From: Simmondsia chinensis
Taxonomy: Eukaryota > Streptophyta > Magnoliopsida > Caryophyllales > Simmondsiaceae
Assembly: GCA_018398585.1 (NCBI GenBank)
Contig: JAGTTD010000011.1
Span: 8,617,001-8,681,000, forward strand
Direction of reading: 5' to 3'
Length of the DNA: 64,000 nt
Shown in pieces: positions 1 through 64,000 of the stretch. The first letter of the stretch is position 1, and the number at the start of each line of letters is the position of its first letter. A model generated the notes under the pieces. That model made no database searches. It saw nothing but the letters and a program-made list of their open reading frames with translations, and had not been told where the DNA came from. The position numbers and the translations under genes are program-made.

Positions 1-163
1 TCTATTGGATTGTGTGTCGACACACATGGCCCATGTGTCGATACATCCCTAACATGCCTTAAACACTTAGAATTGAAATGGGACAATCTTAATCACACTT
101 TATATACATATACAACAAACATTTTACATATTATTTATTACACATTTTGAAAATACATCAACA
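1..163 (-). repeat. Partial 3' LTR of copia A
   Basis: The complement begins TGTTGATG at 163, directly next to a purine tract at 164-173, as expected for the 5' edge of a 3' LTR. Bases 1-110 match about 5301-5386 with small indels. The rest of the LTR lies outside the window. Confidence 0.75.
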
Positions 164-173
164 TTCCCCCACC
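164..173 (-). other. Polypurine tract of copia A
   Basis: On the minus strand this reads GGTGGGGGAA and directly precedes the TGTTG start of the LTR. The same arrangement occurs in copia I at 60500-60509. It would prime plus-strand DNA synthesis. Confidence 0.65.
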
Positions 174-177
174 ATTT

Positions 178-941
178 TCAAAATACAGTCAATCTCAAAA
201 TAACATCTTAGTTAAGGGAGGCCTTATTGTGCATCAACGAGGGTGTCTCACGATTAAACCCCTAGTTACTGAAAAGACCATATAGTTAATCGGATCGAAA
301 ATGATAGACCAAGCTTTGAACCATACAACCCATTTGACTAACCGACTATCTAATCACGCATAAAAGTGTACCCTCGTACACACCCTACAACTTCCAGATC
401 AACACGTTTGTGGCCTTGCGTCCTGTACCCTTCGTGAGTGTTTCTAGGCCAAACCCTTGGTCAAAATCACCCCTTTGAAGCGGTCAAACTTCAACACTAC
501 TAAGGTGGACCTCATTGATCATGTCCCTGCGACGCGACATTCAATAAGTTTTAAAACTAGGTCCATTAAGAGCTTTATCTCATCCTCTTAGAATCTTTGA
601 CGCAGGTACCAAGCGCTTAACACTCGGGATGAAAAATTCTCATTTAGTGCTTGTAGTCACATAGATGACAAGTCTCTCTCATTGAACCCTAGACCTAGCA
701 TCATACTAGGCATCAAGTTGAGGGCCTATCATGGGCGACTAATATTGATAGTTTTCAACCTCATCCCTGCACTTATTTTCAGAACCAAGTCTCTAGCCAG
801 GCATTTTGTAAACGGATCCGCTAGATTATGACTTGTTCTCACGAAGGCCACAATGATAACACCTTCTAGAATAAGGTGTATCACTATACTATGCCTTACA
901 CCAATGTATCTGGACTTCCTGTTATATACATTACTGTACGC
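178..941 (-). other. 3' untranslated spacer of copia A
   Basis: No convincing ORF lies between the RNase H remnant and the polypurine tract. Short stretches (a TAAACCC block and GGTCCATT.AGAGC near 570) recur in the matching position of copia I near 60590 and 60875. The two elements are therefore probably members of one copia lineage with a long 3' untranslated region. Confidence 0.5.
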
Positions 942-3900
942 TCAAGAAACCGTAGCTTGACTATCACAGTGGATAGATATCGGTGAGATCGGCTTAGGCC
1001 AAAAAGGTATCTCATGCAAGAGATCTTTTAACCTCTCGGCCTCTTTAGCCGCAGACGTAAGAGCTATAAACTTGGCCTCCATAGTAGAATCAGATATGCA
1101 AGTTTGTTTCTTGGAACCCCAAGAAACCGCACCCCCCACCAAGTAGGAATACCCATCTGCTTGTGGATACATGATCCTCCACATCGGAGATCCAACTAGC
1201 ATCAGAGTACCCCTCCAAAATAGGAGGATATCCTACATAAGAAAGACCATAGTTCATAGTCTTCTTAAGTTACTTCAGTACACGATGTACTGCATCCCAG
1301 CGCAACTTACTATGATTGCTGGTATATCTACTTAGCTTTCCAATAGCAAAGGAAATATCAAGCCTTGTGCTTGTCATGGCATACATCAGACAACCAATGG
1401 CTCATGCATACTCCAATTGTGACACTAGAGCCCCCTCATTCTGTACTAGCTTCACACTAGGATCCATTCGAATGGATATCGGTGCACAATCAATAAAATG
1501 GAACTTTTTCAACACATTTTCAACTTAATGAGACTATGAAGGAAATGATATCACCATTCCTTATAGTCCTTATACGAAGGATTACCTCCGACTCACCTAC
1601 GTCCTTCATAGCAAAGTTTTTTGAGAGAAACTGTTTAGTTTTCTCCACTTGTTCCACATCAGTACCAAATATTAGCATGTCATCGACATACAAACATATA
1701 ATGGCTCCTTTGCCATTATCAAACTTGCTATAAAAATATTTATCTGATTCATTTATAATGAATCCGTTGTTTAAAACAACTTGATCAAATTTTTGGTGCC
1801 ACTACTTCGGGGCTTGCTTTAGCCCATACAGAGAGCATATGAGTTTACATACTTTCCTCTCTTGACCCGGAACAGCAAAACCTTCCGGTTGTTCCAAGTA
1901 CACTTCCTCTTCTAGCTCACCATTCAGGAATGCCATTTTGACATCCATTTAGTGAATTGCTAGTTTATAAAGTGAGGCAAGAGCTATCAAAACCCTTATC
2001 ATCGATATTCTTGCCACGGGGCATACGTGTCAAAGTAGTCCAAGCCGTGTTTTTGGGTGAACCCTTTAGCCATCAATCGGGCCTTAAACTTATCTATCAT
2101 TCCATTGACTTTCATCTTCTTTTGAAGATCCATTTACACCCGATGGGCTTACTGCTTTGTGGAAGATCCACTAATGTCCGGGTATTATTACCTATGATGG
2201 AATTTATCTCATCATTCACTGCCTTTCTTTAAAAGGAAGCATCATGAGACCTCATTGCATCATCAGACGTCATGGAATCAGCTTCCATGACACAACAATT
2301 TGGAGCTATTTGGCCCATACCGTTCCTCAAACCTTCTACCAAAAATGTGTAGAAGTTTGAACCAAAAGATTTTTTTTTCCTTGCTCTCTTACTCCTTCGG
2401 AGTTCTAGAGCACTTTCAGGGACATCTTCCCTCTCATGATGAATATTATCATATGACACTTGAGTGTCATTCTCAATCGGTACAAAATTCCTAGGTCTAG
2501 GGATAGAGGCAAACCGATTCTCATCAAAGATGGCATATCTCGATTTTATTATTGTATTTACATTGATATATTTATTAGATTCAATTACATAGAACCGATA
2601 CACCTTACTATGAAGCGCATGTCCGACAAAAATACAATCAATGCCTCTTTCACCTAACTTCTTACGTTTAGGTTCAGGGACTTTAATGACTGCCCTACAC
2701 CCCCACACTTTTAGATAGTTCAAATTAGGGGCTCGTTTTTTCCACAATTCATACGGGGTTATTTTATTTTTCTTGTTTGGAACTCTATTCAATAGATGAC
2801 AGACCGTTAACATCGCCTCACCTCAAAATCCATCGCTGAGAACGGAATAAGATAACATTGAGTTAATCATTTCAGTTAGAGTCCGGTTTTTCCTCTCAGC
2901 CACGCCATTCTGTTGTGGCGTATAAGGTGATGTGACCTCATGTACAAACTCTCCTTTATTCACTGGGCAAAAAGGGAATTACTGCTGGTTTCGAAATACT
3001 TGGGATCATAGTATTCCCACCACTGTCCAACCTAAGGCATTTGAGGAAGGTCTCACAGTATAGTTCGATTTCTGCTTTATATGCTTTAAATCGATTTAGC
3101 GAGTCATCTTTGTGATTTATGAGATACACATAACAAAATCTTGAACAATCATCTATAAACGTTATAAAACACTTCTTTCCACCTAAACTCGGTGTATTCT
3201 TGAAATCACATAGATCACTGTGTACCAAATCAAGTAAATTAGTCTCTCTTTGCACCAAAGCAAATGACAGTCTCATTATTTTTGTTAACATGCACGTTTT
3301 GCGTTTATCATCAACCTTATCTATGTGGGGTATCATTGAAGAATTAACCATTTCAATCAATCTACAAAATTTACATGACCTAATCATTGATGCTACTAAA
3401 ACAACGAGTCAAGCATATAAACAAAACTATCAACTTTATTATCAGCGTTCATTTTAAACATCCCATTACATAAGTACCATTAGCCAACAAAGACACCTTC
3501 TTTTGACAATACAAATTGGTCGGCCTCAAAGACCATCTTGAACCCAAACCGATTTAATAGGCCACTGGACACGAGATTCTTCTTCACGTTCGAAGTACAA
3601 CATACATAGGTTAAAGTAAGGGTTTTTCCAAAGGTGCAAAGCAAATCAACTTTTCCCTTCCCTTTAACCGGTATAGTTGCCCCATTGCCCATGTACAACA
3701 TAGTTCCATTGTCTATGGGTTCAAATGTTATGAAGAACCCCTTGTCCTTACATACATATTTTGTGGTCCCCGAGTCAACCCACCAAGAGTTATCACTCTC
3801 AACTTGGTTGGCTTCCGATATCATCGCCAGGAACCTTGGCGCGATGATCAAGCCCTTTGCCTTTCTTATTTTTAAGTCGGTAACAGTCCCCACGTAGGTG

Positions 3901-4771
3901 ACCGGACTTCTGACTCGCCCAACAGGCCATTTTCGCCCTTTTGTCATCTTTCTTCTTTTGGAAGTATCCGGTTCTTTTGGTTCCTTTGCTTGACTAGCCT
4001 TCTTCTGTGACCGGGCTTCTAACACTCCCAACATACCATTTTTGGCCTTTTGTCATCTTTCTTCTTTTCGAAGTGTCCGGTTCTTTTGGTTCCTTTGCTT
4101 GGCTGGCCTTCTTCTGTGATGTTGATTTTCCCAACATCACCGAGGCGGTCCTTATTGTCATCCTGTACCCTGTAGCCTTCCTCAATATGCAAATTGTTAG
4201 CCAATTCCTCAATTGACATATCTTCCTTCTTATGTTTGGGACTTTTCTTAACGCCTCTCCATGAAGGTGGAAGTTTGTCAATCAAGGATGAAACAACTAT
4301 TGTATCGTCCATATTCATAATATATTGTTTGAAATTATTCAAGATTCGTTCGATTTCGTGGAATTGCTCCATGATAGGACAATCATCTACCATTTTATAA
4401 TTATTAAATTGACTAACCAAGAACTTTTTTTTCATTGCATCATTGGCCATGTATCATGTCTCAAGACCGTCCCACAGTGCCTTCGCGGTCGGCACATTTG
4501 AGTAGATGCAAAATAAGGCGTCGGTCATGCCATTCAGTGTGTGCTCTCTGTAGATGTAGCCATCATTCTCCCACTTCAATTTGGCCCTCTGCTCGGCCAA
4601 AGTCATCTCCTCCTCGGAAGCGGGGGAAGGGAATGGTGTATTCAACACATACACCACAATCGAAGTTTCAATGAGGAAGTGCATCTTCCTCTGCCATTGG
4701 CGGAAATTACCGCCATCAAACCTATCTAACTTTACGAAATTAGCTGTCATTTTCCTAAATGATGAAGCCAT
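942..4771 (-). pseudogene. Copia A gag-pol polyprotein remnant
   Basis: Gag starts with ATG at 4771 (LDRFDGGNFRQWQRKM, a UBN2/copia-gag pattern) and continues to about 3900 with a CCHC-type knuckle. Next comes a protease-like segment (WWVDSGTTKYVC, about 3795-3760) and a pre-integrase part. The integrase is at about 3390-2230 (FIDDCSRFCYVYL, then RVPNKKNKITPYELW). A heavily broken RT lies at about 2230-1300. An RNase H end is at 1202-942 (CISDSTMEAKFIAL). At least nine interruptions are needed to read it through. The family is normally a single ORF of about 1300 residues, so this is a decayed full-length coding region. Confidence 0.85.
3901..4119 (-). repeat. 110-bp tandem duplication inside copia A gag
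   Basis: Bases 3901-4010 and 4011-4119 are near-copies, each ending in CTTCTTCTGTGA. Each carries the zinc-knuckle start and the basic Lys/Arg stretch of gag. One copy keeps the two leading cysteines (CWEC), the other has lost one (CWAS). The duplicate shifts the frame between gag and protease. Confidence 0.8.
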
Positions 4772-4803
4772 ATCCCAAGACCAGAAAACTTAAACCTTAA
4801 GAT

Positions 4804-5386
4804 TGTTAGAACAAGTCTTCAAAATCTTGCAAAAGCCTTGCAACCGGGTATCCAAAAGATCTCAGGTGTTAAAGCTATATAATCACTTTCCTTAAGGTTT
4901 ATTTCGGTATACAAAATATTCTCGGGGATACAACAACAACCAAACTATGAAGTGAAAGTATATAAAGGGAGAGATTGAATGAGATGTACAGAGAATGATG
5001 TTTATAAACACTTACTTGAACACAATAACACAAGGACACAAGGACACAAAAGCATTCAAATTTCTTTTTGCAATCTTTTTTTTTCTCTCTTTCTTTGATC
5101 CAATTCAAGTATAAAACCAAGGGGAATATATGTGTAAATGGATAAGAGAGACATCCCAAAATAAATCAAGAAGAACCTCCAAAAATCGAGAAAAATTCGC
5201 GCAGCAAACAGTCAAAACTGACCTGTGTGTCAATGCACAGATTTCCTCTGTTCGCTTCTGTAAAAGGGCAGTGTGTCGACACACAGCTGCTCCCCTACGA
5301 TTCTGTTGGATTGTGTGTCGACACACATCCCTGACATGCCTTAAACACAGAATTGAAATGGGGGAATCTTAAACACACTTTCCACA
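4804..5386 (-). repeat. Truncated 5' LTR of copia A
   Basis: This holds the block shared with 1-110, including GTGTGTCGACACAC at about 5315-5328 and a second copy at about 5272-5286. The inner edge near 4804 (complement ending CTAACA) is a guess from the TG..CA rule, because no clear tRNA primer site follows. The outer roughly 60 bases are missing at the junction with gypsy B. Confidence 0.5.
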
Positions 5387-5389
5387 TTT

Positions 5390-7867
5390 CGACGATAGTA
5401 ATTGGATAGCTCCAAGAACCTGCGAAGTTGCTTCAAAGTCTCCGGACGTGGCTAGTTGGAAATAGCTTCAATTTTTCGAGGATCAGCAGAGACTCCATTG
5501 CCACAAACAAAATGCCCCAAATACTCGATGCGGTGAGTACCGAATGTGCATTTGGCGTGATTGGTGGTCAAGTAATTGGCGCGAAGGACACTCAGAACTA
5601 TTTTAAAATGATGGCTACGTGCATACCATGTATTGCTGTAAACGAGACTGTCATCGAAAAAACGAGGACAAATTGCCGAAGATACGAGCGGAAAATATCA
5701 TTCATCAAGCTCTGAAATGTAGATGGAGCATTTGATAATCCAAAGGGCGTTACTCTGAATTCATAATGACAAAAATGTGTACGAAAACCCATCTTTGAAA
5801 TATCTTCAGTTGCCCGCTAGATCTGCCAACCGGATTTAAGGTCTATCTTAGAGAAGAAGGAGGCATCGCCCAACTCATCAAGTGATTCTTCGACAATTAG
5901 TATAGGGGACTTATCCTTCATGGTCATTTTGTTAAGGGCTCTGTAGTCGACACAGAGACGCCAAGTTTCGTCCTTCTTCTTGACAAGCACCACGGGTGAA
6001 GCGAAAGGAGAGGTGTTGTTCTGTATGATGCTAGCTTGCAACGTCTCCTTGATCAAAGAGTCAATGATGTCTTTCTGAAAAGGGGATAGCAGTAAGACCT
6101 GAGGTTGACGGGATTACTACAATCTTTAAGAGGAATTCTGTGATCGAAAAATGGACAAGATGGCAGAAGATCTATGATGGCGACAAATACATCATCATAT
6201 CCACAAAGAAGCTCTTGCAAGGCGGGTGGTACAAACTTATCTGGCGGATCCGTTTGAACTGAGAATAGGGAAGGCGAATCAGCTGTGGTTGCGACCGATA
6301 ATACAAGAAAAGAAGCAGGCTTGGTTAAGAGTGAAGATAGATTGCTAACGGTAATGGGCTTCAAGGACAGAGAGTGAATGTCGCAAAGTGTATAACGGCG
6401 CATGTGAAGAGTGAACTCCATTAATAGCTTTAAAAAATCCCGAGTCACTTTACCAAGAGTACACAGCCACTAAATTCCCAAAACCACGGCACAACTGGGT
6501 AAGGGAACAAGAAGCATGTCTGAACTGAATGGTGCATCCAATAATCGCTAAGAGAAGTCACAATAAATACTGGCACAGAATACTTGCTTGCCGTCAAAAA
6601 CAGTGACAGTAGGGCGGATGGCAGAATCAATCATGAATCCCTACAACGATGCAAGATTGGTGTCAAGGAAATGATGAATGCTGCCACTATTTATCAGAAT
6701 GCTAAGGGAGCACTTGCGACATTGCCCCATGACCCGAATCGTTTGGCATTGTGCGATCCCTTCCAATGCATGCATGGAGATATGAGGATTCGAAATGGGA
6801 TCCAGTTCCGAATCTAAGTCTGGCAATACTGGATCGGGTAGGGGATCTTCCTCATCCGCCTCAAGCCAAAATACTCGGGTGCGATTGCCCATGGGGCATT
6901 AATGACCCGGCGTGAAGGGTCACGACAATAAACGTAGAGATTCTGAGTACGCGGTCATCTAAATCTGCTGGCGTCAAGTTGAGCTGGCCCTGAGGTGGGG
7001 GCCGGGGTGTGTTAGCCATTGGTGGCAACAGACGTTGGGGAGGCGGGTTGGCGCAAAGGGCCCTTAGAGGGCTTAACGTGGCATTGATCTCATTGAACTT
7101 TTACTAGCTATCCTCTTAAGGTAAGTGCAATTACGATCTTGCTGTTTGGCTAATACTACAGCGTCATGCAATGTTTGGGGCTTAAACATAAGAATTCCAC
7201 CCGAGGTGTCCTCACTCAACCCTCCCAACAAAACCCTGACCTTCTATTCCTTCGTTAACCCACATTTGTTTACTATCGATTCAAACTTGCTCAGTTGTTC
7301 GCCAACTCTTCCACTTGGCGGAGCTTCATGAGCTCCATGAGGGAGTTATCAGTTGATTCTGCAAACCTTCGGATTTACGGGGCATAAACGTCCCAAGGGG
7401 CGATAGCATCACGAGATCATGATTCTTCAATGGAATCATGCCATTCTTGGGCATCCCCTTCCAATGCTGCACTCGCCAATATAATCTTTAACTCATCAGG
7501 TTTCCTATCGATAATAATATACCTCTCACAGCGATGCAACCAACCATGCACACCTCTAACACTAAATTTAGGGAATTTGATCTTAGTAAATCGTGTAGGG
7601 CCTTGGTAGTTACTCTCACATTCCTCGGGAAGACCATTCGGGCATCACCCCATCGGGAGAAGGCGAGGCTGTGGACGCCTATGTTGGCGGCTGGACCCGA
7701 TCATTTACTAGGTCAGTGAGACCCACAACCTACACTGAGATGCCATTAACGATCTCTCAAAGCTCTTCTTGGAGGTTATTAAATGACCTCTCTGATGTTG
7801 TATGGTGCCGATCATTGAACTCCTCTACCTCTCTCAAGGTCGCTTGTGACCATGTTCCTTCTGCCAT
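5390..7867 (-). pseudogene. Gypsy B gag-protease-RT remnant
   Basis: ATG at 7867 (MAEGTWSQATLREVEEFNDR) opens gag. Protease is at about 6892-6641, where the catalytic triplet reads LINSGS instead of the usual LxDSGS. RT spans about 6450-5592: [35 protein letters not shown] and [15 protein letters not shown] are all visible. The YxDD region near 5650 is frameshifted. Frames change at about 7000, 6450, 6056 and 5815. No integrase remains. Confidence 0.8.
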
Positions 7868-7915
7868 GGCTAATTCCGATCAAAAAGCAGCGAAATTTTG
7901 GGCCAAGGAAGGAGT

Positions 7916-7927
7916 GCTTTGATACCA
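7916..7927 (-). other. Primer-binding site of gypsy B
   Basis: The complement reads TGGTATCAAAGC, one base off TGGTATCAGAGC, which pairs with the 3' end of initiator tRNA-Met. It lies two bases inside the LTR edge at 7930. Confidence 0.75.
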
Positions 7928-7929
7928 AT

Positions 7930-8011
7930 TGATACGAACTTAGATGACATCTAGTTCAACCAATGGAAATCACAAGCAAATATGCGACAACGAGGCAGTA
8001 ACGGATGCCCC

Positions 8012-8065
<54 letters not shown>

Positions 8066-8421
8066 AAAGATAGGCTCCAACAATGGAGTTTTTTACAAGT
8101 AAGAAAGGGGAGAAGACAATGGATTAGGGTTTTGGGAGAGAAGAAGAAGACACACTCGAAACACATGCCTAACCCTAACTAACTCCTTACTATATATAGT
8201 GAAACTATCTAAAAATATCTAATAAAATATCTACTAGTGACGTGGCAGTGGTGGTGAGCTAGAAATGGCACCCGTTGCTGGAAGAAGAGAAGCGGAGGTC
8301 TTGGTGGCAAGCTTGGCGATTGAGATCCAAGCGGGAGCACGAAAGACGCCAAGGCAATGTTTGAAAGAGGGGGGGACTTGGCGGGATACTTGGTGGGTGC
8401 GACAGTGCGAAGTTTGTATCA
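7930..8421 (-). repeat. 5' LTR of gypsy B (492 bp)
   Basis: On the plus strand it runs from TGATACGAAC to GTTTGTATCA, giving near-perfect 10-bp terminal inverted repeats. A (TG)n microsatellite has expanded within it. Parts resemble the LTR of element C, for example CCACGTCACT followed by AGATATTT. Confidence 0.8.
8014..8062. repeat. (TG)n microsatellite, 49 bp
   Basis: Uninterrupted TG dinucleotides inside the LTR of gypsy B. Confidence 0.98.
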
Positions 8422-8640
8422 AAGTCTCTATATTTAATATTTTAATCATGAAATTGAACTTTATCAAATATAAAAAAAAAAAACATTCATTTTTTAGCTC
8501 TTTATATTAATGATTTCAAGAAACTAAATTTTATCCTGTAAAATAGTCTCAATTCTTTTCATTTTGATATTTTTTTTATCTCAAAATCTATTGAGTTTGT
8601 TTGAAAAGACACTTATTAAAAATTACTAAATTTTGAGGTT
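8422..8640. other. AT-rich spacer between gypsy B and C
   Basis: 219 bp with no ORF or terminal repeat. It ends with AGGTT, the target duplicated by insertion of element C. The outer LTR ends of B and C face each other here. Confidence 0.7.
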
Positions 8641-9097
8641 TGATACAAACTTGGCGCCTCAGCACCTGCCAAGCTCGTTACTCGCTGACACAGATGGGTC
8701 GCCTTCCCAGTAGTCGCCAAGCCTTCTCTTCGCATATTTGCAGCTCCCCTAGCATTGCCGCTAACCATTTGCAGCGCTCTTTTCTCCTACTATGTCATCT
8801 GCCACGTCACTCCTAGATATTTACTAGATATTTTAGCATTTCTTTTATAAATAGTGGGAGTTAGTTATTTTAGGCTTTCTTATGTGAATTAATGTAAACC
8901 CTTCTTCTTCTCCCTCAAACTCTCTTCTATGTCTCCTTCCATTTCTTACTTGTAATCACTTTAAGTTTAGAGATTATACTTATAAATATATAAAAATTAT
9001 AGAAAGGGGCAGCTATTTACTGCCCCGTAGGCCCGATTAGTCCTTGTGTGAGTGTTTGATTCTATTGATTGAGCTTGATTGATCTAGTTTCATATTA
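8641..9097 (+). repeat. 5' LTR of gypsy C
   Basis: 457 bp, starting TGATACAAAC and ending CATATTA, a decayed form of the TTTGTATCA that ends the 3' copy. A promoter-like TTTTATAAATAG at about 8845 fits a U3 TATA box. Confidence 0.9.
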
Positions 9098-9099
9098 AT

Positions 9100-9111
9100 T
9101 GGTATCAGAGC
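9100..9111 (+). other. Primer-binding site of gypsy C
   Basis: TGGTATCAGAGC, exact complement of the initiator tRNA-Met 3' end, two bases after the LTR. Confidence 0.9.
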
Positions 9112-9157
9112 TCTTCTTCCTTGGCTTGGATTTTTGGTTTTTGCTTGGTGATCAACC

Positions 9158-12100
9158 ATGGCAGAAGGAATGAGATCTCAAGTGACGCTAAGGGAAATAT
9201 AGGAATCCAATTATCGGCACCATAATTTGCTTGAAAGGTCCTTCACTGAGCTCTGGAAAGAGCTTCGGGTGGTTGTTAATGGGATCTCTGTGCAAGTGGT
9301 GGGCCTCGCTCATCTGGTGAACTATCAAACTCCGCAGGCGGCTCCTGCAGCACTGCCATCTCCCTAGGAAGGAGATATTGGGACGGCCTTACCAGCTAAT
9401 GCATGAGGTAACTATCAAGCTCTGACTATCCACAAAGATCGATTTCCCTAGATTCAGTGGTAGAGGTGCGGATGGATGGTTACACCGATGTGAGAGATAT
9501 TTTATTATAGATAGAACCTTGGAAGAATTGAAAGTCAGGCTTGCAAGTGTGGCTATGGAGGGCGATGCCTAAGAGTGGCATGATTCTTTTGTGGAATCAT
9601 GGCCTAGAGCTGTTGTTATTCCATGAGAGGTTTATGCACCACGAATCTGAGCAAGATTTGCTGTGGATAACTCCCTTACGGAGCTTATGAAATTACATCA
9701 ATCGGGTAGTATTGATGAACATTTGAGCAAATTTGAATAATTGGTGAATAGATGTGGGCTAAGTGAGGACCAAAAGGTTAGTGTACTTTTAGGTGACCTT
9801 CGTGAGAATATATTAGGTGGCATTTGCATGTTTAAGCCTCACATATTACATGATGCTATTGTACTAGCAAAACAACAGGAGCGTAATTGTGTATATCTTG
9901 AAAGTTTATCTAGCAAAAGCCCCTTGAGGTCAGCTCCGATTCTTCTCGACCCGAGCCCATTGAGACCTCTTCCATCCCCTCCTCCCCCTCATCCACCACC
10001 ATGCTTGTTGCCACCAACCGGCATCACATCTCGGCCTCCGCCTCGGGGCCAATTGAGTTTAACTCCTGCCGAATTAGCTGACCTGCATGCTCGGAATCTC
10101 TTCTTTTATTGCCAAGATCGTTTTGCATTGGGTCATCAATGCTGCATGCGGAGCCGTGCTAGGGTATTCTGGTTAGAGGTTGAGGATGATGACGCCTTAT
10201 TAGTCCCACCAACTCTAGATCCGAATCTAGATCTGGTTTTGGATATCCACTCAATGCCAAAAAAATGCGCGTTATGGGTCAGTGCCACAAGCAATCTATA
10301 AGCATCCTTATCAACAGCAAAAGTACTCACAACTTCCTTGATGCCGCTCTTACACCGCTCCGAGGCTGTTCCATTGATACAGCTAATCAACCTTTGGTTA
10401 CTATAGCCGATGGAAAGCAAGTATTCTGTGCCGGTATCTACCATAATTTTTCGTGGTGGCTACGGGATGCCTCATGTCATTATGATATGCTACTTATTCC
10501 CTTATCAGGCTGGGATGTGGTTTTGGGTATTCAGTGGCTCTGAACTCACGAGAAAGTCGTGTGGGATTTCTCCAAGTTGCAAATGGAGTTCAGTCTTCAA
10601 GGTCGATGTTATACTCTTCATGGAATCCGTACTCCATCTTTGAAGCCTATTACAGAAAGCACATTATCTTCACTTCTATCTACTTCCGCCTCCTTCTTCG
10701 CCCTTTTAATGTTATAGCTGCTGATACGCCACTTTTGTTCTCGGTAAACATAGACCCGCCAATCGGGTTAGCATCGCCAGATTTGCAAAATTTACTTACC
10801 AACTTCGCGGATGTTTTTACTGCTTCTGCTGGCCTGCCTCCTTCCTGCCAATTCTTCGATCGTAGAATTTTGCTTAAAGAAGGTAGCAATCTCGTCCAAC
10901 TCCAGCCGTACTGATATCCCCTCTTCTAGAAAGATATCATCATTACTTGATAAAGAAAATGTTACATACCGGAGTCATCCAGAATAGCAACTTCCCTTTT
11001 ACTTCACCCATGGTTCTAGTCAAGAAAAAAGATGGTTCCTTTGCACCTCTGTGTTGATTACTAGGTCCTCAACAAGATGACCATTAAGGATAAGTTTACT
11101 ATTCCCATTATTGAAGAGATACTTGATGAGCTGGGTGGAGCCTCATTTTTCTCCAAGATTGACCTCAAATCCGGCTATTGGCAAATCCGGATGTCTGTTG
11201 AAGACATTCCAATGATGGCTTTCCCCACGCATTCCAGACATTACGAGTTTACCGTGATGCTCTTTGGATTATCGAATGTGTTGTCTACCTTTTAGAGCTT
11301 AATGAATGGCATATTCCAACCTTATCCTCTGCGTTTTATCCTCATTTTTTGATGACATCCTTGTTTATAGCGCTACCTCGTCCACTCATTTATCTAATCT
11401 ACTGGTTGTCCTTGCCATCTTATGCGCCAATCTTCTTACCGTCAATCATGCCAAGTGCACATTTGGCACTCGCCCTATTGAGTATTTAAGCCGTTTCGTC
11501 TCCAGTGACGGGGTCTCCGCCGATCCATGCAAAATCGACGCTATCACCTACTGGCCATGTCCTCAATCTTTGAAACAGCTTCGCGGATTCTTGGGGTTGT
11601 CTGGGCATTATCGTTGGTTTATTGGTCACTACGCCGTCATTGCTTGACCCATAAGGGATCTCCTTAAGAAAGATAATTTCTTCTAGAACTAGAGTGCCGG
11701 GAATGCCTTCGCCTGCTTAAAATTTGCGTTGACTTCAGCACCGGTACTAGCACTTCCCGATTTCACAAAGACATTCGTCATTGAGACAGATGCTTTCAGC
11801 ACAGGAATTGGCACAGTCCTCATGCAAGAGTTGGCCCTTAGCCTTTTTCGGCCGCACTCTTTCACCCTGCCATCATGGTATGTCGGTTTATGAGCACGAA
11901 TTGCTTGCCGTAGTCTTTGCTGTGACAAAATGAGAGCAATATGTTATAGGCTGCCATTTTGTCATTCGCACTGATCAACAAAGCCTCAAATTTCTCCTTG
12001 AGCAACGGTTGTCCTGTGCCCTTCAACATTTGTGGCTCTCTCGATTGATTTGTCTTGACCATGACATTATCTACAAAAAGGGTCCAAGAACAGGGCGGCT

Positions 12101-13590
12101 GTTGCTCTCTCTTGCCTTTTCGGAATGAAGATTCTATGCATGGAGTTATCTTCCATCTCCTCCGACTTCTTTGAATGGCTAAAGGATTCTTGGTCCAAAG
12201 ATTCCACTTTGTCTCGTGTTATAGCAAATAAATTGGTGGAATATCACCCTCGCTACTCATGGCGTCAAGACCACTTACGCTAGAACGGTCGTCTGGTTGT
12301 TGGTAATGACGCCAACCTGCATCACACCATCTTGCTATGGCTTCATGATTCCGCTCAAGGGGGTCATTTAGGAGTGGACGCCACTTATCTCCGAATTCGC
12401 CTGATGTTCTACTGGAAAGGACTTTGCCGTGATGTCCAAGCTTATATTTGCCAATGCTCCATTTGTCAATGAAACAAATATGAAACTTTGGCAACCTCTG
12501 GTCTTTTTCAACCCCTTTAGGTTCCCACTTCGGTGTGGAATAGTACTCTCTCAACTTCGTTGAAGGATGGCCTCCACTGGAAGGGCATTTGATTATTCTT
12601 GTCGTGGTGGATCGTCTCACTAAGTATGCCACTTTATATATCTCGCCCATCCTTTTATCACAGTCGGTGTTGCCAACATCTTCTTGGATCAGATCCACTG
12701 TCTTCGCGGTCTTTTAGAAACTATCATCAGTGATCGCGATCTGGTATTTACAAGCATTCTTTTGGCCATGATTTTGTCTCGATTGGGAACTCACCTCAAT
12801 CTTTTCTCATCATATCATTCGCAATCTAACAAGCAAATGGAGGTCCTCAACCACTGCCTGGAGACATACTTTCGTTGCATGGTTAGCGAGCAACCTCGCC
12901 TTTGGACTCGATGGCTACCATTGGCAAAATGATAGTACAACACCACCTTTCAATCCTCCACCTCGTCCACGCCTTTTGAACCACTTCATGGCCAAACGCC
13001 ACCCATACATCTCCCTTACTTAGCAGACGAGTCCTCTGTCGACTCTGTTCATCGCAGCTTATCTGCTCGCAAACAAATTATCAGTCGCCTACGCCACCAC
13101 TTGTTTCATGCTCAGAACTGCATGAAGTAGCTAGCTAATCACCATCGTGTTGAAAGCCAATTTCAAATTGGCAACTATGTGTGGCTCAAACTGTAATCAT
13201 ATCGACAGCAGAGGGCGCAAGCTCTGCGGTTCCACAAATTAGCACCATGGTATTATGGGCCCTTCCATATTCTTAACCGCATGGGCACTGTCGCCTATCG
13301 TCTTGCCATACTGGCCCATGCTGCCATCCATCATACAGTGCATGTCTCTCGCTGTTTCTCTATCCTCGCCAACAGCACACCGTTGCCCGATGTTTGGCTG
13401 CCTACTGCATCTACTCCTCAACCTGCCACTATATTGGATCGTCGGATTGTCAAGCGTCACCATGTTGTAGCCACCTAGGTCCTAGTTCAAGGGATGGGTC
13501 AATATACTGCTACCGCAACTTGGGAGTTTCTGCACGACATCCAGCTTCATTTTCTCGCTTTCGATCCTCGAGGATGAGGATCTTCTTAAG
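9158..13590 (+). pseudogene. Gypsy C gag-pol remnant
   Basis: ATG at 9158 (MAEGMRSQVT) starts gag. A decayed knuckle (FYCQDRFALGHQC) lies near 10105. The protease catalytic segment near 10310 reads LINSKSTHNFLD. RT is at about 10990-11360 ([43 protein letters not shown] keeps the DD of YxDD). RNase H follows at about 11690-12120. Integrase is at about 12280-13200, with GLCRDVQAYICQCSICQ near 12420 and a degraded DDE core. A chromodomain-like tail with ATWEFLHDIQLHF lies near 13520-13555. Dozens of stops and shifts are present, many fitting C-to-T change. Confidence 0.85.
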
Positions 13591-13600
13591 CGGGCGGCAT

Positions 13601-14053
13601 TGATACAAACTTGGTGCCTCAGCACCTGCTAAGCTCATTACTTGCTGATACAGATGTGGTGCCTTCCCAGCGGCCGACAAGACTTCTCTTTGCCTAGCGC
13701 CTAGTCTGCAGCTCACCTAGCACTGCCGCTAACCGTTTGCAGCCCTCTCTTCTCCTACCACGTCACTCCTAGATATTTACTAGATATTTTAGCATATTCT
13801 TCCATAAATAGTGGAAATTATTTATTTTAGGGTTTCTTATGTGAATTCATGTAAACCCTTCTTCTTCTCCCTCAAACTCTCTTCTATATCTTCTTCCCTT
13901 TCTTACCGATAATCAGTCCAAGTTTGGAGATTATTCTTATGAATATATACAAATTATGCAATGGCAGTCGTTTAATGCCCCGTAGACCTGATTAGTCCTT
14001 GTGTGAGTGTTTGATTCCATTGATCGAGCTTAATTTGATCTAGTTTTGTATCA
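13601..14053 (+). repeat. 3' LTR of gypsy C
   Basis: 453 bp, TGATACAAAC to TTTTGTATCA, with 9-bp perfect terminal inverted repeats. Followed by the AGGTT target duplication. Confidence 0.92.
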
Positions 14054-14058
14054 AGGTT

Positions 14059-14878
14059 TCTTTCAAATTTCATTGAATAAAAATATTTTTCAACTTTTGG
14101 AAATATTATTTTTAACTTTTTTTTATTTCCTTACCTATAGGTTTTTAGAACTAATTCTATCCCTATATATCCTATATATTAATGCCAAGTTCCCACCTCC
14201 ATAAAAGCCTTCAATCCCAAAATATGAAAACTCTAAACGCTCACCAATATTCTAACGCAAAAAGAAAAAGAAAAAAAATATCTAACATTTATGAAATTTA
14301 TTTATCATGAGTCATGACCTTATTTAATTAGAAGTTGAAATATCTTCTTAATGGCATGACAAATTTTTGATCAGAAACATACAATTATTTAACAAAAATA
14401 TGATTACAATCACTAATATATTTTATAGGCTGACAACTATAAGATAATGTATAAAATAATAACATGTGTATCGCATGAAAAAAAAAACATAGTACAATAG
14501 ATAAATTGGGAGTATTTATTGAAACGATTTAACAATTTAATATTATTGTTCTTTTCATTTCGGATTTTTTTTTATTTAGATTTTCTTTTCAAGTTTTATT
14601 TTGTCCCTAAAGAAATTTTGGTTGCATACACTTATTTAAAGAATTGAATAGTTTATTTTTTTTAGACTATATTTTCAACTGTCATTTTTCTAGAAAATAT
14701 ATTTTCAACATATTTATGGAGATGTTTTTTATTTATGGCACATTTTATTTTTAAATTTTTAAATCCATTTGGAAATTTGTTTTTAATACATAATCTTATA
14801 TTAGTTTGTTTTCGTGCGTGGCACAGGCTATTATTATGTATCGAAAACCTAAATTTTATATGATAATTAATAAAAGTA
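14059..14878. other. AT-rich intergenic spacer
   Basis: About 820 bp of AT-rich sequence with poly-T and poly-A stretches. No terminal repeats, conserved protein segments or RNA genes were recognised. It is the older host or repeat background into which elements C and D inserted. Confidence 0.6.
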
Positions 14879-14981
14879 AGTTATATTGTAAATATTGGAT
14901 ATTTTTGGGTACAATTTTTATGTTCTAGTTTGGATATTATTAAATATCCTAAAAAATTAGAAATTATGTAAAATACTTTTG

Positions 14982-15098
<117 letters not shown>

Positions 15099-15250
15099 AT
15101 GTATATATCCATTTCTTTGTGGATGAACTCTCACCGCTTGCCCCCTATAAATATGCATGCGATGTATATAGCAGCAACACATAAAATGATAGAAAGTGAG
15201 ATTGTGAAAAAAAAAATTTATAATATAATATTGAGAGAATTATTTGCGTA

Positions 15251-15353
15251 AAAGGGGGAAGGCTGCTTACATCCCCCCCCCCCCCCCCCCCCCCCCCCCG
15301 ACCCTGCATAGGCAGGAGCCCTTGAGGCACTGGGTATGTTAAAAAAAAAAAAA
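15251..15353 (+). mobile_element. RTE-tail fragment inserted in copia D 5' LTR
   Basis: Contains the RTE 3' end signature: GGGGGAAGGCTGCTTACAT, a run of 27 C, then GGAGCCCTTGAGGCACTGGG. Flanked by ATTTGCGTA at 15242-15250 and 15354-15362. The other LTR of the same element (near 22779-22791) shows the empty site ATTTGCGTAGAAG. It ends in GGTATGTT plus an A-run instead of the (TTG)n of the RTE copies. This matches the tail of the 5S-headed SINE, so it may be a 5'-truncated SINE copy. Confidence 0.85.
15273..15299. repeat. C27 homopolymer
   Basis: 27 consecutive C inside the RTE-tail insert, at the place where related copies have a run of only six to eight C. Either real expansion or a read/assembly artefact. 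Confidence 0.9.
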
Positions 15354-15570
15354 ATTTGCGTAGAAGAAAAACTTCTCTCGTTCTTTGGTTCTTACACAAA
15401 ATACTTGCTATTTTTCTTCAAAAATATTTGGGTTTGCCTTTTTATTATCTTCTTATAGAGTATAATATCTCTATAATTTTATAACACATTAATAGCATGA
15501 GTTTCTAGCCATACAAGAATTATCATAAGCTTGAGGTAAAGTTTTTATTTTCTGACCTTTGTTATTTTCA

Positions 15571-18500
15571 ATGGCTAATCTAACTAAGCTTGAGTTTACT
15601 GCTCTTGATATAAGTGGCAAAAATTATTTGCCTTGGACTTTTGATGCTGAGATTCATCTTGATGCTGTGAATCTCGGAGATACAATTAAAAACGGTAATA
15701 GCGCATCCCAGTGGGATCGCGCAAAAGCAATGATATTTCTCAAGCATCATATCCACGAAGGATTGAAAGCCGAGTATCTTATTGTAAAGGAATCGCTTGT
15801 CATTTGGTTTAATTTAAAAGGAGAGATTTGATCACCAGAAATATGTGATCCTCCCTAGAGCTCGCTATAAGTGGATTCACCTGCGGCTGGTGGCTTTTTA
15901 AATTGTCAGCGAGTATAACTCTGCAGTGTTTAGTATTACTTCACGACTGCAATTATGCGATGAAAATATTACTGAGGAGGATTTGTTGGAAAAAAATATT
16001 TTCGACTTTTCATGTCTTGAACATGCTCCTCAAGCAGCAACATTGAAAAAGAAATTTCAAAAAATACTCCGAGTTAATTCAATATCTTCTTGTTGCTGAA
16101 CAAATTAATGAATTGTTATAAAAAAATTATCAGTCATGACCAACTGGGTCAAAGCCATTCCCTGAAGTGAATGCTGTACCTCATGAAAATAATACATGTA
16201 ACCATGACTGTGGTAGTGGTCGTAGACATGGCCATAGTCATGTATATGGTCGTGGTCATGGACAAGGTAATCAAAATGGAACAAAATTTGAAAGGTCCGG
16301 CAGCAATGAAGAGAAAAATAAAAGGGAGAAAACCTATAAGCCAAATTTGACGAAAGACGCTGAAACGAGTTGTTAACGCTGTGGTACAAAAGGTCACTGG
16401 TGGCATACCTGTCGTATGCCTGACCATCTGGAGAAGCTATATCAAGCATCATTGAAAGGGAAAGAAAAGCTCTCAAAAACAAATTTCACTGAAGATCATT
16501 CTTCACTTGATGTGACGCATCTTGAAGTTTCTGATTTTTTTGAGGATGTCAGTGGAAGAATTGTTCATCTGATAGGCGATAGAAATATTATACTAGACTA
16601 AAGTTTTTATGTCTTTTAGTTATGTTTTTATACTAAAGTTTGTCCTATTTTTGATGTAATAAAACAGTTTGGCGTGTGAGTAATAAAATATTATATTTTT
16701 GATACTTTATCTTAATGGGTTATTTCCAGGCTTGATCAATAAAATCCAAAAGTGTTATTATGTTTTGAAATATTTTGTTCATTACACTTTCGAAATTTTA
16801 AATAGAGTCCCACTAATGCATATGTATTTTATATTTAAAGAAATATAGATTTGATCAAAGATGGAGATTTATGTCTAGCAGACATTGCAACGACACACAC
16901 TATCCTCAAAAGAAAAATATGTTTTTCTCAATTACAATTAGCTAAAGCTAATGTTAAAACAATATCGAGTGTTTCAAATTTGGTTGAAGGCTCCGAAAGA
17001 GCACATGTTATGTTCCCCGAAGGGACAAAACTAAACATAAGCGATGCTCTATTTTCCGGCAGATCATAGAAAAACTTGATCAGTTTTCGAGATATTTGTC
17101 GCAATAGTTATCATATTAAGACAATAAATGAAGGTGATAAAGAATATATTTATATCACATCGCTTACTTCAGGAAGAAAGAAAATAATAAAAAAATTGCT
17201 AGCACTCTCTTGCGAATTATATTATACTTACATAAACCCGATTGAATTAAATACGGTGGTTAACCAGAAGTTAACTGATCATAAAACGTTCATGTTGTGG
17301 CATGACCGTTTGGGCCATGTAGGTGTAACGATGATGAGAAAAAATTATTGAAAGTTCCCATGGGCACTCGTTAAAGAACTAGAAGATTCTTCTACCTGAT
17401 GAGATTTTATGTGCTGCCTGTACTCAAGGCAAAATGATTAATGGGCCATCCCCAACTAAAATTGGGATTGAATCTCCTACATTTTTTGAAAGAATACAAG
17501 GAGACATGTGTGGGCCAATTATTCCATCATGTGGACCATTTCGATACTTTATGGTTTAATAGACGCCTCAACACGTTGGTCACATGTTTTCCTGTTATCT
17601 ACTAGCAATGTGGCATTTTCGAGACTCCTTGCACAAATAATCCGACTACGGGCTCAGTTTTGGACTTACGCAATCCAGATGATCCATCTTGATAATGCAA
17701 AAAAATTTACATCCCAAGCTTTAATGACTATTGTATGTCAATTGAGATTACAGTTGAGCACCCTGTGGTTCACCAATATACACAAAATGGTCTTGTAGAA
17801 TCTCTAATTAAACATCTGCGACTAATCGCTACACCATTGCTTATTAAAACAAAGTTGCCCAGTTTTGCATGGGGATACGATATATAGCATGCTGCAACGC
17901 TTATTCGTGCTAGGCCAGCTGCTTATCATAAATGCTCCCCATTATAACTTGTTTCAGGTCAAGAACTAGATATATCCCATCTAAGAATTTTTGATTGCGT
18001 AGTGTATGTTCCAATTGCTCCATCCCAGCGCATAAATATGGGTCCACAAAGGAAACCGGGAATTTATTTTAGGTTTGAATCCCCGTCAATTATAAAATAT
18101 CTTGAACCATTGACTGGAGATATATTTGCTGCACAATTTGAAGATTGTAAATTTGACGAAATGATGTTCCTAGAATTAGGGGGAGAAAAATTAAAGCTGA
18201 AAAAGTATGAAATTCTGTGGAATGCATCATCTATATCACATTTTGATCTATGTACGAATCAATGTGAAATGAAAATCTAGAAGATCATCCATTTACAAAA
18301 TATTGCCTATCAATTACCAGATGCATTCGTTGATACAAAAAGAGCGACCAAGTCACATGTCCCAGCTATGAATGCCCCTGTTCTAATTGATATTCCGAAC
18401 GAACAGTCTTCTAAGACATTGGCAAGTATGTCTACTACACGCTAGAAGCAGGGTAGACCTGTTGGTTCTAAAGATAAGAATCTAAGAAAGAAAAGAGAGC

Positions 18501-19350
18501 AATATAAACAAGTTGGCTCCTTTAGTAAAACTCACGAAAAGAAACCCCCTAAAGTGGTACAAATGTAAATCCAAGAAAAAGAAACAGAGGGAAAAATGGC
18601 TCCTTAAGGGTATCAAATACCTGAGAATAGTGAAAATGATGAAAATGTCGAGATAAACTATGCTATTACTGGCATATGGTGGAATCGAAATGAAACGATT
18701 CTCGATCAAGTGTTCACATACAATGTGGCTGCCAATTTAGGTGAAGATTTTAAACCTAAATCTCTTCAAGAATGTCAATGAAGAAATGACTGGCTAAAAT
18801 GGAAAGAAGCAGTACAGGCAGAGTTAAGCTCACTTGCAAAACGTACAGTTTTTGGCCCTGTAGTCCAAACGCTTGAAAATACGAAACCCTTAGGCTACAA
18901 GTGGGTGTTTGTGTGAAAAAGAAATGAAAAGAATGAAGTCGTAAGACATAAAGCACGACTTGTAGCTCAAAGCTTCTCAACAAGGTTAGGAATTGACTAT
19001 GAAGAGACATATTCACATGTAATGGACGAAATTACATTCAGATTTTTAATAAGCCCGGTAGTCTATGAAAGACTCCACATGTGTCTTATGGACGTGGTAA
19101 CGACTTATCTGTATGGATCACTTGTTAATGATATCTATACTATATGAAAGTCCCCGAAGGGCTACAAATGCCAGAAGCATATAGCTCAAAACCTTGAGAG
19201 CTATGTTCAATAAAATTACAGAGATCACTGTATGGATTAAAACAATCAGGGCGAATACGGTACAATCGTCTTAGTACGTACCTTTTAGAAGAAGGATATG
19301 TGAACAATCCTATTAGCTCATGTGTTTTTGTTAAGAAATCTAATTTGTGG
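15571..19350 (+). pseudogene. Copia D gag, protease, integrase and N-terminal RT
   Basis: ATG at 15571 (MANLTKLEFTALDISGKNYL) is a typical copia gag start. A His/Gly-rich stretch and a CCHC knuckle (RCGTKGHWWHTC) are at about 16190-16415. Protease/pre-integrase follow at about 16850-17350 (MLWHDRLGHVGVTMM). Integrase is at about 17390-18280, with a GKMINGPSP region and FRYFMV/ASTRWSHVFLL pieces. RT begins near 18790 (W..W..A...E). It is cut at 19350 by an RTE insertion just before the YVDD active site. At least ten stops are present, several where Gln or Trp codons are expected. Confidence 0.82.
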
Positions 19351-20530
19351 TACTAATGAGCCACACTCCGAAGCTTTGGGAGCGGGTGATAGAAAGAAGA
19401 CTTCGATCACGAGCAGTGGTCTCAGAGAATTAATTTGGATTTATGCCAGGCAGGTCGACGACAGAAGCCATCCATCTCCTCAGGAGGTCCATAGAGTACT
19501 ACCTAGATAGACAAAAGGACCTCCACATTGTTTTTATTGACCTAGAGAAGGCATATGATGAAGTCCCGAGAGAGTTCCTATGGAAGGCCCTGGAGGGAAA
19601 AGACATCCCCCAGCCCTATATACGTATCATCAAAGACATATACGAAGACGCCCAAACCAATGTATGAACAACGGAAGCGGACATAGATGCTTTTTCCATT
19701 ACAGTTAGGGTACACCAAGGATCGGCCTTGAGTCCCTTTCTATTCATTTTGGTTATGGACGAGCTCACTAGGCACATCCAAGAGGACGTGCCTTGGTGCA
19801 TGCTCTTCGCGGATGATATAGACAATCAAGAGAGGAGGTCAATGAGAAAATTGAACTTTGGAGAATGGCCTTAGAAGTGAAAGGTCTAAGACTCAGTAGA
19901 TCTAAGACCGAGTACATGGAACTGAAGTTCTGCGCCTCTATCATGCCAAGCACAGAAGTTATCAAGATTGGATCAGAGTGCATACCACAGAAAGCATGCT
20001 TCAAATACTTCGGTTCCATGGTGCAACAAGACGGTGAAGTGGACGTAGATATCAACAACAAAATTAAAATGGGTTGGCATATATTGAGGATGGCCTCTGC
20101 GGTACTGTGCGATAGGAAGTTCCCATTAAAGGGTAAATTCTATAAGATGGTAGCGAGACCGGCTATGTCCTATAAGGCAGAGTGCTGGCCAGTTAAGTGT
20201 CAGCACAGGCAGAAGCTGAAGGTTGCGGAGATGAGGATGTTGAGATGGATGCGTGGACATACAAGAAAGGATAGGGTCCAAAATGATGTCATAAGAAGTA
20301 AATTAGGCATCGCCCCAATAGAGGATAAGTTGAGGGAGCAATGTCTGCAGTGGTTTGGGAATGTCAGGAGGAGATCCACAACTTCCCCTGTAAGGAGATG
20401 CGAACAACTGCTTATTGCAGACGGGAAGAGAGGAAGAGGGCGGCCAAAGAAGAGTTGGATGGAGACAATCCGAAAGGACCTCGCCTACCTCAACCTAAAT
20501 GAAGAGATGGCCTTAGATAGAGCTCAGTGA
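19351..20530 (+). pseudogene. RTE reverse transcriptase and C-terminus (partial)
   Basis: RT blocks: VSENQFGFMPGRSTTEAI (with one frame change), [38 protein letters not shown], and CMLFADDI with the catalytic FADD intact. The thumb/C-terminal part follows to 20530 (MRMLRWMRGHTRKDRVQND, GRGRPKKSWMETIRKDLAYL). A stop sits near 19666 and a frameshift follows FADDI near 19820. The endonuclease is absent. Confidence 0.88.
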
Positions 20531-21055
20531 AGGATTAGTGTAGGGGTTTCCGATTTAGCGGTGTAGGGTCACAGAGCACGCATAAGCTAGCTCTCTCTAT
20601 CTACTTTCTCTTTGTACTTCCTATGTCCGTATCCCCCTACACTTTCTATACGCTATACCCTCCTTATCTGTGGCAAGGTGTCGCATGTAGATTTTTCTCC
20701 TCCTATCTCGTTTGGTTTTACCTTTGGCCTTAGTTGCTATGCTCCCATGCTTACATGTTTTCATGTTTATATGCTCACATGCGTATAAGCTTACTTGCTT
20801 ATATGCTCAAACGCTTTACATGCCTTACATGCTTTTCTTGATCCCTACACTTTACGTATTCTTCATGTTCTGAATACATGCTATACATGCTACACTTACA
20901 TACCCTTCTTAACCATCACTATCAGGATGGGGGTCCTCGGAAACAGCCTCTCATCAGGGCCCCTCCTGAGGGGGTAAGACTACGTACATCCTACCCCTCC
21001 CAGACCTTGCATACATGGGAGCCCTTGAGGCACTGGGAGTGTTGTTGTTGTTGCT
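19351..21055 (+). mobile_element. 5'-truncated RTE-clade LINE in copia D
   Basis: Starts within RT (HTPKLWERVIERRLRS) and ends with the RTE 3' untranslated signature GGTCCTCGGAAACAGCCTCT at about 20933-20952, GGGAGCCCTTGAGGCACTGGG at about 21017-21037, and a (TTG)n tail. It is closely related to the full-length RTE at 50664-60135. Copia sequence resumes at TCTATGTTGATGATT. No clear target duplication was found. The missing 5' half, including the endonuclease, is typical of LINE insertion. Confidence 0.9.
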
Positions 21056-22060
21056 GTCTATGTTGATGATTCAAACATCATAAAAACACCTGAAGTGGTT
21101 AAATAAGCTGTTGCATATCTAAATAAAAAGTTTGAAATGAAAGATCTCGGAAAGACAAAATATTGCCTTGGCTTGCAAATCGAGCACTTATCCGGTGGAA
21201 TTTTAGTCCATCAATCTGCTTATACAGAAGAAGTGCTTAAACGTTTTTACATGGATAAGGCACATCCATTGAGCACGCCGATGGTTGTCCGATCACTTGA
21301 TGTGAATAATGACCTGTTTCAACCTCAAGGGGAAGACAAAGAAATTCTTAGCCCTGAAGTGCCATATCTAAGTGCAATAGGTGTATTGATGTAGCTTGCT
21401 AAGTATGCGAGGCCAAATATAACTTTTTCGGTTAATTTATTAGCAAGCTATAGCTCAACTCCTACCTGGAGACATTAGAACGGAATTAAACATATCTTTA
21501 AATATCTCCATGGTACATCTGATATGGGTTTATTCTATCCGAGATAACCAAATCCAAGATTGGTTGGGTATTCAGATGATGGATATTTGTCTGATCCACA
21601 TAGAGACCACTCATAAACAGGATATTTATTTACTTATGGTGACACTGCCATATCATGGTGATCTACCAAACAAACAACAGCACCAACTTCTTCGAACCAT
21701 GCCGAAATACTCGCACTTCATGAAGCCAGTAGGGAATGTTTATGATTGAAATCCCTTATTCAACATGCTCAACAGGAATGTGGTCTTCCAACGATCAGGG
21801 GGAGCCCAACGATACCGTATAAAGATAATGCTGCATGTATTGCTCAGATCAAAGATGGATACATTAAAGACGACAGAACTAAACATATCTCACCAAAATT
21901 CTTCTTTACTCACGAGCTTCAGAAGATGGGTGAAATAGATGTTCAACAAGTTTGCTCAAATGAGAACCTGACAGATTTGTTCATGAAAGCATTACCAACA
22001 ACAACATTTGAGAAATTAGTTCACAAGATTGGCATGCGTCGACTTAGGAACGCCCCTTAG
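21056..22060 (+). pseudogene. Copia D C-terminal RT and RNase H
   Basis: Opens with YVDDSNIIKTPEVV, the copia RT active site, straight after the RTE tail. It continues with MKDLGKTKYCLGLQIEHLSG, then frame changes at 21394, 21510 and 21746. The RNase H end has YKDNAACIAQIKDGYIK, DDRTKHISPKFFFTHELQ and a final stop at 22060. Together with 15571-19350 this accounts for one complete copia polyprotein. Confidence 0.85.
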
Positions 22061-22250
22061 TAATATGTTCACATGAGGGCGAGTTAAATACGAGTTACAC
22101 TCTTTTTCCCTTCGCTATGGGGTTTTTTCCCACTGGGTTTTCCTGGCAAGGTTTTTAACGAGGCAGGCGTATTTACCTTGGACATTATACACCTTTAAAA
22201 GTATTATGTCCTGTTATGATGAAAAATATCCAAAGGAGGAGTGTTGTAAA

Positions 22251-22485
22251 AAAAGGAACATACCTAGTGCCTTAAGGGCTTTCACCTACGCATCGTCTAG
22301 TGGGCGAATGTACACAGCCTTCCCCCTTCAGGGTGTTAACCTAAAGAGAGGCTGTTTCCGAATGCCCCCAACTTGAGGGTGAGGACTTTCCAGGAGGTTA
22401 CCCATCCTGATACTGCTCTCGCCAAGCACGCTTAACTCCGGAGTTCTAATGTGATCCGATGACGACGTGTTGGTGCCCTCTTTGG
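22251..22485 (-). mobile_element. 5S rRNA-headed SINE with RTE-derived tail
   Basis: Read on the minus strand, a 5S rRNA-like head (about 22484 to 22376) is followed directly by the RTE 3' end (22374 to 22251). The head keeps the 5S internal promoter: A box AGTTAAGCGTGCTTGG (22437-22422) and C box AGGATGGGTAACCTCCTGG (22408-22390), plus GAACTCCGGAGTT upstream. The tail has GTTGGGGGCATTCGGAAACAGC and AGCCCTTAAGGCACTAGG as in the RTE copies of this window, and ends in a T-run. A 13-bp target duplication GGAGTGTTGTAAA flanks it (22238-22250, 22486-22498). It splits the start of the copia D 3' LTR. A Cassandra-type TRIM was considered but does not fit. Confidence 0.88.
22376..22484 (-). pseudogene. 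5S rRNA-derived head of the SINE
   Basis: About 109 bp aligning to most of plant 5S rRNA from memory of its consensus. The first about 20 bases have drifted, while the middle and 3' half are well kept, including GTTAAGCGTGCTTGG and the GGGTAACCTCCTGGAAAGTCC region. It is not a functional 5S gene: it has single-base deletions, is fused to the RTE tail and lacks the usual tandem arrangement. Confidence 0.9.
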
Positions 22486-22958
22486 GGAGTGTTGTAAATA
22501 TTGGATAATTTTCTAGTATAATTTTTATGACCAAGTTCGGATATTATTAAATATACTAGAAAATTAGAAATTATATAAAATACCTTTGTATGCATATATA
22601 CATATATATTATAATATATATGTATATATCCATTTCCTTGTGGATAAACTCTCACCGCTTGCCCCCCATAAATATGCATGCGATGTACACTACAGCAGCA
22701 CATAAAACGATAGAAAGTGAGATTGAGATTCAGTTTGTGAAAAAAAAAAAATCCTTATAGTATAATATTGAGAGAATTATTTGCGTAGAAGAAACACTTC
22801 CCTTGTTCTCTAGTTCTTATACAAAATATTTGTTATTTTTCTTCAATCATATTTGGATTTGTCTTTTTATTATCTTTCTATATAATATAATATCTCTATA
22901 GCTTTTTAAAAAGTTATACTATATTTATGAAATTATAATGTATGATGTCATTGTTTGA

Positions 22959-23416
22959 TGTCACGATCCTTGTCCTTGGCCCAAATCCAGTGCCAGCCCA
23001 ACCTGACCAAATTTTCTAGAAAATACATAAAAAAATATCTTAGCATTTAACTTAGGCATATGAATGATTTTCCCGCCTTTTCCCTTGTGATTTTCCACAC
23101 GTTACATTGGAAAGGCCACACGTTGCATTGATGCTTGGAGCGTATTTAATTAGGTTCATGTATTGGCTTAGTAGGTTAATGTTCTAGTTTACTATATATA
23201 TGAGCTCTTAGAATGTAATCATCATCCAATCAAATATTAAGTTAAGAGTAATCCTCTTGCTTTTTCTCATCTCCAATATTCTCTTTCTCACCTCAACTCT
23301 AGCTTTCTTTCTCATCTCATATTCTAAGTTTATTTCTCCTTCTCATCTAAACTCTATTTTACCATCACGAGCCTTGGTTCATGAATATCCCATCATCAAC
23401 TCTCCAATTTGTGACA
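22959..23416 (+). repeat. 5' LTR of element E
   Basis: 458 bp. Shares AAAATATCTTAGCATTTAAC, TTTTCCCGCC and TATGAGCTCTTAGAATGTAA with the 3' LTR. The TATATATATGAGCTC block at about 23193-23207 is a likely TATA box. Confidence 0.9.
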
Positions 23417-23419
23417 AAG

Positions 23420-23431
23420 TGGTATCAGAGC
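23420..23431 (+). other. Primer-binding site of element E
   Basis: TGGTATCAGAGC, exact match to initiator tRNA-Met complement, three bases after the LTR. Confidence 0.9.
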
Positions 23432-23601
23432 CATCTTTCGATCGGAGGCTAGTTATATCAAAAAAAAATTTCCGCTGCATTTCATACAAATTAAGATCGA
23501 GGACCTCATTTCCGAATTTAACAAAAAAAAAGTTTTCCGATGTTTTCCTGCTAATGCAAAAAAACAAAAAAAAAAAAAGAAAAAAGAAAAAGAAGAGGAA
23601 A

Positions 23602-24342
23602 ATGTATGCTCAATCTCTTCAAGTTTCCAACAAGACTACACTCTTTGTTAAGGGTTCCGAGACTCTCTATCCCATCACCGAAGATGTTCTCCGCTGAGTC
23701 TTCTCTCCGTTTGGTTGCATTAAGGAAATTAAGTACACCTTAGTGACTTCCTTAAGAGTTGAAGTTCACGTAACATACACCTCAAGGAAGGATGCCGAAA
23801 ACGCTTGCAAATGTTTGCATGGAAAAGACCTCTTCAAGTATTGTTGTAAGATGGATATTCAAATCTCCATGCCATATAAAGAAGACATAGCCAAGGGACA
23901 AGCCAGTGCAACCACGTGTTCATTCAAGAAGAAGCAAGATGAGGACCGCAATGAGTTCAACTCTATCCTTGGGCACTTAACAGCAACCGTGGACTCCTTG
24001 TTCGAAGATTTAAAGAAATGTGAAAAGAACACTAGTCGTGACATCATAATGATTGAAGACACCAGGAGAAACTACGAGGAGCTCGAAGATGGCCTTGATG
24101 AGGAAGTGGACATAATAACCGTTGAGGAGAGTAAATTGGTTGAAGAATCCATGCTTGAAGAATCAACCAAGCCAAATCTAGCTGCTACATTGGAGTCTGA
24201 AGATGACTTTGATGAAGACACCGTGACTAACAATGTGGACGTTGACATCATTATAGACACAACGGATGAGATGTTGGCAGAGCAGCAAGTAAATAACAGT
24301 CCTCAACCTGACTTAGGCGCAGTGCAGCGATCTGAGGCATAA
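23602..24342 (+). pseudogene. Captured PTB-like RRM ORF in element E
   Basis: One frame of about 247 codons from ATG at 23602 with a single TGA at 23695-23697. The first 90 residues look like a polypyrimidine-tract-binding-protein RRM: the LYPITEDVLR helix, then VFSPFGCIKEIKY, VEVHVTYTSRKDAENAC and GKDLFKYCCKMDIQIS. These correspond in order to RNP2-side helix, loop, RNP1-like strand, helix 2 and last strand. The remaining 130 residues are acidic (many Glu/Asp, repeated EESK/EESM motifs), may form coil, and match no family I know. The TGA sits where Arg (CGA) would be expected. Similarity to PTB is by recognition, not alignment. Confidence 0.65.
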
Positions 24343-24746
24343 GGAACCGAAAATATAACCGCACAATAGTCCACAAAAAGAGAAGACTAATTGAGGAAAG
24401 ACCTCTGTAGACAGCCACTATGCAAAAGCATGTCAAGCACAACATCTCAAGCCTAAGATCACAGGGAGAGACATCAAGAAGAACAAGGTCAAGGCAGGGG
24501 TGTGGGAGCGAATTCCTCGGACCGGAATTGGCACAAGAAGTGCCACTCATACGAACCTACCTCGTTTTTGTTTGTTTGTAAGGCAAGGGATCAGGTAGGA
24601 AACATGTAGTATACTCAAGTACTTAATAGATAATACGATGTAATAGATCGAAGTACTTAGCATGTGAAACTAGTAATATATGTACTAGGGAAATATACAT
24701 GTAATCATTAAAAGCTAATATCATTCTTGAGGACAAGAACAAACTG
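24343..24746 (+). other. 3' untranslated part of element E
   Basis: About 400 bp with no significant ORF, ending in the polypurine tract AAGGGGAAGGGA at 24747-24758. Nothing else recognised. Confidence 0.6.
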
Positions 24747-24759
24747 AAGGGGAAGGGAT

Positions 24760-25265
24760 TGTCACGATCCTTATCCTTGGCCCAAATCCAGTACCGGCCC
24801 AGCCCAACCGAATATTCTAGAAAGCACATAAAAAATATCTTAGCATTTAACTTAGGCATATATACGGTTTTCCCGCCTTTTTCCCTTGTGATTTTCCACA
24901 CGTGACATTGGAAAGGCCACACGTTGCCTTGATGCTTAGAGTGTATTTTATTAGGTTCATGTATTGGCTTAGTAGGTTAATGTTCTTGTTTACTATAAAT
25001 ATGAGCTCTTAGAATGTAATCATCACCCAATTATGAAATCAATCAAATATTAAGAGTAATCCTTTTGCTTTTTCTCATCTCTAATATTCTCTTTATCATC
25101 TAAACTCTAACTTTTTTTCTCATCTCATATTCTAAGTCTATTTCTCTTCCTCATCTAAACTCTATTTCATCATCACGAGCCTTGGTTCTTCTCATCTAAA
25201 CTCTATTTCACCATCACAAGCCTTGGCTCGTGAATATCCCGCCATCAACTCTCTGGTTTGTGACA
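24760..25265 (+). repeat. 3' LTR of element E
   Basis: 506 bp. It is longer than the 5' LTR mainly because of a duplication of a CATCTAAACTCTATTTCA-CCATCACRAGCCTTGG block near 25155-25225. Followed by the TTTGA target duplication. Confidence 0.9.
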
Positions 25266-25270
25266 TTTGA

Positions 25271-25409
25271 AAAAATACAATGTAATAATTGTTCAATGCC
25301 TTAAATAAGGAGGTAAAAGTAGAAAATGTTTACACAACTGTCTATCGAAAAAGTGGCAAGGCATTGTGTAAGGAAAATATGAAAAGTGACAACCTCTTGC
25401 ATTGTATTG
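25271..25409. other. Host spacer between E and F
   Basis: 139 bp AT-rich sequence, no features. Together with 22917-22953 it formed one continuous site before element E inserted. Confidence 0.6.
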
Positions 25410-26450
25410 TGATAACTCCAAAAACAGCATCCAAACAAGTGACACATGGCCATCCGGACGCGGGTGCATCTCTGACTGAGATGCACCATTGGAGGCCGAC
25501 CTTGGAACTTCGCTTTCAACCTAGAAGAAAGGAGCGTATCCCACAAACAGGACACATCCCGGAATCCGAGTAGAAGAAGAAGGAAGTGCGGCCACCCAGA
25601 CGCGGGTGCGTCTCGGACCGAGATGCACCCTCGGAGGTCGCCTTCGAAACTCCACTTTCGACTTAGAAGAACGCAGTGCATCTCACCGACAGGACATGTC
25701 CCAGAAGCCAAGTAGAAGTAGAAGGAAACGTGCCCAACCGAACGCAGGTGCATCTCAGGCCCAGATGCACCCTCGGAGGCCGACTTCGGAACTCCGATTA
25801 CACATGAGAAGACATAGACGCATCAGACCAATAGGGAGCATTCCGACCCCAGATAGTCTCGTGACAACACCTCAACGGAGCACACGTCTTGTCGCTAAAC
25901 GGGCATCTCGCCCCGAGATGCCAGCTCCCCAGAGGGCCTGACCAACGAAAACTACCCGATGCTTTGGTTAAACAGAAGACATCTCGAAGCTTGGGACCCA
26001 AAGAATCTCGTGATGACACCCCAACGCAATGCCCGCCTCTGCTTTCGAAAGGCATCTCGCCCCGAGATGTCCGGTTCCCCGAGGGCCCGACCTAGACAAC
26101 TTCCTGATACCACGATTCAGATAGGACACTACCCGGAGTCGCAGGTCCAAAGACCGAGGGTATCTCGCCCCTGGTTCCATACTGGGCGAAGTACACCCCC
26201 TACAAAGCATAGCTCTTCGGGGAAAAACTCTATAAATAGGGCTCAGAACCCTAAAGAAAGAACAAACTCACTGCTCCCCCTTCATAATCCTCTAAAAGAC
26301 CCCCAGAGCAGTGACACCTCCGCCCCCCGATTTTTATTTCCATTTCACTTGCAATATCATAAAAAATCCTTGTAATAAAACAGTAAATTAATAAAAATTT
26401 AATAAAGGGTCTGAGTTTGGCCCTCCAATAAAAGAACTTGTACCAAAACA
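25410..26450 (+). repeat. 5' LTR of Tat element F
   Basis: 1041 bp from TGATAACTCC to CCAAAACA. U3 contains about three 140-bp tandem units, each with a GGTGCATCTC..GAGATGCACC palindrome, and further palindromes at about 25910 and 26055. A TCTATAAATAGGGCT TATA box is near 26230-26244. Confidence 0.9.
25446..25820. repeat. 140-bp tandem repeats in F LTR U3
   Basis: Three units starting near 25446, 25589 and 25731. Each begins with a CGGACGCGGGTGCATCTC-like block and a dyad, then CCTCGGAGGYCG and GAAGAA..ATCCCAC. The same set is present, partly deleted, in the 3' LTR (38050-38390). Confidence 0.85.
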
Positions 26451-26470
26451 GTTGGCATTTTCTGCGGAAA

Positions 26471-27600
26471 ATGGAAACTTTTCCTCAAAATAGCTCTACA
26501 GGATCTCCCCCTCCTCGAGGCAGTTAGGAGATTAGTACATCACTCACAGCCAACTTCACAAGCTTCGCACGCTAATCATGCAGCTCACTGATTGTGACAA
26601 CTCTAGCAAGACCTCGCTGCATCCCGCACCACTGAACCTAGATGTGGTCGTCGAATTTCTTGCCTCCACGGAGCGTAGAAGAAACCGGAACCAGTAAGAA
26701 GAGAGAGAGAAAAGATGCCTCACCGCCCCTACAAGCCCGGGAATGCCCCAACACGAGCTCCTCCCTCGCTCGAGGTGGGACTCAGACACCGACTGAGAAG
26801 GAGTGACGCTTGGGCTTATTAGGGAGAATTCCTATCACCAATTCACCCTTCACCCCTCGCATACTCGCCGCCCCCATGGGGAAAGTGAAGATGCTGAATT
26901 TGGAGTTGTTCGACGGGACGCATGACCCGGATGACCACGTCTCAGGATTTGCGGCACGGTTTTACATACAAGGCGCTTCTGAGGACATGTGGTGCAAATG
27001 TTTCTCTGCCACCCTCAAAGGCATGGCTTAGGCCTGGTTTGCCTCTCTCCCCAATGGGTCCATACGAAGCTTTAAGGAGCTATCCGAGAAATTCACTCGC
27101 CACTTCCTCAGTAACAAAAGCAAAAAGAAGACCGCGGCCCAATTGATCCAGCTACAACAAGCCGAGGGTGAGCCCTTGAGGGTGTTTTTGTGATGATTTT
27201 CAAAAGCATTGATCAGTATCCCAAATCTGGCTGATCAAACTGGCATTACCACCATCATCAATGGACTCCGGAACAGCGATTCAAGTTCTTTCTCGCTAAG
27301 GTTCTCCCCACGACTGTGGACAAGTACATCATCGCTGAAGATGTGATGGAAAAAACAAAGCCTCCTAGGCACGAGTACAAAAAACTTGAACCGCATGCCC
27401 CGGGCTTTAACACAAAGAATGAAAGGACAATAAAGAATGTGAGGGGGATCTGTAATCCGAGTCATAGGAGACCCCCCGGGATGCTCTTGGAGGTTTGGAA
27501 ATCGAAGGCAGGACGGGACTAAGCTCCCACAGGCCCAGTAGCACAACGTGGCCCGAACCCATGGTACGAGTACCACGAATCCTCGGGACAAGATACTAAG
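26471..27600 (+). pseudogene. Tat F gag remnant
   Basis: A likely start ATG at 26471 is followed by early stops. The gag core is in frame at 26810-27195: PFTPRILAAP, LELFDGTHDPDDHVSGF, and WFASLPNGSIRSFKELSEKF in the neighbouring frame. An interrupting TAG stands where a Gln/Trp-type codon is expected near 27029. The downstream part to about 27600 is frameshifted, and the usual C-terminal knuckle appears only as an HDT(K/E)DCR-like remnant near 27585-27610. Confidence 0.8.
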
Positions 27601-27896
27601 GACTGTCGAGTACTCTGATATCGGACAGACGAATTAGGGAAGAAGGGTGATCTTAGAAAATTCATGGATATGAAGAAACTCAAGCCCAGAACTTCTAGAC
27701 CCGCCCATGAGGAGCCGAACAACGCTCCTCACGCGCCAAAACATGTGATCGCAGCCATAAAACAAAAACGGGAGGACACGAGTCTCGGCGCTGCGGAGAG
27801 AAGAGGAGGCAAAGTCAAAAAATGTTGACCCTTGACCTTCTCGCAAGAAGATCTTGAAAACGTCAGAACTCCGCATGAAGATCCTAGGTCGTCACC

Positions 27897-28196
27897 ATGG
27901 ACGTCCGTCACTACTCCCTCAAATGGGTCTTGGTGGATCAAGGAAGTTCGGTCAACATACTTTTCCTCCATTGCTTTGAACAAATGGGAATACCGCTAGA
28001 GGAGTTGCTACCCACTACCGAGACCCTAGCAGGATTCTCCGGAGGGGTGGTTGATTCGCTAGGCACCATAAAACTCAATATCCTGCTGGGAAGTGCAGAA
28101 CAAAGATATGCACTTAATGCTGAATTTTATGTTGCGGCCGCTCGCTTGGCGCTCAACACCATCCTAGGATGCCCGATGCTGAATTCATTAGGCTAG
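27897..28196 (+). pseudogene. Tat F aspartic protease
   Basis: Frame of about 99 codons. LVDQGSSVNILF carries the pepsin-type active site with the catalytic D kept but the next S changed to Q (families have D-x-G-S-S-x-N-I-L). It then reads LAGFSGGVVDSLGTIKLNI and ALNTILGCPMLNSLG, the conserved ILG flap end. The segment follows gag and precedes RT as expected. Confidence 0.82.
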
Positions 28197-28399
28197 GCGC
28201 CGTGGTGTTGAGTTACCACCTCGCCATGAAATTTGAAACCGACGAAGGAGGCACCATGACCGTGAGAGGTTGTCAGCAAACATCCCGCAGATGCTGTCAC
28301 GCCCAAGACGTACCCGAGATAGGGGAGACAATAAGTAGAGAAAAGATGGGTTAACCGTCAAAGTCGAGATAGGACTAGGGAAACCGGTCCAGGGTGGGA

Positions 28400-29237
28400 C
28401 ACAGTCAAGCGCGGATATGAAGGACCAGATCCAGCAAGTGCTTCGACAGTACCGGGAAGTCTTCGCGTATTCCGCAGATGAAATGCCGGGGATAGATAAT
28501 CGAATCATCAGCCATCGTCTGAATGTTTCGCCCGAAAAGAAGCCAAAACAAAAGAAGGGTAACTTCTGTGCCTAATGAAACAGGGTTATAAGCGAAGAAG
28601 TACAGAAACTCCTAAAGCCAACTTCATACGAAAAGTGTTGCACCTGGATTGGTTAGCAAATGTGGTCCTGATGAAGAAGCCAAACAGAAGCTGGCGGATG
28701 TGCATGGACTTCGCCGACCTGAATAAAGCTTACCCGAAGGACTCGTTCCACCTTCCCAAGATAGACCAGCTGGTTGACTCTAAGGCGGGGAACGAGTTGT
28801 TTAGTTGCCTGGTTGCCTTCTCCAGATATCACTAGATCACAATGGACCCGGAGGACGAGGAGAAGACGTCTTTCATCACCCACGAGGGCATGTACCAACG
28901 CTTGGTGAGCCACGTCTTTCGGTAACAGATAGGGAAGAGGTTGGAGGTGTACGTCGACGATATGATCATAAAAAGCAAGAGGGCCTCCGATCACATAGAT
29001 GACTTGAAAAAGACTCTGGAAACGCTTAAGGCTCACGAGATGTGTCTGAATCTGGACAAATGCAAGTTCGCGGTCCTGGGAGGAAAATTCTTGGGCTTCA
29101 TCGTGAGTGAAAGAGGGATAGAGGCCAATACTGCCAAGATAGATGCCATGCCCAAGATGGAAACCTCAAAAACCCCGAGGGATATTCAAAAGCTGGCTGG
29201 CTATCTCGCGCACTCAATAGGTTCGTCAGCCGATTAG
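28400..29237 (+). pseudogene. Tat F reverse transcriptase
   Basis: Pieces in order: VVLMKKPNRSWRMCMDFADLNKAYPKD (28660-28745), FHLPKIDQLVDSKAGNELF (28750-28805), a degraded MP/FGL segment, then MEVYVDDMIIKSKRASDH with the intact YVDD catalytic motif (28941-28995). Next are LNLDKCKFAVLGGKFLGFIVSERGIEANTAKIDAM and IQKLAGYLAHS. Frames shift near 28575, 28830 and 28940. Confidence 0.9.
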
Positions 29238-29740
29238 CAGTTTGATCTTTCCCCTTCTTTAAAGTATTACGGAGAAGAGAGGCCTTCAACTAGGACGAAA
29301 CTTGTGAACAAGCCCTCTGAGAACTCAAGGAACACTTGGCTAAGCTTCCGATCATGTCCAAACCGATCCCGGGAGAGGACTAAATCTTTTACGTCTCGGC
29401 ATCAAATGACATGGTGAGCGCCGTGTTAATATCCGAAAGGGAAGGATTCCAGTTGCCGATCTACTTTGCGGGTCAGATATTGAGGGACGACGAGACAAAG
29501 TACTCCCACATCGACCAAGTGCCTATGCAGTCATCATAGCTGCGACCCTACTTTCAGGCACACCATATTCGAATATGGACCCACCAGCCCTTGCAGAAAT
29601 CTCTCCAATGGTTGGAGTGCTCGGGAAGAATGCTATCCTGGGCGGTCAAGCTCTCCGAGTATGACATCCTGTTCGAGTCATGGACCACAATCAAGGCGCA
29701 GGCCCTAGCCGACTTCTTAGCAGAATGCTCATTCACCAAT
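29238..29740 (+). pseudogene. Tat F RNase H (first, decayed)
   Basis: The N-terminal half is scrambled by frameshifts. The end is readable as WLECSGRMLSWAVKLSEYDI then KAQALADFLAE, the usual tether that leads to the second RNase H in Tat elements. Confidence 0.75.
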
Positions 29741-29769
29741 GTGGCGTCACCAAGCTCTGAACAGCGAGA

Positions 29770-30136
29770 TGCCCCGGAAGGATCATGGAAGCTGTGCGTA
29801 GACGGATCTTCCAACAGCCAAGGGAGTGGTGCAGACATTCTACTCATCTCGCCTAAAAGGCAACACTTCCCTTACTCCTTGAAGTTCAAGTTCAGAACTA
29901 GTAACAACGAGGCCGAGTACGAAGCACTTTTCCACAGATTGGGAATGGCCCGAAAGGTAGGGGCACGCCAGGTGGAGGTATTCAGCAACTCTCAGCTGGT
30001 TGTCAAGCAGGTCCAAGGGATTTACGGAGCACAAAGCACCGCCATGAAAGAGTATTTGGAAGTGGTGAACAAAGAAGTGAAAACTTTCTCTTTCGTCCGA
30101 ATCCACCTCATACCGAGAACCGAGAAGTCAAAGTAG
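29770..30136 (+). pseudogene. Tat F additional archaeal-like RNase H
   Basis: WKLCVDGSSNSQGSGADI holds the first catalytic D. It continues with SNNEAEYEALFHRLGMARKVGARQVEVFSNSQLVVKQVQG, where E is the second acidic residue and VFSNSQLV stands where the family has FSDSQLV: the third catalytic D has become N. A second RNase H of this kind is known mainly from Tat-lineage gypsy elements and is the main lineage marker here. Confidence 0.88.
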
Positions 30137-30269
30137 ACGAGCTCAATCGGATCGCCAGCCCAGAGACGGAGGAGAAAGGACTAGAACCCTCCATTCGAAT
30201 AGATCCAAACATCGTGTTGAAGCTTTCCTCAGCTCAAGGGAATCGCTCAAATTCAGTACCTGAACAACT

Positions 30270-31468
30270 GGCGACGTCCCCTCATCGAGTTCATAGAAAA
30301 TGAAACGCTGCCTGAAGACCAGCTAGAGATGAAGCACATCCGAAGGTGTGCACCATGGTTAGCGATAGTCGACGAGGACCTCTGCAAGTGATCATTCGTA
30401 CACCCCCTATTGAAGTGCGTTGGAGAAGAGGAAGAGAAGTACGTCATACGAGAAGTCCACGAAGGCATTTGCGGATAGCACATAGGCCACCAAGCTTTGA
30501 CTAACAAAGCTCCACAGTTAGGATACTATTGGTCCACCATGAAGAAAGATGCGATGGATCTCGTCCAAAAGTGTGGGAAATGCCAAAAGCATGCTTTGAT
30601 AATTCACGTACTTGCCTCTCTATTACAGCCCATACTCAAACCCATTCCTTTCGCTCATAGGGGAATGGACATCTCGGGACCGTACCCCAAAGCAACTGAA
30701 CAACAAAAGTACATCATTGTCGTTGTAGACTATTTTAGCAAATGGTTAGAAAAGCCTGTTGCACGGATCACAGACAAGGCCGTCCAGCGCTTCCTCTGGA
30801 AGGAAATCATCACTCAATACGGGATCCCACAAGTCCTAGTCGCTGACAATGACACTCAATTCAGCTCCTGGAGGTTCCGTGACCATTGTCAGGGTCTAGG
30901 AATTTAGATACACTATGCCGCCGTGGTGCATCCCCAAAGCAACGGACAGGTGGAATCAGCAAACAAGCACATATTGACAGGTCTAAAGCAGCGCTTGGAT
31001 GAAGCGGAAGGAAATTGGGCAAAGAAGTTACCCAGCGTGTTATGGGCCTACCAGACGACGACAAGCAATGCCAGGGAGACCTCGTTCAACTTGGTATACG
31101 GCACAGAGACAGTACTACCAGTAGAAATAGGAGAACCCAATCTCCAAATTCGAGGCTACGACTAGGAGTGCAACGAAGAAGCACTGAGACAATCGTTGAA
31201 CAAGATGGAGGAAACCCGTGAAAGCGCGCTGGTCAGGATGATCATTCAAAACCAGAAAATGGCAAAGTACTTCAACTCCAAAACCAAAAGAAGAGCCTTT
31301 CAAGACGGAGAGTTGGTACTAAGACGAACAGAGTCGGCCGGACATCACCACAGAAAGCTAGGGTCATACCAAGTCTCTCGGACGACCAGGGAAGGAGCAT
31401 ATTGCCTGCGACGACTAGACGGGACCCTGCTCCCACGAACAGGGAATATTTTGAACATGAGAAAATAA
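30270..31468 (+). pseudogene. Tat F integrase
   Basis: GYYWSTMKKDAMDLVQKCGKCQKH is the HHCC zinc-binding end. GMDISGPYPKATEQQKYIIVVVDYFSKW carries the first D of the core, QVLVADNDTQFSS the second, and HPQSNGQVESANKHILTGLK the Glu. The C-terminal part is at 31196-31468 (KFYNSKTKRR-like, GELVLRRTESAGHH, KLGSYQVSRTTREGAYCLRRLDG). Stops are at 30906 and 31165, with a frame change near 30480. Confidence 0.9.
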
Positions 31469-31469
31469 T

Positions 31470-31740
31470 TTGTGTAAAAAACTGGTCAAGGTGAATGAAG
31501 AAATATTCCGTCTTTCGTAAAAGCTTTTTTTCCTCCAAAAAAAAAAAAAATATATAATAATATATATAAAAAGACAGCCAAAAAATCAAATCCCAAAAAA
31601 AATCGGACAAAACAAAAAAATTTATATATATATACACACACACACACATACACACAAAAATAAAAAAGAGATAAGTAATCAAAGCAACAATCGTAGTTAA
31701 TAAATATATCAAAAACGATAAATGAACACTGCAAACGTTT
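31470..31740. other. Low-complexity A-rich spacer after integrase
   Basis: A-rich sequence with a (TA)n stretch and an ACACACAC stretch at about 31620-31660. No ORF in the element sense strand. Confidence 0.6.
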
Positions 31741-31759
31741 GTGCCATGAGACTTTCCAA

Positions 31760-32660
31760 AACATTTGGTACAAACGCTTAAGCCGTGAGGGCCGGTCGCA
31801 GCGAGCATACCTCGTTGGTCTTGCCCACGACCCACTGAGTCCATAAGCGTTTAAATCGTAAGTCCTTCTGAGGAAGGGAGGTTCTATACGCTTCAGCCGT
31901 GAGGGCAATCCGCATTAGGCAATCAAACCACTGGTCTCACCCACAGCTCCTCAAAGCCTGGGGATCCATCCGCCGCAAACTAAGCCCATTGGTCTGTCCG
32001 CTGCAAACTATACCCGTAAGCCCTGATGGCTCTGTACACCTGCTGGATGAAAAGCCTATTGGTCCGTCTGTGGCAAACTATACGCGTAAGCCCGGATGGC
32101 TTTGTACACCAGTTGGATGAAAACCCCATTGGTCCATCCGCGGCAAACTATACCCGTAAGCTTGGATGGCTTTGTACACCGGTTGGATGAAAAGCTCGTT
32201 GGTCCGTCCGCTGCAAATTAAGCTGTGAGGGTAGTCTATAACAAGTGTGTGCACCACGTCGGTCTTGTGCACAGGCCCCCTCAAGCCTGTGGATCCATCG
32301 GCGGCAAATGCAGACCGTAAGCCCGTAGGCCCGTCCACAGCAAACACAGACTGCAAGCCCGTAGGTTCGTCTGCGTCAGGCTAAAGCTCGTGGATCCGTC
32401 CGCGGTAAACACAAATCATCAGCCCGTAGGTCCATCAGTGGCAAGCTAAAGCCCGTGGAACCGTCCATGGCAAACGCAAACTGTAAGTCCGTGGCACCTT
32501 CTGCGGTAGGAGACGAACCTGTGGATCCTTCGGCGACAAACGAAAATCGTAAGTACATGGCACCGCCAGCGGCAGGATATGGACCCATGGATCCTTCCAC
32601 GGTGAACGAAAACCATAAGTCCGTGGCACCGCCCGCGGCAGGATATAAGTTCGTAGATCT
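31760..32660. repeat. Satellite-like tandem arrays in Tat F
   Basis: Two linked arrays. Array 1 (about 31985-32215) has a 70-bp unit with AACTATACSCGTAAGC starting at 32006, 32076 and 32146. Array 2 (about 32270-32660) has a 66-bp unit with GTAAGTCCGTGGCACC-type starts at 32483, 32549 and 32615. Both share the GGTCCGTCCGCGGCAAAC core, so one probably gave rise to the other. A diverged pair of longer units precedes them at about 31760-31950 (CGCTTAAGCCGTGAGGGC). Tandem repeats in the 3' untranslated part are known for Tat/Ogre elements and can seed satellites. Confidence 0.85.
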
Positions 32661-34141
32661 ATTCATGACAAGCTAACCCGTTTTTGACAGGTAACGCGCC
32701 ATGACTCGCAAACAGAAGCCCACTCGAAGTGGAGAAATCTGTGCAAACCGTAAGCCCACTCAATGCAGGTGATGTGTGAAGTCACATGCCCCCACATAAG
32801 CTGGGGGACCTCACAGAGCTACGCAAGCTGAAGGCCCGCACGCAACTACGCAAGGTGAAGGCCCGCACGCAATAACGCAAGCCAGGAGCCCGCAAAGGGC
32901 AATGCAAGTCACAAGCTCACGAATGACGAGGCAAGATGCTGATCCGCAAGGCAATGAACCTCCTCGAAGCATGATAAGTACCCATAATTAGTCAAAAAAC
33001 CAGCAAGATACCAAAGAAAAGCAGAAGGGTAGATAGGCATTACACTAACATATGACGAATTACATCCTGGGTACAACCGTTCCTTCCACATGCAAAATAC
33101 ATTTGAAAACAAGGACCGGACTACCAAAAACTAGTCCAAAAAGAGACTACCAATGGATGCTCTAAAGGCTAACTTATCTTTCACCTCCGACAAAGCAAAA
33201 GGGGGGGACAGAAAGAAAAGAACGGAACAAAGCCCTACTGAGGAGGGGCAGAAGGAGTGGCTTTCGAGGTGTTCGACGATGGGGCGGAGCCGAGCCTTCC
33301 TCCTTTCACATCCTCAACAACGAAACAACAAACTTCCTCGAGAAACGAGATCCCAAGACTCGGCTCGAAGAGCTTCGCTTTCCTTACCGCTGGGCTGACT
33401 CCCCGGTCAAAACCCTTCCAATATTGATCAACACCGTGGTCTCAAAACTCTGGGCCTTTCTTGAATTTAGCGACAATGTGAGCAACTTGCTCTAGGAATC
33501 GAGAGACGATGGCATCTTGCTCAGACACACGAAGCTCTAACTCTCGGAACCGGGCATCCAGTCCCACGATACGCGCATGTAGCACCGAGTTAGCCAAACA
33601 AAGCTCCCCAGCTTCCTATTTGCCCCGTCTCCAACTTGAAATGGCAAACACCAACCGCGCAAGAAGCTGAAAAAAATAAAACACACAGAAAGCCAGAGTT
33701 AGAAAAGACAAGAAAAGCAATCAGATATAACACAAAAGACGACAATAACACGATAAGCTTCCTGGGAAAGAAAGATTGGCGCATTCTCAGAAGGCATCAT
33801 GGACAGACACGCTGCGTCCGTGGGCAACCGTGCGCACATTCCCCAACAAGCTTTTGTGTCACTCGAGAAGGCAGAGCCGTGGGGAATCATAGAAGAAGCG
33901 GCTCCCCCGAAGTCCGGAGTGTACGGTCCAAAGCCTTCCACACCCACGACAGGTCCGAGAACGTCGCCGTTTTCCCCCTCAGAACTAAAGAAGATGATGG
34001 CCTTTGCGGGTCATAAAAAACGCCAATAATCCCTTCAAGGTCCGGCCTAGAAGCGGGGCACCTAGTCTCGGGGAAATACACATCAAGGCCCCCAAATAGA
34101 GAAGGCATAAGCTCCATCACATTCGAACGTGAAGATCCCGT

Positions 34142-34176
34142 ACCCCCCCCACCCACCCACCCACCCACCCACCCAC
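34142..34176. repeat. (CCCA)n microsatellite
   Basis: About eight CCCA units following a short C-run. Confidence 0.95.
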
Positions 34177-34572
34177 TCCGGGATCAGGGAGTCCCACCAT
34201 GGCCGCCAGAATCCCCGTCGGGACGACAGACTCCAACATCACCTCACCGCTAGCCGCCATCCCAGGATGAGGCATGCAAGCGTCAAATGAATCCGGGATC
34301 ACCTCTCCTTGACTGTTGCATGGACGTTTGGCAGCCCGTGAAGCAGAAGAATCAGTTGAAGGGTCTGGAGTTGGAGCAATCGCTGACGCCCCCCACTACG
34401 ATAGGCAAAGCAAGCACCAGCGGAACCGAAGCGGGACCACGCTCCTCGGAAGGATTTGACAGAGGAAACATACCAGCAACATTGACACTTCGCTAACTCA
34501 TCTGCAAAAAAAAAAGACACAAGGAATAAAAAGAGAGAAGGTCAGTATAATATAGTAAACTAGAGAGGAGGA

Positions 34573-34598
34573 GGGGGGGGGGGGGGGGGGGGGGGGGG
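34573..34598. repeat. G26 homopolymer
   Basis: 26 consecutive G within the Tat F 3' region. On the antisense gene strand it reads as C. Confidence 0.9.
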
Positions 34599-35008
34599 AG
34601 GGAAGGGGAGAGGCACGTATAACATGTGTACAAAAAAAAAAAAAAAAAACCCAAAATCAATCAAACGAACAAACATGAGCAAAAATCACAAGTGAACAAA
34701 CTAGCGCTATTTCCTGCTCGACTAGCTCTTTAGAAAGGCTTTTGGGAAAGCCAGGCCTTAACTGGTGCTATTTCCTGCTCGAGTAGCTCTTTAGAAGAAG
34801 CTATGAATCTCCGGCCCGCGGAGTTCTTGTCAAAATAATGAACAATCTGCTTTTCGTGGGAAGTCAGGAGGCTCCCTTTTGTTAAGCGCTGGCGTTGCAG
34901 CGTACCCCACGTCATTGAGAATGATGGGGCGAAGGGAGGTTTGATCCAAACAAATTTGTTCTCCCAGTTCTTCACGTTAGTAGAGTTGTGCTTCACAAAG
35001 GCAAACCA

Positions 35009-35010
<2 letters not shown>

Positions 35011-35045
<35 letters not shown>
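35011..35045. repeat. C35 homopolymer
   Basis: 35 consecutive C, interrupting the antisense gypsy-type gene between its conserved domain and the VKNWENKF segment. Confidence 0.9.
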
Positions 35046-35047
<2 letters not shown>

Positions 35048-36074
35048 CAGTCCTAAATGTAGCCATATGCCTAAAATATCTAATTTTAAAAAGAATATAA
35101 AAAACTTGTGAAGAGGGGTAAAACCATTTATCTAATATGCGAGTAAAAAACCGTACACATTCCTAAACCCATTAGGGATAACTTGCCCCGAGCACACATT
35201 ACAACGAAGAAGCAATTCCTCCACTAAAGGAGGCAGGGGAAAATGAACGCCTGCCTCTAAAGAATCTATGGGAAGACAAAAACTAAACTCTCTCGGAGGA
35301 AATAACGGACAATCGTGCGGCCGAGGATCCCACACCTCGTAATCCTCCGGAAAATAACACCTAGAACGGAGCAGGGAGACACCGCCCTCGCCAAAAAAAC
35401 TAGACACAAGGGTCCCTAATTTACGAATCCGGGAGATCTAAGAAAACCTAAATTGTAAGGGTGAACTTTCATCCGGGGAGCACCGACTTAATGGCTCCGC
35501 AACTATACCCTTAATCTCAGGAGACGAGCTGCCCTCGCTCCAGACTTTTGAAAGAGAAGCCTCCATAAAACTCCGCTTGTATTTCATCAAGAGAGGAGAA
35601 AACTGTACAAGACAAACAAAAATAAAATACGTATAAAAGAATTAAAAGACTTACTTGAATACAGAAGATCGAGGTAGGTGGCAGTAAGCCCACCGAGGAG
35701 GAGTACCCAGCCTCCGAGAGCCCCTTATTTCCCCAAATAACTGCGGTATCCTCGACCCAAAAAAGAATTATGTCCGGCATCTCCTTTCTCGGCCCTCTTA
35801 CCACAAACGGTCAAGAGAAAAAAGAACAGGGAGGCGTGTCCGCCACGGCCCGACCAACCCGGATTCCAAACAGATAAGATAAAACAGACTTTGCCTTGAG
35901 CCCACTTCCACGAAACATGCAAAAACAGGAACCTAAAAATACTTGCCTGGAACGTGCTCAAGGGAAAAGAAAATCGCGCCAAAAATCACCTAACACCGAA
36001 AAACGCACATTCATCAAGTGCTCAACCCAACTACAACTCCGAGATAAGCAGAAATCATGGAGGGCTGAGCTAGC

Positions 36075-36440
36075 CCCCTAACTTGCCCCTAGTTCAAAAA
36101 TAAATAAATTAAAAAAATTAAATACACATATATAAAATAAAAAAATAAATATAATTTGTAACAAAAACCTTAAGTTAAAGTAAAACAAAAATCAAATAAA
36201 ATCCAAAAACGTGCCCCTAACTCACGCCTAATTCAAAAAAAAAAAAAAATATCTCTTTAGCCAAGAACTTAAGAACATAAAGAAGTTAAAGTCAAACAAA
36301 AATCAAACAAAACCCATAAACGGGCCTCTATCTCGCCCCGATTCCAAAAAAAATTCAAAAAAAACTTAAGGTTCGTAAATAAAGACTAAAATCGAACAAA
36401 GGCCAAAAACGAGGCCCCCCTTTCTCTCTAACTCGCCTCC
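36075..36440. repeat. Degenerate 90-135-bp tandem repeats in Tat F
   Basis: About three units beginning with CGNGCCYCTANCTCGCC-type blocks near 36075, 36211 and 36320, each followed by A-rich sequence and GTTAAAGTMAAACAAAAATC. A fourth partial start is near 36409. Confidence 0.65.
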
Positions 36441-36444
36441 ATTA

Positions 36445-36485
<41 letters not shown>

Positions 36486-36488
36486 TAT
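36445..36488. repeat. (AT)n microsatellite
   Basis: About 44 bp of AT repeats with one G interruption. Confidence 0.95.
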
Positions 36489-36644
36489 TCAACAAAAACT
36501 GAAAAACACCCGAAGGATAAAATTCATTAGCAACAGTGTTATCACTTACATCAGTTCACCTACGCCACCCCCGAAAATGACAAAAAGCAACAAGTTACAA
36601 GGCCCGAAAATACACCAAGAAGATGACAACCAAGGGGGGGGAGA

Positions 36645-36666
36645 GGGGGGGGGGGGGGGGGGGGGG
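36645..36666. repeat. G22 homopolymer
   Basis: 22 consecutive G, preceded by a further short G-run with A interruptions from 36634. Confidence 0.9.
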
Positions 36667-36916
36667 ATGCAAAATACAACAGGCTGACGCCACATCCTAA
36701 AACGGCAAAGCCGCACCCGGGAACTTGGGATAGAGAGTCCCCACATACGAAAATAAAGAAAGCAGGCCCTAGTACAATACTGTCCCATGCCGTCCAAAGT
36801 CCCGTGCTCCGGCCCGTCCAAACGACAACGATATAATCTACCCCCACAGGCCATAATCAGATATTGGCCCGAGATGCAGAACACAGCAACATGAAAGCCG
36901 CCGAATGCATTAGGGA

Positions 36917-37846
36917 TCAGGAACCAGTACTCGATGCTCCGATAGGAAAACCAAGAGGAGCAGTTGAGAAGCGACCACACTCCGAAAAGGGAGCCGTTGA
37001 GCAAGACCAAACACAGTGAAACGTCGAAGGTTGAAGGGTCGGTCCAGCAAAATAGGCCCGCATCATCACTCCCAGCAATGCTTCGATGAACCCGCAACGG
37101 AAAAAAAACAAAAACTCCGCCATGCTCGTAATAGTGTTCCAACAAACCACATAAGTGCAATAACAAGGAAAGCGGTCTGAAAGATAGGAACCCCAGTCCG
37201 ACATCAAAAAGATCATACTGTTAACACAAGCAGGGACGTGAAATAACAAGTTTCGCCCTCCGACATAAAGCTCGCCCTTGTAGACCCAGTCGTCTTTCCA
37301 GGCGAACATGTTGTGAGAGTGCGACGACTCTCCTCTATCGGACTCCAAGGTGGAATCATAGACCAACAGATGAACCAAGAAGCCGAACGACTCAGCCGAA
37401 CCCCAACATCCGAGAATGGCCATCATAGGACATCGAACCAGCGGGGCCAGGACCCCCTCAATTAGGGAACCCAGCGGAAGACAAAAGCGAGTAGCGGGAT
37501 TGAAGATAGAGAGATATGAGGGACTAGCTGAGTTGAACTCCCAACACAGGACCAGCCAAGGATTCTCCGATAGCTCGAGGGGAACTTCACCGAAAGCTGA
37601 TGAATGACCCTCCTCGCAGTAGGCATACTGGGGAAGACAGAAATATTGTTCAGATCCGCATAACACCGAGACTGGACCAACACGACATCAACATACCGAG
37701 ATAAGGAATGGGACGCTTGGGCATTGATGAAGCGACATGTACTAATGAGGCAGGAATGGAAATGAGATAGGGTTTGAAACCGCAGGAGAGACTTAACTAG
37801 AAGATGTGAAAAAAATCTCAAAGGTGACATCTTCCGAGTCAGCCAT
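36917..37846 (-). pseudogene. Antisense F-box/FBA-like gene captured in Tat F
   Basis: Minus strand, ATG at 37846. The N-terminus reads MADSEDVTFEIF then, after a one-base expansion of a T-run, VKSLLRFQTLSHFHSCLIST and CRFINA. This is the F-box pattern (V-K-S-L-L-R-F...S...LI....F...). A second frame from 37666 gives LSIFNPATRFCLPL, VYDSTLES and HVPACVNSMIFLMSDWGSYLS. These correspond in order to the NP.T..-LP, V-Y-(S/D)-W and V-N-G-(M/I)-(I/L)-(Y/F)-W elements of F-box-associated domains. The frame ends at 36917. Plant F-box/FBA proteins are about 380-420 residues, so this is a nearly full-length but broken copy. It runs in the same direction as the other antisense gene and opposite to pol. 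No splice sites were needed, which allows either a retro-copy or an intronless parent. Confidence 0.65.
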
Positions 37847-38018
37847 CGATTGGCTGAAAAATAAAGGTAAAAAGGGAAGTATAGTGTGAGATTCAAAGGG
37901 GGAGAGAGGATGACTTGGCGGAGTTAAATGAATTTTGACCCCCCATATTTATAAAGAGAAAACCTCCTCAAACCAAGTTGCAAACGAGAATCATTTGAGA
38001 ACTGGCAGGGGACTAACT

Positions 38019-39022
38019 GATAACTCCAACAATAGCATCTGAACAAGTGACACATGGCCACCCGGACGCGGGTGCATCTTGGACCGAGATGCACCCTTGG
38101 AGGCCAACCTCGGAACTTCACTTTCAACCTAGAAGAAAGGAGCGCATCCCATTGACAGGACATGTCCCAGAATTTGAGTAGAGGAAGAAGGAAGTGCACC
38201 CTCGAAGGTCGCCTTCGGAACTCCACTTTTGACGTAGAAGAACGAAGCACATTTCACCTATAGGACACATCCCAGAATCTGAGTAAAAAAAGAAGGAAAC
38301 ATGCCACCCGAACGCGGGTGCATCTCGAGCCGAGATGCACCCTTGGAGGCAGACTCCAGAACTCCGATTACACTCGAGAAGATATAGACGCATCAAACCA
38401 ACAGAGGGCATTCTAGCCTCCGGACAGTCTTGCGACAACACCTCAACGGAGCATGTGCTTCACCCCCGAAGGGGCATCTTGCCCCGAGATGCCAGCTCCC
38501 CCAAGAGCCTGACCAATGACAACTACCCGATGCTTTGGTTAAACAGACGATAGCTCGAAGCTCAGAACCAAAAAAATCTGGTGATGACACCCCAACGCAA
38601 CGTGCACCTTGGCTTCCGAAAGGCATCTCGCCGCGAGATGCCCGCTTCCCTAAGGGCCCGACCCAGACAACTTCCCAATACCACGACTCGGATAAGAAAC
38701 TACTCGGAGTTGCAGGTCCAAAGACCGAGGGTATCTCACCCTTGGTTCCATACTGGGCGAAATACACCACCCTACAAAGCATAGCTCTTTAAGGAAAAAC
38801 TCTATAAATAGGGCTTAGAACCCTAAAGAAAGAACAAACTCACTGTTCTCCCTTCATAATCCTCTGAATGGCCCCCAGAGCGGTGACACCCTCTTTTTTT
38901 TTTTCCATTTCACTTGTAATCCCATGAAAAATCCTTGTAATAAAACCATTAATTAATAAAAATTTAATAAAAGGTAAAGGGTCTGAGTTTGACCCTTCAT
39001 TACAAGAACATGTTCCAAAACA
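38019..39022 (+). repeat. 3' LTR of Tat element F
   Basis: 1004 bp, TGATAACTCC to CCAAAACA. Same order of blocks as the 5' LTR but with part of the second U3 unit deleted. TCTATAAATAGGGCT is at about 38800-38814. Confidence 0.9.
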
Positions 39023-39041
39023 TGTTTGTTTGTAAATTGTT

Positions 39042-39330
39042 GGGTTTTTTGCAAATAACCACCTACATATTATGACATTTAGCTTTTAACCACCCTATTT
39101 TTTATTTTTTACTTTTAACCTCCTAAAAAAAGTTTAGATAGCAAATGGCCACCATTTAATCCCCCCGTTAGCCAAAATCGAATATTCCGTCCATTTTTGG
39201 ATAAAATACTCTGTTTTGATTAATGGAGGGGTTAATTGTTAATCATTTGCTACCTAAATTTTTTTAAGGTGGTTAAAAGCAATAAAAAGGAAATATTGGG
39301 TGGTTAAAAGTTATATGGCATAAAATAATT
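39042..39330. mobile_element. MITE-like element, decayed copy
   Basis: Starts GGGTTTTTTGCAAATAACCACC and follows the same order as the copy at 40733-41059: CTTTTAACCACC, TAGCAAATGGCCACC, TTAGCCAAAATCGAATATTCC, ATCATTTGCTACCT, AAAGTTATATGGCATAAAAT. Its right terminal repeat is missing or diverged. Confidence 0.7.
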
Positions 39331-39455
39331 TTTTAACCTAAGCAAAAAAACAAGTTGTAAAAATTTTTACCTTTATTGTTACCACCACTTTAGGGGGTAA
39401 TGTAACGTGTCAATCATATTTTAGGTAAATTTGTTCATGGATTAGATGTTAATAG

Positions 39456-40365
39456 TAAACCACATGGGGTTAAAAAAATTATAATCATTACCCTCATAGC
39501 CATTAACCTTTTTTAACCTCATACCAAACATGCCCTCAATAGTGAGGCCAAATAAATACTTCGCTAGTTCTATTTATATTATTTCTTATGCAAATCATGG
39601 CATATAATACTTGAACACATGAATAGTAAATTTTTGTATAACTTAAATTATTCGGGCTTATTATATATCTCAATTTGAAAATGTTTTGAAGAGAAATGAA
39701 AACGTTGGCTATTATAATGGATCAAACGCATGGCAAAAAAGGGGCTGCCAAGCACGCTTAATTGTAAACCACATGGGGTTAAGAAAAGGTATAATTGTAA
39801 CCCCCATAACCATTAACCTCTTTTAACCTCATATCAAGCATATGCCCTCAATACTGAGGCTAAATAAATATTTTGCTAGTTCTATTTATATTATTTCTTT
39901 TGCAAATCATGGCATATTACACTTGAACACATGAACAGTAAATTTTTGTATAACTTAAATTATTCAAGCGTATTCTATATCTCAACTTGAAAATGTTTTG
40001 AATAGAAATGAAAACGTTGGCTATTATAAGGAATCAAACATATGGCAAAAAAAGGAGCAGCCAAGCATGCTTAGTACTACTAGACCATTAACCTCTTTTA
40101 ACCTCATATCAAGCATATGCCCTCAATACTGAGGCTAAATAAATACTTTGCTAGTTCTATTTATATTATTTCTTATGCAAATCATGGCATATTGTAGTTG
40201 AACACATGAATAGTAAATTTTTGTATAACTTAAATTATTCAAGCTTATCCTATATCTCAACTTGAAAATGTTTTGAAGAGAAATGAAAACGTTGGCTATT
40301 ATAAGGAATCAAACATATGGCAAAAAAGGAGCAGCCAAGCATGCTTAGTACTACTAGACCATGCT
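39456..40365. repeat. Three tandem copies of a ~300-bp repeat
   Basis: Copy 1 starts at TAAACCACATGGGGTTAA 39456 and copy 2 at 39764 (period 308). Copy 3 enters at CCATTAACCTC 40085 (period 275 from the matching point at 39810). Each contains GCCCTCAATA.TGAGGC, CTAGTTCTATTTATATTATT, ACTTGAACACATGAA.AGTAA and GAAAACGTTGGCTATTATAA. Copies 2 and 3 are closer to each other. The repeat has no coding content and its identity is unknown. Confidence 0.9.
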
Positions 40366-40732
40366 ATTAACCATTTGTACTAAGATTATACTTAAACTAT
40401 TACAATTTTAACTTGTAATAAGCATACTAAGAAAATAATTAATCACTTATGAGTATTAACTACCCAAGTTAAATTCTTTAGTTTATTGTATTCTAAAAAG
40501 TAAGTCATAAGAAGATAGACTTGATTTGTTAAAGCCTCAATAAATAGACCTTAAGTAAATCTCTATAATATCACCCTAAATAATGATTCTAATGCTTCAC
40601 ATGAATCATGCTCCGCATTTTTGTTTATGTCATTAAGTGGCGGAGGGGCTTTCCTAATGCCACGTTTGACATATACATATATCGAAATAATATTTTGATT
40701 GTTCATTTTTATTTCTATCTCTAAAAATAATG

Positions 40733-41059
40733 TAGGATTTTTTTGCAAATAACCACCTACATTTGATGCAATTTAGCTTTTAACCACCCGACTTTTCCTT
40801 CTTTTTTTTTTTTTTTTTGGCTTTTAACCACCAAAAAAAAGTTTGGGTAGCAAATGACAACCAATTAACCCCTTCATTAGCCCAAATGGAATATTCTAAA
40901 AAATATATGGAATATTTGATTTTGGCTAACGGAGGGGGTTAAATGGTAGTCATTTGCTACCCAAACTCTTTTTGGATGGTTAAAAGCAAAATATACAAAA
41001 ATAAGTGGTTAAAAGTTAGATAACATAAAATATAAGTGGTTATTTGCAAAAAAATCCTA
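40733..41059. mobile_element. MITE-like element with long terminal inverted repeats
   Basis: 327 bp. The left end TAGGATTTTTTTGCAAATAA and right end TTATTTGCAAAAAAATCCTA are a perfect 20-bp inverted repeat, extended by CCAC/GTGG. The interior also has inverted similarity (TTTTAACCACC and GGTTAAAAG). There is no ORF. The only target duplication that could be argued is the terminal TA. The superfamily is not assigned. Confidence 0.85.
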
Positions 41060-41080
41060 AATTGTTTATAACTTTTTTAT

Positions 41081-41209
41081 CTCCAGGTTGGGGGTCCCCG
41101 GAAACAGTCTCCTTTCCTGCCGGAAGGGGTAAGGATGCATATATCACCACCCCCAGACCCCACGTTATGCGGGAGCCGCAAGGCACTGGGACTGTTGTTG
41201 CTGCTGTTG
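41081..41209 (+). mobile_element. 129-bp RTE-tail insertion
   Basis: Begins CTCCAGGTTGGGGGTCCCCG and carries GGAAACAGTCTCC, CCCCCAGACCCC, GGGAGCCGCAAGGCACTGGG and a (TTG/CTG)n tail, all as in the RTE 3' end. A 19-bp target duplication TTGTTTATAACTTTTTTAT is at 41062-41080 and 41210-41228. It is either an extremely 5'-truncated RTE or a SINE tail. Confidence 0.92.
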
Positions 41210-41461
41210 TTGTTTATAACTTTTTTATAAGTATGACAATGAAATTATATATGGTTTAACCGTTCACTAAAGTAGTGGGGCGGTCAATGTAATAATTTTA
41301 TTGATTTTTTTACAATGTGGAAGTGCTAGTTTTCAATTTAATAAGTTTAGGAATGAAAAGGATTCTAAGTTAATATACATCTACATAGACTTAAAAAATA
41401 TGAGCCTATTTCAAAAATAATGTTTAAAAAAATAATAATAATAATACTGGATAAATAATAT

Positions 41462-41855
41462 TTGCCTATCTTAAACCGCGTTTTTGTAACGCGATTTTAT
41501 GCATAAACCCGCGTCTTGGAGATGCGGTTTTACCAATTGAATGGCCCAGGGGCAATGTCATTAATAAACCGTGTCCTGGAGATGCGGGTTACTTAATAAA
41601 CCGCATCTTGAAGACGCGGTTTAATGCTTGTGAACCCCCCCCCCCGGGTCACTCACTCGCTCACACGTCCTCACCCTCTACGCCGTTCAGCGTCTCTCTC
41701 GCCCTTTCTCGTTAACCGGCCGCCGGTCACGCAGTCCGCCGCCGACCTTCTTCTCGTTCCTATGTTGGAGATCTTTCAAGTGACCATTGTCGGAGTTATT
41801 TGACCACTACTGCATTCTCTCACATAAGTTAGTAACTACGGTAATTTTAACTTCT
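41462..41855. repeat. Left end of the MULE (direct-repeat copy 1)
   Basis: Four short palindromic units of the AAACCGCGT..ACGCGGTTT kind are followed by TCACACGTCCTCACCCTCTACGCC, TCTCGTTAACC and GGAGATCTTTC.AGTGACCATTGTC. The whole 390 bp is repeated in direct orientation at about 49420-49765. It precedes the transposase ORF and probably holds its promoter. Confidence 0.8.
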
Positions 41856-42050
41856 TGTTTTTTTAATAATTTTTTTTCTTGTTAAAAATATACATCGTTG
41901 TATTATAATGATATTCATTTAGTTTTCTAGGTTTATTTTACTTATTTAGTTAGTATTTGTGGTTATTTTGTATTATGTTGTTGAATGTTGTTGAGGTTTT
42001 ACTTGTTTTATACATATTAAAGTTTGTATTATTCTAATTTTTTGGAGAAT

Positions 42051-44690
42051 ATGACTTCTTTGCATCCTATTATTTGTCATTGGGGTAAAAAGGCCGAAAA
42101 AAATGTAGAGCATGTCAATTATGTTGAAGGTTATAGCAGTATGATATTTGTTAGAAAAGATGTCAATTTTAGTGGATTAACAAGTATGTTGAAAGAGCAT
42201 TGTAATATTGATCGAATATTGTTAATTTGAAAGTGAAATGGGGTACTCGTACTGTACATGGATATCAAATGATTGATCTTTTCAATGACAATTCATTAGA
42301 AGTTATGTGGTCATACATTGAGCTACAGAAGTAGTCATCAACAGATTTTTATATAGAAAGTGGGCTAGAAAATCTGAATGTTAATATGAGAAATCACCTA
42401 CCTGAATATCAATCAACTTATATGTATCCATCACCTTACTCAAATTTGTTTTCGTCTGTTGAATCCCAATCTTACGTGCAGAATATGATGCATTATCCTA
42501 TGGGTATGGGGTTGCTCCAAGTATACCCCAAAATTATGTGACCGATACTAGTACTCCAGTTCGTCCAACTTTATTATTGGAATGTCCTGCCAATAATGCA
42601 ATTCCATCTAATTCCGGAATGGGTCGAGTTGGTGCATCAAGTAGCCATACTAGGCAAGATCGTATTCCGGTTCGTCCAACTGTATCATTGGAATGTCCTA
42701 CCAATAATTCAATTCCATGTAATTTGGAAATGGGTCGAGCTGGTGCATCAAGTGCCCGTACTGAGCAAGCTGTGAGTATCCCTAATGAAGGATGCCCAAT
42801 GTCACAATCTAATCCTGTGATAGAATATGCAAAACAAGGTGGTGATGGTGACGGAGTATTTGTTAGTACAACTTATGATGACAGTGATCAAGGCTATTTG
42901 ATCGAGGATGAAGACAGTGAGCGAATTGATGAAATCAAAAGGGAGCTTGAACAGGACGATGGGGATGATGATGTCGTTGATGAGCGAATTAATGAAACTG
43001 AAGCGGAGTTTGCACGTAATGACACAGATGAAGATCCTGTTAGTGCTTGTGCTCCCGTACTTGAATTTGCTCATATCAATGAAAATCCCTATGTCGAACC
43101 TCATGAGTTTAATTTTCACTTTGATCATGTCGGCGAATTTGTAGTGGGACAACTTTTCATACCAAAAAAGATGTCATAAATGTTGTGCAACTGCATTCGA
43201 TAAGAAACAATCAATTTTGTAAGACAGTTGAATCAACTCCGATGAAGTTAGTGTTCAAATGCAAGAAGAGTGATTGTCCATGGTGGTTAAGGGTTGTTGT
43301 CAAAGATCCACAATTCCCTTACTTCAAAGTTGTAACGTACAGAGGTCCTCACACATGTGTCAGTGATGTGTATTCAGAAGTATTCCAACTTTAGACCCTT
43401 CTGTCCACTTTTTCGACAAAGCTTTTTGGTTGTTTGGGCCAGCCATACAAGGATTTCAGTATTGTCATCATGTCATATCCATCAATGGTACCCATCTTTA
43501 TGGGAAGTATAAGGGAGCATTGTTACTTGTTGCTTCTGATGCTAATAATCAAGCGTTTCCCTTGGCATTTACTCCCGTAGAAAGCGAGAGTAATGCTAGT
43601 TGGTCATGGTCCATGAAGTATTTGAAAAAACATGTAATAGGGGAAAGAGAAGTCTGTGTGATTTCAGATTGTCACGCTGGAATAATGAATGTAATGAGTA
43701 GAAGAGAATGGAGGGAGCGAAATGCCTATCATAGGATTTGTTTGTGACATCTTGTATCTAATGTGAATGTAAGGTTTCGAAATACAAATTTGAAAAATAT
43801 GACACGCTATGCTGCAAGGTAGGCTCAACCCAGGAAATTCAAACTCGACATTTGATAGAATCAACAAGGTGAATATCGATTTACGCAGATATTTTGGTGA
43901 AATTGGCCTGAACAAGTAGGATCTTTGCCATGACCAAGGGAAGCGATATCGGCTTATGAGGACTAATATGGCTGAAATCATGAATGATGTGCTGAAGGGA
44001 GTTCGTAGCCTTCCTATCGCTTCACTTGTAGAGTTGACCATCTATCGGACAAATAAGTGGTTTGTTCGACGGCGAGGAGTTGCGGGTGAACTTCTTGTTG
44101 AAGAGAAAACTTGTTGCCCCAAAATCAATGAGAAATTGGAGTCCAATAAGGCTAAGGCGCGATATCATCACGTTGAAGCATTTGATTACCAAAGAGTTAT
44201 ATATGAGGTCATCACTACATCAGGTGATAAGGAGAGAGGAAAAGGAGGATATAAACAAACCATTAACCTCGAAGAAAAAACTTGCTCCTGTCAAAAACTG
44301 CAGTTGTATGGTATCCCATGTTCTTATATTCTTGTCGTATGCTACAATAGAAATTATGATCCTTTATCATTCATGAACCGGTATTAGACCCTTCCTATGT
44401 ATTGTGATTCATACGAGCCGAAGTTCAATCCAATTCCGGACAAGGGATATTGGGAGCCGTATGATGGACCTAAAATAATCCCGAATCCTAGTTTAAAGCG
44501 AAGTCAAGGCTGCCCACCTTCGAAACGAATTCAAAATGAGATAGATGAGAACCACGATACACGGAGGGTCACATGTGGGTTTTGTAAGGGAAAAGGTCAT
44601 AATGTAGTGACATGTAAGAAGAAAAAAGAGCACGAGGCTCGGTTAGCAGCTAGTAACAGTGAAATATATGACGGTAATTTATTTATGTTT
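42051..44690 (+). pseudogene. mudrA-like MULE transposase, broken
   Basis: ATG at 42051 (MTSLHPIICHWG) starts the PB1-like N-terminal region seen in many plant MULEs. An acidic linker is at 42540-43180. The MuDR DNA-binding domain is at about 43180-43370 (FKCKKSDCPWWLRV, THTCVSD-like PHTCVSD). The DDE core is at 43460-43700 (ISINGTHLYGKYKGALLLV with the first D changed to N; CVISDCHAGI with the second D intact). A SWIM zinc finger is near 44280-44340 (CSCQKLQLYGIPCSYIL). A CCHC knuckle near 44575-44620 (CGFCKGKGHNVVTC) closes it. The segment between the DNA-binding domain and the core (about 43380-43430) is far shorter than usual, which suggests an internal deletion. Stops are at 42228, 42333, 43394, 43745 and 44386. 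Confidence 0.9.
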
Positions 44691-44771
44691 TATTTATATT
44701 ATTTTTCATCTAATATTTCGTTATTTATACATATTGGTTAATTTTGATAAACTTTATTTTGTGACAGCGTA

Positions 44772-46993
44772 ATGGAGCCAGTCCCAGTTGACCCCAGCCT
44801 CCTACGGCTACAGCCTCAGCACAGAAGTGCTGCAATATGGGATGGAGAGGTGAGTTTGATATTATATCGTTCAAATTTTTTAGTTTATTAGACTTATAAA
44901 TTATATATATGTTGTTCATACTGATTTTTTTGGTCTGTTGTTACAGGATGCGGGCGTTCTCACTTGTCGCCACCATGTAACCCGTTTACTAGGTCATTGG
45001 AGGGTAGATGATCGGATTCTACACTATGTTAGGCGTGTTGGACTTTTTGGAGTCCACCGGCTGATTCATGTGTCTCTAGATCACCCTTTGATAACTGCCT
45101 TGGTTGAGAGGTGGCGACAGGAGACCCACACTTTTCATCTAAATAGTGGGGAGACAACAATCACCCTTCAAGATGTTTCTATCTTGATGGGGTTGAGGGT
45201 AGACGGGAATCTCGTCACTGGTACCAGTGACATAGATTGGGCCGCTTTAGTTGAGGAGCTACTTGGGATCCGGCCAACCCCTGCAGATTTACATGGCTCC
45301 TCTATTAGATTCACATGGCTTCGTCAGCACTTTTACCACTTGCCCGATGATGCCCCAGAGATTCAAATTGAATATGCTGCAAGGGCATATATTTTTACAT
45401 TACTTGGTGGCATGTTATTTGGGGATAAGACGGGCAATGAGATACAACTTATATATCTGCCTCTGCTTCGTGATTGGGATGCGGCGGCAGAATATAGTTG
45501 GGGGAGTGTGACGTTAGCTTTTTTATACCGACAACTATGTCGGGCATCACGACGAGGAGTGCAAGAGATTGCTGGCCCTCTTACCCTTGTACAGGTTTGT
45601 TATATATTCTTCTGTAAAAAATTTTTTCTTTTTTATATGAGTATGTTTGTGATATGTGTTATGTTTTTGTATGAATATAGCTATGGGCATGGGAGTGAAT
45701 TCCTATAGGTCGACCAGACCAAGCTCCCCATTTTCGTGGAGATGATGATGATCCACTTGGATGCAGGTATTTCTATAATTTAATAAATTTGTATAATGAT
45801 GCTTGAATTTATGTATTTCTCAAATCAATCTTTTGTTGAATAGGTGGGTACATAATGGTTCTCGTATTGATGCACCGAGAAACCTTACATATTATAGGAG
45901 TGCGTTTGATTTACAGAAAAGTAATTAGGTAAAAATTATATTCATTTTTGTCTTCATATTTGTATTTGTATTTATTATTTTTGATAAATCTTTCTTTTTT
46001 TGATTTTAGATGGCATGGACTCCTTATACAGATGAGACTATTGCATTGCTTCTAGACCTATGTCGCCATGGTCGGCATATTTGGCGCAGTGTAGTCCCAC
46101 TCATCTGTTTTGATGTCATTGAGTGGCATTATCCGGATTGTGTGATGCGCCAGTTTGGGATGCAACAACATATCCCAATTAATACTGATCCGTTCGTTGA
46201 ATTACATGCTCTTGATCGACGTGGTAAACACAAGGTCGATTGGGCAAGACATCACGAAGTGTATCTGTCGATGTGGGGTAGACGTGCAGAAAACGCAGCA
46301 TTTTCTCCTCTAGCAGCCCCTCTCCCCAATGACGACCAATACATGTCATGGTACCGACGCATCACACGGTTGAGAATAACCCCTCCTGCCGATCATCCAC
46401 GAGATGGCTATCTTCCAATTCAGTCAAATGAAGACTTCGCTGTAAGTAGTTTTACTTTATTCTTGCAGATTTGAATATTAATATTAAAACGTATTCTAAT
46501 ATTTGTTTTTACTATTGAATAGATAACGATGGCACAGATAGTCGATTTGAGCACGGGGATTATTCAAAATCAGGATCTATCTGAAATGCAAGCTCAAATG
46601 AACAAGCCAACTGTAGAGGAGATTAGGAGATTCGGATATCAATGCCTACAACGTCAAGGCCGAACCCATCTTATCCAAGTGCCTTTTTCTGATAACTTTT
46701 CCTCATTTCATACAACTTCCACTTATGCTGCTGGAACCACGTCGAGAGGGATATGGGATCAACACAACGAGGACCATCAACAATTTCAGGGTGCGCCTTC
46801 TGAAAATGTTGATGAAAATCTTATTTATGAAGAAAATGTTATTCCTGAAGAAGATATTTCTCAAAAACATACAACACATGAAGATACTGGTAGGAGTAGA
46901 GGTGGAGTTAGGGATAGAGGTAGAGATAGAGGTAGGGGCAGAGGGAGAGATAGAGGTGTAGCCAACAAACGAAGACGTCCATTTTTACCTTAA
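44772..46993 (+). pseudogene. Plant mobile domain (PMD, MAIN-like) gene, six exons
   Basis: Exons read as 44772-44849, 44947-45594, 45681-45766, 45844-45928, 46010-46441 and 46523-46993. Each has GT..AG borders and the reading frame is kept throughout. The start is MEPVPVDPSLLRLQ, the PMD core begins GVLTCRHHVTRLLGHWRVDD and contains DHPLITALVERWRQETHTFH and TITLQDVSILMGLRVDG. Late exons hold MAWTPYTDETIALLLDLC. The C-terminus is a (RG/RD)-rich basic tail. Two nonsense codons break it: TGA at 45696-45698 where Arg is expected and TAG at the end of exon 4 where Gln is expected, both single C-to-T changes. PMD genes travel with MULEs and some became host genes. The function of PMD in transposition is not known to me. 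Confidence 0.85.
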
Positions 46994-47143
46994 TTTTGAT
47001 ATCTATGTAATTTTAGGATTTTTTTTTTTTTTTAACAATTATGTAGTTTTAGTTTAAATGTGATATTTGTATATATTGTACACATATATTTTATTATAAT
47101 AGAAGATGATATTTGTTTTAGGATTTTTTGGTTAGGTTCTAGA

Positions 47144-48328
47144 TGAGAGCGGGACTTAGCCCTCATTTGAGGAAGCAACTGCTGGCACGTTTAACCCGGG
47201 CTCCCCTGCAAAACAAGCAAGACCGTCAGAGGGACCCACGGGTTTGCCCGCGGGAGACCCCTCCGATGCCTAAGTTAGTAAAGGCATAATAATAATAATA
47301 ATATATGATAAGTAAATAACGTAAAGTAAACAATAATAAATATTTATCGTATACGGAGATGGGGTCCTTGGTGGCCGGCACGGTGGCCTTATAGGCCTGG
47401 AGAGAGAGAGGAAAAATAGCACCGGCGAAGTGGCAGGAATCCGTACCGGCGAGGTGGGCGGAATTCGTACCGGCTTTATGGGCCTGGAGAGAGAGAAACA
47501 ACGGCCAAAGGGCCGGCGAGGTGGCCGGAGAAGAGAACGGTACCGAGGGTCTGAGCCGTACCGGCAAGGTGGCTGGGGGTTAGCTGGAGTAAGAGGAGAG
47601 AGAAAGATGGGTTGTTGTGTTGTTGGATTCTTGGTAGAGAGAGAGAGAGGGAGCCCCCTTGAATGAGGGGAATAGGTTGGTATTTATAGGAAAGGGGGAG
47701 CTGGTGGTGCTGGACGGTAAAGCTGGGCTAGGGGCAGTACCGCCTGGCATGACTTAATGGAGAGGTGAAGGTGAATGATCGGTTGGAAGGGAGGTGCTAC
47801 AGTCTATATGGCGAATGGTTGAGAGAGGCGGTGATGCCGCCTGGGTGGTGACGGCTGTGGTGCCGCCCAGTTGGTACATGGGGTTAGGAGAACGGGTACC
47901 GAGGCCTACAGGCGGTAGCTAAGGCAGGCGGTATTGTGGCCCTCAGGGCGGTAGTGGTACCTGGATCTGATACCGTCTGGGAGTGGTCAAGAGAGGGGCG
48001 GTAATGACCCCTGGGGCCCGGTACCGCCTTGGAGTGGCCAGGAGTGGGGCGGTAATGACCCCTGGGGCCCGGTACCGCCCGGGAGTGTTAAGGAAAGTGG
48101 GCGGTAGCAAGTTAGGCGGTAGCCAGGGTTGACGGCACCAAGGCCTACGGCCGGCGGTACCCTATGATGGAGGAAGCAGGCGGTACGGGGAGCCTAGGTG
48201 TGGGATAGAGATGAACGGTACCGAGTGCCGGGCACGTTATAGCTTGGCAGCGCCCTGGCTTACGGTAACTCAGGGAGGGGATGTTCCGCCAGGTCTGTTT
48301 ACCGTGGTTGACTTATTGACCCAGCTCA
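47144..48328 (-). other. GC-rich inserted segment, possible solo LTR
   Basis: About 1.2 kb of GC-rich sequence inside an AT-rich MULE 3' end. The minus strand has a TATA-like CCTATAAATACC at about 47690. The outer ends read TGAGAGCGGG and CCCAGCTCA, a short inverted match of the TG..CA type. The upstream part (48320-47700) is made of repeated GGCGGTA/GGTACCG motifs, the downstream part has GGGAGACCCCTCCGATGCCT. No coding content and no matching target duplication was found, so the LTR call is tentative. Confidence 0.35.
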
Positions 48329-48545
48329 TTTTTTCCTCATCAATATTTTTTCATGATATGAATGTGAGTTTATTATTATAAACTACTGTATTAATATTGC
48401 GTAATTATTTGTATTCATTGTTTCTGTAGGTATATTATAATTGGACAAAGTACATCAATAAAATTTTTGTCAGATATTTAGAAGTTCAAAATTGCGATAA
48501 TTGTTTGAAGGCAATTTTATGGCTGGGAAAAATAGATACTGATAT

Positions 48546-49240
48546 TAAACCGCGTCTTTGAAACGAGGTTCAATAGCAGGTATTCCAACACTGCCGGTAA
48601 ACCGCGTTTCCAGATCGCAGTTTAGGTACTCAAATAAACCGCGTTTTTCATAAAACCATGTTCACATAACGCAGTTTAAGTTAAGGACAACCCGCGTTGG
48701 CGTGACACGGTTATAGGGAAAAACTGCGTTACTGTGACGCGGTTACTAAAAAACCAAACCGCGTCACATAACGCGGTTTAAGGACAACCCGCGTTGGCGT
48801 GACATGGTAATAGGGGAAAACCGCGTTACTGTGACATGGTTACTAAAGAACAAAACCGCGTTACTCTGACGCGGTTACTAAAAAACAAAACCGCGTTATG
48901 TGACGAACAAAACCGCGTTACAGTGACGCGGTTCCTAAAAAAAAAACCGCCTAATTTTGACGCGGTTACTAAAAAATAAAACCACGTTATTCTGACGCGG
49001 TTACTAAACAAAACCGCGTTATTATGACGCGGTTAATAAAAAAAACTGCGTTACTGTGACGCGGTTTGCATGACTAAACTGCTTTTTCGTACCGCGGTTA
49101 TTTGCAGACTAAACCGCTTTTTCTTACCGCGGTTATTCAAAACCGCTTTTGCGTGTGCCGCGGTTATTCAAAACCACTTTTGCGTACCGCGGTTATATGC
49201 AGACAAGTTCTACTACAATCGCGTTATGGTAACGCGGTTT
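48546..49240. repeat. Array of short palindromes (MULE right subterminal region)
   Basis: More than 15 units of the form AACCGCGTTACTGTGACGCG(G)TT, each itself a 20-25-bp dyad, separated by ACTAAAAAACAA-like spacers. To the right the unit changes to AACCGCTTTT.CGTACCGCGGTTAT. The left end has four related but diverged units. Confidence 0.9.
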
Positions 49241-49255
49241 ACCCTTGGGAAATTC

Positions 49256-49401
49256 TCGGACTGTAGAAAAGTAAATATTTTTTTTTTTGAACATTATTTT
49301 TTTTATCTTTTTATTTTTGAACATTATTTTCGAAATAATGATGTTCAAGAATAAAAAAATAAAAAAATAATGCTGGAAAAAAATATTTACCTTTCTACTG
49401 T
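49256..49401. repeat. Foldback (inverted repeat) of about 146 bp
   Basis: GGACTGTAGAAAAGTAAATA at about 49257-49276 pairs with TATTTACCTTTCTACTGTCC at about 49383-49402. TTGAACATTATTTTCGAAAT..ATGATGTTCAA forms the inner stem. A long hairpin with A/T-rich arms and no ORF. Confidence 0.85.
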
Positions 49402-49419
49402 CCACTTAGGCTGGAGTGT

Positions 49420-49765
49420 CTTAATTCGCGTTTTCGTAATGCGATTTTATTGAGATAAAACCACGTCCTATAGATGCGGCTTTACCTAAATTGTACCGCG
49501 TCCAAAAGACGCACTTTAATTAGTAAACCGCGTCGTGATTTACTGCAATCTAACCCCCCCTCCCCGGTTCCCTTTCACTCATTTGCTCACACGTCCTCAC
49601 CCTCTACGCCGCTTAGCGTCTCTCTTACTCTTTCTCGTTAACCAACCGCTGGCCTTCTTCTTGTTCATACGCTGGAGATCTTTCGAGTGACCATTGTCTG
49701 AGTTATTTGACCACTACTACATTCCTTCGCAAGAGTTAGTAACTACTGTAATTTTAACTTCTTAT
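49420..49765. repeat. Second copy of the MULE left end (direct repeat 2)
   Basis: Matches 41470-41850 in the same orientation: four CCGCGT-type units, the TCACACGTCCTCACCCTCTACGCC block, TCTCGTTAACC, GGAGATCTTTCGAGTGACCATTGTC and AGTTAGTAACTAC. Here it is followed by a host-gene-like fragment, not by transposase. Confidence 0.88.
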
Positions 49766-49956
49766 TTTTGAAATAAATAACTACTTAAATAATTAATTAA
49801 TTTATTTTAAATCATTTAAACAAATAACTTTTCAAAAATTTGACTTCAACAGCTAATTTGTCCAATTTTTTCTACCATAACTTAAGAAAAAATCAATTCA
49901 ATTCGACTATACGTCCGTTGCAGGCTTTCCGTTCAGCTTATCTCTTTCTTTCTCTA

Positions 49957-50300
49957 ATGGCTCTCTCCCCTTCTTCTCTAATCCCCCCTCTCTACTCTGA
50001 CTCCACTTCTCGCCCGCTCCTCTCTCTCCCCTCTCCCTTCCTCTCTCTCTTCACCTCCTCTCCCCTCCCCTCTCTCTCGTTTTTCACTCGGAATTCATTG
50101 CTTTGTCCGCAAAGACGCAACTCAATCCACATTTTGTCCCAAGGCTGGCATTGCTGTTTACAAGCCTAAGTTATATGAAGAGCTCGTTACTAACGCTGCT
50201 AATTCCGTTGCTTACGCTCTTGATGATGGAAAAACCCGCTTGGAGATTGATTTTTCGGAAGTTTCTTTCCGACTGTCTCATTTTGTGCTTAATTTAGGTT
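49957..50300 (+). pseudogene. Fragment resembling a chloroplast DUF1995/LPA3-type gene
   Basis: ATG at 49957 opens a Ser/Pro/Leu-rich stretch like a chloroplast transit peptide (MALSPSSLIPPLYSDSTSRP). A frame change near 50100 then gives AGIAVYKPKLYEELVTNAAN followed by VAYALDDGKTRLEIDF, the start of the DUF1995 domain as I remember it from LPA3-type photosystem II assembly proteins. Similarity fades after about 50250 and the rest of the domain (over 200 residues) is absent. The fragment lies 190 bp inside a duplicated MULE end, so capture by a Pack-MULE is plausible. Family call is from memory. Confidence 0.5.
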
Positions 50301-50384
50301 TAGTGGAGTTATTTATGCTGTTGGTCCCTTATCCCTTATCCCTTATCCCTTGTTTGGCAAGCGGGTAAGGGTGAGACATGTTAG

Positions 50385-50663
50385 TGTTGGAAAATTATAA
50401 CAACAATAATTGAACTAAAGGTAGAAATTAAATAGAGCAAAGGTTCAGAAAAGCCTGTGTGGGTTGAGGCACGCAAAAGTGCGCTTTCCTTAGAAAGGAA
50501 ACGCCCCTCGTGCACGAGTATCACAATGCTTGAACTTGAAAGTGCTCCTCTCTCAGGATTCAACAACCCGTCGAACCTCTATCAGTGCAGTAATTAAAGA
50601 TCCCCGAACCTAAACCACCATAGCTCACATTTTTTTTAAGAGAGAGACAGGAAGGAGAGTATT
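50385..50663 (-). repeat. Copia I 3' LTR, inner half
   Basis: Starts on the plus strand with TGTTGGAAAATTATAAC, the inverted partner of TTTTAATTTTCAACA at 60499. It ends in the AGGAAGGAGAGTATT duplicated by the RTE insertion (50649-50663). Confidence 0.8.
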
Positions 50664-50672
50664 AACCCTATT

Positions 50673-50708
<36 letters not shown>

Positions 50709-51765
50709 ACTGCTCTCTCTCTCTCTCTAGCTAACGTTGACCTGCCACATTTTGCTGACCTGCCACATTTTGCTGCCACCTTCACCTAACGCCACCTACC
50801 ACAGTCCGGTCGGTGCACCATCGCCGGCGATGCAACGACAAGGGAGCATCGTAGAGCTGGAGCAGGGATGCCCGCGCAAGGTACCATATCCCCCCCCCCC
50901 TCGAAACCGGGTACCCCCACCACCACCACCATCGGTGCCCTGCCGAACCCGACCCGGCCATCCCCTTAGCCACTCAACCCCCCCCCCCCCCCCCTCAAGC
51001 CATCAACGAACACCCTGACGCACCCCCCACCGATTTCATCTCCCTCACCCTGACCCCCTGACACCCCGACCCGACCCCTTGACCTACCGCCACCCGTCTC
51101 CCCAGACCCACCACCACTGGAACCCAGCCCGACCAGACCCAACCAACCCGGGCCACCTGGACCACCACCACCCCCCCATCTCTCACCTCACCCCCCACCC
51201 CCTCTGCCTTCCCTGACCCACCACCACTGTCACCCCTGCCAGACCCACCACCACCACCGCCCTCACCACCCAGACCCACCACCACCGTCACTCGTGCCTG
51301 ACCCACCAGCACAACGGACCTCATACCCCCTGACCAACCAGCACCAAGACCAAGCCTTGCCACTATCCCCACCAACCCTCCACCCCACGACCACTAACCC
51401 GGAGCAGCCGCCAGCCACAGCCTCAAGACAACCTCGCAGCCGACTGACCCAAGTAAGCAAAATCGGTCGGCCGTAGGTAAGTATTTGCCGGGTCAGAGTA
51501 TCTACTGTGCACCAGCCCCAGGTTTGATCTTTCCCTAATCACAGTAGGGTAGTGTTTTAATTTACCATTGTTGGGTACTTTTCATTGGGTTCTTTGTCCT
51601 TTCATTATTTTGATTACTGTGATCTTTGGCTGTGGTGGTAATTTCGTGCATGTATGTTATAATAAGCTTCTGGTCTATGTTGATCACTTACCCACGCTAG
51701 TCACAGCTAGTGGATGAACGTTACCAGTGATGGAACTCAGAGATTGAGGCCATCTCCAAGGAGGC
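50664..51765 (+). other. 5' untranslated region of the RTE
   Basis: A (CT)n tract (about 50674-50730) is followed by about 750 bp with strong strand asymmetry: long CCACC, CCCCC and CCACCACC runs and few G on the plus strand (about 50880-51470). A proline-rich reading is possible but no ORF1-type domain was seen. Probably promoter and leader. Confidence 0.6.
50674..50730. repeat. (CT)n microsatellite
   Basis: About 55 bp of CT repeats with short interruptions at the start of the RTE. Confidence 0.95.

Positions 51766-51767
<2 letters not shown>

Positions 51768-51797
<30 letters not shown>
51768..51797. repeat. G30 homopolymer
   Basis: 30 consecutive G just upstream of the endonuclease coding frame. 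Its length decides whether the upstream ATG is in frame. Confidence 0.9.
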
Positions 51798-51800
<3 letters not shown>

Positions 51801-52743
51801 GCAGAAGGGGATAGGGAACTTGAGACTAGGGACACTAAATATCGGGACACTAACGAAAAAGAGTTTCGAGGTGGCCCAAATGATGATGAAGCGTAAAATC
51901 AACATCCTTTGCCTGCAAGAAATTGGCGCGAAAGCCAGGGATGTGCCGGGGTACAAGCTCTGGTATGCAGGCATGGTCAGAGGTAGGAATGGAGTTGGTG
52001 TCGTTGTGGATAGCAACCTCAAGGATAAAGTAGTTGGAGTATCAAGGGCTGGTGATAGGATCATAAGTATCAAGTTGGTCCTAGATGGAGAAGTATTGAA
52101 CGTGATCAGTGCCTACGCACCTCAGACTGGACCAACAGAGCATGAGAAAGCAGCATTCTGGGAGGACTTAGACATAGTGATGCAAGGCATACCCCAAGCA
52201 GAACGAGTGATGATTGGCGGGGATTTTAATGGGCATGTCGGTGCGACAGAGGACAGTTACGCTTCTTACCACGGAGGATTCGGTCTTGGAACTAGGAATG
52301 CAGAGGGGAAAGCCGTACTAGACGTCGCGGTCACATACGACCTAACAGTGGCCAACACCTTCTTCAGAAAGCGTGCGCAACACATCATCACATACCAAAG
52401 CCGCGGGACAAGAACATAGATTGACTACATACTATTAAGGAGAAGGGCACAAAGAGACTGTAGGGATTGCAGGGCTACCCCAGGAGAAGACCTGTCTACA
52501 CAACATAGGGTCTTGTGGGCGAATATAAAGGCCAAGAAAAGGGCCAAAAGAATCAGCAAACCCGCGCAGACGCATACCTATTGCAGGGATTTGAAGGGGG
52601 AAAAGTGTAAGGTATACAAGGAAAGAGCGGAGGTCGAGCTCGAGTGGGACCTCGAGGGAGATACAAACCAGATGTGGAGCCAATTGGCCCAAAAGATCAG
52701 AGGACTAGCACAGGAAGCTCTCGACACGTCAAAGGCAGGGTAC
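51790..52743 (+). pseudogene. RTE endonuclease domain
   Basis: LRLGTLNIGTLTKKSFEVAQ starts the fold. KINILCLQEIGAKAR carries the LQE acidic residue. VVGVSRAGDRIISIKLVLDG, VISAYAPQTGP and VMIGGDFNGHVG (catalytic D and N) follow, then IDYILLRRRA with the second D. One TAG is at 52417-52419 where the substrate-binding loop begins. The region is cut at 52743 by gypsy H and continues at 57896. It belongs to the AP endonuclease family and nicks target DNA for target-primed reverse transcription. Confidence 0.9.
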
Positions 52744-53008
52744 TGTCATAAATCGAACTTAGAATTAGGCTAATATGCATTTTGGCGGGAATAATACTTC
52801 TTAGTGCATTTAGGCGGGAAAGTTTGTTATGTGAATGGGTGATGTGTCCGGTGAGTTACATCTTGAGCTAAGCTTTGTAAATATCTAAAAATATTTGGAA
52901 ATGTAAGAAGTGATCATTCAATGAAAATATAATCCAATTCCTTGTTTTTACTCTATCTCTTGCTCTCAATTCGATGGTTAGCATTCAATTTCTAGTTGAT
53001 TTCTAACA
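52744..53008 (+). repeat. 5' LTR of gypsy H (265 bp)
   Basis: TGTCATAAATCG to TTTCTAACA. It lies two bases upstream of the primer site. Confidence 0.96.
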
Positions 53009-53010
53009 AT

Positions 53011-53022
53011 TGGTATCAGAGC
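53011..53022 (+). other. Primer-binding site of gypsy H
   Basis: TGGTATCAGAGC, complement of initiator tRNA-Met. Confidence 0.93.
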
Positions 53023-53082
53023 TTCGTTCTAGGCATCCATCTAATCATCAAGTCCATTCTAGCCAGAAAGAGAAGATCGAAA

Positions 53083-54072
53083 ATGCCTCCCACCACCCAA
53101 GCAAATGCATCTAACAATGCCCCCAATGCCGCGCCCAATGTGGTACCTGGTGTTGCAGCTCCCACCTATTTTGCTGTTGCGGGAGCTGAAGGAGCTAGTC
53201 CTCAAGGGTTACGGATGGATCAAGTGATGCAAATGATGCAAAATGTGCTCCGGAATGTCTAGTTACTTGATCAGAAAATGGACAATCAGGGCCAAAGGTT
53301 GAATCAGTTATCCGATTGGCAAAGAAGGTGTGAATCTCAGCAGCAAGGAAGTGGGAATCTCTTCCCAACTAACCCAAAACCTGTTCGACAGCCGGTCAGA
53401 TCCCCTGATTTCATTCCTCCACCCTCAGATTCAGGTGACAGTGCCTCAAATGCAAGAAGTTCCTCTTACAGACTGCCTTGGCTAGAGCTGGAGCCATTTG
53501 AAGGAAACTTGCCTCAATCTTGGTTGAGGAAATGTGAGAGGTATTTTAAATTCTATAGCATTAAAGAGCATGAGAAAGTGGAGCTGGCGGCAGTTAAATT
53601 GAAGGGAGAAATGGAGACTTGGTTTTATGGGTTGATTCGCACCAAACCAAATCTCACTTGGACCACATTCTCAAATGAACTTTGTTCTCGATATGGTGAT
53701 GAAGATGTCAGTGAAGTTGTTGATAAATTCAACAAATTGATCCAATCAACGACTGTCAAAGACTATATGGGTAGATTTGAGGAATTAAGAGCAAGAATGC
53801 TCTCCATTTATCCTGATGCTCTGGAGTCCTTTTATGTTTCCAGCTTTGTGAGTGGACTCAAGCCACGCCTCAAGAGCTTGGTTAAGGCTTTTGAACTAGA
53901 GTCCTTAACTCAGGCATATACCAAGGGCAAAGGGAATTTCCTTGGCTCTTCATCCAGTCGGGCTACCCAACCCAATAGCAAGAATAACAGCTTGGAGGAC
54001 AGGAGGCCTCAACGATTATGCTACAAGTGCAATCAGAAGTACTTCTTTGGTCACAAGTGTGATCCAAAGTAA
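53083..54072 (+). pseudogene. Gypsy H gag
   Basis: ATG at 53083 (MPPTTQANASNNAPNAAP). A TAG at 53260-53262 splits it from the main frame (53278-54072). The retrotransposon-gag core reads LPWLELEPFEGNLPQSWLRK, VELAAVKLKGEMETWFYGL, FSNELCSRYGDEDVSEVV, then VSSFVSGLKPRLKSLV. It ends with a zinc knuckle CYKCNQKYFFGHKC (CX2CX4GHxC) followed by a stop at 54070-54072. Forms the particle core. Confidence 0.9.
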
Positions 54073-56035
54073 TTAATGACAGTTATTGGTGAAGAAAGCC
54101 ATGAAGAGGAGGCTGATGAAGAAGTTCTTTAGGAACCAACTCTGGAGGAGGAGGAATTCGAGGCAGAAGAGGACAGTTCTGTGGAAATATCAGTGAAAGC
54201 TCTAACCGGGTCTGGTTCACACGACACCATTAGAATCAAGGGGGTAGTGGGACCACAGACATTGCTTATCCTCATTGATAGCGGTAGTACACACAGCTTT
54301 GTTGATCCTAAGGTCATAAGAGCTGTGGGACAAGAGATCATCAAGACTACTCCCCTTGCCGTGACCGTTGCTGATGGTAATTCCCTCCTCACTCACACAA
54401 AATGTAAGAACTTCAGTTGGAAAATGCAGGGGCATAAGTTTGTCTATGACTTTAGGCTCTTGAGACTTGGTGGTTGTGACATGGTACTAGGAGTAGATTG
54501 GATGAAGGCCTACAGTCCAATCCTCTTTGATTTTCACAATTGGCAGTTTCCTTTGAAAAGGAAGGACTTAAGATCAAATTGCAAGGCATTTGTGAGCAAG
54601 GACAGCTGCAATACATGAGTGGGAAGCAGCTACACAAGGCACTAAGGAAGGAAGATTACAATTGGGTTGGTCATTTTTATTCAATCACACCAAATGCAGC
54701 ACTTGAGCAGCAACAGATTTCAGCTCCTCTGCAGAATCTATTGACAAAATTTGATGACATTTTCAGACAACCTGATGAGTTACCTCCCCATAGGTCCTTG
54801 GATCATGCTATTCCACTGAAGGAAGGAGCCCATCCAGTCAGCCGCCGCCCTACAGATACCCACATTCACAAAAAAAATGAGATTAAGCGACAGGTGGATG
54901 AACTGCTCCAGACCAAGTTCATCAGGCATAGTCACTCTCCCTTTACATCACCGGTAATTTTGGTGAAGAAGAAGGATAGAACATCACGAATGTGCATTGA
55001 TTACCGCCAATTGAACTTTCTTACAGTCAAGGACAAGTTCCCAATACCTGTCATTGACGATTTACTTGATGAACTCAATGGTGCTTGCTACTTTTCTAAG
55101 CTGGACCTACAGCAGGGGTATTATCAGATAAGAGTTCAAGAAGGCGACATCCATAAGACAGCCTTTAGGACACATCAAGGTCATTATGAGTTCGTGGTAA
55201 TGCCCTTTGGGCTATCCAACGCACCAGCCACATTTCAAGCTTTGATGAATGAGGTGTTCAAAGCTTACTTGAGGAGGTTTGTCCTTGTTTTTTTTCGATG
55301 ACATATTGGTCTACAGCCCCACATTGCAGCAACACTTGGTGCAACTGAGGAATGTCTTCCAGATAATGAGAATTCACAAGCTGTTCGCTAAGCTCTGCAA
55401 ATGTGCCTTTGCTCAAACTCAGGTTGAATACCTGGGACATATAATATCCTTTGAAGGAGTTGCCACCGATCCAAGCAAAGTGCAAACTATGTTGCAATGG
55501 CCAGAGCCCAAATCCCTTACAGAATTAAGGGGATTTTTGGGTTTAACAGGCTACTACCGCAAATTCATAATGGGGTATGGGTTGATTGCCAAGCCATTAA
55601 CAGAATTGCTCAAGAAGGACAACTTCCATTGGAATGTTTCAGCTCAGGAGGCATTTGAATCACTGAAACAGATCATGACCAAGGCTCCAGTCCTTGCTAT
55701 GCCTGACTTCAGCCAGCCCTTCACTCTTGAAACTGATGCTAGCAGTTCAGGCATTGGTGCTGTTCTTTCGCAAGGCGGAAGACCATTGGCTTACTTAAGC
55801 CAAGCTTTGGGACCAAAGAACCAAAGTCTCTCCATCTATGAGAAGGAGTATATGGCCATACTTTTGGCTGTCCAAAAGTGGCACCATTATCTGGAAGGCC
55901 ACAAATTTGTCATAAAAACAGATCATCAAAGTCTAAAATACTTGCTCGAGCAAAGGATCACCACAAGGGTCCAAAGAAAAGGGTTGATGAGAATGCTGGG
56001 GGTTAGAATACACCATTGAGTACCGGAAGGGGGCT
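54073..56035 (+). pseudogene. Gypsy H protease, RT and RNase H
   Basis: An acidic linker (EEEEFEAEED) precedes the protease. LILIDSGSTHSFVD has the intact DSG active site and LGGCDMVLGVDWM the flap end. RT has [54 protein letters not shown] and [20 protein letters not shown], then [10 protein letters not shown] with the catalytic DD. A T-run expansion at about 55285-55295 shifts the frame just before DD. RNase H follows: FTLETDASSSGIGAVLSQ, YEKEYMAILLAVQKW and KTDHQSLKYLLEQR. A shift near 56000 breaks the end. One more shift lies near 54540. Confidence 0.93.
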
Positions 56036-56041
56036 GAAAAT

Positions 56042-57180
56042 TTGGTAGCAAATGCTCTCTCTAGATGCAATGAGGCAACAGAATCAGAGGAAAAAGCAGA
56101 TGAAGCTCGGGTTGCTGCAATCACTGAAGTAGTACCTCTTTGGATGACAGAAGTGATCAGTTCTTATGAAAACGATGAATTTGCTAAAGCTTACATTGTT
56201 CCTTACTGTATCAATTCCTCTCCAGCAAATCTTGATTCCAATATTTCTGTTAATGGAGGCATCATAAGGGTTAACGGCAAAATCTATGTGGGTAATGACA
56301 GCAAGTTAAGGGAACATATCATAGCAGCATCTCATGACTCTCCTTGGGGGGTTCACTCTGGCAGAGAAGGTTCATATCAGAGAATCAAGCATTATTTTTA
56401 TTGGCCTAAGCTGAAGAAGCAAGTCCAAGAATTCGTGGACCAGTGCCAAATTTGCCAACTGATCAAGGTGGATCACACACCTTACAAAGGCCTGCTGCAA
56501 CCTCTTCCAATTCCCGAAGGTTCTTGGACCCACATCAGCATGGATTTCATTGAGGGACTACCTAAATCTGAAGGGAAGGAGATCATTTGGGTAGTAATTG
56601 ATTGTTTTACCCGATATGGTCACTTCATTGCTCTTCATCACCCCATCACTGCTGAAAAGTTGGCTCGGTTGTTCTTAGACAACATCTACAAACTACATGG
56701 CCTTCCTTAAACAATTGTGTTAGACAGAGACAAGTTATTCACTAGTAACTTCTGGCGTGAGCTGTTCCTTCTGATGGGCACCACCTTAGCCTTGAGTTCT
56801 TCTTACCATCCATAATTGGATGGCCAAACCAAGAGAGTTAATCAAAGTGTAGAGCAGTACCTGCGTGGCATGACATTCTCACATCCCAAACAATGGCACA
56901 AATGGCTCTCTCTGGCTAAGTATTGGTATAATATTCATTCTCATAGTTCCTTAGGAACTACACCATTCAAAGCTCTCTATGGTCAATATCCTCCTTCTCC
57001 ATTATTCAATCAAGGGGTGGTCTCTCATGTACAAGGGGTTACTGACTTACTTCAGCAGAGAATGCAACTAATTCATTAGCTCAAAGATAATTTACAATTG
57101 GCTCAAGCTAGGATGAAGTTCTACGCAGATAAGAAGAGAACTGATAAGAGCTTCAATGTGGGAGATATGGTATATCTTAA
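56042..57180 (+). pseudogene. Gypsy H integrase
   Basis: The HHCC zinc end reads HSGREGSYQRIKHYFYWPKL then FVDQCQICQLIK. The core has SMDFIEGLPKSEGKEIIWVV and VIDCFTRYGHFI (first D), [14 protein letters not shown] (second D) and a damaged Glu region (DGQTKRVNQSVEQYLR, where the expected Glu is Lys-Arg-Val). A stop at 56708, a stop at 56814 and one at 57077 interrupt it. The Glu to Val loss would inactivate the enzyme even without the stops. Confidence 0.88.
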
Positions 57181-57189
57181 ACTGCAGCC

Positions 57190-57594
57190 ATATTGACAAA
57201 GTTCAGTAGCAATCTGCAAAAACATCAAGTTATCTGCCAGGTTCTATGGCCCTTACAAAATCATAGAACGAATTGGCAAGGTAGCATACAAATTGGAGCT
57301 TCCCCGAGATTGCTGGATTCACCCTGTGTTTCATATTTCCTTACTGAAGAAACAGGTCTCTTCCAAAGCTGACGGCACTGAAAGTACCCAAAGAGGAGCA
57401 ACAGCAAGCTTGCAAGCAGGAAGTAACGGTCAATTGATCCTTGAACCTGAGGTCATTCTTGATAAAAGAACGGTGTAGCAGCAAGGCAACACCACACAAC
57501 AGCTTTTGATCAAATGGACCAACTTGAGCACTGAACAGGCTACTTGGGAGAATTCCAACTTCATCAAATCTCAATTTCCTTCTTTCCATTCTTG
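57190..57594 (+). pseudogene. Gypsy H integrase C-terminus and chromodomain
   Basis: [20 protein letters not shown] followed by [12 protein letters not shown] is the conserved GPY/F module. After a linker, [14 protein letters not shown] (with an in-frame TAG), LLIKWTNLSTEQATWENSNF and IKSQFPSF form the chromodomain, with the W..L....ATWE pattern. This domain steers insertion towards heterochromatin. The frame ends at the TGA at 57594. Confidence 0.88.
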
Positions 57595-57610
57595 AGACAA
57601 GAATGAATTA

Positions 57611-57623
57611 AAGGGGAGGGAAT
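57611..57623 (+). other. Polypurine tract of gypsy H
   Basis: AAGGGGAGGGAAT directly before the TG of the 3' LTR. Confidence 0.9.
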
Positions 57624-57890
57624 TGTCATAAACCGAACTTAGAATTAGGCTAATATGCATTTTGGCGGGAATAATACTTCTTAGTGCATTTAGGTGGGAA
57701 AGTTTGTTATGTGAATGGGTGATGTGTCCGGGTAGTTACATCTTGAGCTAAGCTTTGTAAATATCTATACAAAGATTTGGAAATGTAAGAAGTGATGATT
57801 CAATGAAAATATAATCCAATTCCTTGTTTTTGCTCTATCTCTTGCTCTCAATTCGATGGTTAACATTCAATTTCTAGTTGATTTCTAACA
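57624..57890 (+). repeat. 3' LTR of gypsy H (267 bp)
   Basis: TGTCATAAACCG to TTTCTAACA, followed by the GGTAC target duplication. Confidence 0.96.
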
Positions 57891-57895
57891 GGTAC

Positions 57896-59768
57896 CAAGC
57901 AACAGAGAGTCATGGTGGTGGTGCGAGGAGGTCCAAGAGAAGATTAAGGCGAAACAAGTTTGTTTCAAAGAATGGGATCATAGCATAGATGAGGATATGT
58001 AACATCGATATCTGCAAGCCAGGAGAGAAGCTAAGCAGTTAGAGAAGCACAATCAAGAGCTTATGAGGATTTCTACAAAAGGCTGGAGACCAAGGAGGGT
58101 GCGAGGGACCTATATAGAATCGCCAAAGCTAGAGAAAGAAAGACAAGGGACTTGGACATAGTACAATGTATAAGAGGGGAGGATGGATAGGTACTTGTGG
58201 ACAGGCAACTGATTAAGGCTAGAGATATCCTTAGATGATCTTCAAACATCTGAGGAGCATCAGAACCACTGTTATTGTAGGCAAATTAGCCCCGAGGAAG
58301 TCAAGGAAACCCTGAAATTCATGGGAAGGGGTAAAGCAGTTGGCCTAGATGACATACCCATAGAAGTATGGAAATGCCTTGGACAGAAGGGCGTCAGTTG
58401 GCTGACTAAACTGTTTAATCAAATCCTCTTGGGGGAGAAGATGCCTGAGAAATGGAGGAAGAGCACAGTGATCCCGATATATAAGAACAAAGGCGACATT
58501 CAGAGTTGCGCTAACTATCGGGTATCAAACTAATGTGTCACATTCTGAAGTTGTGGGAACAGGTCATAAAGAGGAGGTTAAGGCAACAGACAGAGGTGTC
58601 CGAGAACCAATTCGGATTTACACCCAGGAGATCAACCATAGAAGCCATCTACATTCTAAGGCGAACGATAGAGCAATATAGGGAGAGACAAAAGGACCTT
58701 GACATGGTTTTCATTGATTTAGAGAAGGCATATGATAGGGTGCCAAGGGAGGTCCTTTGGAGAGTTATGGATAGGAAAGGCATCCCCGTGCCATACATCC
58801 GAGCTATTAGAGACATGTATGAGGAGGCACAGACTATGGTGTGTACAGAGGATGAGGAGGCAGACGCTTTCCCGATAACAGTAGGGGTACACTAGGGCTC
58901 GGCTTTGAGCCCCTACCTATTCATTTTGGTTATGGACGAGCTCACTAGGCACATCCAAGGATGTGTACCTTGGTGCATGCTTTTTGTAGATGACATAGTG
59001 TTGGTGGGAGAGTTGCGGGAAGAGGTAAATAAGAAGCTTGAACAGTGGAGAGGGGCACTAGAGTTGAAGGGTTTACGACTAAGCAGAGCCAAGACCGAGT
59101 ACATGGAACTCAAATTCGATCCCTCCACCACGCCTAGCCGGGAAGACGTCAAGATTGGATCTGAGGCCATAGCGAAGAAGGAGAGCTTCAGGTACTTGGG
59201 GTCCATGGTACAGAACAACGGCGAAGTTGACGAGGATGTCAACAACCGGATTAAAGCGGGATGGCATAAGTGGAGGTTGGCCTCCGCAGTACTTTGTGAT
59301 AGAAAGTTCCCCTTGAAGCTAAAGGGAAGATACTATACGACGGTTGTGAGGCCAGCCATGACGTATGGGGCGGAGTGCAGGGTGATGAAACAACAGCACA
59401 CACAGAAGATGAAGGTGGTGGAGATATGAATACTGAGGTGGATGTGCGGACACACAAGGATGGATAGGATCAGAAACGACGTCATAAGAGGCAAATTGGG
59501 CGTAGCCCCCATTGAAGATAAATTGAGAGAGCAACGTTTGAGGTGGTTCGGACATGTTAGAAGGAGACCGGACAATGCTCCAGTAAGGAGGTGCGAACAT
59601 CCCCTTACTACACTAGGCAGGAAAGGAAGAGGCAGGCCAAAGAAGAGATGGATGGAGACGATCCGACAAGACTTCACCCACCTAAACCTTTGGGAGGAGA
59701 TGGCCTTAGATAGGGCCCAATGGAGGGCTAGTATAGGGGTTATAGATGCTCCAGTTGGAGTAGGGTAG
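57896..59768 (+). pseudogene. RTE connector, reverse transcriptase and C-terminus
   Basis: Continues the RTE after the gypsy insert: SWWWCEEVQEKIKAKQ connector, then RT blocks. GRGKAVGLDDIPIEVWKCLG (58327-58386), EKWRKSTVIPIYKNKGDIQS, ENQFGFTPRRSTIEAIYILR, MVFIDLEKAYDRVPREVLWR and [16 protein letters not shown] follow in order. The catalytic box reads CMLFVDDIVLVGE, with the usual FADD changed to FVDD. The C-terminal part has RGRPKKRWMETIRQDFTHLN and stops at 59768. Breaks: a one-base loss near 58520, TAG at 58893-58895, TGA at 59427-59429, and several in the connector. Confidence 0.92.
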
Positions 59769-60135
59769 TCTAGCTTATTAGTGTTAGGCTGTGTTATCCT
59801 CCTGGCGCACTTAGGTTGTGTACTCTACTACCTGCATGCCTACCTGCCGACCTACCTACCTATCCTTTGATTTCTGCTTGTTTTTTGCTTGATGTGGCTT
59901 GCTTTATGTCTTGTGTCTTGTGTGCTTTGTGTCTATTGTCTTGATTGCTTTGTTGTTCTCCTATTGCTAGGTCTCTTGCTCTCTACGGCGGACCATTCTC
60001 TAGGGTTGGGGGTCCTCAGAAACAAGCTCTCTTTAGGGTAGCCCCTTGAAGGGGAAAGGCTGCGTACATCTACCCCCCCAGACCTTGCTTTTGCGGGAGC
60101 CCTTGCAGGTACTGGGTTTGTTGTTGTTGTTGTAT
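59769..60135 (+). other. RTE 3' untranslated region and (TTG)n tail
   Basis: Holds the end signature used by all related copies in this window: GGGTTGGGGGTCCTCAGAAAC near 60002, GGGGAAAGGCTGCGTACATC near 60051, and GGGAGCCCTTGCAGGTACTGGG near 60095-60116. Four to five TTG units close it. This region is presumably what the RTE reverse transcriptase recognises. Confidence 0.85.
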
Positions 60136-60150
60136 AGGAAGGAGAGTATT

Positions 60151-60499
60151 GAAAACCAATTATTGTTTCTTTCTCCGAGATATTTTTTTCACTCACATTA
60201 CAACCTTTTTATAACCTTAAATAGAATTTTAATATTATTAGTTATTATTAGTTATTTCAAATATGAATAGACCATGTTGCAATACACTTGGCAGCCATTA
60301 ATTAAATCCAAACAAATATCTCCACTAACGTAGGGATTTCCTATTTGACCAAATTATTTTTTAACAATTATTTTAATATGTATAAAATTCAAAGTTAAAA
60401 TCTGCATGTATACATAAAATGATGCGCGTATGTATATAAGTAATAAATAACATAGTTTTTAATTTTTTAAATCAGTAAAAAATATTTTAATTTTCAACA
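60151..60499 (-). repeat. Copia I 3' LTR, outer half
   Basis: The complement starts TGTTGAAAATTAAAAT at 60499. A TATA-like TTATAAAAAGG on the minus strand is at about 60205-60216. It is continuous with 50385-50663 before RTE insertion, giving an LTR of about 630 bp. Confidence 0.82.
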
Positions 60500-60509
60500 T
60501 TCCCCCACA
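60500..60509 (-). other. Polypurine tract of copia I
   Basis: The minus strand reads TGTGGGGGAA directly before the LTR start, as in copia A. Confidence 0.75.
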
Positions 60510-61077
60510 AGATTTAAAAAATTAAAAAGTGAACAAAATATTTGTGAGCATTTGTATTCCGTTAATAGATGTAGGTACCTTCCGGGTTTAAACCCACACT
60601 TAATGTTATGAGTTTCAACCTGAAAAACCATAGTAGCATATAGATCTTTGAACTAGGTCTTTATAGCCATGTCTACATTCACCACACACATAGAATACCA
60701 ATAATTTAAGGTTCTATCAATGGGGCGTGTTATGGTCATGCACACAAATCCTGTCTCATGAGTGTCGTTAGGGAATAGCCCTGTTCCCACAGTGGTGGCC
60801 CCACCACCACACCCACGTAGGTGGACCCTCCAAGAGTAACCTGTGATCATCACCCCGCAAACTATATGCCTTCGGGTCCATTTAGAGCTTCAAAACCCTG
60901 CCTTAAACATCACAGAATAGAGCACTTCACCTTAGGAATGGAACCTGAGAATACCCCACTATAAAACAAGTGCTCTTAAAATCACCCATCAGCTTCCTTT
61001 TTACCCGTTGAACCTCATTCATTGGATCGCCATACCTTTGAGGACGGGTTTCCACTGTGGTGACTACTTTTTAGGCT
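60510..61077 (-). other. 3' untranslated spacer of copia I
   Basis: About 570 bp with no ORF. It shows scattered similarity to the corresponding spacer of copia A (178-941). Confidence 0.55.
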
Positions 61078-64000
61078 TCAGCCCATTCCCCTCGATGATT
61101 GTATAACTTGCTGGCGCGTCAATCCCTTCGTAAGCAGATCAGCAATATTATCTGCCGACCTGACAAAGTCAACAGCAGTCACACCATGTGTAAGTAAATG
61201 CTTTATTGATTCATGAATTAACCTCAAGTGCCTCCTTTTTTCATCAAAATTTTTATTTTTAATCTTAGCTATTACAGCTTGATTGTCACAATGTAACAAA
61301 ATTGGAGGCATAAGTTTAGGAAATAATGGTATATCAGTCATAAAACTTTTGATCCACTCAGCTTTAATACTAGCAGCTTCTAGTGCTACTAACTCGGCTT
61401 CCATAGTGGAACAAGAAATAATTATTTGTTTTGCAGACTTCTAAGACACTGCACCACCACCCAATGTAAACACAACCACTTATAGATTTTGTATCATCAG
61501 AATCAGCTATCCAGTTAGCATCACTAAATCCTTCAATTACAACAGGAAAACCACAATAATGAATAGCATAGTCTAAAGTTCCTTTTAGGTGCTTAAATAC
61601 CCTTTCTAAAGCAGCCCAATATATAACACTTGGGTTATGTGCATATCTACGTAATCTAGACACGGCATGTGAAATGTCTGGTCTAGTATGATTAGCTAGA
61701 TGTAACAAGGAACAAATTATTTGAGAATATTTATGTTGTGAAACACTTTCACCTTTATTTTTTTTAATTTAAATGTTGGATCAAAAGGACTAGTAACAGG
61801 AGTCACATCAATATAACCAAACTTTTTCAGCAATTTTTTAATATAGTGTGACTGGGTCAAAGCAATCCCACTTTCATCCTTAATTAATTTCATACCCAAA
61901 ATAACATCAACAGGACCAAGATCTTTCATATCAAAATTACTAGATAACAAAGACTTAATGTCCATAATATCATCGAGATTACTTCCAAATATCAATATAT
62001 CATCAACATATAATTAAAGTATAACACGTGTCACCAGTTTATTTAATGTATACACGTTTATCAGCACTATTTGTTTGAAAGCCATAAGAAAACATTACTT
62101 TATCAAACTTTTCATGCCATTGCTTAGGCACTTGATTTAATCCATAAAGGGATTTTACTAGCTTACAAACTTTATTTTCTTGCCCGGGAACAACAAAACC
62201 TTCTGGTTGATCCTTATAAATTTCTTCTTCTAAATCACTATTTAGAAATGCTGTCTTAACATCCATTTGGTGAATTTCTAATTCATATATAGAAGCAAGG
62301 GCAAGCAAGATTCTTATTGCAGTAATCTTAGAAACAAGCAAATAAGTATCAAAAAAATCTATTCCTTCTTCTTGTTTAAATCCCTTAGCCACCAATTTTG
62401 CTTTAAACTTTTCAATTGAACCATCAGTTCTCAGTTTTTTTTTCCTAAAAATCCATTTACTCCCAATTGGTTTACATCCATTCAAAATCAAAGTTTTATT
62501 TGCATAATAGATTCAATTTCATCATTAACTGCTTCTTTCCAGAAAGAAGCATCAACTGATTGCATCGGTTCTTTATAAGTTCTAGGATCATCTTCGATTA
62601 AAAAGGTATATAAGTCATCATTAAAATTTTTAGCCCTTCTAGACCTTTTACTTCTTCTAGGTTCATTATGATATTGATTATCATTATCATAATCTACAGA
62701 ACTAATAGAACTAGAAGAACTACTATCAGAAGTAATTCTAGATACTCTATTTTTCATTGGAAAAACATTTTCAAATAAAGTAGCATCACGGGATTCAATA
62801 ATAGTATTATTAGAAATTTTGAAAATTTCTGAATTTAATACTAAAAATCTATAAGTAGTACTATTTGTAGAATATCCAACAAATGCATAGTCTACAGTTT
62901 TAGGACCTAATTTTCTTTTCTTTATTTTAGGTATATTTACTTTAGCCAAACACCCCCATACTTTAAAATATTTCAAAGAGGGTTTTTTATTTTTCCATAA
63001 TTCATAGGGTGTTTTATCAACCTTCTTATATGGTACCCTATTTAGAACATGACAAGCAAAGTACAAAGCCTCACTCCATAAATTATTTGGTAAACCAGAA
63101 CTAATAAGCATACCATTGACCATATCTAATAAAGTTTTATTTTTTCTTTCAGCTACACCATTTGATTGAGGAGAATAGGAAGGTGATATTTCATGTACTA
63201 TACCATACATTTCACATAAATCATTCATATCAGTAAAAGCATATTCACCACCTCTATCAAAATGTAATATTTTAATTTTCCTTTCGAGTTGATTTTCAGG
63301 TTCTACTTTATAGATTTTAAATTTATCAAATAACTCACTTTTAGAGTGTATCAAATAAACATAACAATATTTTGAAAAATCATCTATAAAAGTAACAAAG
63401 TATCTTTTTCCACCACGAGTCAAAACTTGATTATTATCACAAATGTCACTATGAATTAATTCTAGTAATTTAGTTTCTCTTTCTACTTGTTTAAAGGGTT
63501 TTCTAGATTGTTTAGCTTGCACACATATTTCACTTTTTTGTTCATGTTTACACGTGATTTAGGCATAAGGTCTATGTTCATCATTCTTTTTATTGTATTT
63601 AAGTTAACATGACCAAGTCTACTACGCTAGATATCACAATGTTCGACATTTGCAATAGATAGCAAAGACATACTTTTTATTATTAGAAATATTCAAAATA
63701 CTTAAAAGAAAAAGGCCATCTAACAAATATTCTTTACCAATAAATGACCCAAATCTACTAATTACAACCTTATTGGACTCAAAAACAACTTTAAACCCTT
63801 GTTGAACTAAAAGAGATGCACTAATTAGATTTTTCCTAATGTTGGGTACATGGAGGACTCCATCCAAAACCAAGAATTTTCCGGAAGACAACTCTAAACG
63901 AAGTTGTCCTTGACCTAGGACATGAGCTGCACTCCCATTTCCCATGCTCATAGTTCTTGTGCCTGATACTTGATAAAATGAAAACGAGTTTCTATCAGTG
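61078..64000 (-). pseudogene. Copia I pol (protease side to RNase H), lightly broken, gag outside window
   Basis: From right to left: a protease/pre-integrase segment (63951-63634; GNGSAAHVLGQGQLRLELSS, VLHVPNIRKNLISASLL) and an H/C knuckle near 63610-63540. Integrase is at 63522-62488 (HSDICDNNQVLTRGGKRYFV, FIDDFSKYCYVYLIHSKSEL, HFDRGGEYAF, YSPQSNGVAERKNKTLLDMV: D, D and E all present; RVPYKKVDKTPYELWKNKKP). RT is at 62491-61717 (SKWIFRKKKLRTDGSIEKFK, MDVKTAFLNSDLEEEIY, YVDDILIFGS). RNase H is at 61708-61078 (SDANWIADSDDTKSISG, MEAELVALEAASIKAEWIKS, DEKRRHLRLIHESIK). Only about five breaks are seen, for instance a stop near 62015 just before YVDD and shifts near 61715 and 61390. Confidence 0.92.

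Follow-up and report, generated by a model that had tools for sequence, protein, structure and literature searches.

SINEs with heads derived from 5S rRNA make up the SINE3 class, reportedly described by Kapitonov and Jurka in 2003. The Au and Angio-domain SINEs of angiosperms are said to have been treated by Seibt et al. in 2020, and the Angio-SINE superfamily carries a 37-bp Angio-domain near its 3' end. Legume SINEs with a Tn-TA insertion signature were reportedly described by Nishiyama and Ohshima in 2018. Cassandra, a TRIM-type plant retrotransposon with 5S rDNA in its LTRs, makes target site duplications (TSDs) of 5 bp.

SINE3 elements are recorded in vertebrates and some insects (PMC7245038), and 5S-related SINEs also in a fungus (PMC5063351). 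An earlier sequence-only reading of the locus described here had placed the class in fish and some mammals; the animal hosts stand, but the recorded range is wider. The SINE3 elements of vertebrates and insects combine a 5S head, with A, IE and C regions, and a LINE-derived tail (PMC7245038, PMC3747384), and promoter capture for SINEs has been mentioned in animals (PMC10853983). In Ped-1 of the springhare, the 5S head is joined to a tail of BovB, a LINE of the RTE clade (PMC3747384), while PxSE5 and HaSE3 of moths also consist of a 5S head and a LINE tail, RTE being suggested for HaSE3 (PMC8010984, PMC7245038). Plant SINEs are given as tRNA-derived in a review of plant transposable elements, the Au and Angio-domain SINEs included (PMC9033089). 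In maize, 5S RNA-derived SINEs were looked for through their A, IE and C boxes "without success" (PMC2774510). Plant RTE LINEs end in (TTG)n, in contrast with the poly(A) of L1, and Au-like SINEs have poly(T) ends (PMC3747384). Insertions of plant RTE LINEs and of their SINEs have a run of T some 10 nt upstream of a TSD that begins with T and then A; in legumes, the SINEs have Tn ends and the LINEs (GTT)n ends (PMC13295347). Cassandra has been proposed to derive from a SINE3 inserted in an LTR (PMC10886601).

The locus lies in a 64-kb stretch of Simmondsia chinensis DNA, the whole of which was analysed and is called the window. We found there a 235-bp element that almost certainly represents a SINE3-type superfamily of 5S-headed SINEs in a plant, present in high copy number together with two sister families (B and C) and with RTE-type LINEs in the same genome. 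Like the animal elements it has a 5S head with A, IE and C regions and a LINE-derived tail, and the 5S-LINE fusion is like that of Ped-1. It differs from the SINE3 elements of vertebrates and insects in its plant host and in the head of family B, which is nearly host 5S from position 26 on; Ped-1, PxSE5 and HaSE3 have animal hosts and belong with other LINE lineages. The Au and Angio-domain SINEs have tRNA-derived heads in contrast with the 5S head here (PMC9033089), and the oligo(T) end may be compared with the poly(T) of Au-like SINEs (PMC3747384). The window copy, its parts and its site are as follows.

22251..22485, minus strand: 5S-headed SINE, a copy of family A, 235 bp, 89% identical to the family consensus (about 11% off)
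22374..22480, minus strand: 5S rRNA-derived head (Rfam RF00001 match; consensus compared with host 5S genes)
22422..22437, minus strand: A-box region AGTTAAGCGTGCTTGG of the 5S internal promoter (sequence reading; 5S positions 50-64 identical in the consensus of families A, B and C and in the host)
22390..22408, minus strand: C-box region AGGATGGGTAACCTCCTGG (sequence reading; consensus against host 5S)
22255..22373, minus strand: tail from an RTE-type LINE 3' end (likeness to (TTG)n-ended 3' ends)
22251..22254, minus strand: oligo(T) end, AAAA on the plus strand (sequence reading)
22238..22250, no strand: TSD copy 1, GGAGTGTTGTAAA, at the start of the copia 3' LTR
22486..22498, no strand: TSD copy 2, GGAGTGTTGTAAA, an exact 13-bp repeat of copy 1
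15252..15340, plus strand: 5'-truncated SINE tail copy of family A type, ending GGGTATGTT, inside the copia 5' LTR

The names and extents of the A-box and C-box in this copy are our assumption, and the sequence-only reading used the same names. That reading had described a 5S head fused to an RTE-type tail on the minus strand, with a 13-bp duplication around the whole unit, and the sequence bears out both points. The Rfam 5S_rRNA model matched the copy at 22480-22374 of the minus strand with 53.4 bits (gathering score 38, E 2.4e-8), which is the sole Rfam match in the window at gathering scores.

The target of the SINE was a copia element, recognised by RVT_2 pieces at 18917-19144 and 21107-21391. 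The insertion lies at the very start of its 3' LTR, and the copia 5' LTR, which starts at 14886, is uninterrupted at the corresponding point and presents the unfilled sequence. Likewise, TTTGCGTA flanks the truncated copy at 15252-15340 on both sides and is present once in the copia 3' LTR. The copia-type element itself is degraded, its LTRs (14886-15484 and 22241-22910) have diverged from each other, and an RTE copy nested at about 19352-21053 interrupts its RVT_2 region. Its 5' LTR, but not its 3' LTR, contains a long expansion of a TA/GT microsatellite. At a fixed site of the SINE or LINE-type tail, a run of C is expanded (up to about 27 C) in L020:595-841, in the window at 15252-15340, and in L155 and L153, which suggests slippage at a fixed poly(C) site.

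Copies were sought in the window's own assembly (831 Mb, 35 contigs). With the element and its flanks as query, 40 places were scored among 7,818 candidates, and the 39 besides the window cover nearly the whole element at 87-90% identity. The junction between 5S and tail of family A occurs, with up to two mismatches, at 8,259 places (4,122 forward and 4,137 reverse). The reversed pattern gave 0 matches, and copies in such number exclude a chance origin of the junction. We examined 90 family A loci, 30 from the element search and the first 60 of 100 listed junction places, all 60 on a single contig (C1). Full-length copies were found at 67 of the 90 (29 from the element search and 38 from the junction listing), and the 23 partial loci were omitted from the TSD count. 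A single TSD (score of at least 8) surrounds the whole unit in 55 of the 67, which shows that the unit moved as one, as had been claimed for the window copy from its own duplication; the remaining 12 are without a recognisable TSD by the rule used. The duplications measure 9-22 bp with a median of 17, and 42 of the 55 fall between 15 and 20 bp.

When flanks were swapped between loci, a score of at least 10 was reached by 0 of 670 cross-locus pairs against 53 of 67 real loci, and a score of at least 8 by 8 of 670 against 56 of 67, with a scorer slightly different from the one that gave 55 of 67. The family A consensus comprises 234 bp and the oligo(T) end, and its copies diverge by a median of 4.9% in a sample of 38 that, being taken by exact junction from one contig, is biased to young copies. 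Family A, with 8,259 junctions and TSDs in 55 of 67 full-length copies, has the marks of a SINE: it is short and dispersed, its ends are constant, and its insertions have target duplications of their own. The proposal that the window held an undescribed family agrees with the thousands of copies and the 5S SINE structure, with the qualification that, of the three 5S-headed families, it is the most derived one that includes the window copy.

The two other families, in which the 5S part is more complete, came to light as weaker matches within the sequence flanking the loci examined. The family B pattern AAGTCCTCGTATTGCACCCCTCAGGTTGG has 3,272 matches in the own genome and the family C pattern GTCCTCGTGTTGCCAACCCTATAAGGTTGGGG has 5,479, each with up to three mismatches and each with 0 for the reversed control, and the junctions read ...GTGTTGCACCCC/TCAGGTTGGGGG in family B and ...GTGTTGCCAACCCTATAAGGTTGGGGG in family C. 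No cross-family overlap of junction-pattern matches was seen in the loci examined. Families A, B and C together amount to 17,010 junctions, or about 0.5% of the assembly if all are full length. For families B and C, seeds were read by eye from the loci and the consensus sequences compared with them; family B was confirmed at every position, and family C showed two differences among 7 copies, where the seed was used over the majority. Twenty loci of each family were fetched; 6 of those of family B and 1 of those of family C fell short of the 3' end under the rule applied. Among the evaluable copies, TSDs were found in 7 of 14 for family B and 10 of 19 for family C, and the other 7 and 9 are without a recognisable TSD by the same rule. 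One family B locus (L127) aligned in part only, and its divergence of 35% is unreliable. The 3' end is oligo(T) in families A and B and, as in the LINEs, (TTG)n in family C.

To compare the heads with the 5S genes of the host, as the sequence-only reading had proposed, we located these genes in the same assembly. Among 51,838 candidates, 47 matches were scored, 46 of them in two arrays on one contig (C8) and one on another (C29); the arrays lie at 4.686-4.702 Mb and 6.397-6.414 Mb, and the genes read, one per array, differ at 3 of 119 positions. The family B head (consensus of 20 fetched copies) is 119 nt long and aligns gaplessly to the whole 119-nt host 5S with 105 identical positions, of which 92 of 94 lie from position 26 on and 13 of 25 before it (shuffle P about 0.01). 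The tail of family B starts at the base directly after the last 5S base. In family A, the first 25 nt of the head agree with 5S at 9-10 positions (P 0.18), and family A by itself does not show the head to start in register with 5S base 1. The family C head is identical to one host 5S type at 107 of 118 positions and to family B at 97 of 118. Taking the A, IE and C box positions in the heads to be as we placed them, the A-box and IE regions are identical to host 5S in all three families, and the C region (18 positions) has 1-2 differences. The Rfam match, these regions and the 105 of 119 positions of family B make the head one of SINE3 type; it is not the tRNA-derived head with A and B boxes of SINE2, the family B head aligning to 5S over its whole length.

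The motif CATTAG is common to the host 5S genes and all three families. The host genes read AAGATGG...CTCTTGG, families A and C AGGATGG...CTCCTGG, and family B AAGATGG...CTCCTGG; in the C-box helix, both C8 arrays have A and T where families A and C have G and C. Because CATTAG is shared and the helix bases differ, the heads derive from 5S genes like those of the host, captured at different times or changed later in different ways. Since the A-box and IE regions are identical to host 5S, transcription by Pol III from the 5S start is naturally inferred. None of the SINE consensus sequences contains an internal T run longer than three, and TTTT occurs in 6 of the 12 LINE-type tails compared, in 5 of those 6 within GCTTTTGCGGG. 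This difference fits a selection against early Pol III termination that may have acted on the SINEs.

The tail was compared with the (TTG)n-type 3' ends of the window and of the genome. The related LINE parts in the window are given below.

51748..52419, plus strand: endonuclease part of an RTE-type LINE, a related autonomous element (Pfam Exo_endo_phos, E 7.3e-9)
58515..59429, plus strand: reverse transcriptase part, taken as the same LINE as the endonuclease (Pfam RVT_1, E 3.3e-13 and 7.6e-12)
60004..60132, plus strand: 3' end of this split LINE, with TTG repeats, related to the SINE tail (tail comparison)
20916..21053, plus strand: 3' end of another RTE-type copy, which lies inside the copia element and has an RVT_1 piece at 19434-19664
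41084..41206, plus strand: more distant tail of the same type (tail comparison)

A Ty3/gypsy-type element interrupts the LINE at 51748-60132. Its LTRs (52731-53008 and 57611-57890) share about 95% identity, and matches to Ty3 capsid and reverse transcriptase lie between the endonuclease and reverse transcriptase parts of the LINE. In the nested LINE, the protein piece at 19817-20527 gave no Pfam match. From its (TTG)n end and its endonuclease plus reverse transcriptase, we class the LINE provisionally in the RTE clade, that is, as RTE-type. Elsewhere in the window, an open frame at 44884-45708 encodes a plant mobile domain (Pfam PMD, E 1.2e-51) and a SWIM zinc-finger frame lies near it at 43920-44387, the two possibly marking a MULE-type transposon that carries a PMD protein. 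A weak DUF1995 match below the Pfam cut-off at 49982-50368 is possibly an exon of a host gene.

The family A tail or consensus is 82-83% identical to 60004-60122, 79% to 20916-21043 and 72% to 41084-41196. Genome-wide, (TTG)n-type 3' ends occur at 7,274 places, copies of family C included, and the control gave 0. Twenty of the 100 listed loci were fetched, picked by tail variant (12 GGGTC and 8 others) and not at random. Seven of the 20 contain 5S sequence and are family C copies (one of them, L152, with the last 5S bases only), and the remaining loci have no 5S head by eye. In a genome search with the LINE reverse transcriptase piece, all 150 scored places matched (of 10,694 candidates), and open frames of up to 792 codons surround the matches. 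We compared 12 LINE-type tails with those of the three families; the two window tails at 60004 and 20916 are tied to reverse transcriptase sequence, and the others are taken as LINE by their (TTG)n and the lack of a 5S head. The identities range from 72 to 92%, with best values of 88% for family A, 89% for B and 92% for C, and the furthest tail is that at 41084 of the window (72-75% to the SINE tails). The SINEs thus have a 3' tail in common with LINEs of the same genome, one of which has endonuclease and reverse transcriptase upstream. As for the suggestion that the likely partner lies in the window itself, the window ends are relatives of that partner, but the closest sampled tails for family A lie elsewhere (L157 and L147, both 88%, against 83% for 60004). 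The SINE tail presumably also resembles the Angio-domain and Au.

The insertion sites were compared with the signature described for legumes. Among the 55 family A sites with a TSD, TTT occurs between -14 and -7 in 32, where 1,000 random placements gave 9.9 on average and never more than 19, and T stands at -10 in 40 of them and in 15 of 17 family B and C sites. Of the 55 TSDs, 33 start with T and 17 with TA, the latter a weaker match. The sites share with the legume Tn-TA SINEs a run of T some 10 nt before the TSD, the TA at the start being weaker here (PMC13295347). The oligo(T) of families A and B and the TTG repeats of the LINEs are like the ends described for legumes, but family C, a SINE with TTG repeats, departs from that pattern (PMC13295347).

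A 5S sequence in a plant retrotransposon could also be read as a fragment or solo LTR of a Cassandra-type TRIM. Cassandra is likewise a plant retrotransposon with a borrowed 5S promoter (PMC10853983, PMC7215508, PMC10886601), and according to the cited passages it is widespread in plants (PMC10853983, PMC10886601); it differs in being an LTR element moved by the machinery of LTR retrotransposons. The TSDs found here, at 9-22 bp with a median of 17, are set against the 5 bp given for the plant TRIMs Helenus and Ajax (PMC10886601), and the unit runs from the 5S start through the LINE-type tail to oligo(T) or (TTG)n, not between LTR ends. Moreover, a canonical 5S 3'-end pattern has 1,994 matches, and the six sampled of the 100 listed are all family B SINEs. 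Having neither LTR ends nor a short TSD, the element was rejected as Cassandra or another TRIM, a reading we regard as very improbable. The single copy of the window, taken alone, would also fit a 5S pseudogene that came to lie beside an RTE fragment, whether the two inserted independently or were joined by a local rearrangement. Such a history does not agree with a junction that recurs at 8,259 places, nor with the one TSD pair that encloses the unit in 55 of 67 full-length copies. The family A copies refute it, and we give it practically no credence.

The number of origins is less easily decided. Families B and C could stem from two independent fusions of 5S with an RTE tail, with family A arising from B, in which case 5S SINEs were born at least twice in this lineage. 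Their junctions differ (GTGTTGCACCCC/TCAGGTTGGGGG against GTGTTGCCAACCCTATAAGGTTGGGGG), family B shares AAGATG with host 5S where C has AGGATG, and the C head is nearer to 5S (107 of 118) than to B (97 of 118). On the other hand, the two families have 5S attached almost at the same place in the LINE tail, and rearrangement of one junction could have produced the other; we hold two fusions to be a serious possibility, if somewhat short of probable. Acquisition from an animal with SINE3 by horizontal transfer might be considered, given that a transfer of RTE LINEs from arthropods to angiosperms is cited in PMC13295347 and that HaSE3 of the moth seems to be mobilised by the RTE clade (PMC7245038). 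However, the identity of the family B head to host 5S at 92 of 94 positions (26-119), and the match of the tail to LINE-type 3' ends abundant in the same genome, make such an import highly unlikely.

For the SINE3-type elements of the plant itself, the sequence features suggest that they would most likely be transcribed by Pol III and mobilised by RTE enzymes. Transcription by Pol III would start at the first 5S base of the head, an RTE protein would recognise the tail of the SINE RNA, nick the target about 10 bp from the T stretch and prime on the target. In family B the LINE tail follows exactly on the last 5S base, a joint that suggests an origin by template switch, in which the LINE reverse transcriptase would have passed from LINE RNA onto the 3' end of 5S rRNA. 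As to the succession of the families, the consensus of C lies nearest both to 5S and to the LINE tails, A lies nearest to B, and the sampled A copies, a biased sample, are the least diverged. Family A was therefore probably the last wave, and is probably the youngest or most derived of the three 5S-headed families.

Searching the open-licence literature, we found no plant 5S SINE named in titles or the starts of abstracts, and a literature search with the tail sequence gave one paper, which was unrelated. As far as checked, then, the combination is known in animals and its description in plants was not found, the novelty being limited to the literature searched. The near identity of the family B head to host 5S from position 26 on indicates an origin separate from animal SINE3. 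Taken all together, we are inclined to think, with some reserve, that plants have a SINE3 superfamily of their own, independent of that of animals, which would have arisen by a switch of an RTE reverse transcriptase from its LINE RNA to the extreme 3' end of mature 5S rRNA, and which would have spread in three waves to about 17,000 junctions while the (TTG)n end gave way to an oligo(T) able to act as a Pol III stop. Such a number of 5S-SINE junctions in one genome stands against the description of plant SINEs as tRNA-derived (PMC9033089). The three tail types in one genome bear on how a SINE drifts from the 3' repeat of its partner LINE while the machinery is kept. If this reading is true, plant 5S SINEs would be candidate donors of the 5S module of Cassandra, and a plant SINE3 would be the missing donor that makes the proposed derivation of Cassandra from SINE3 (PMC10886601) testable.
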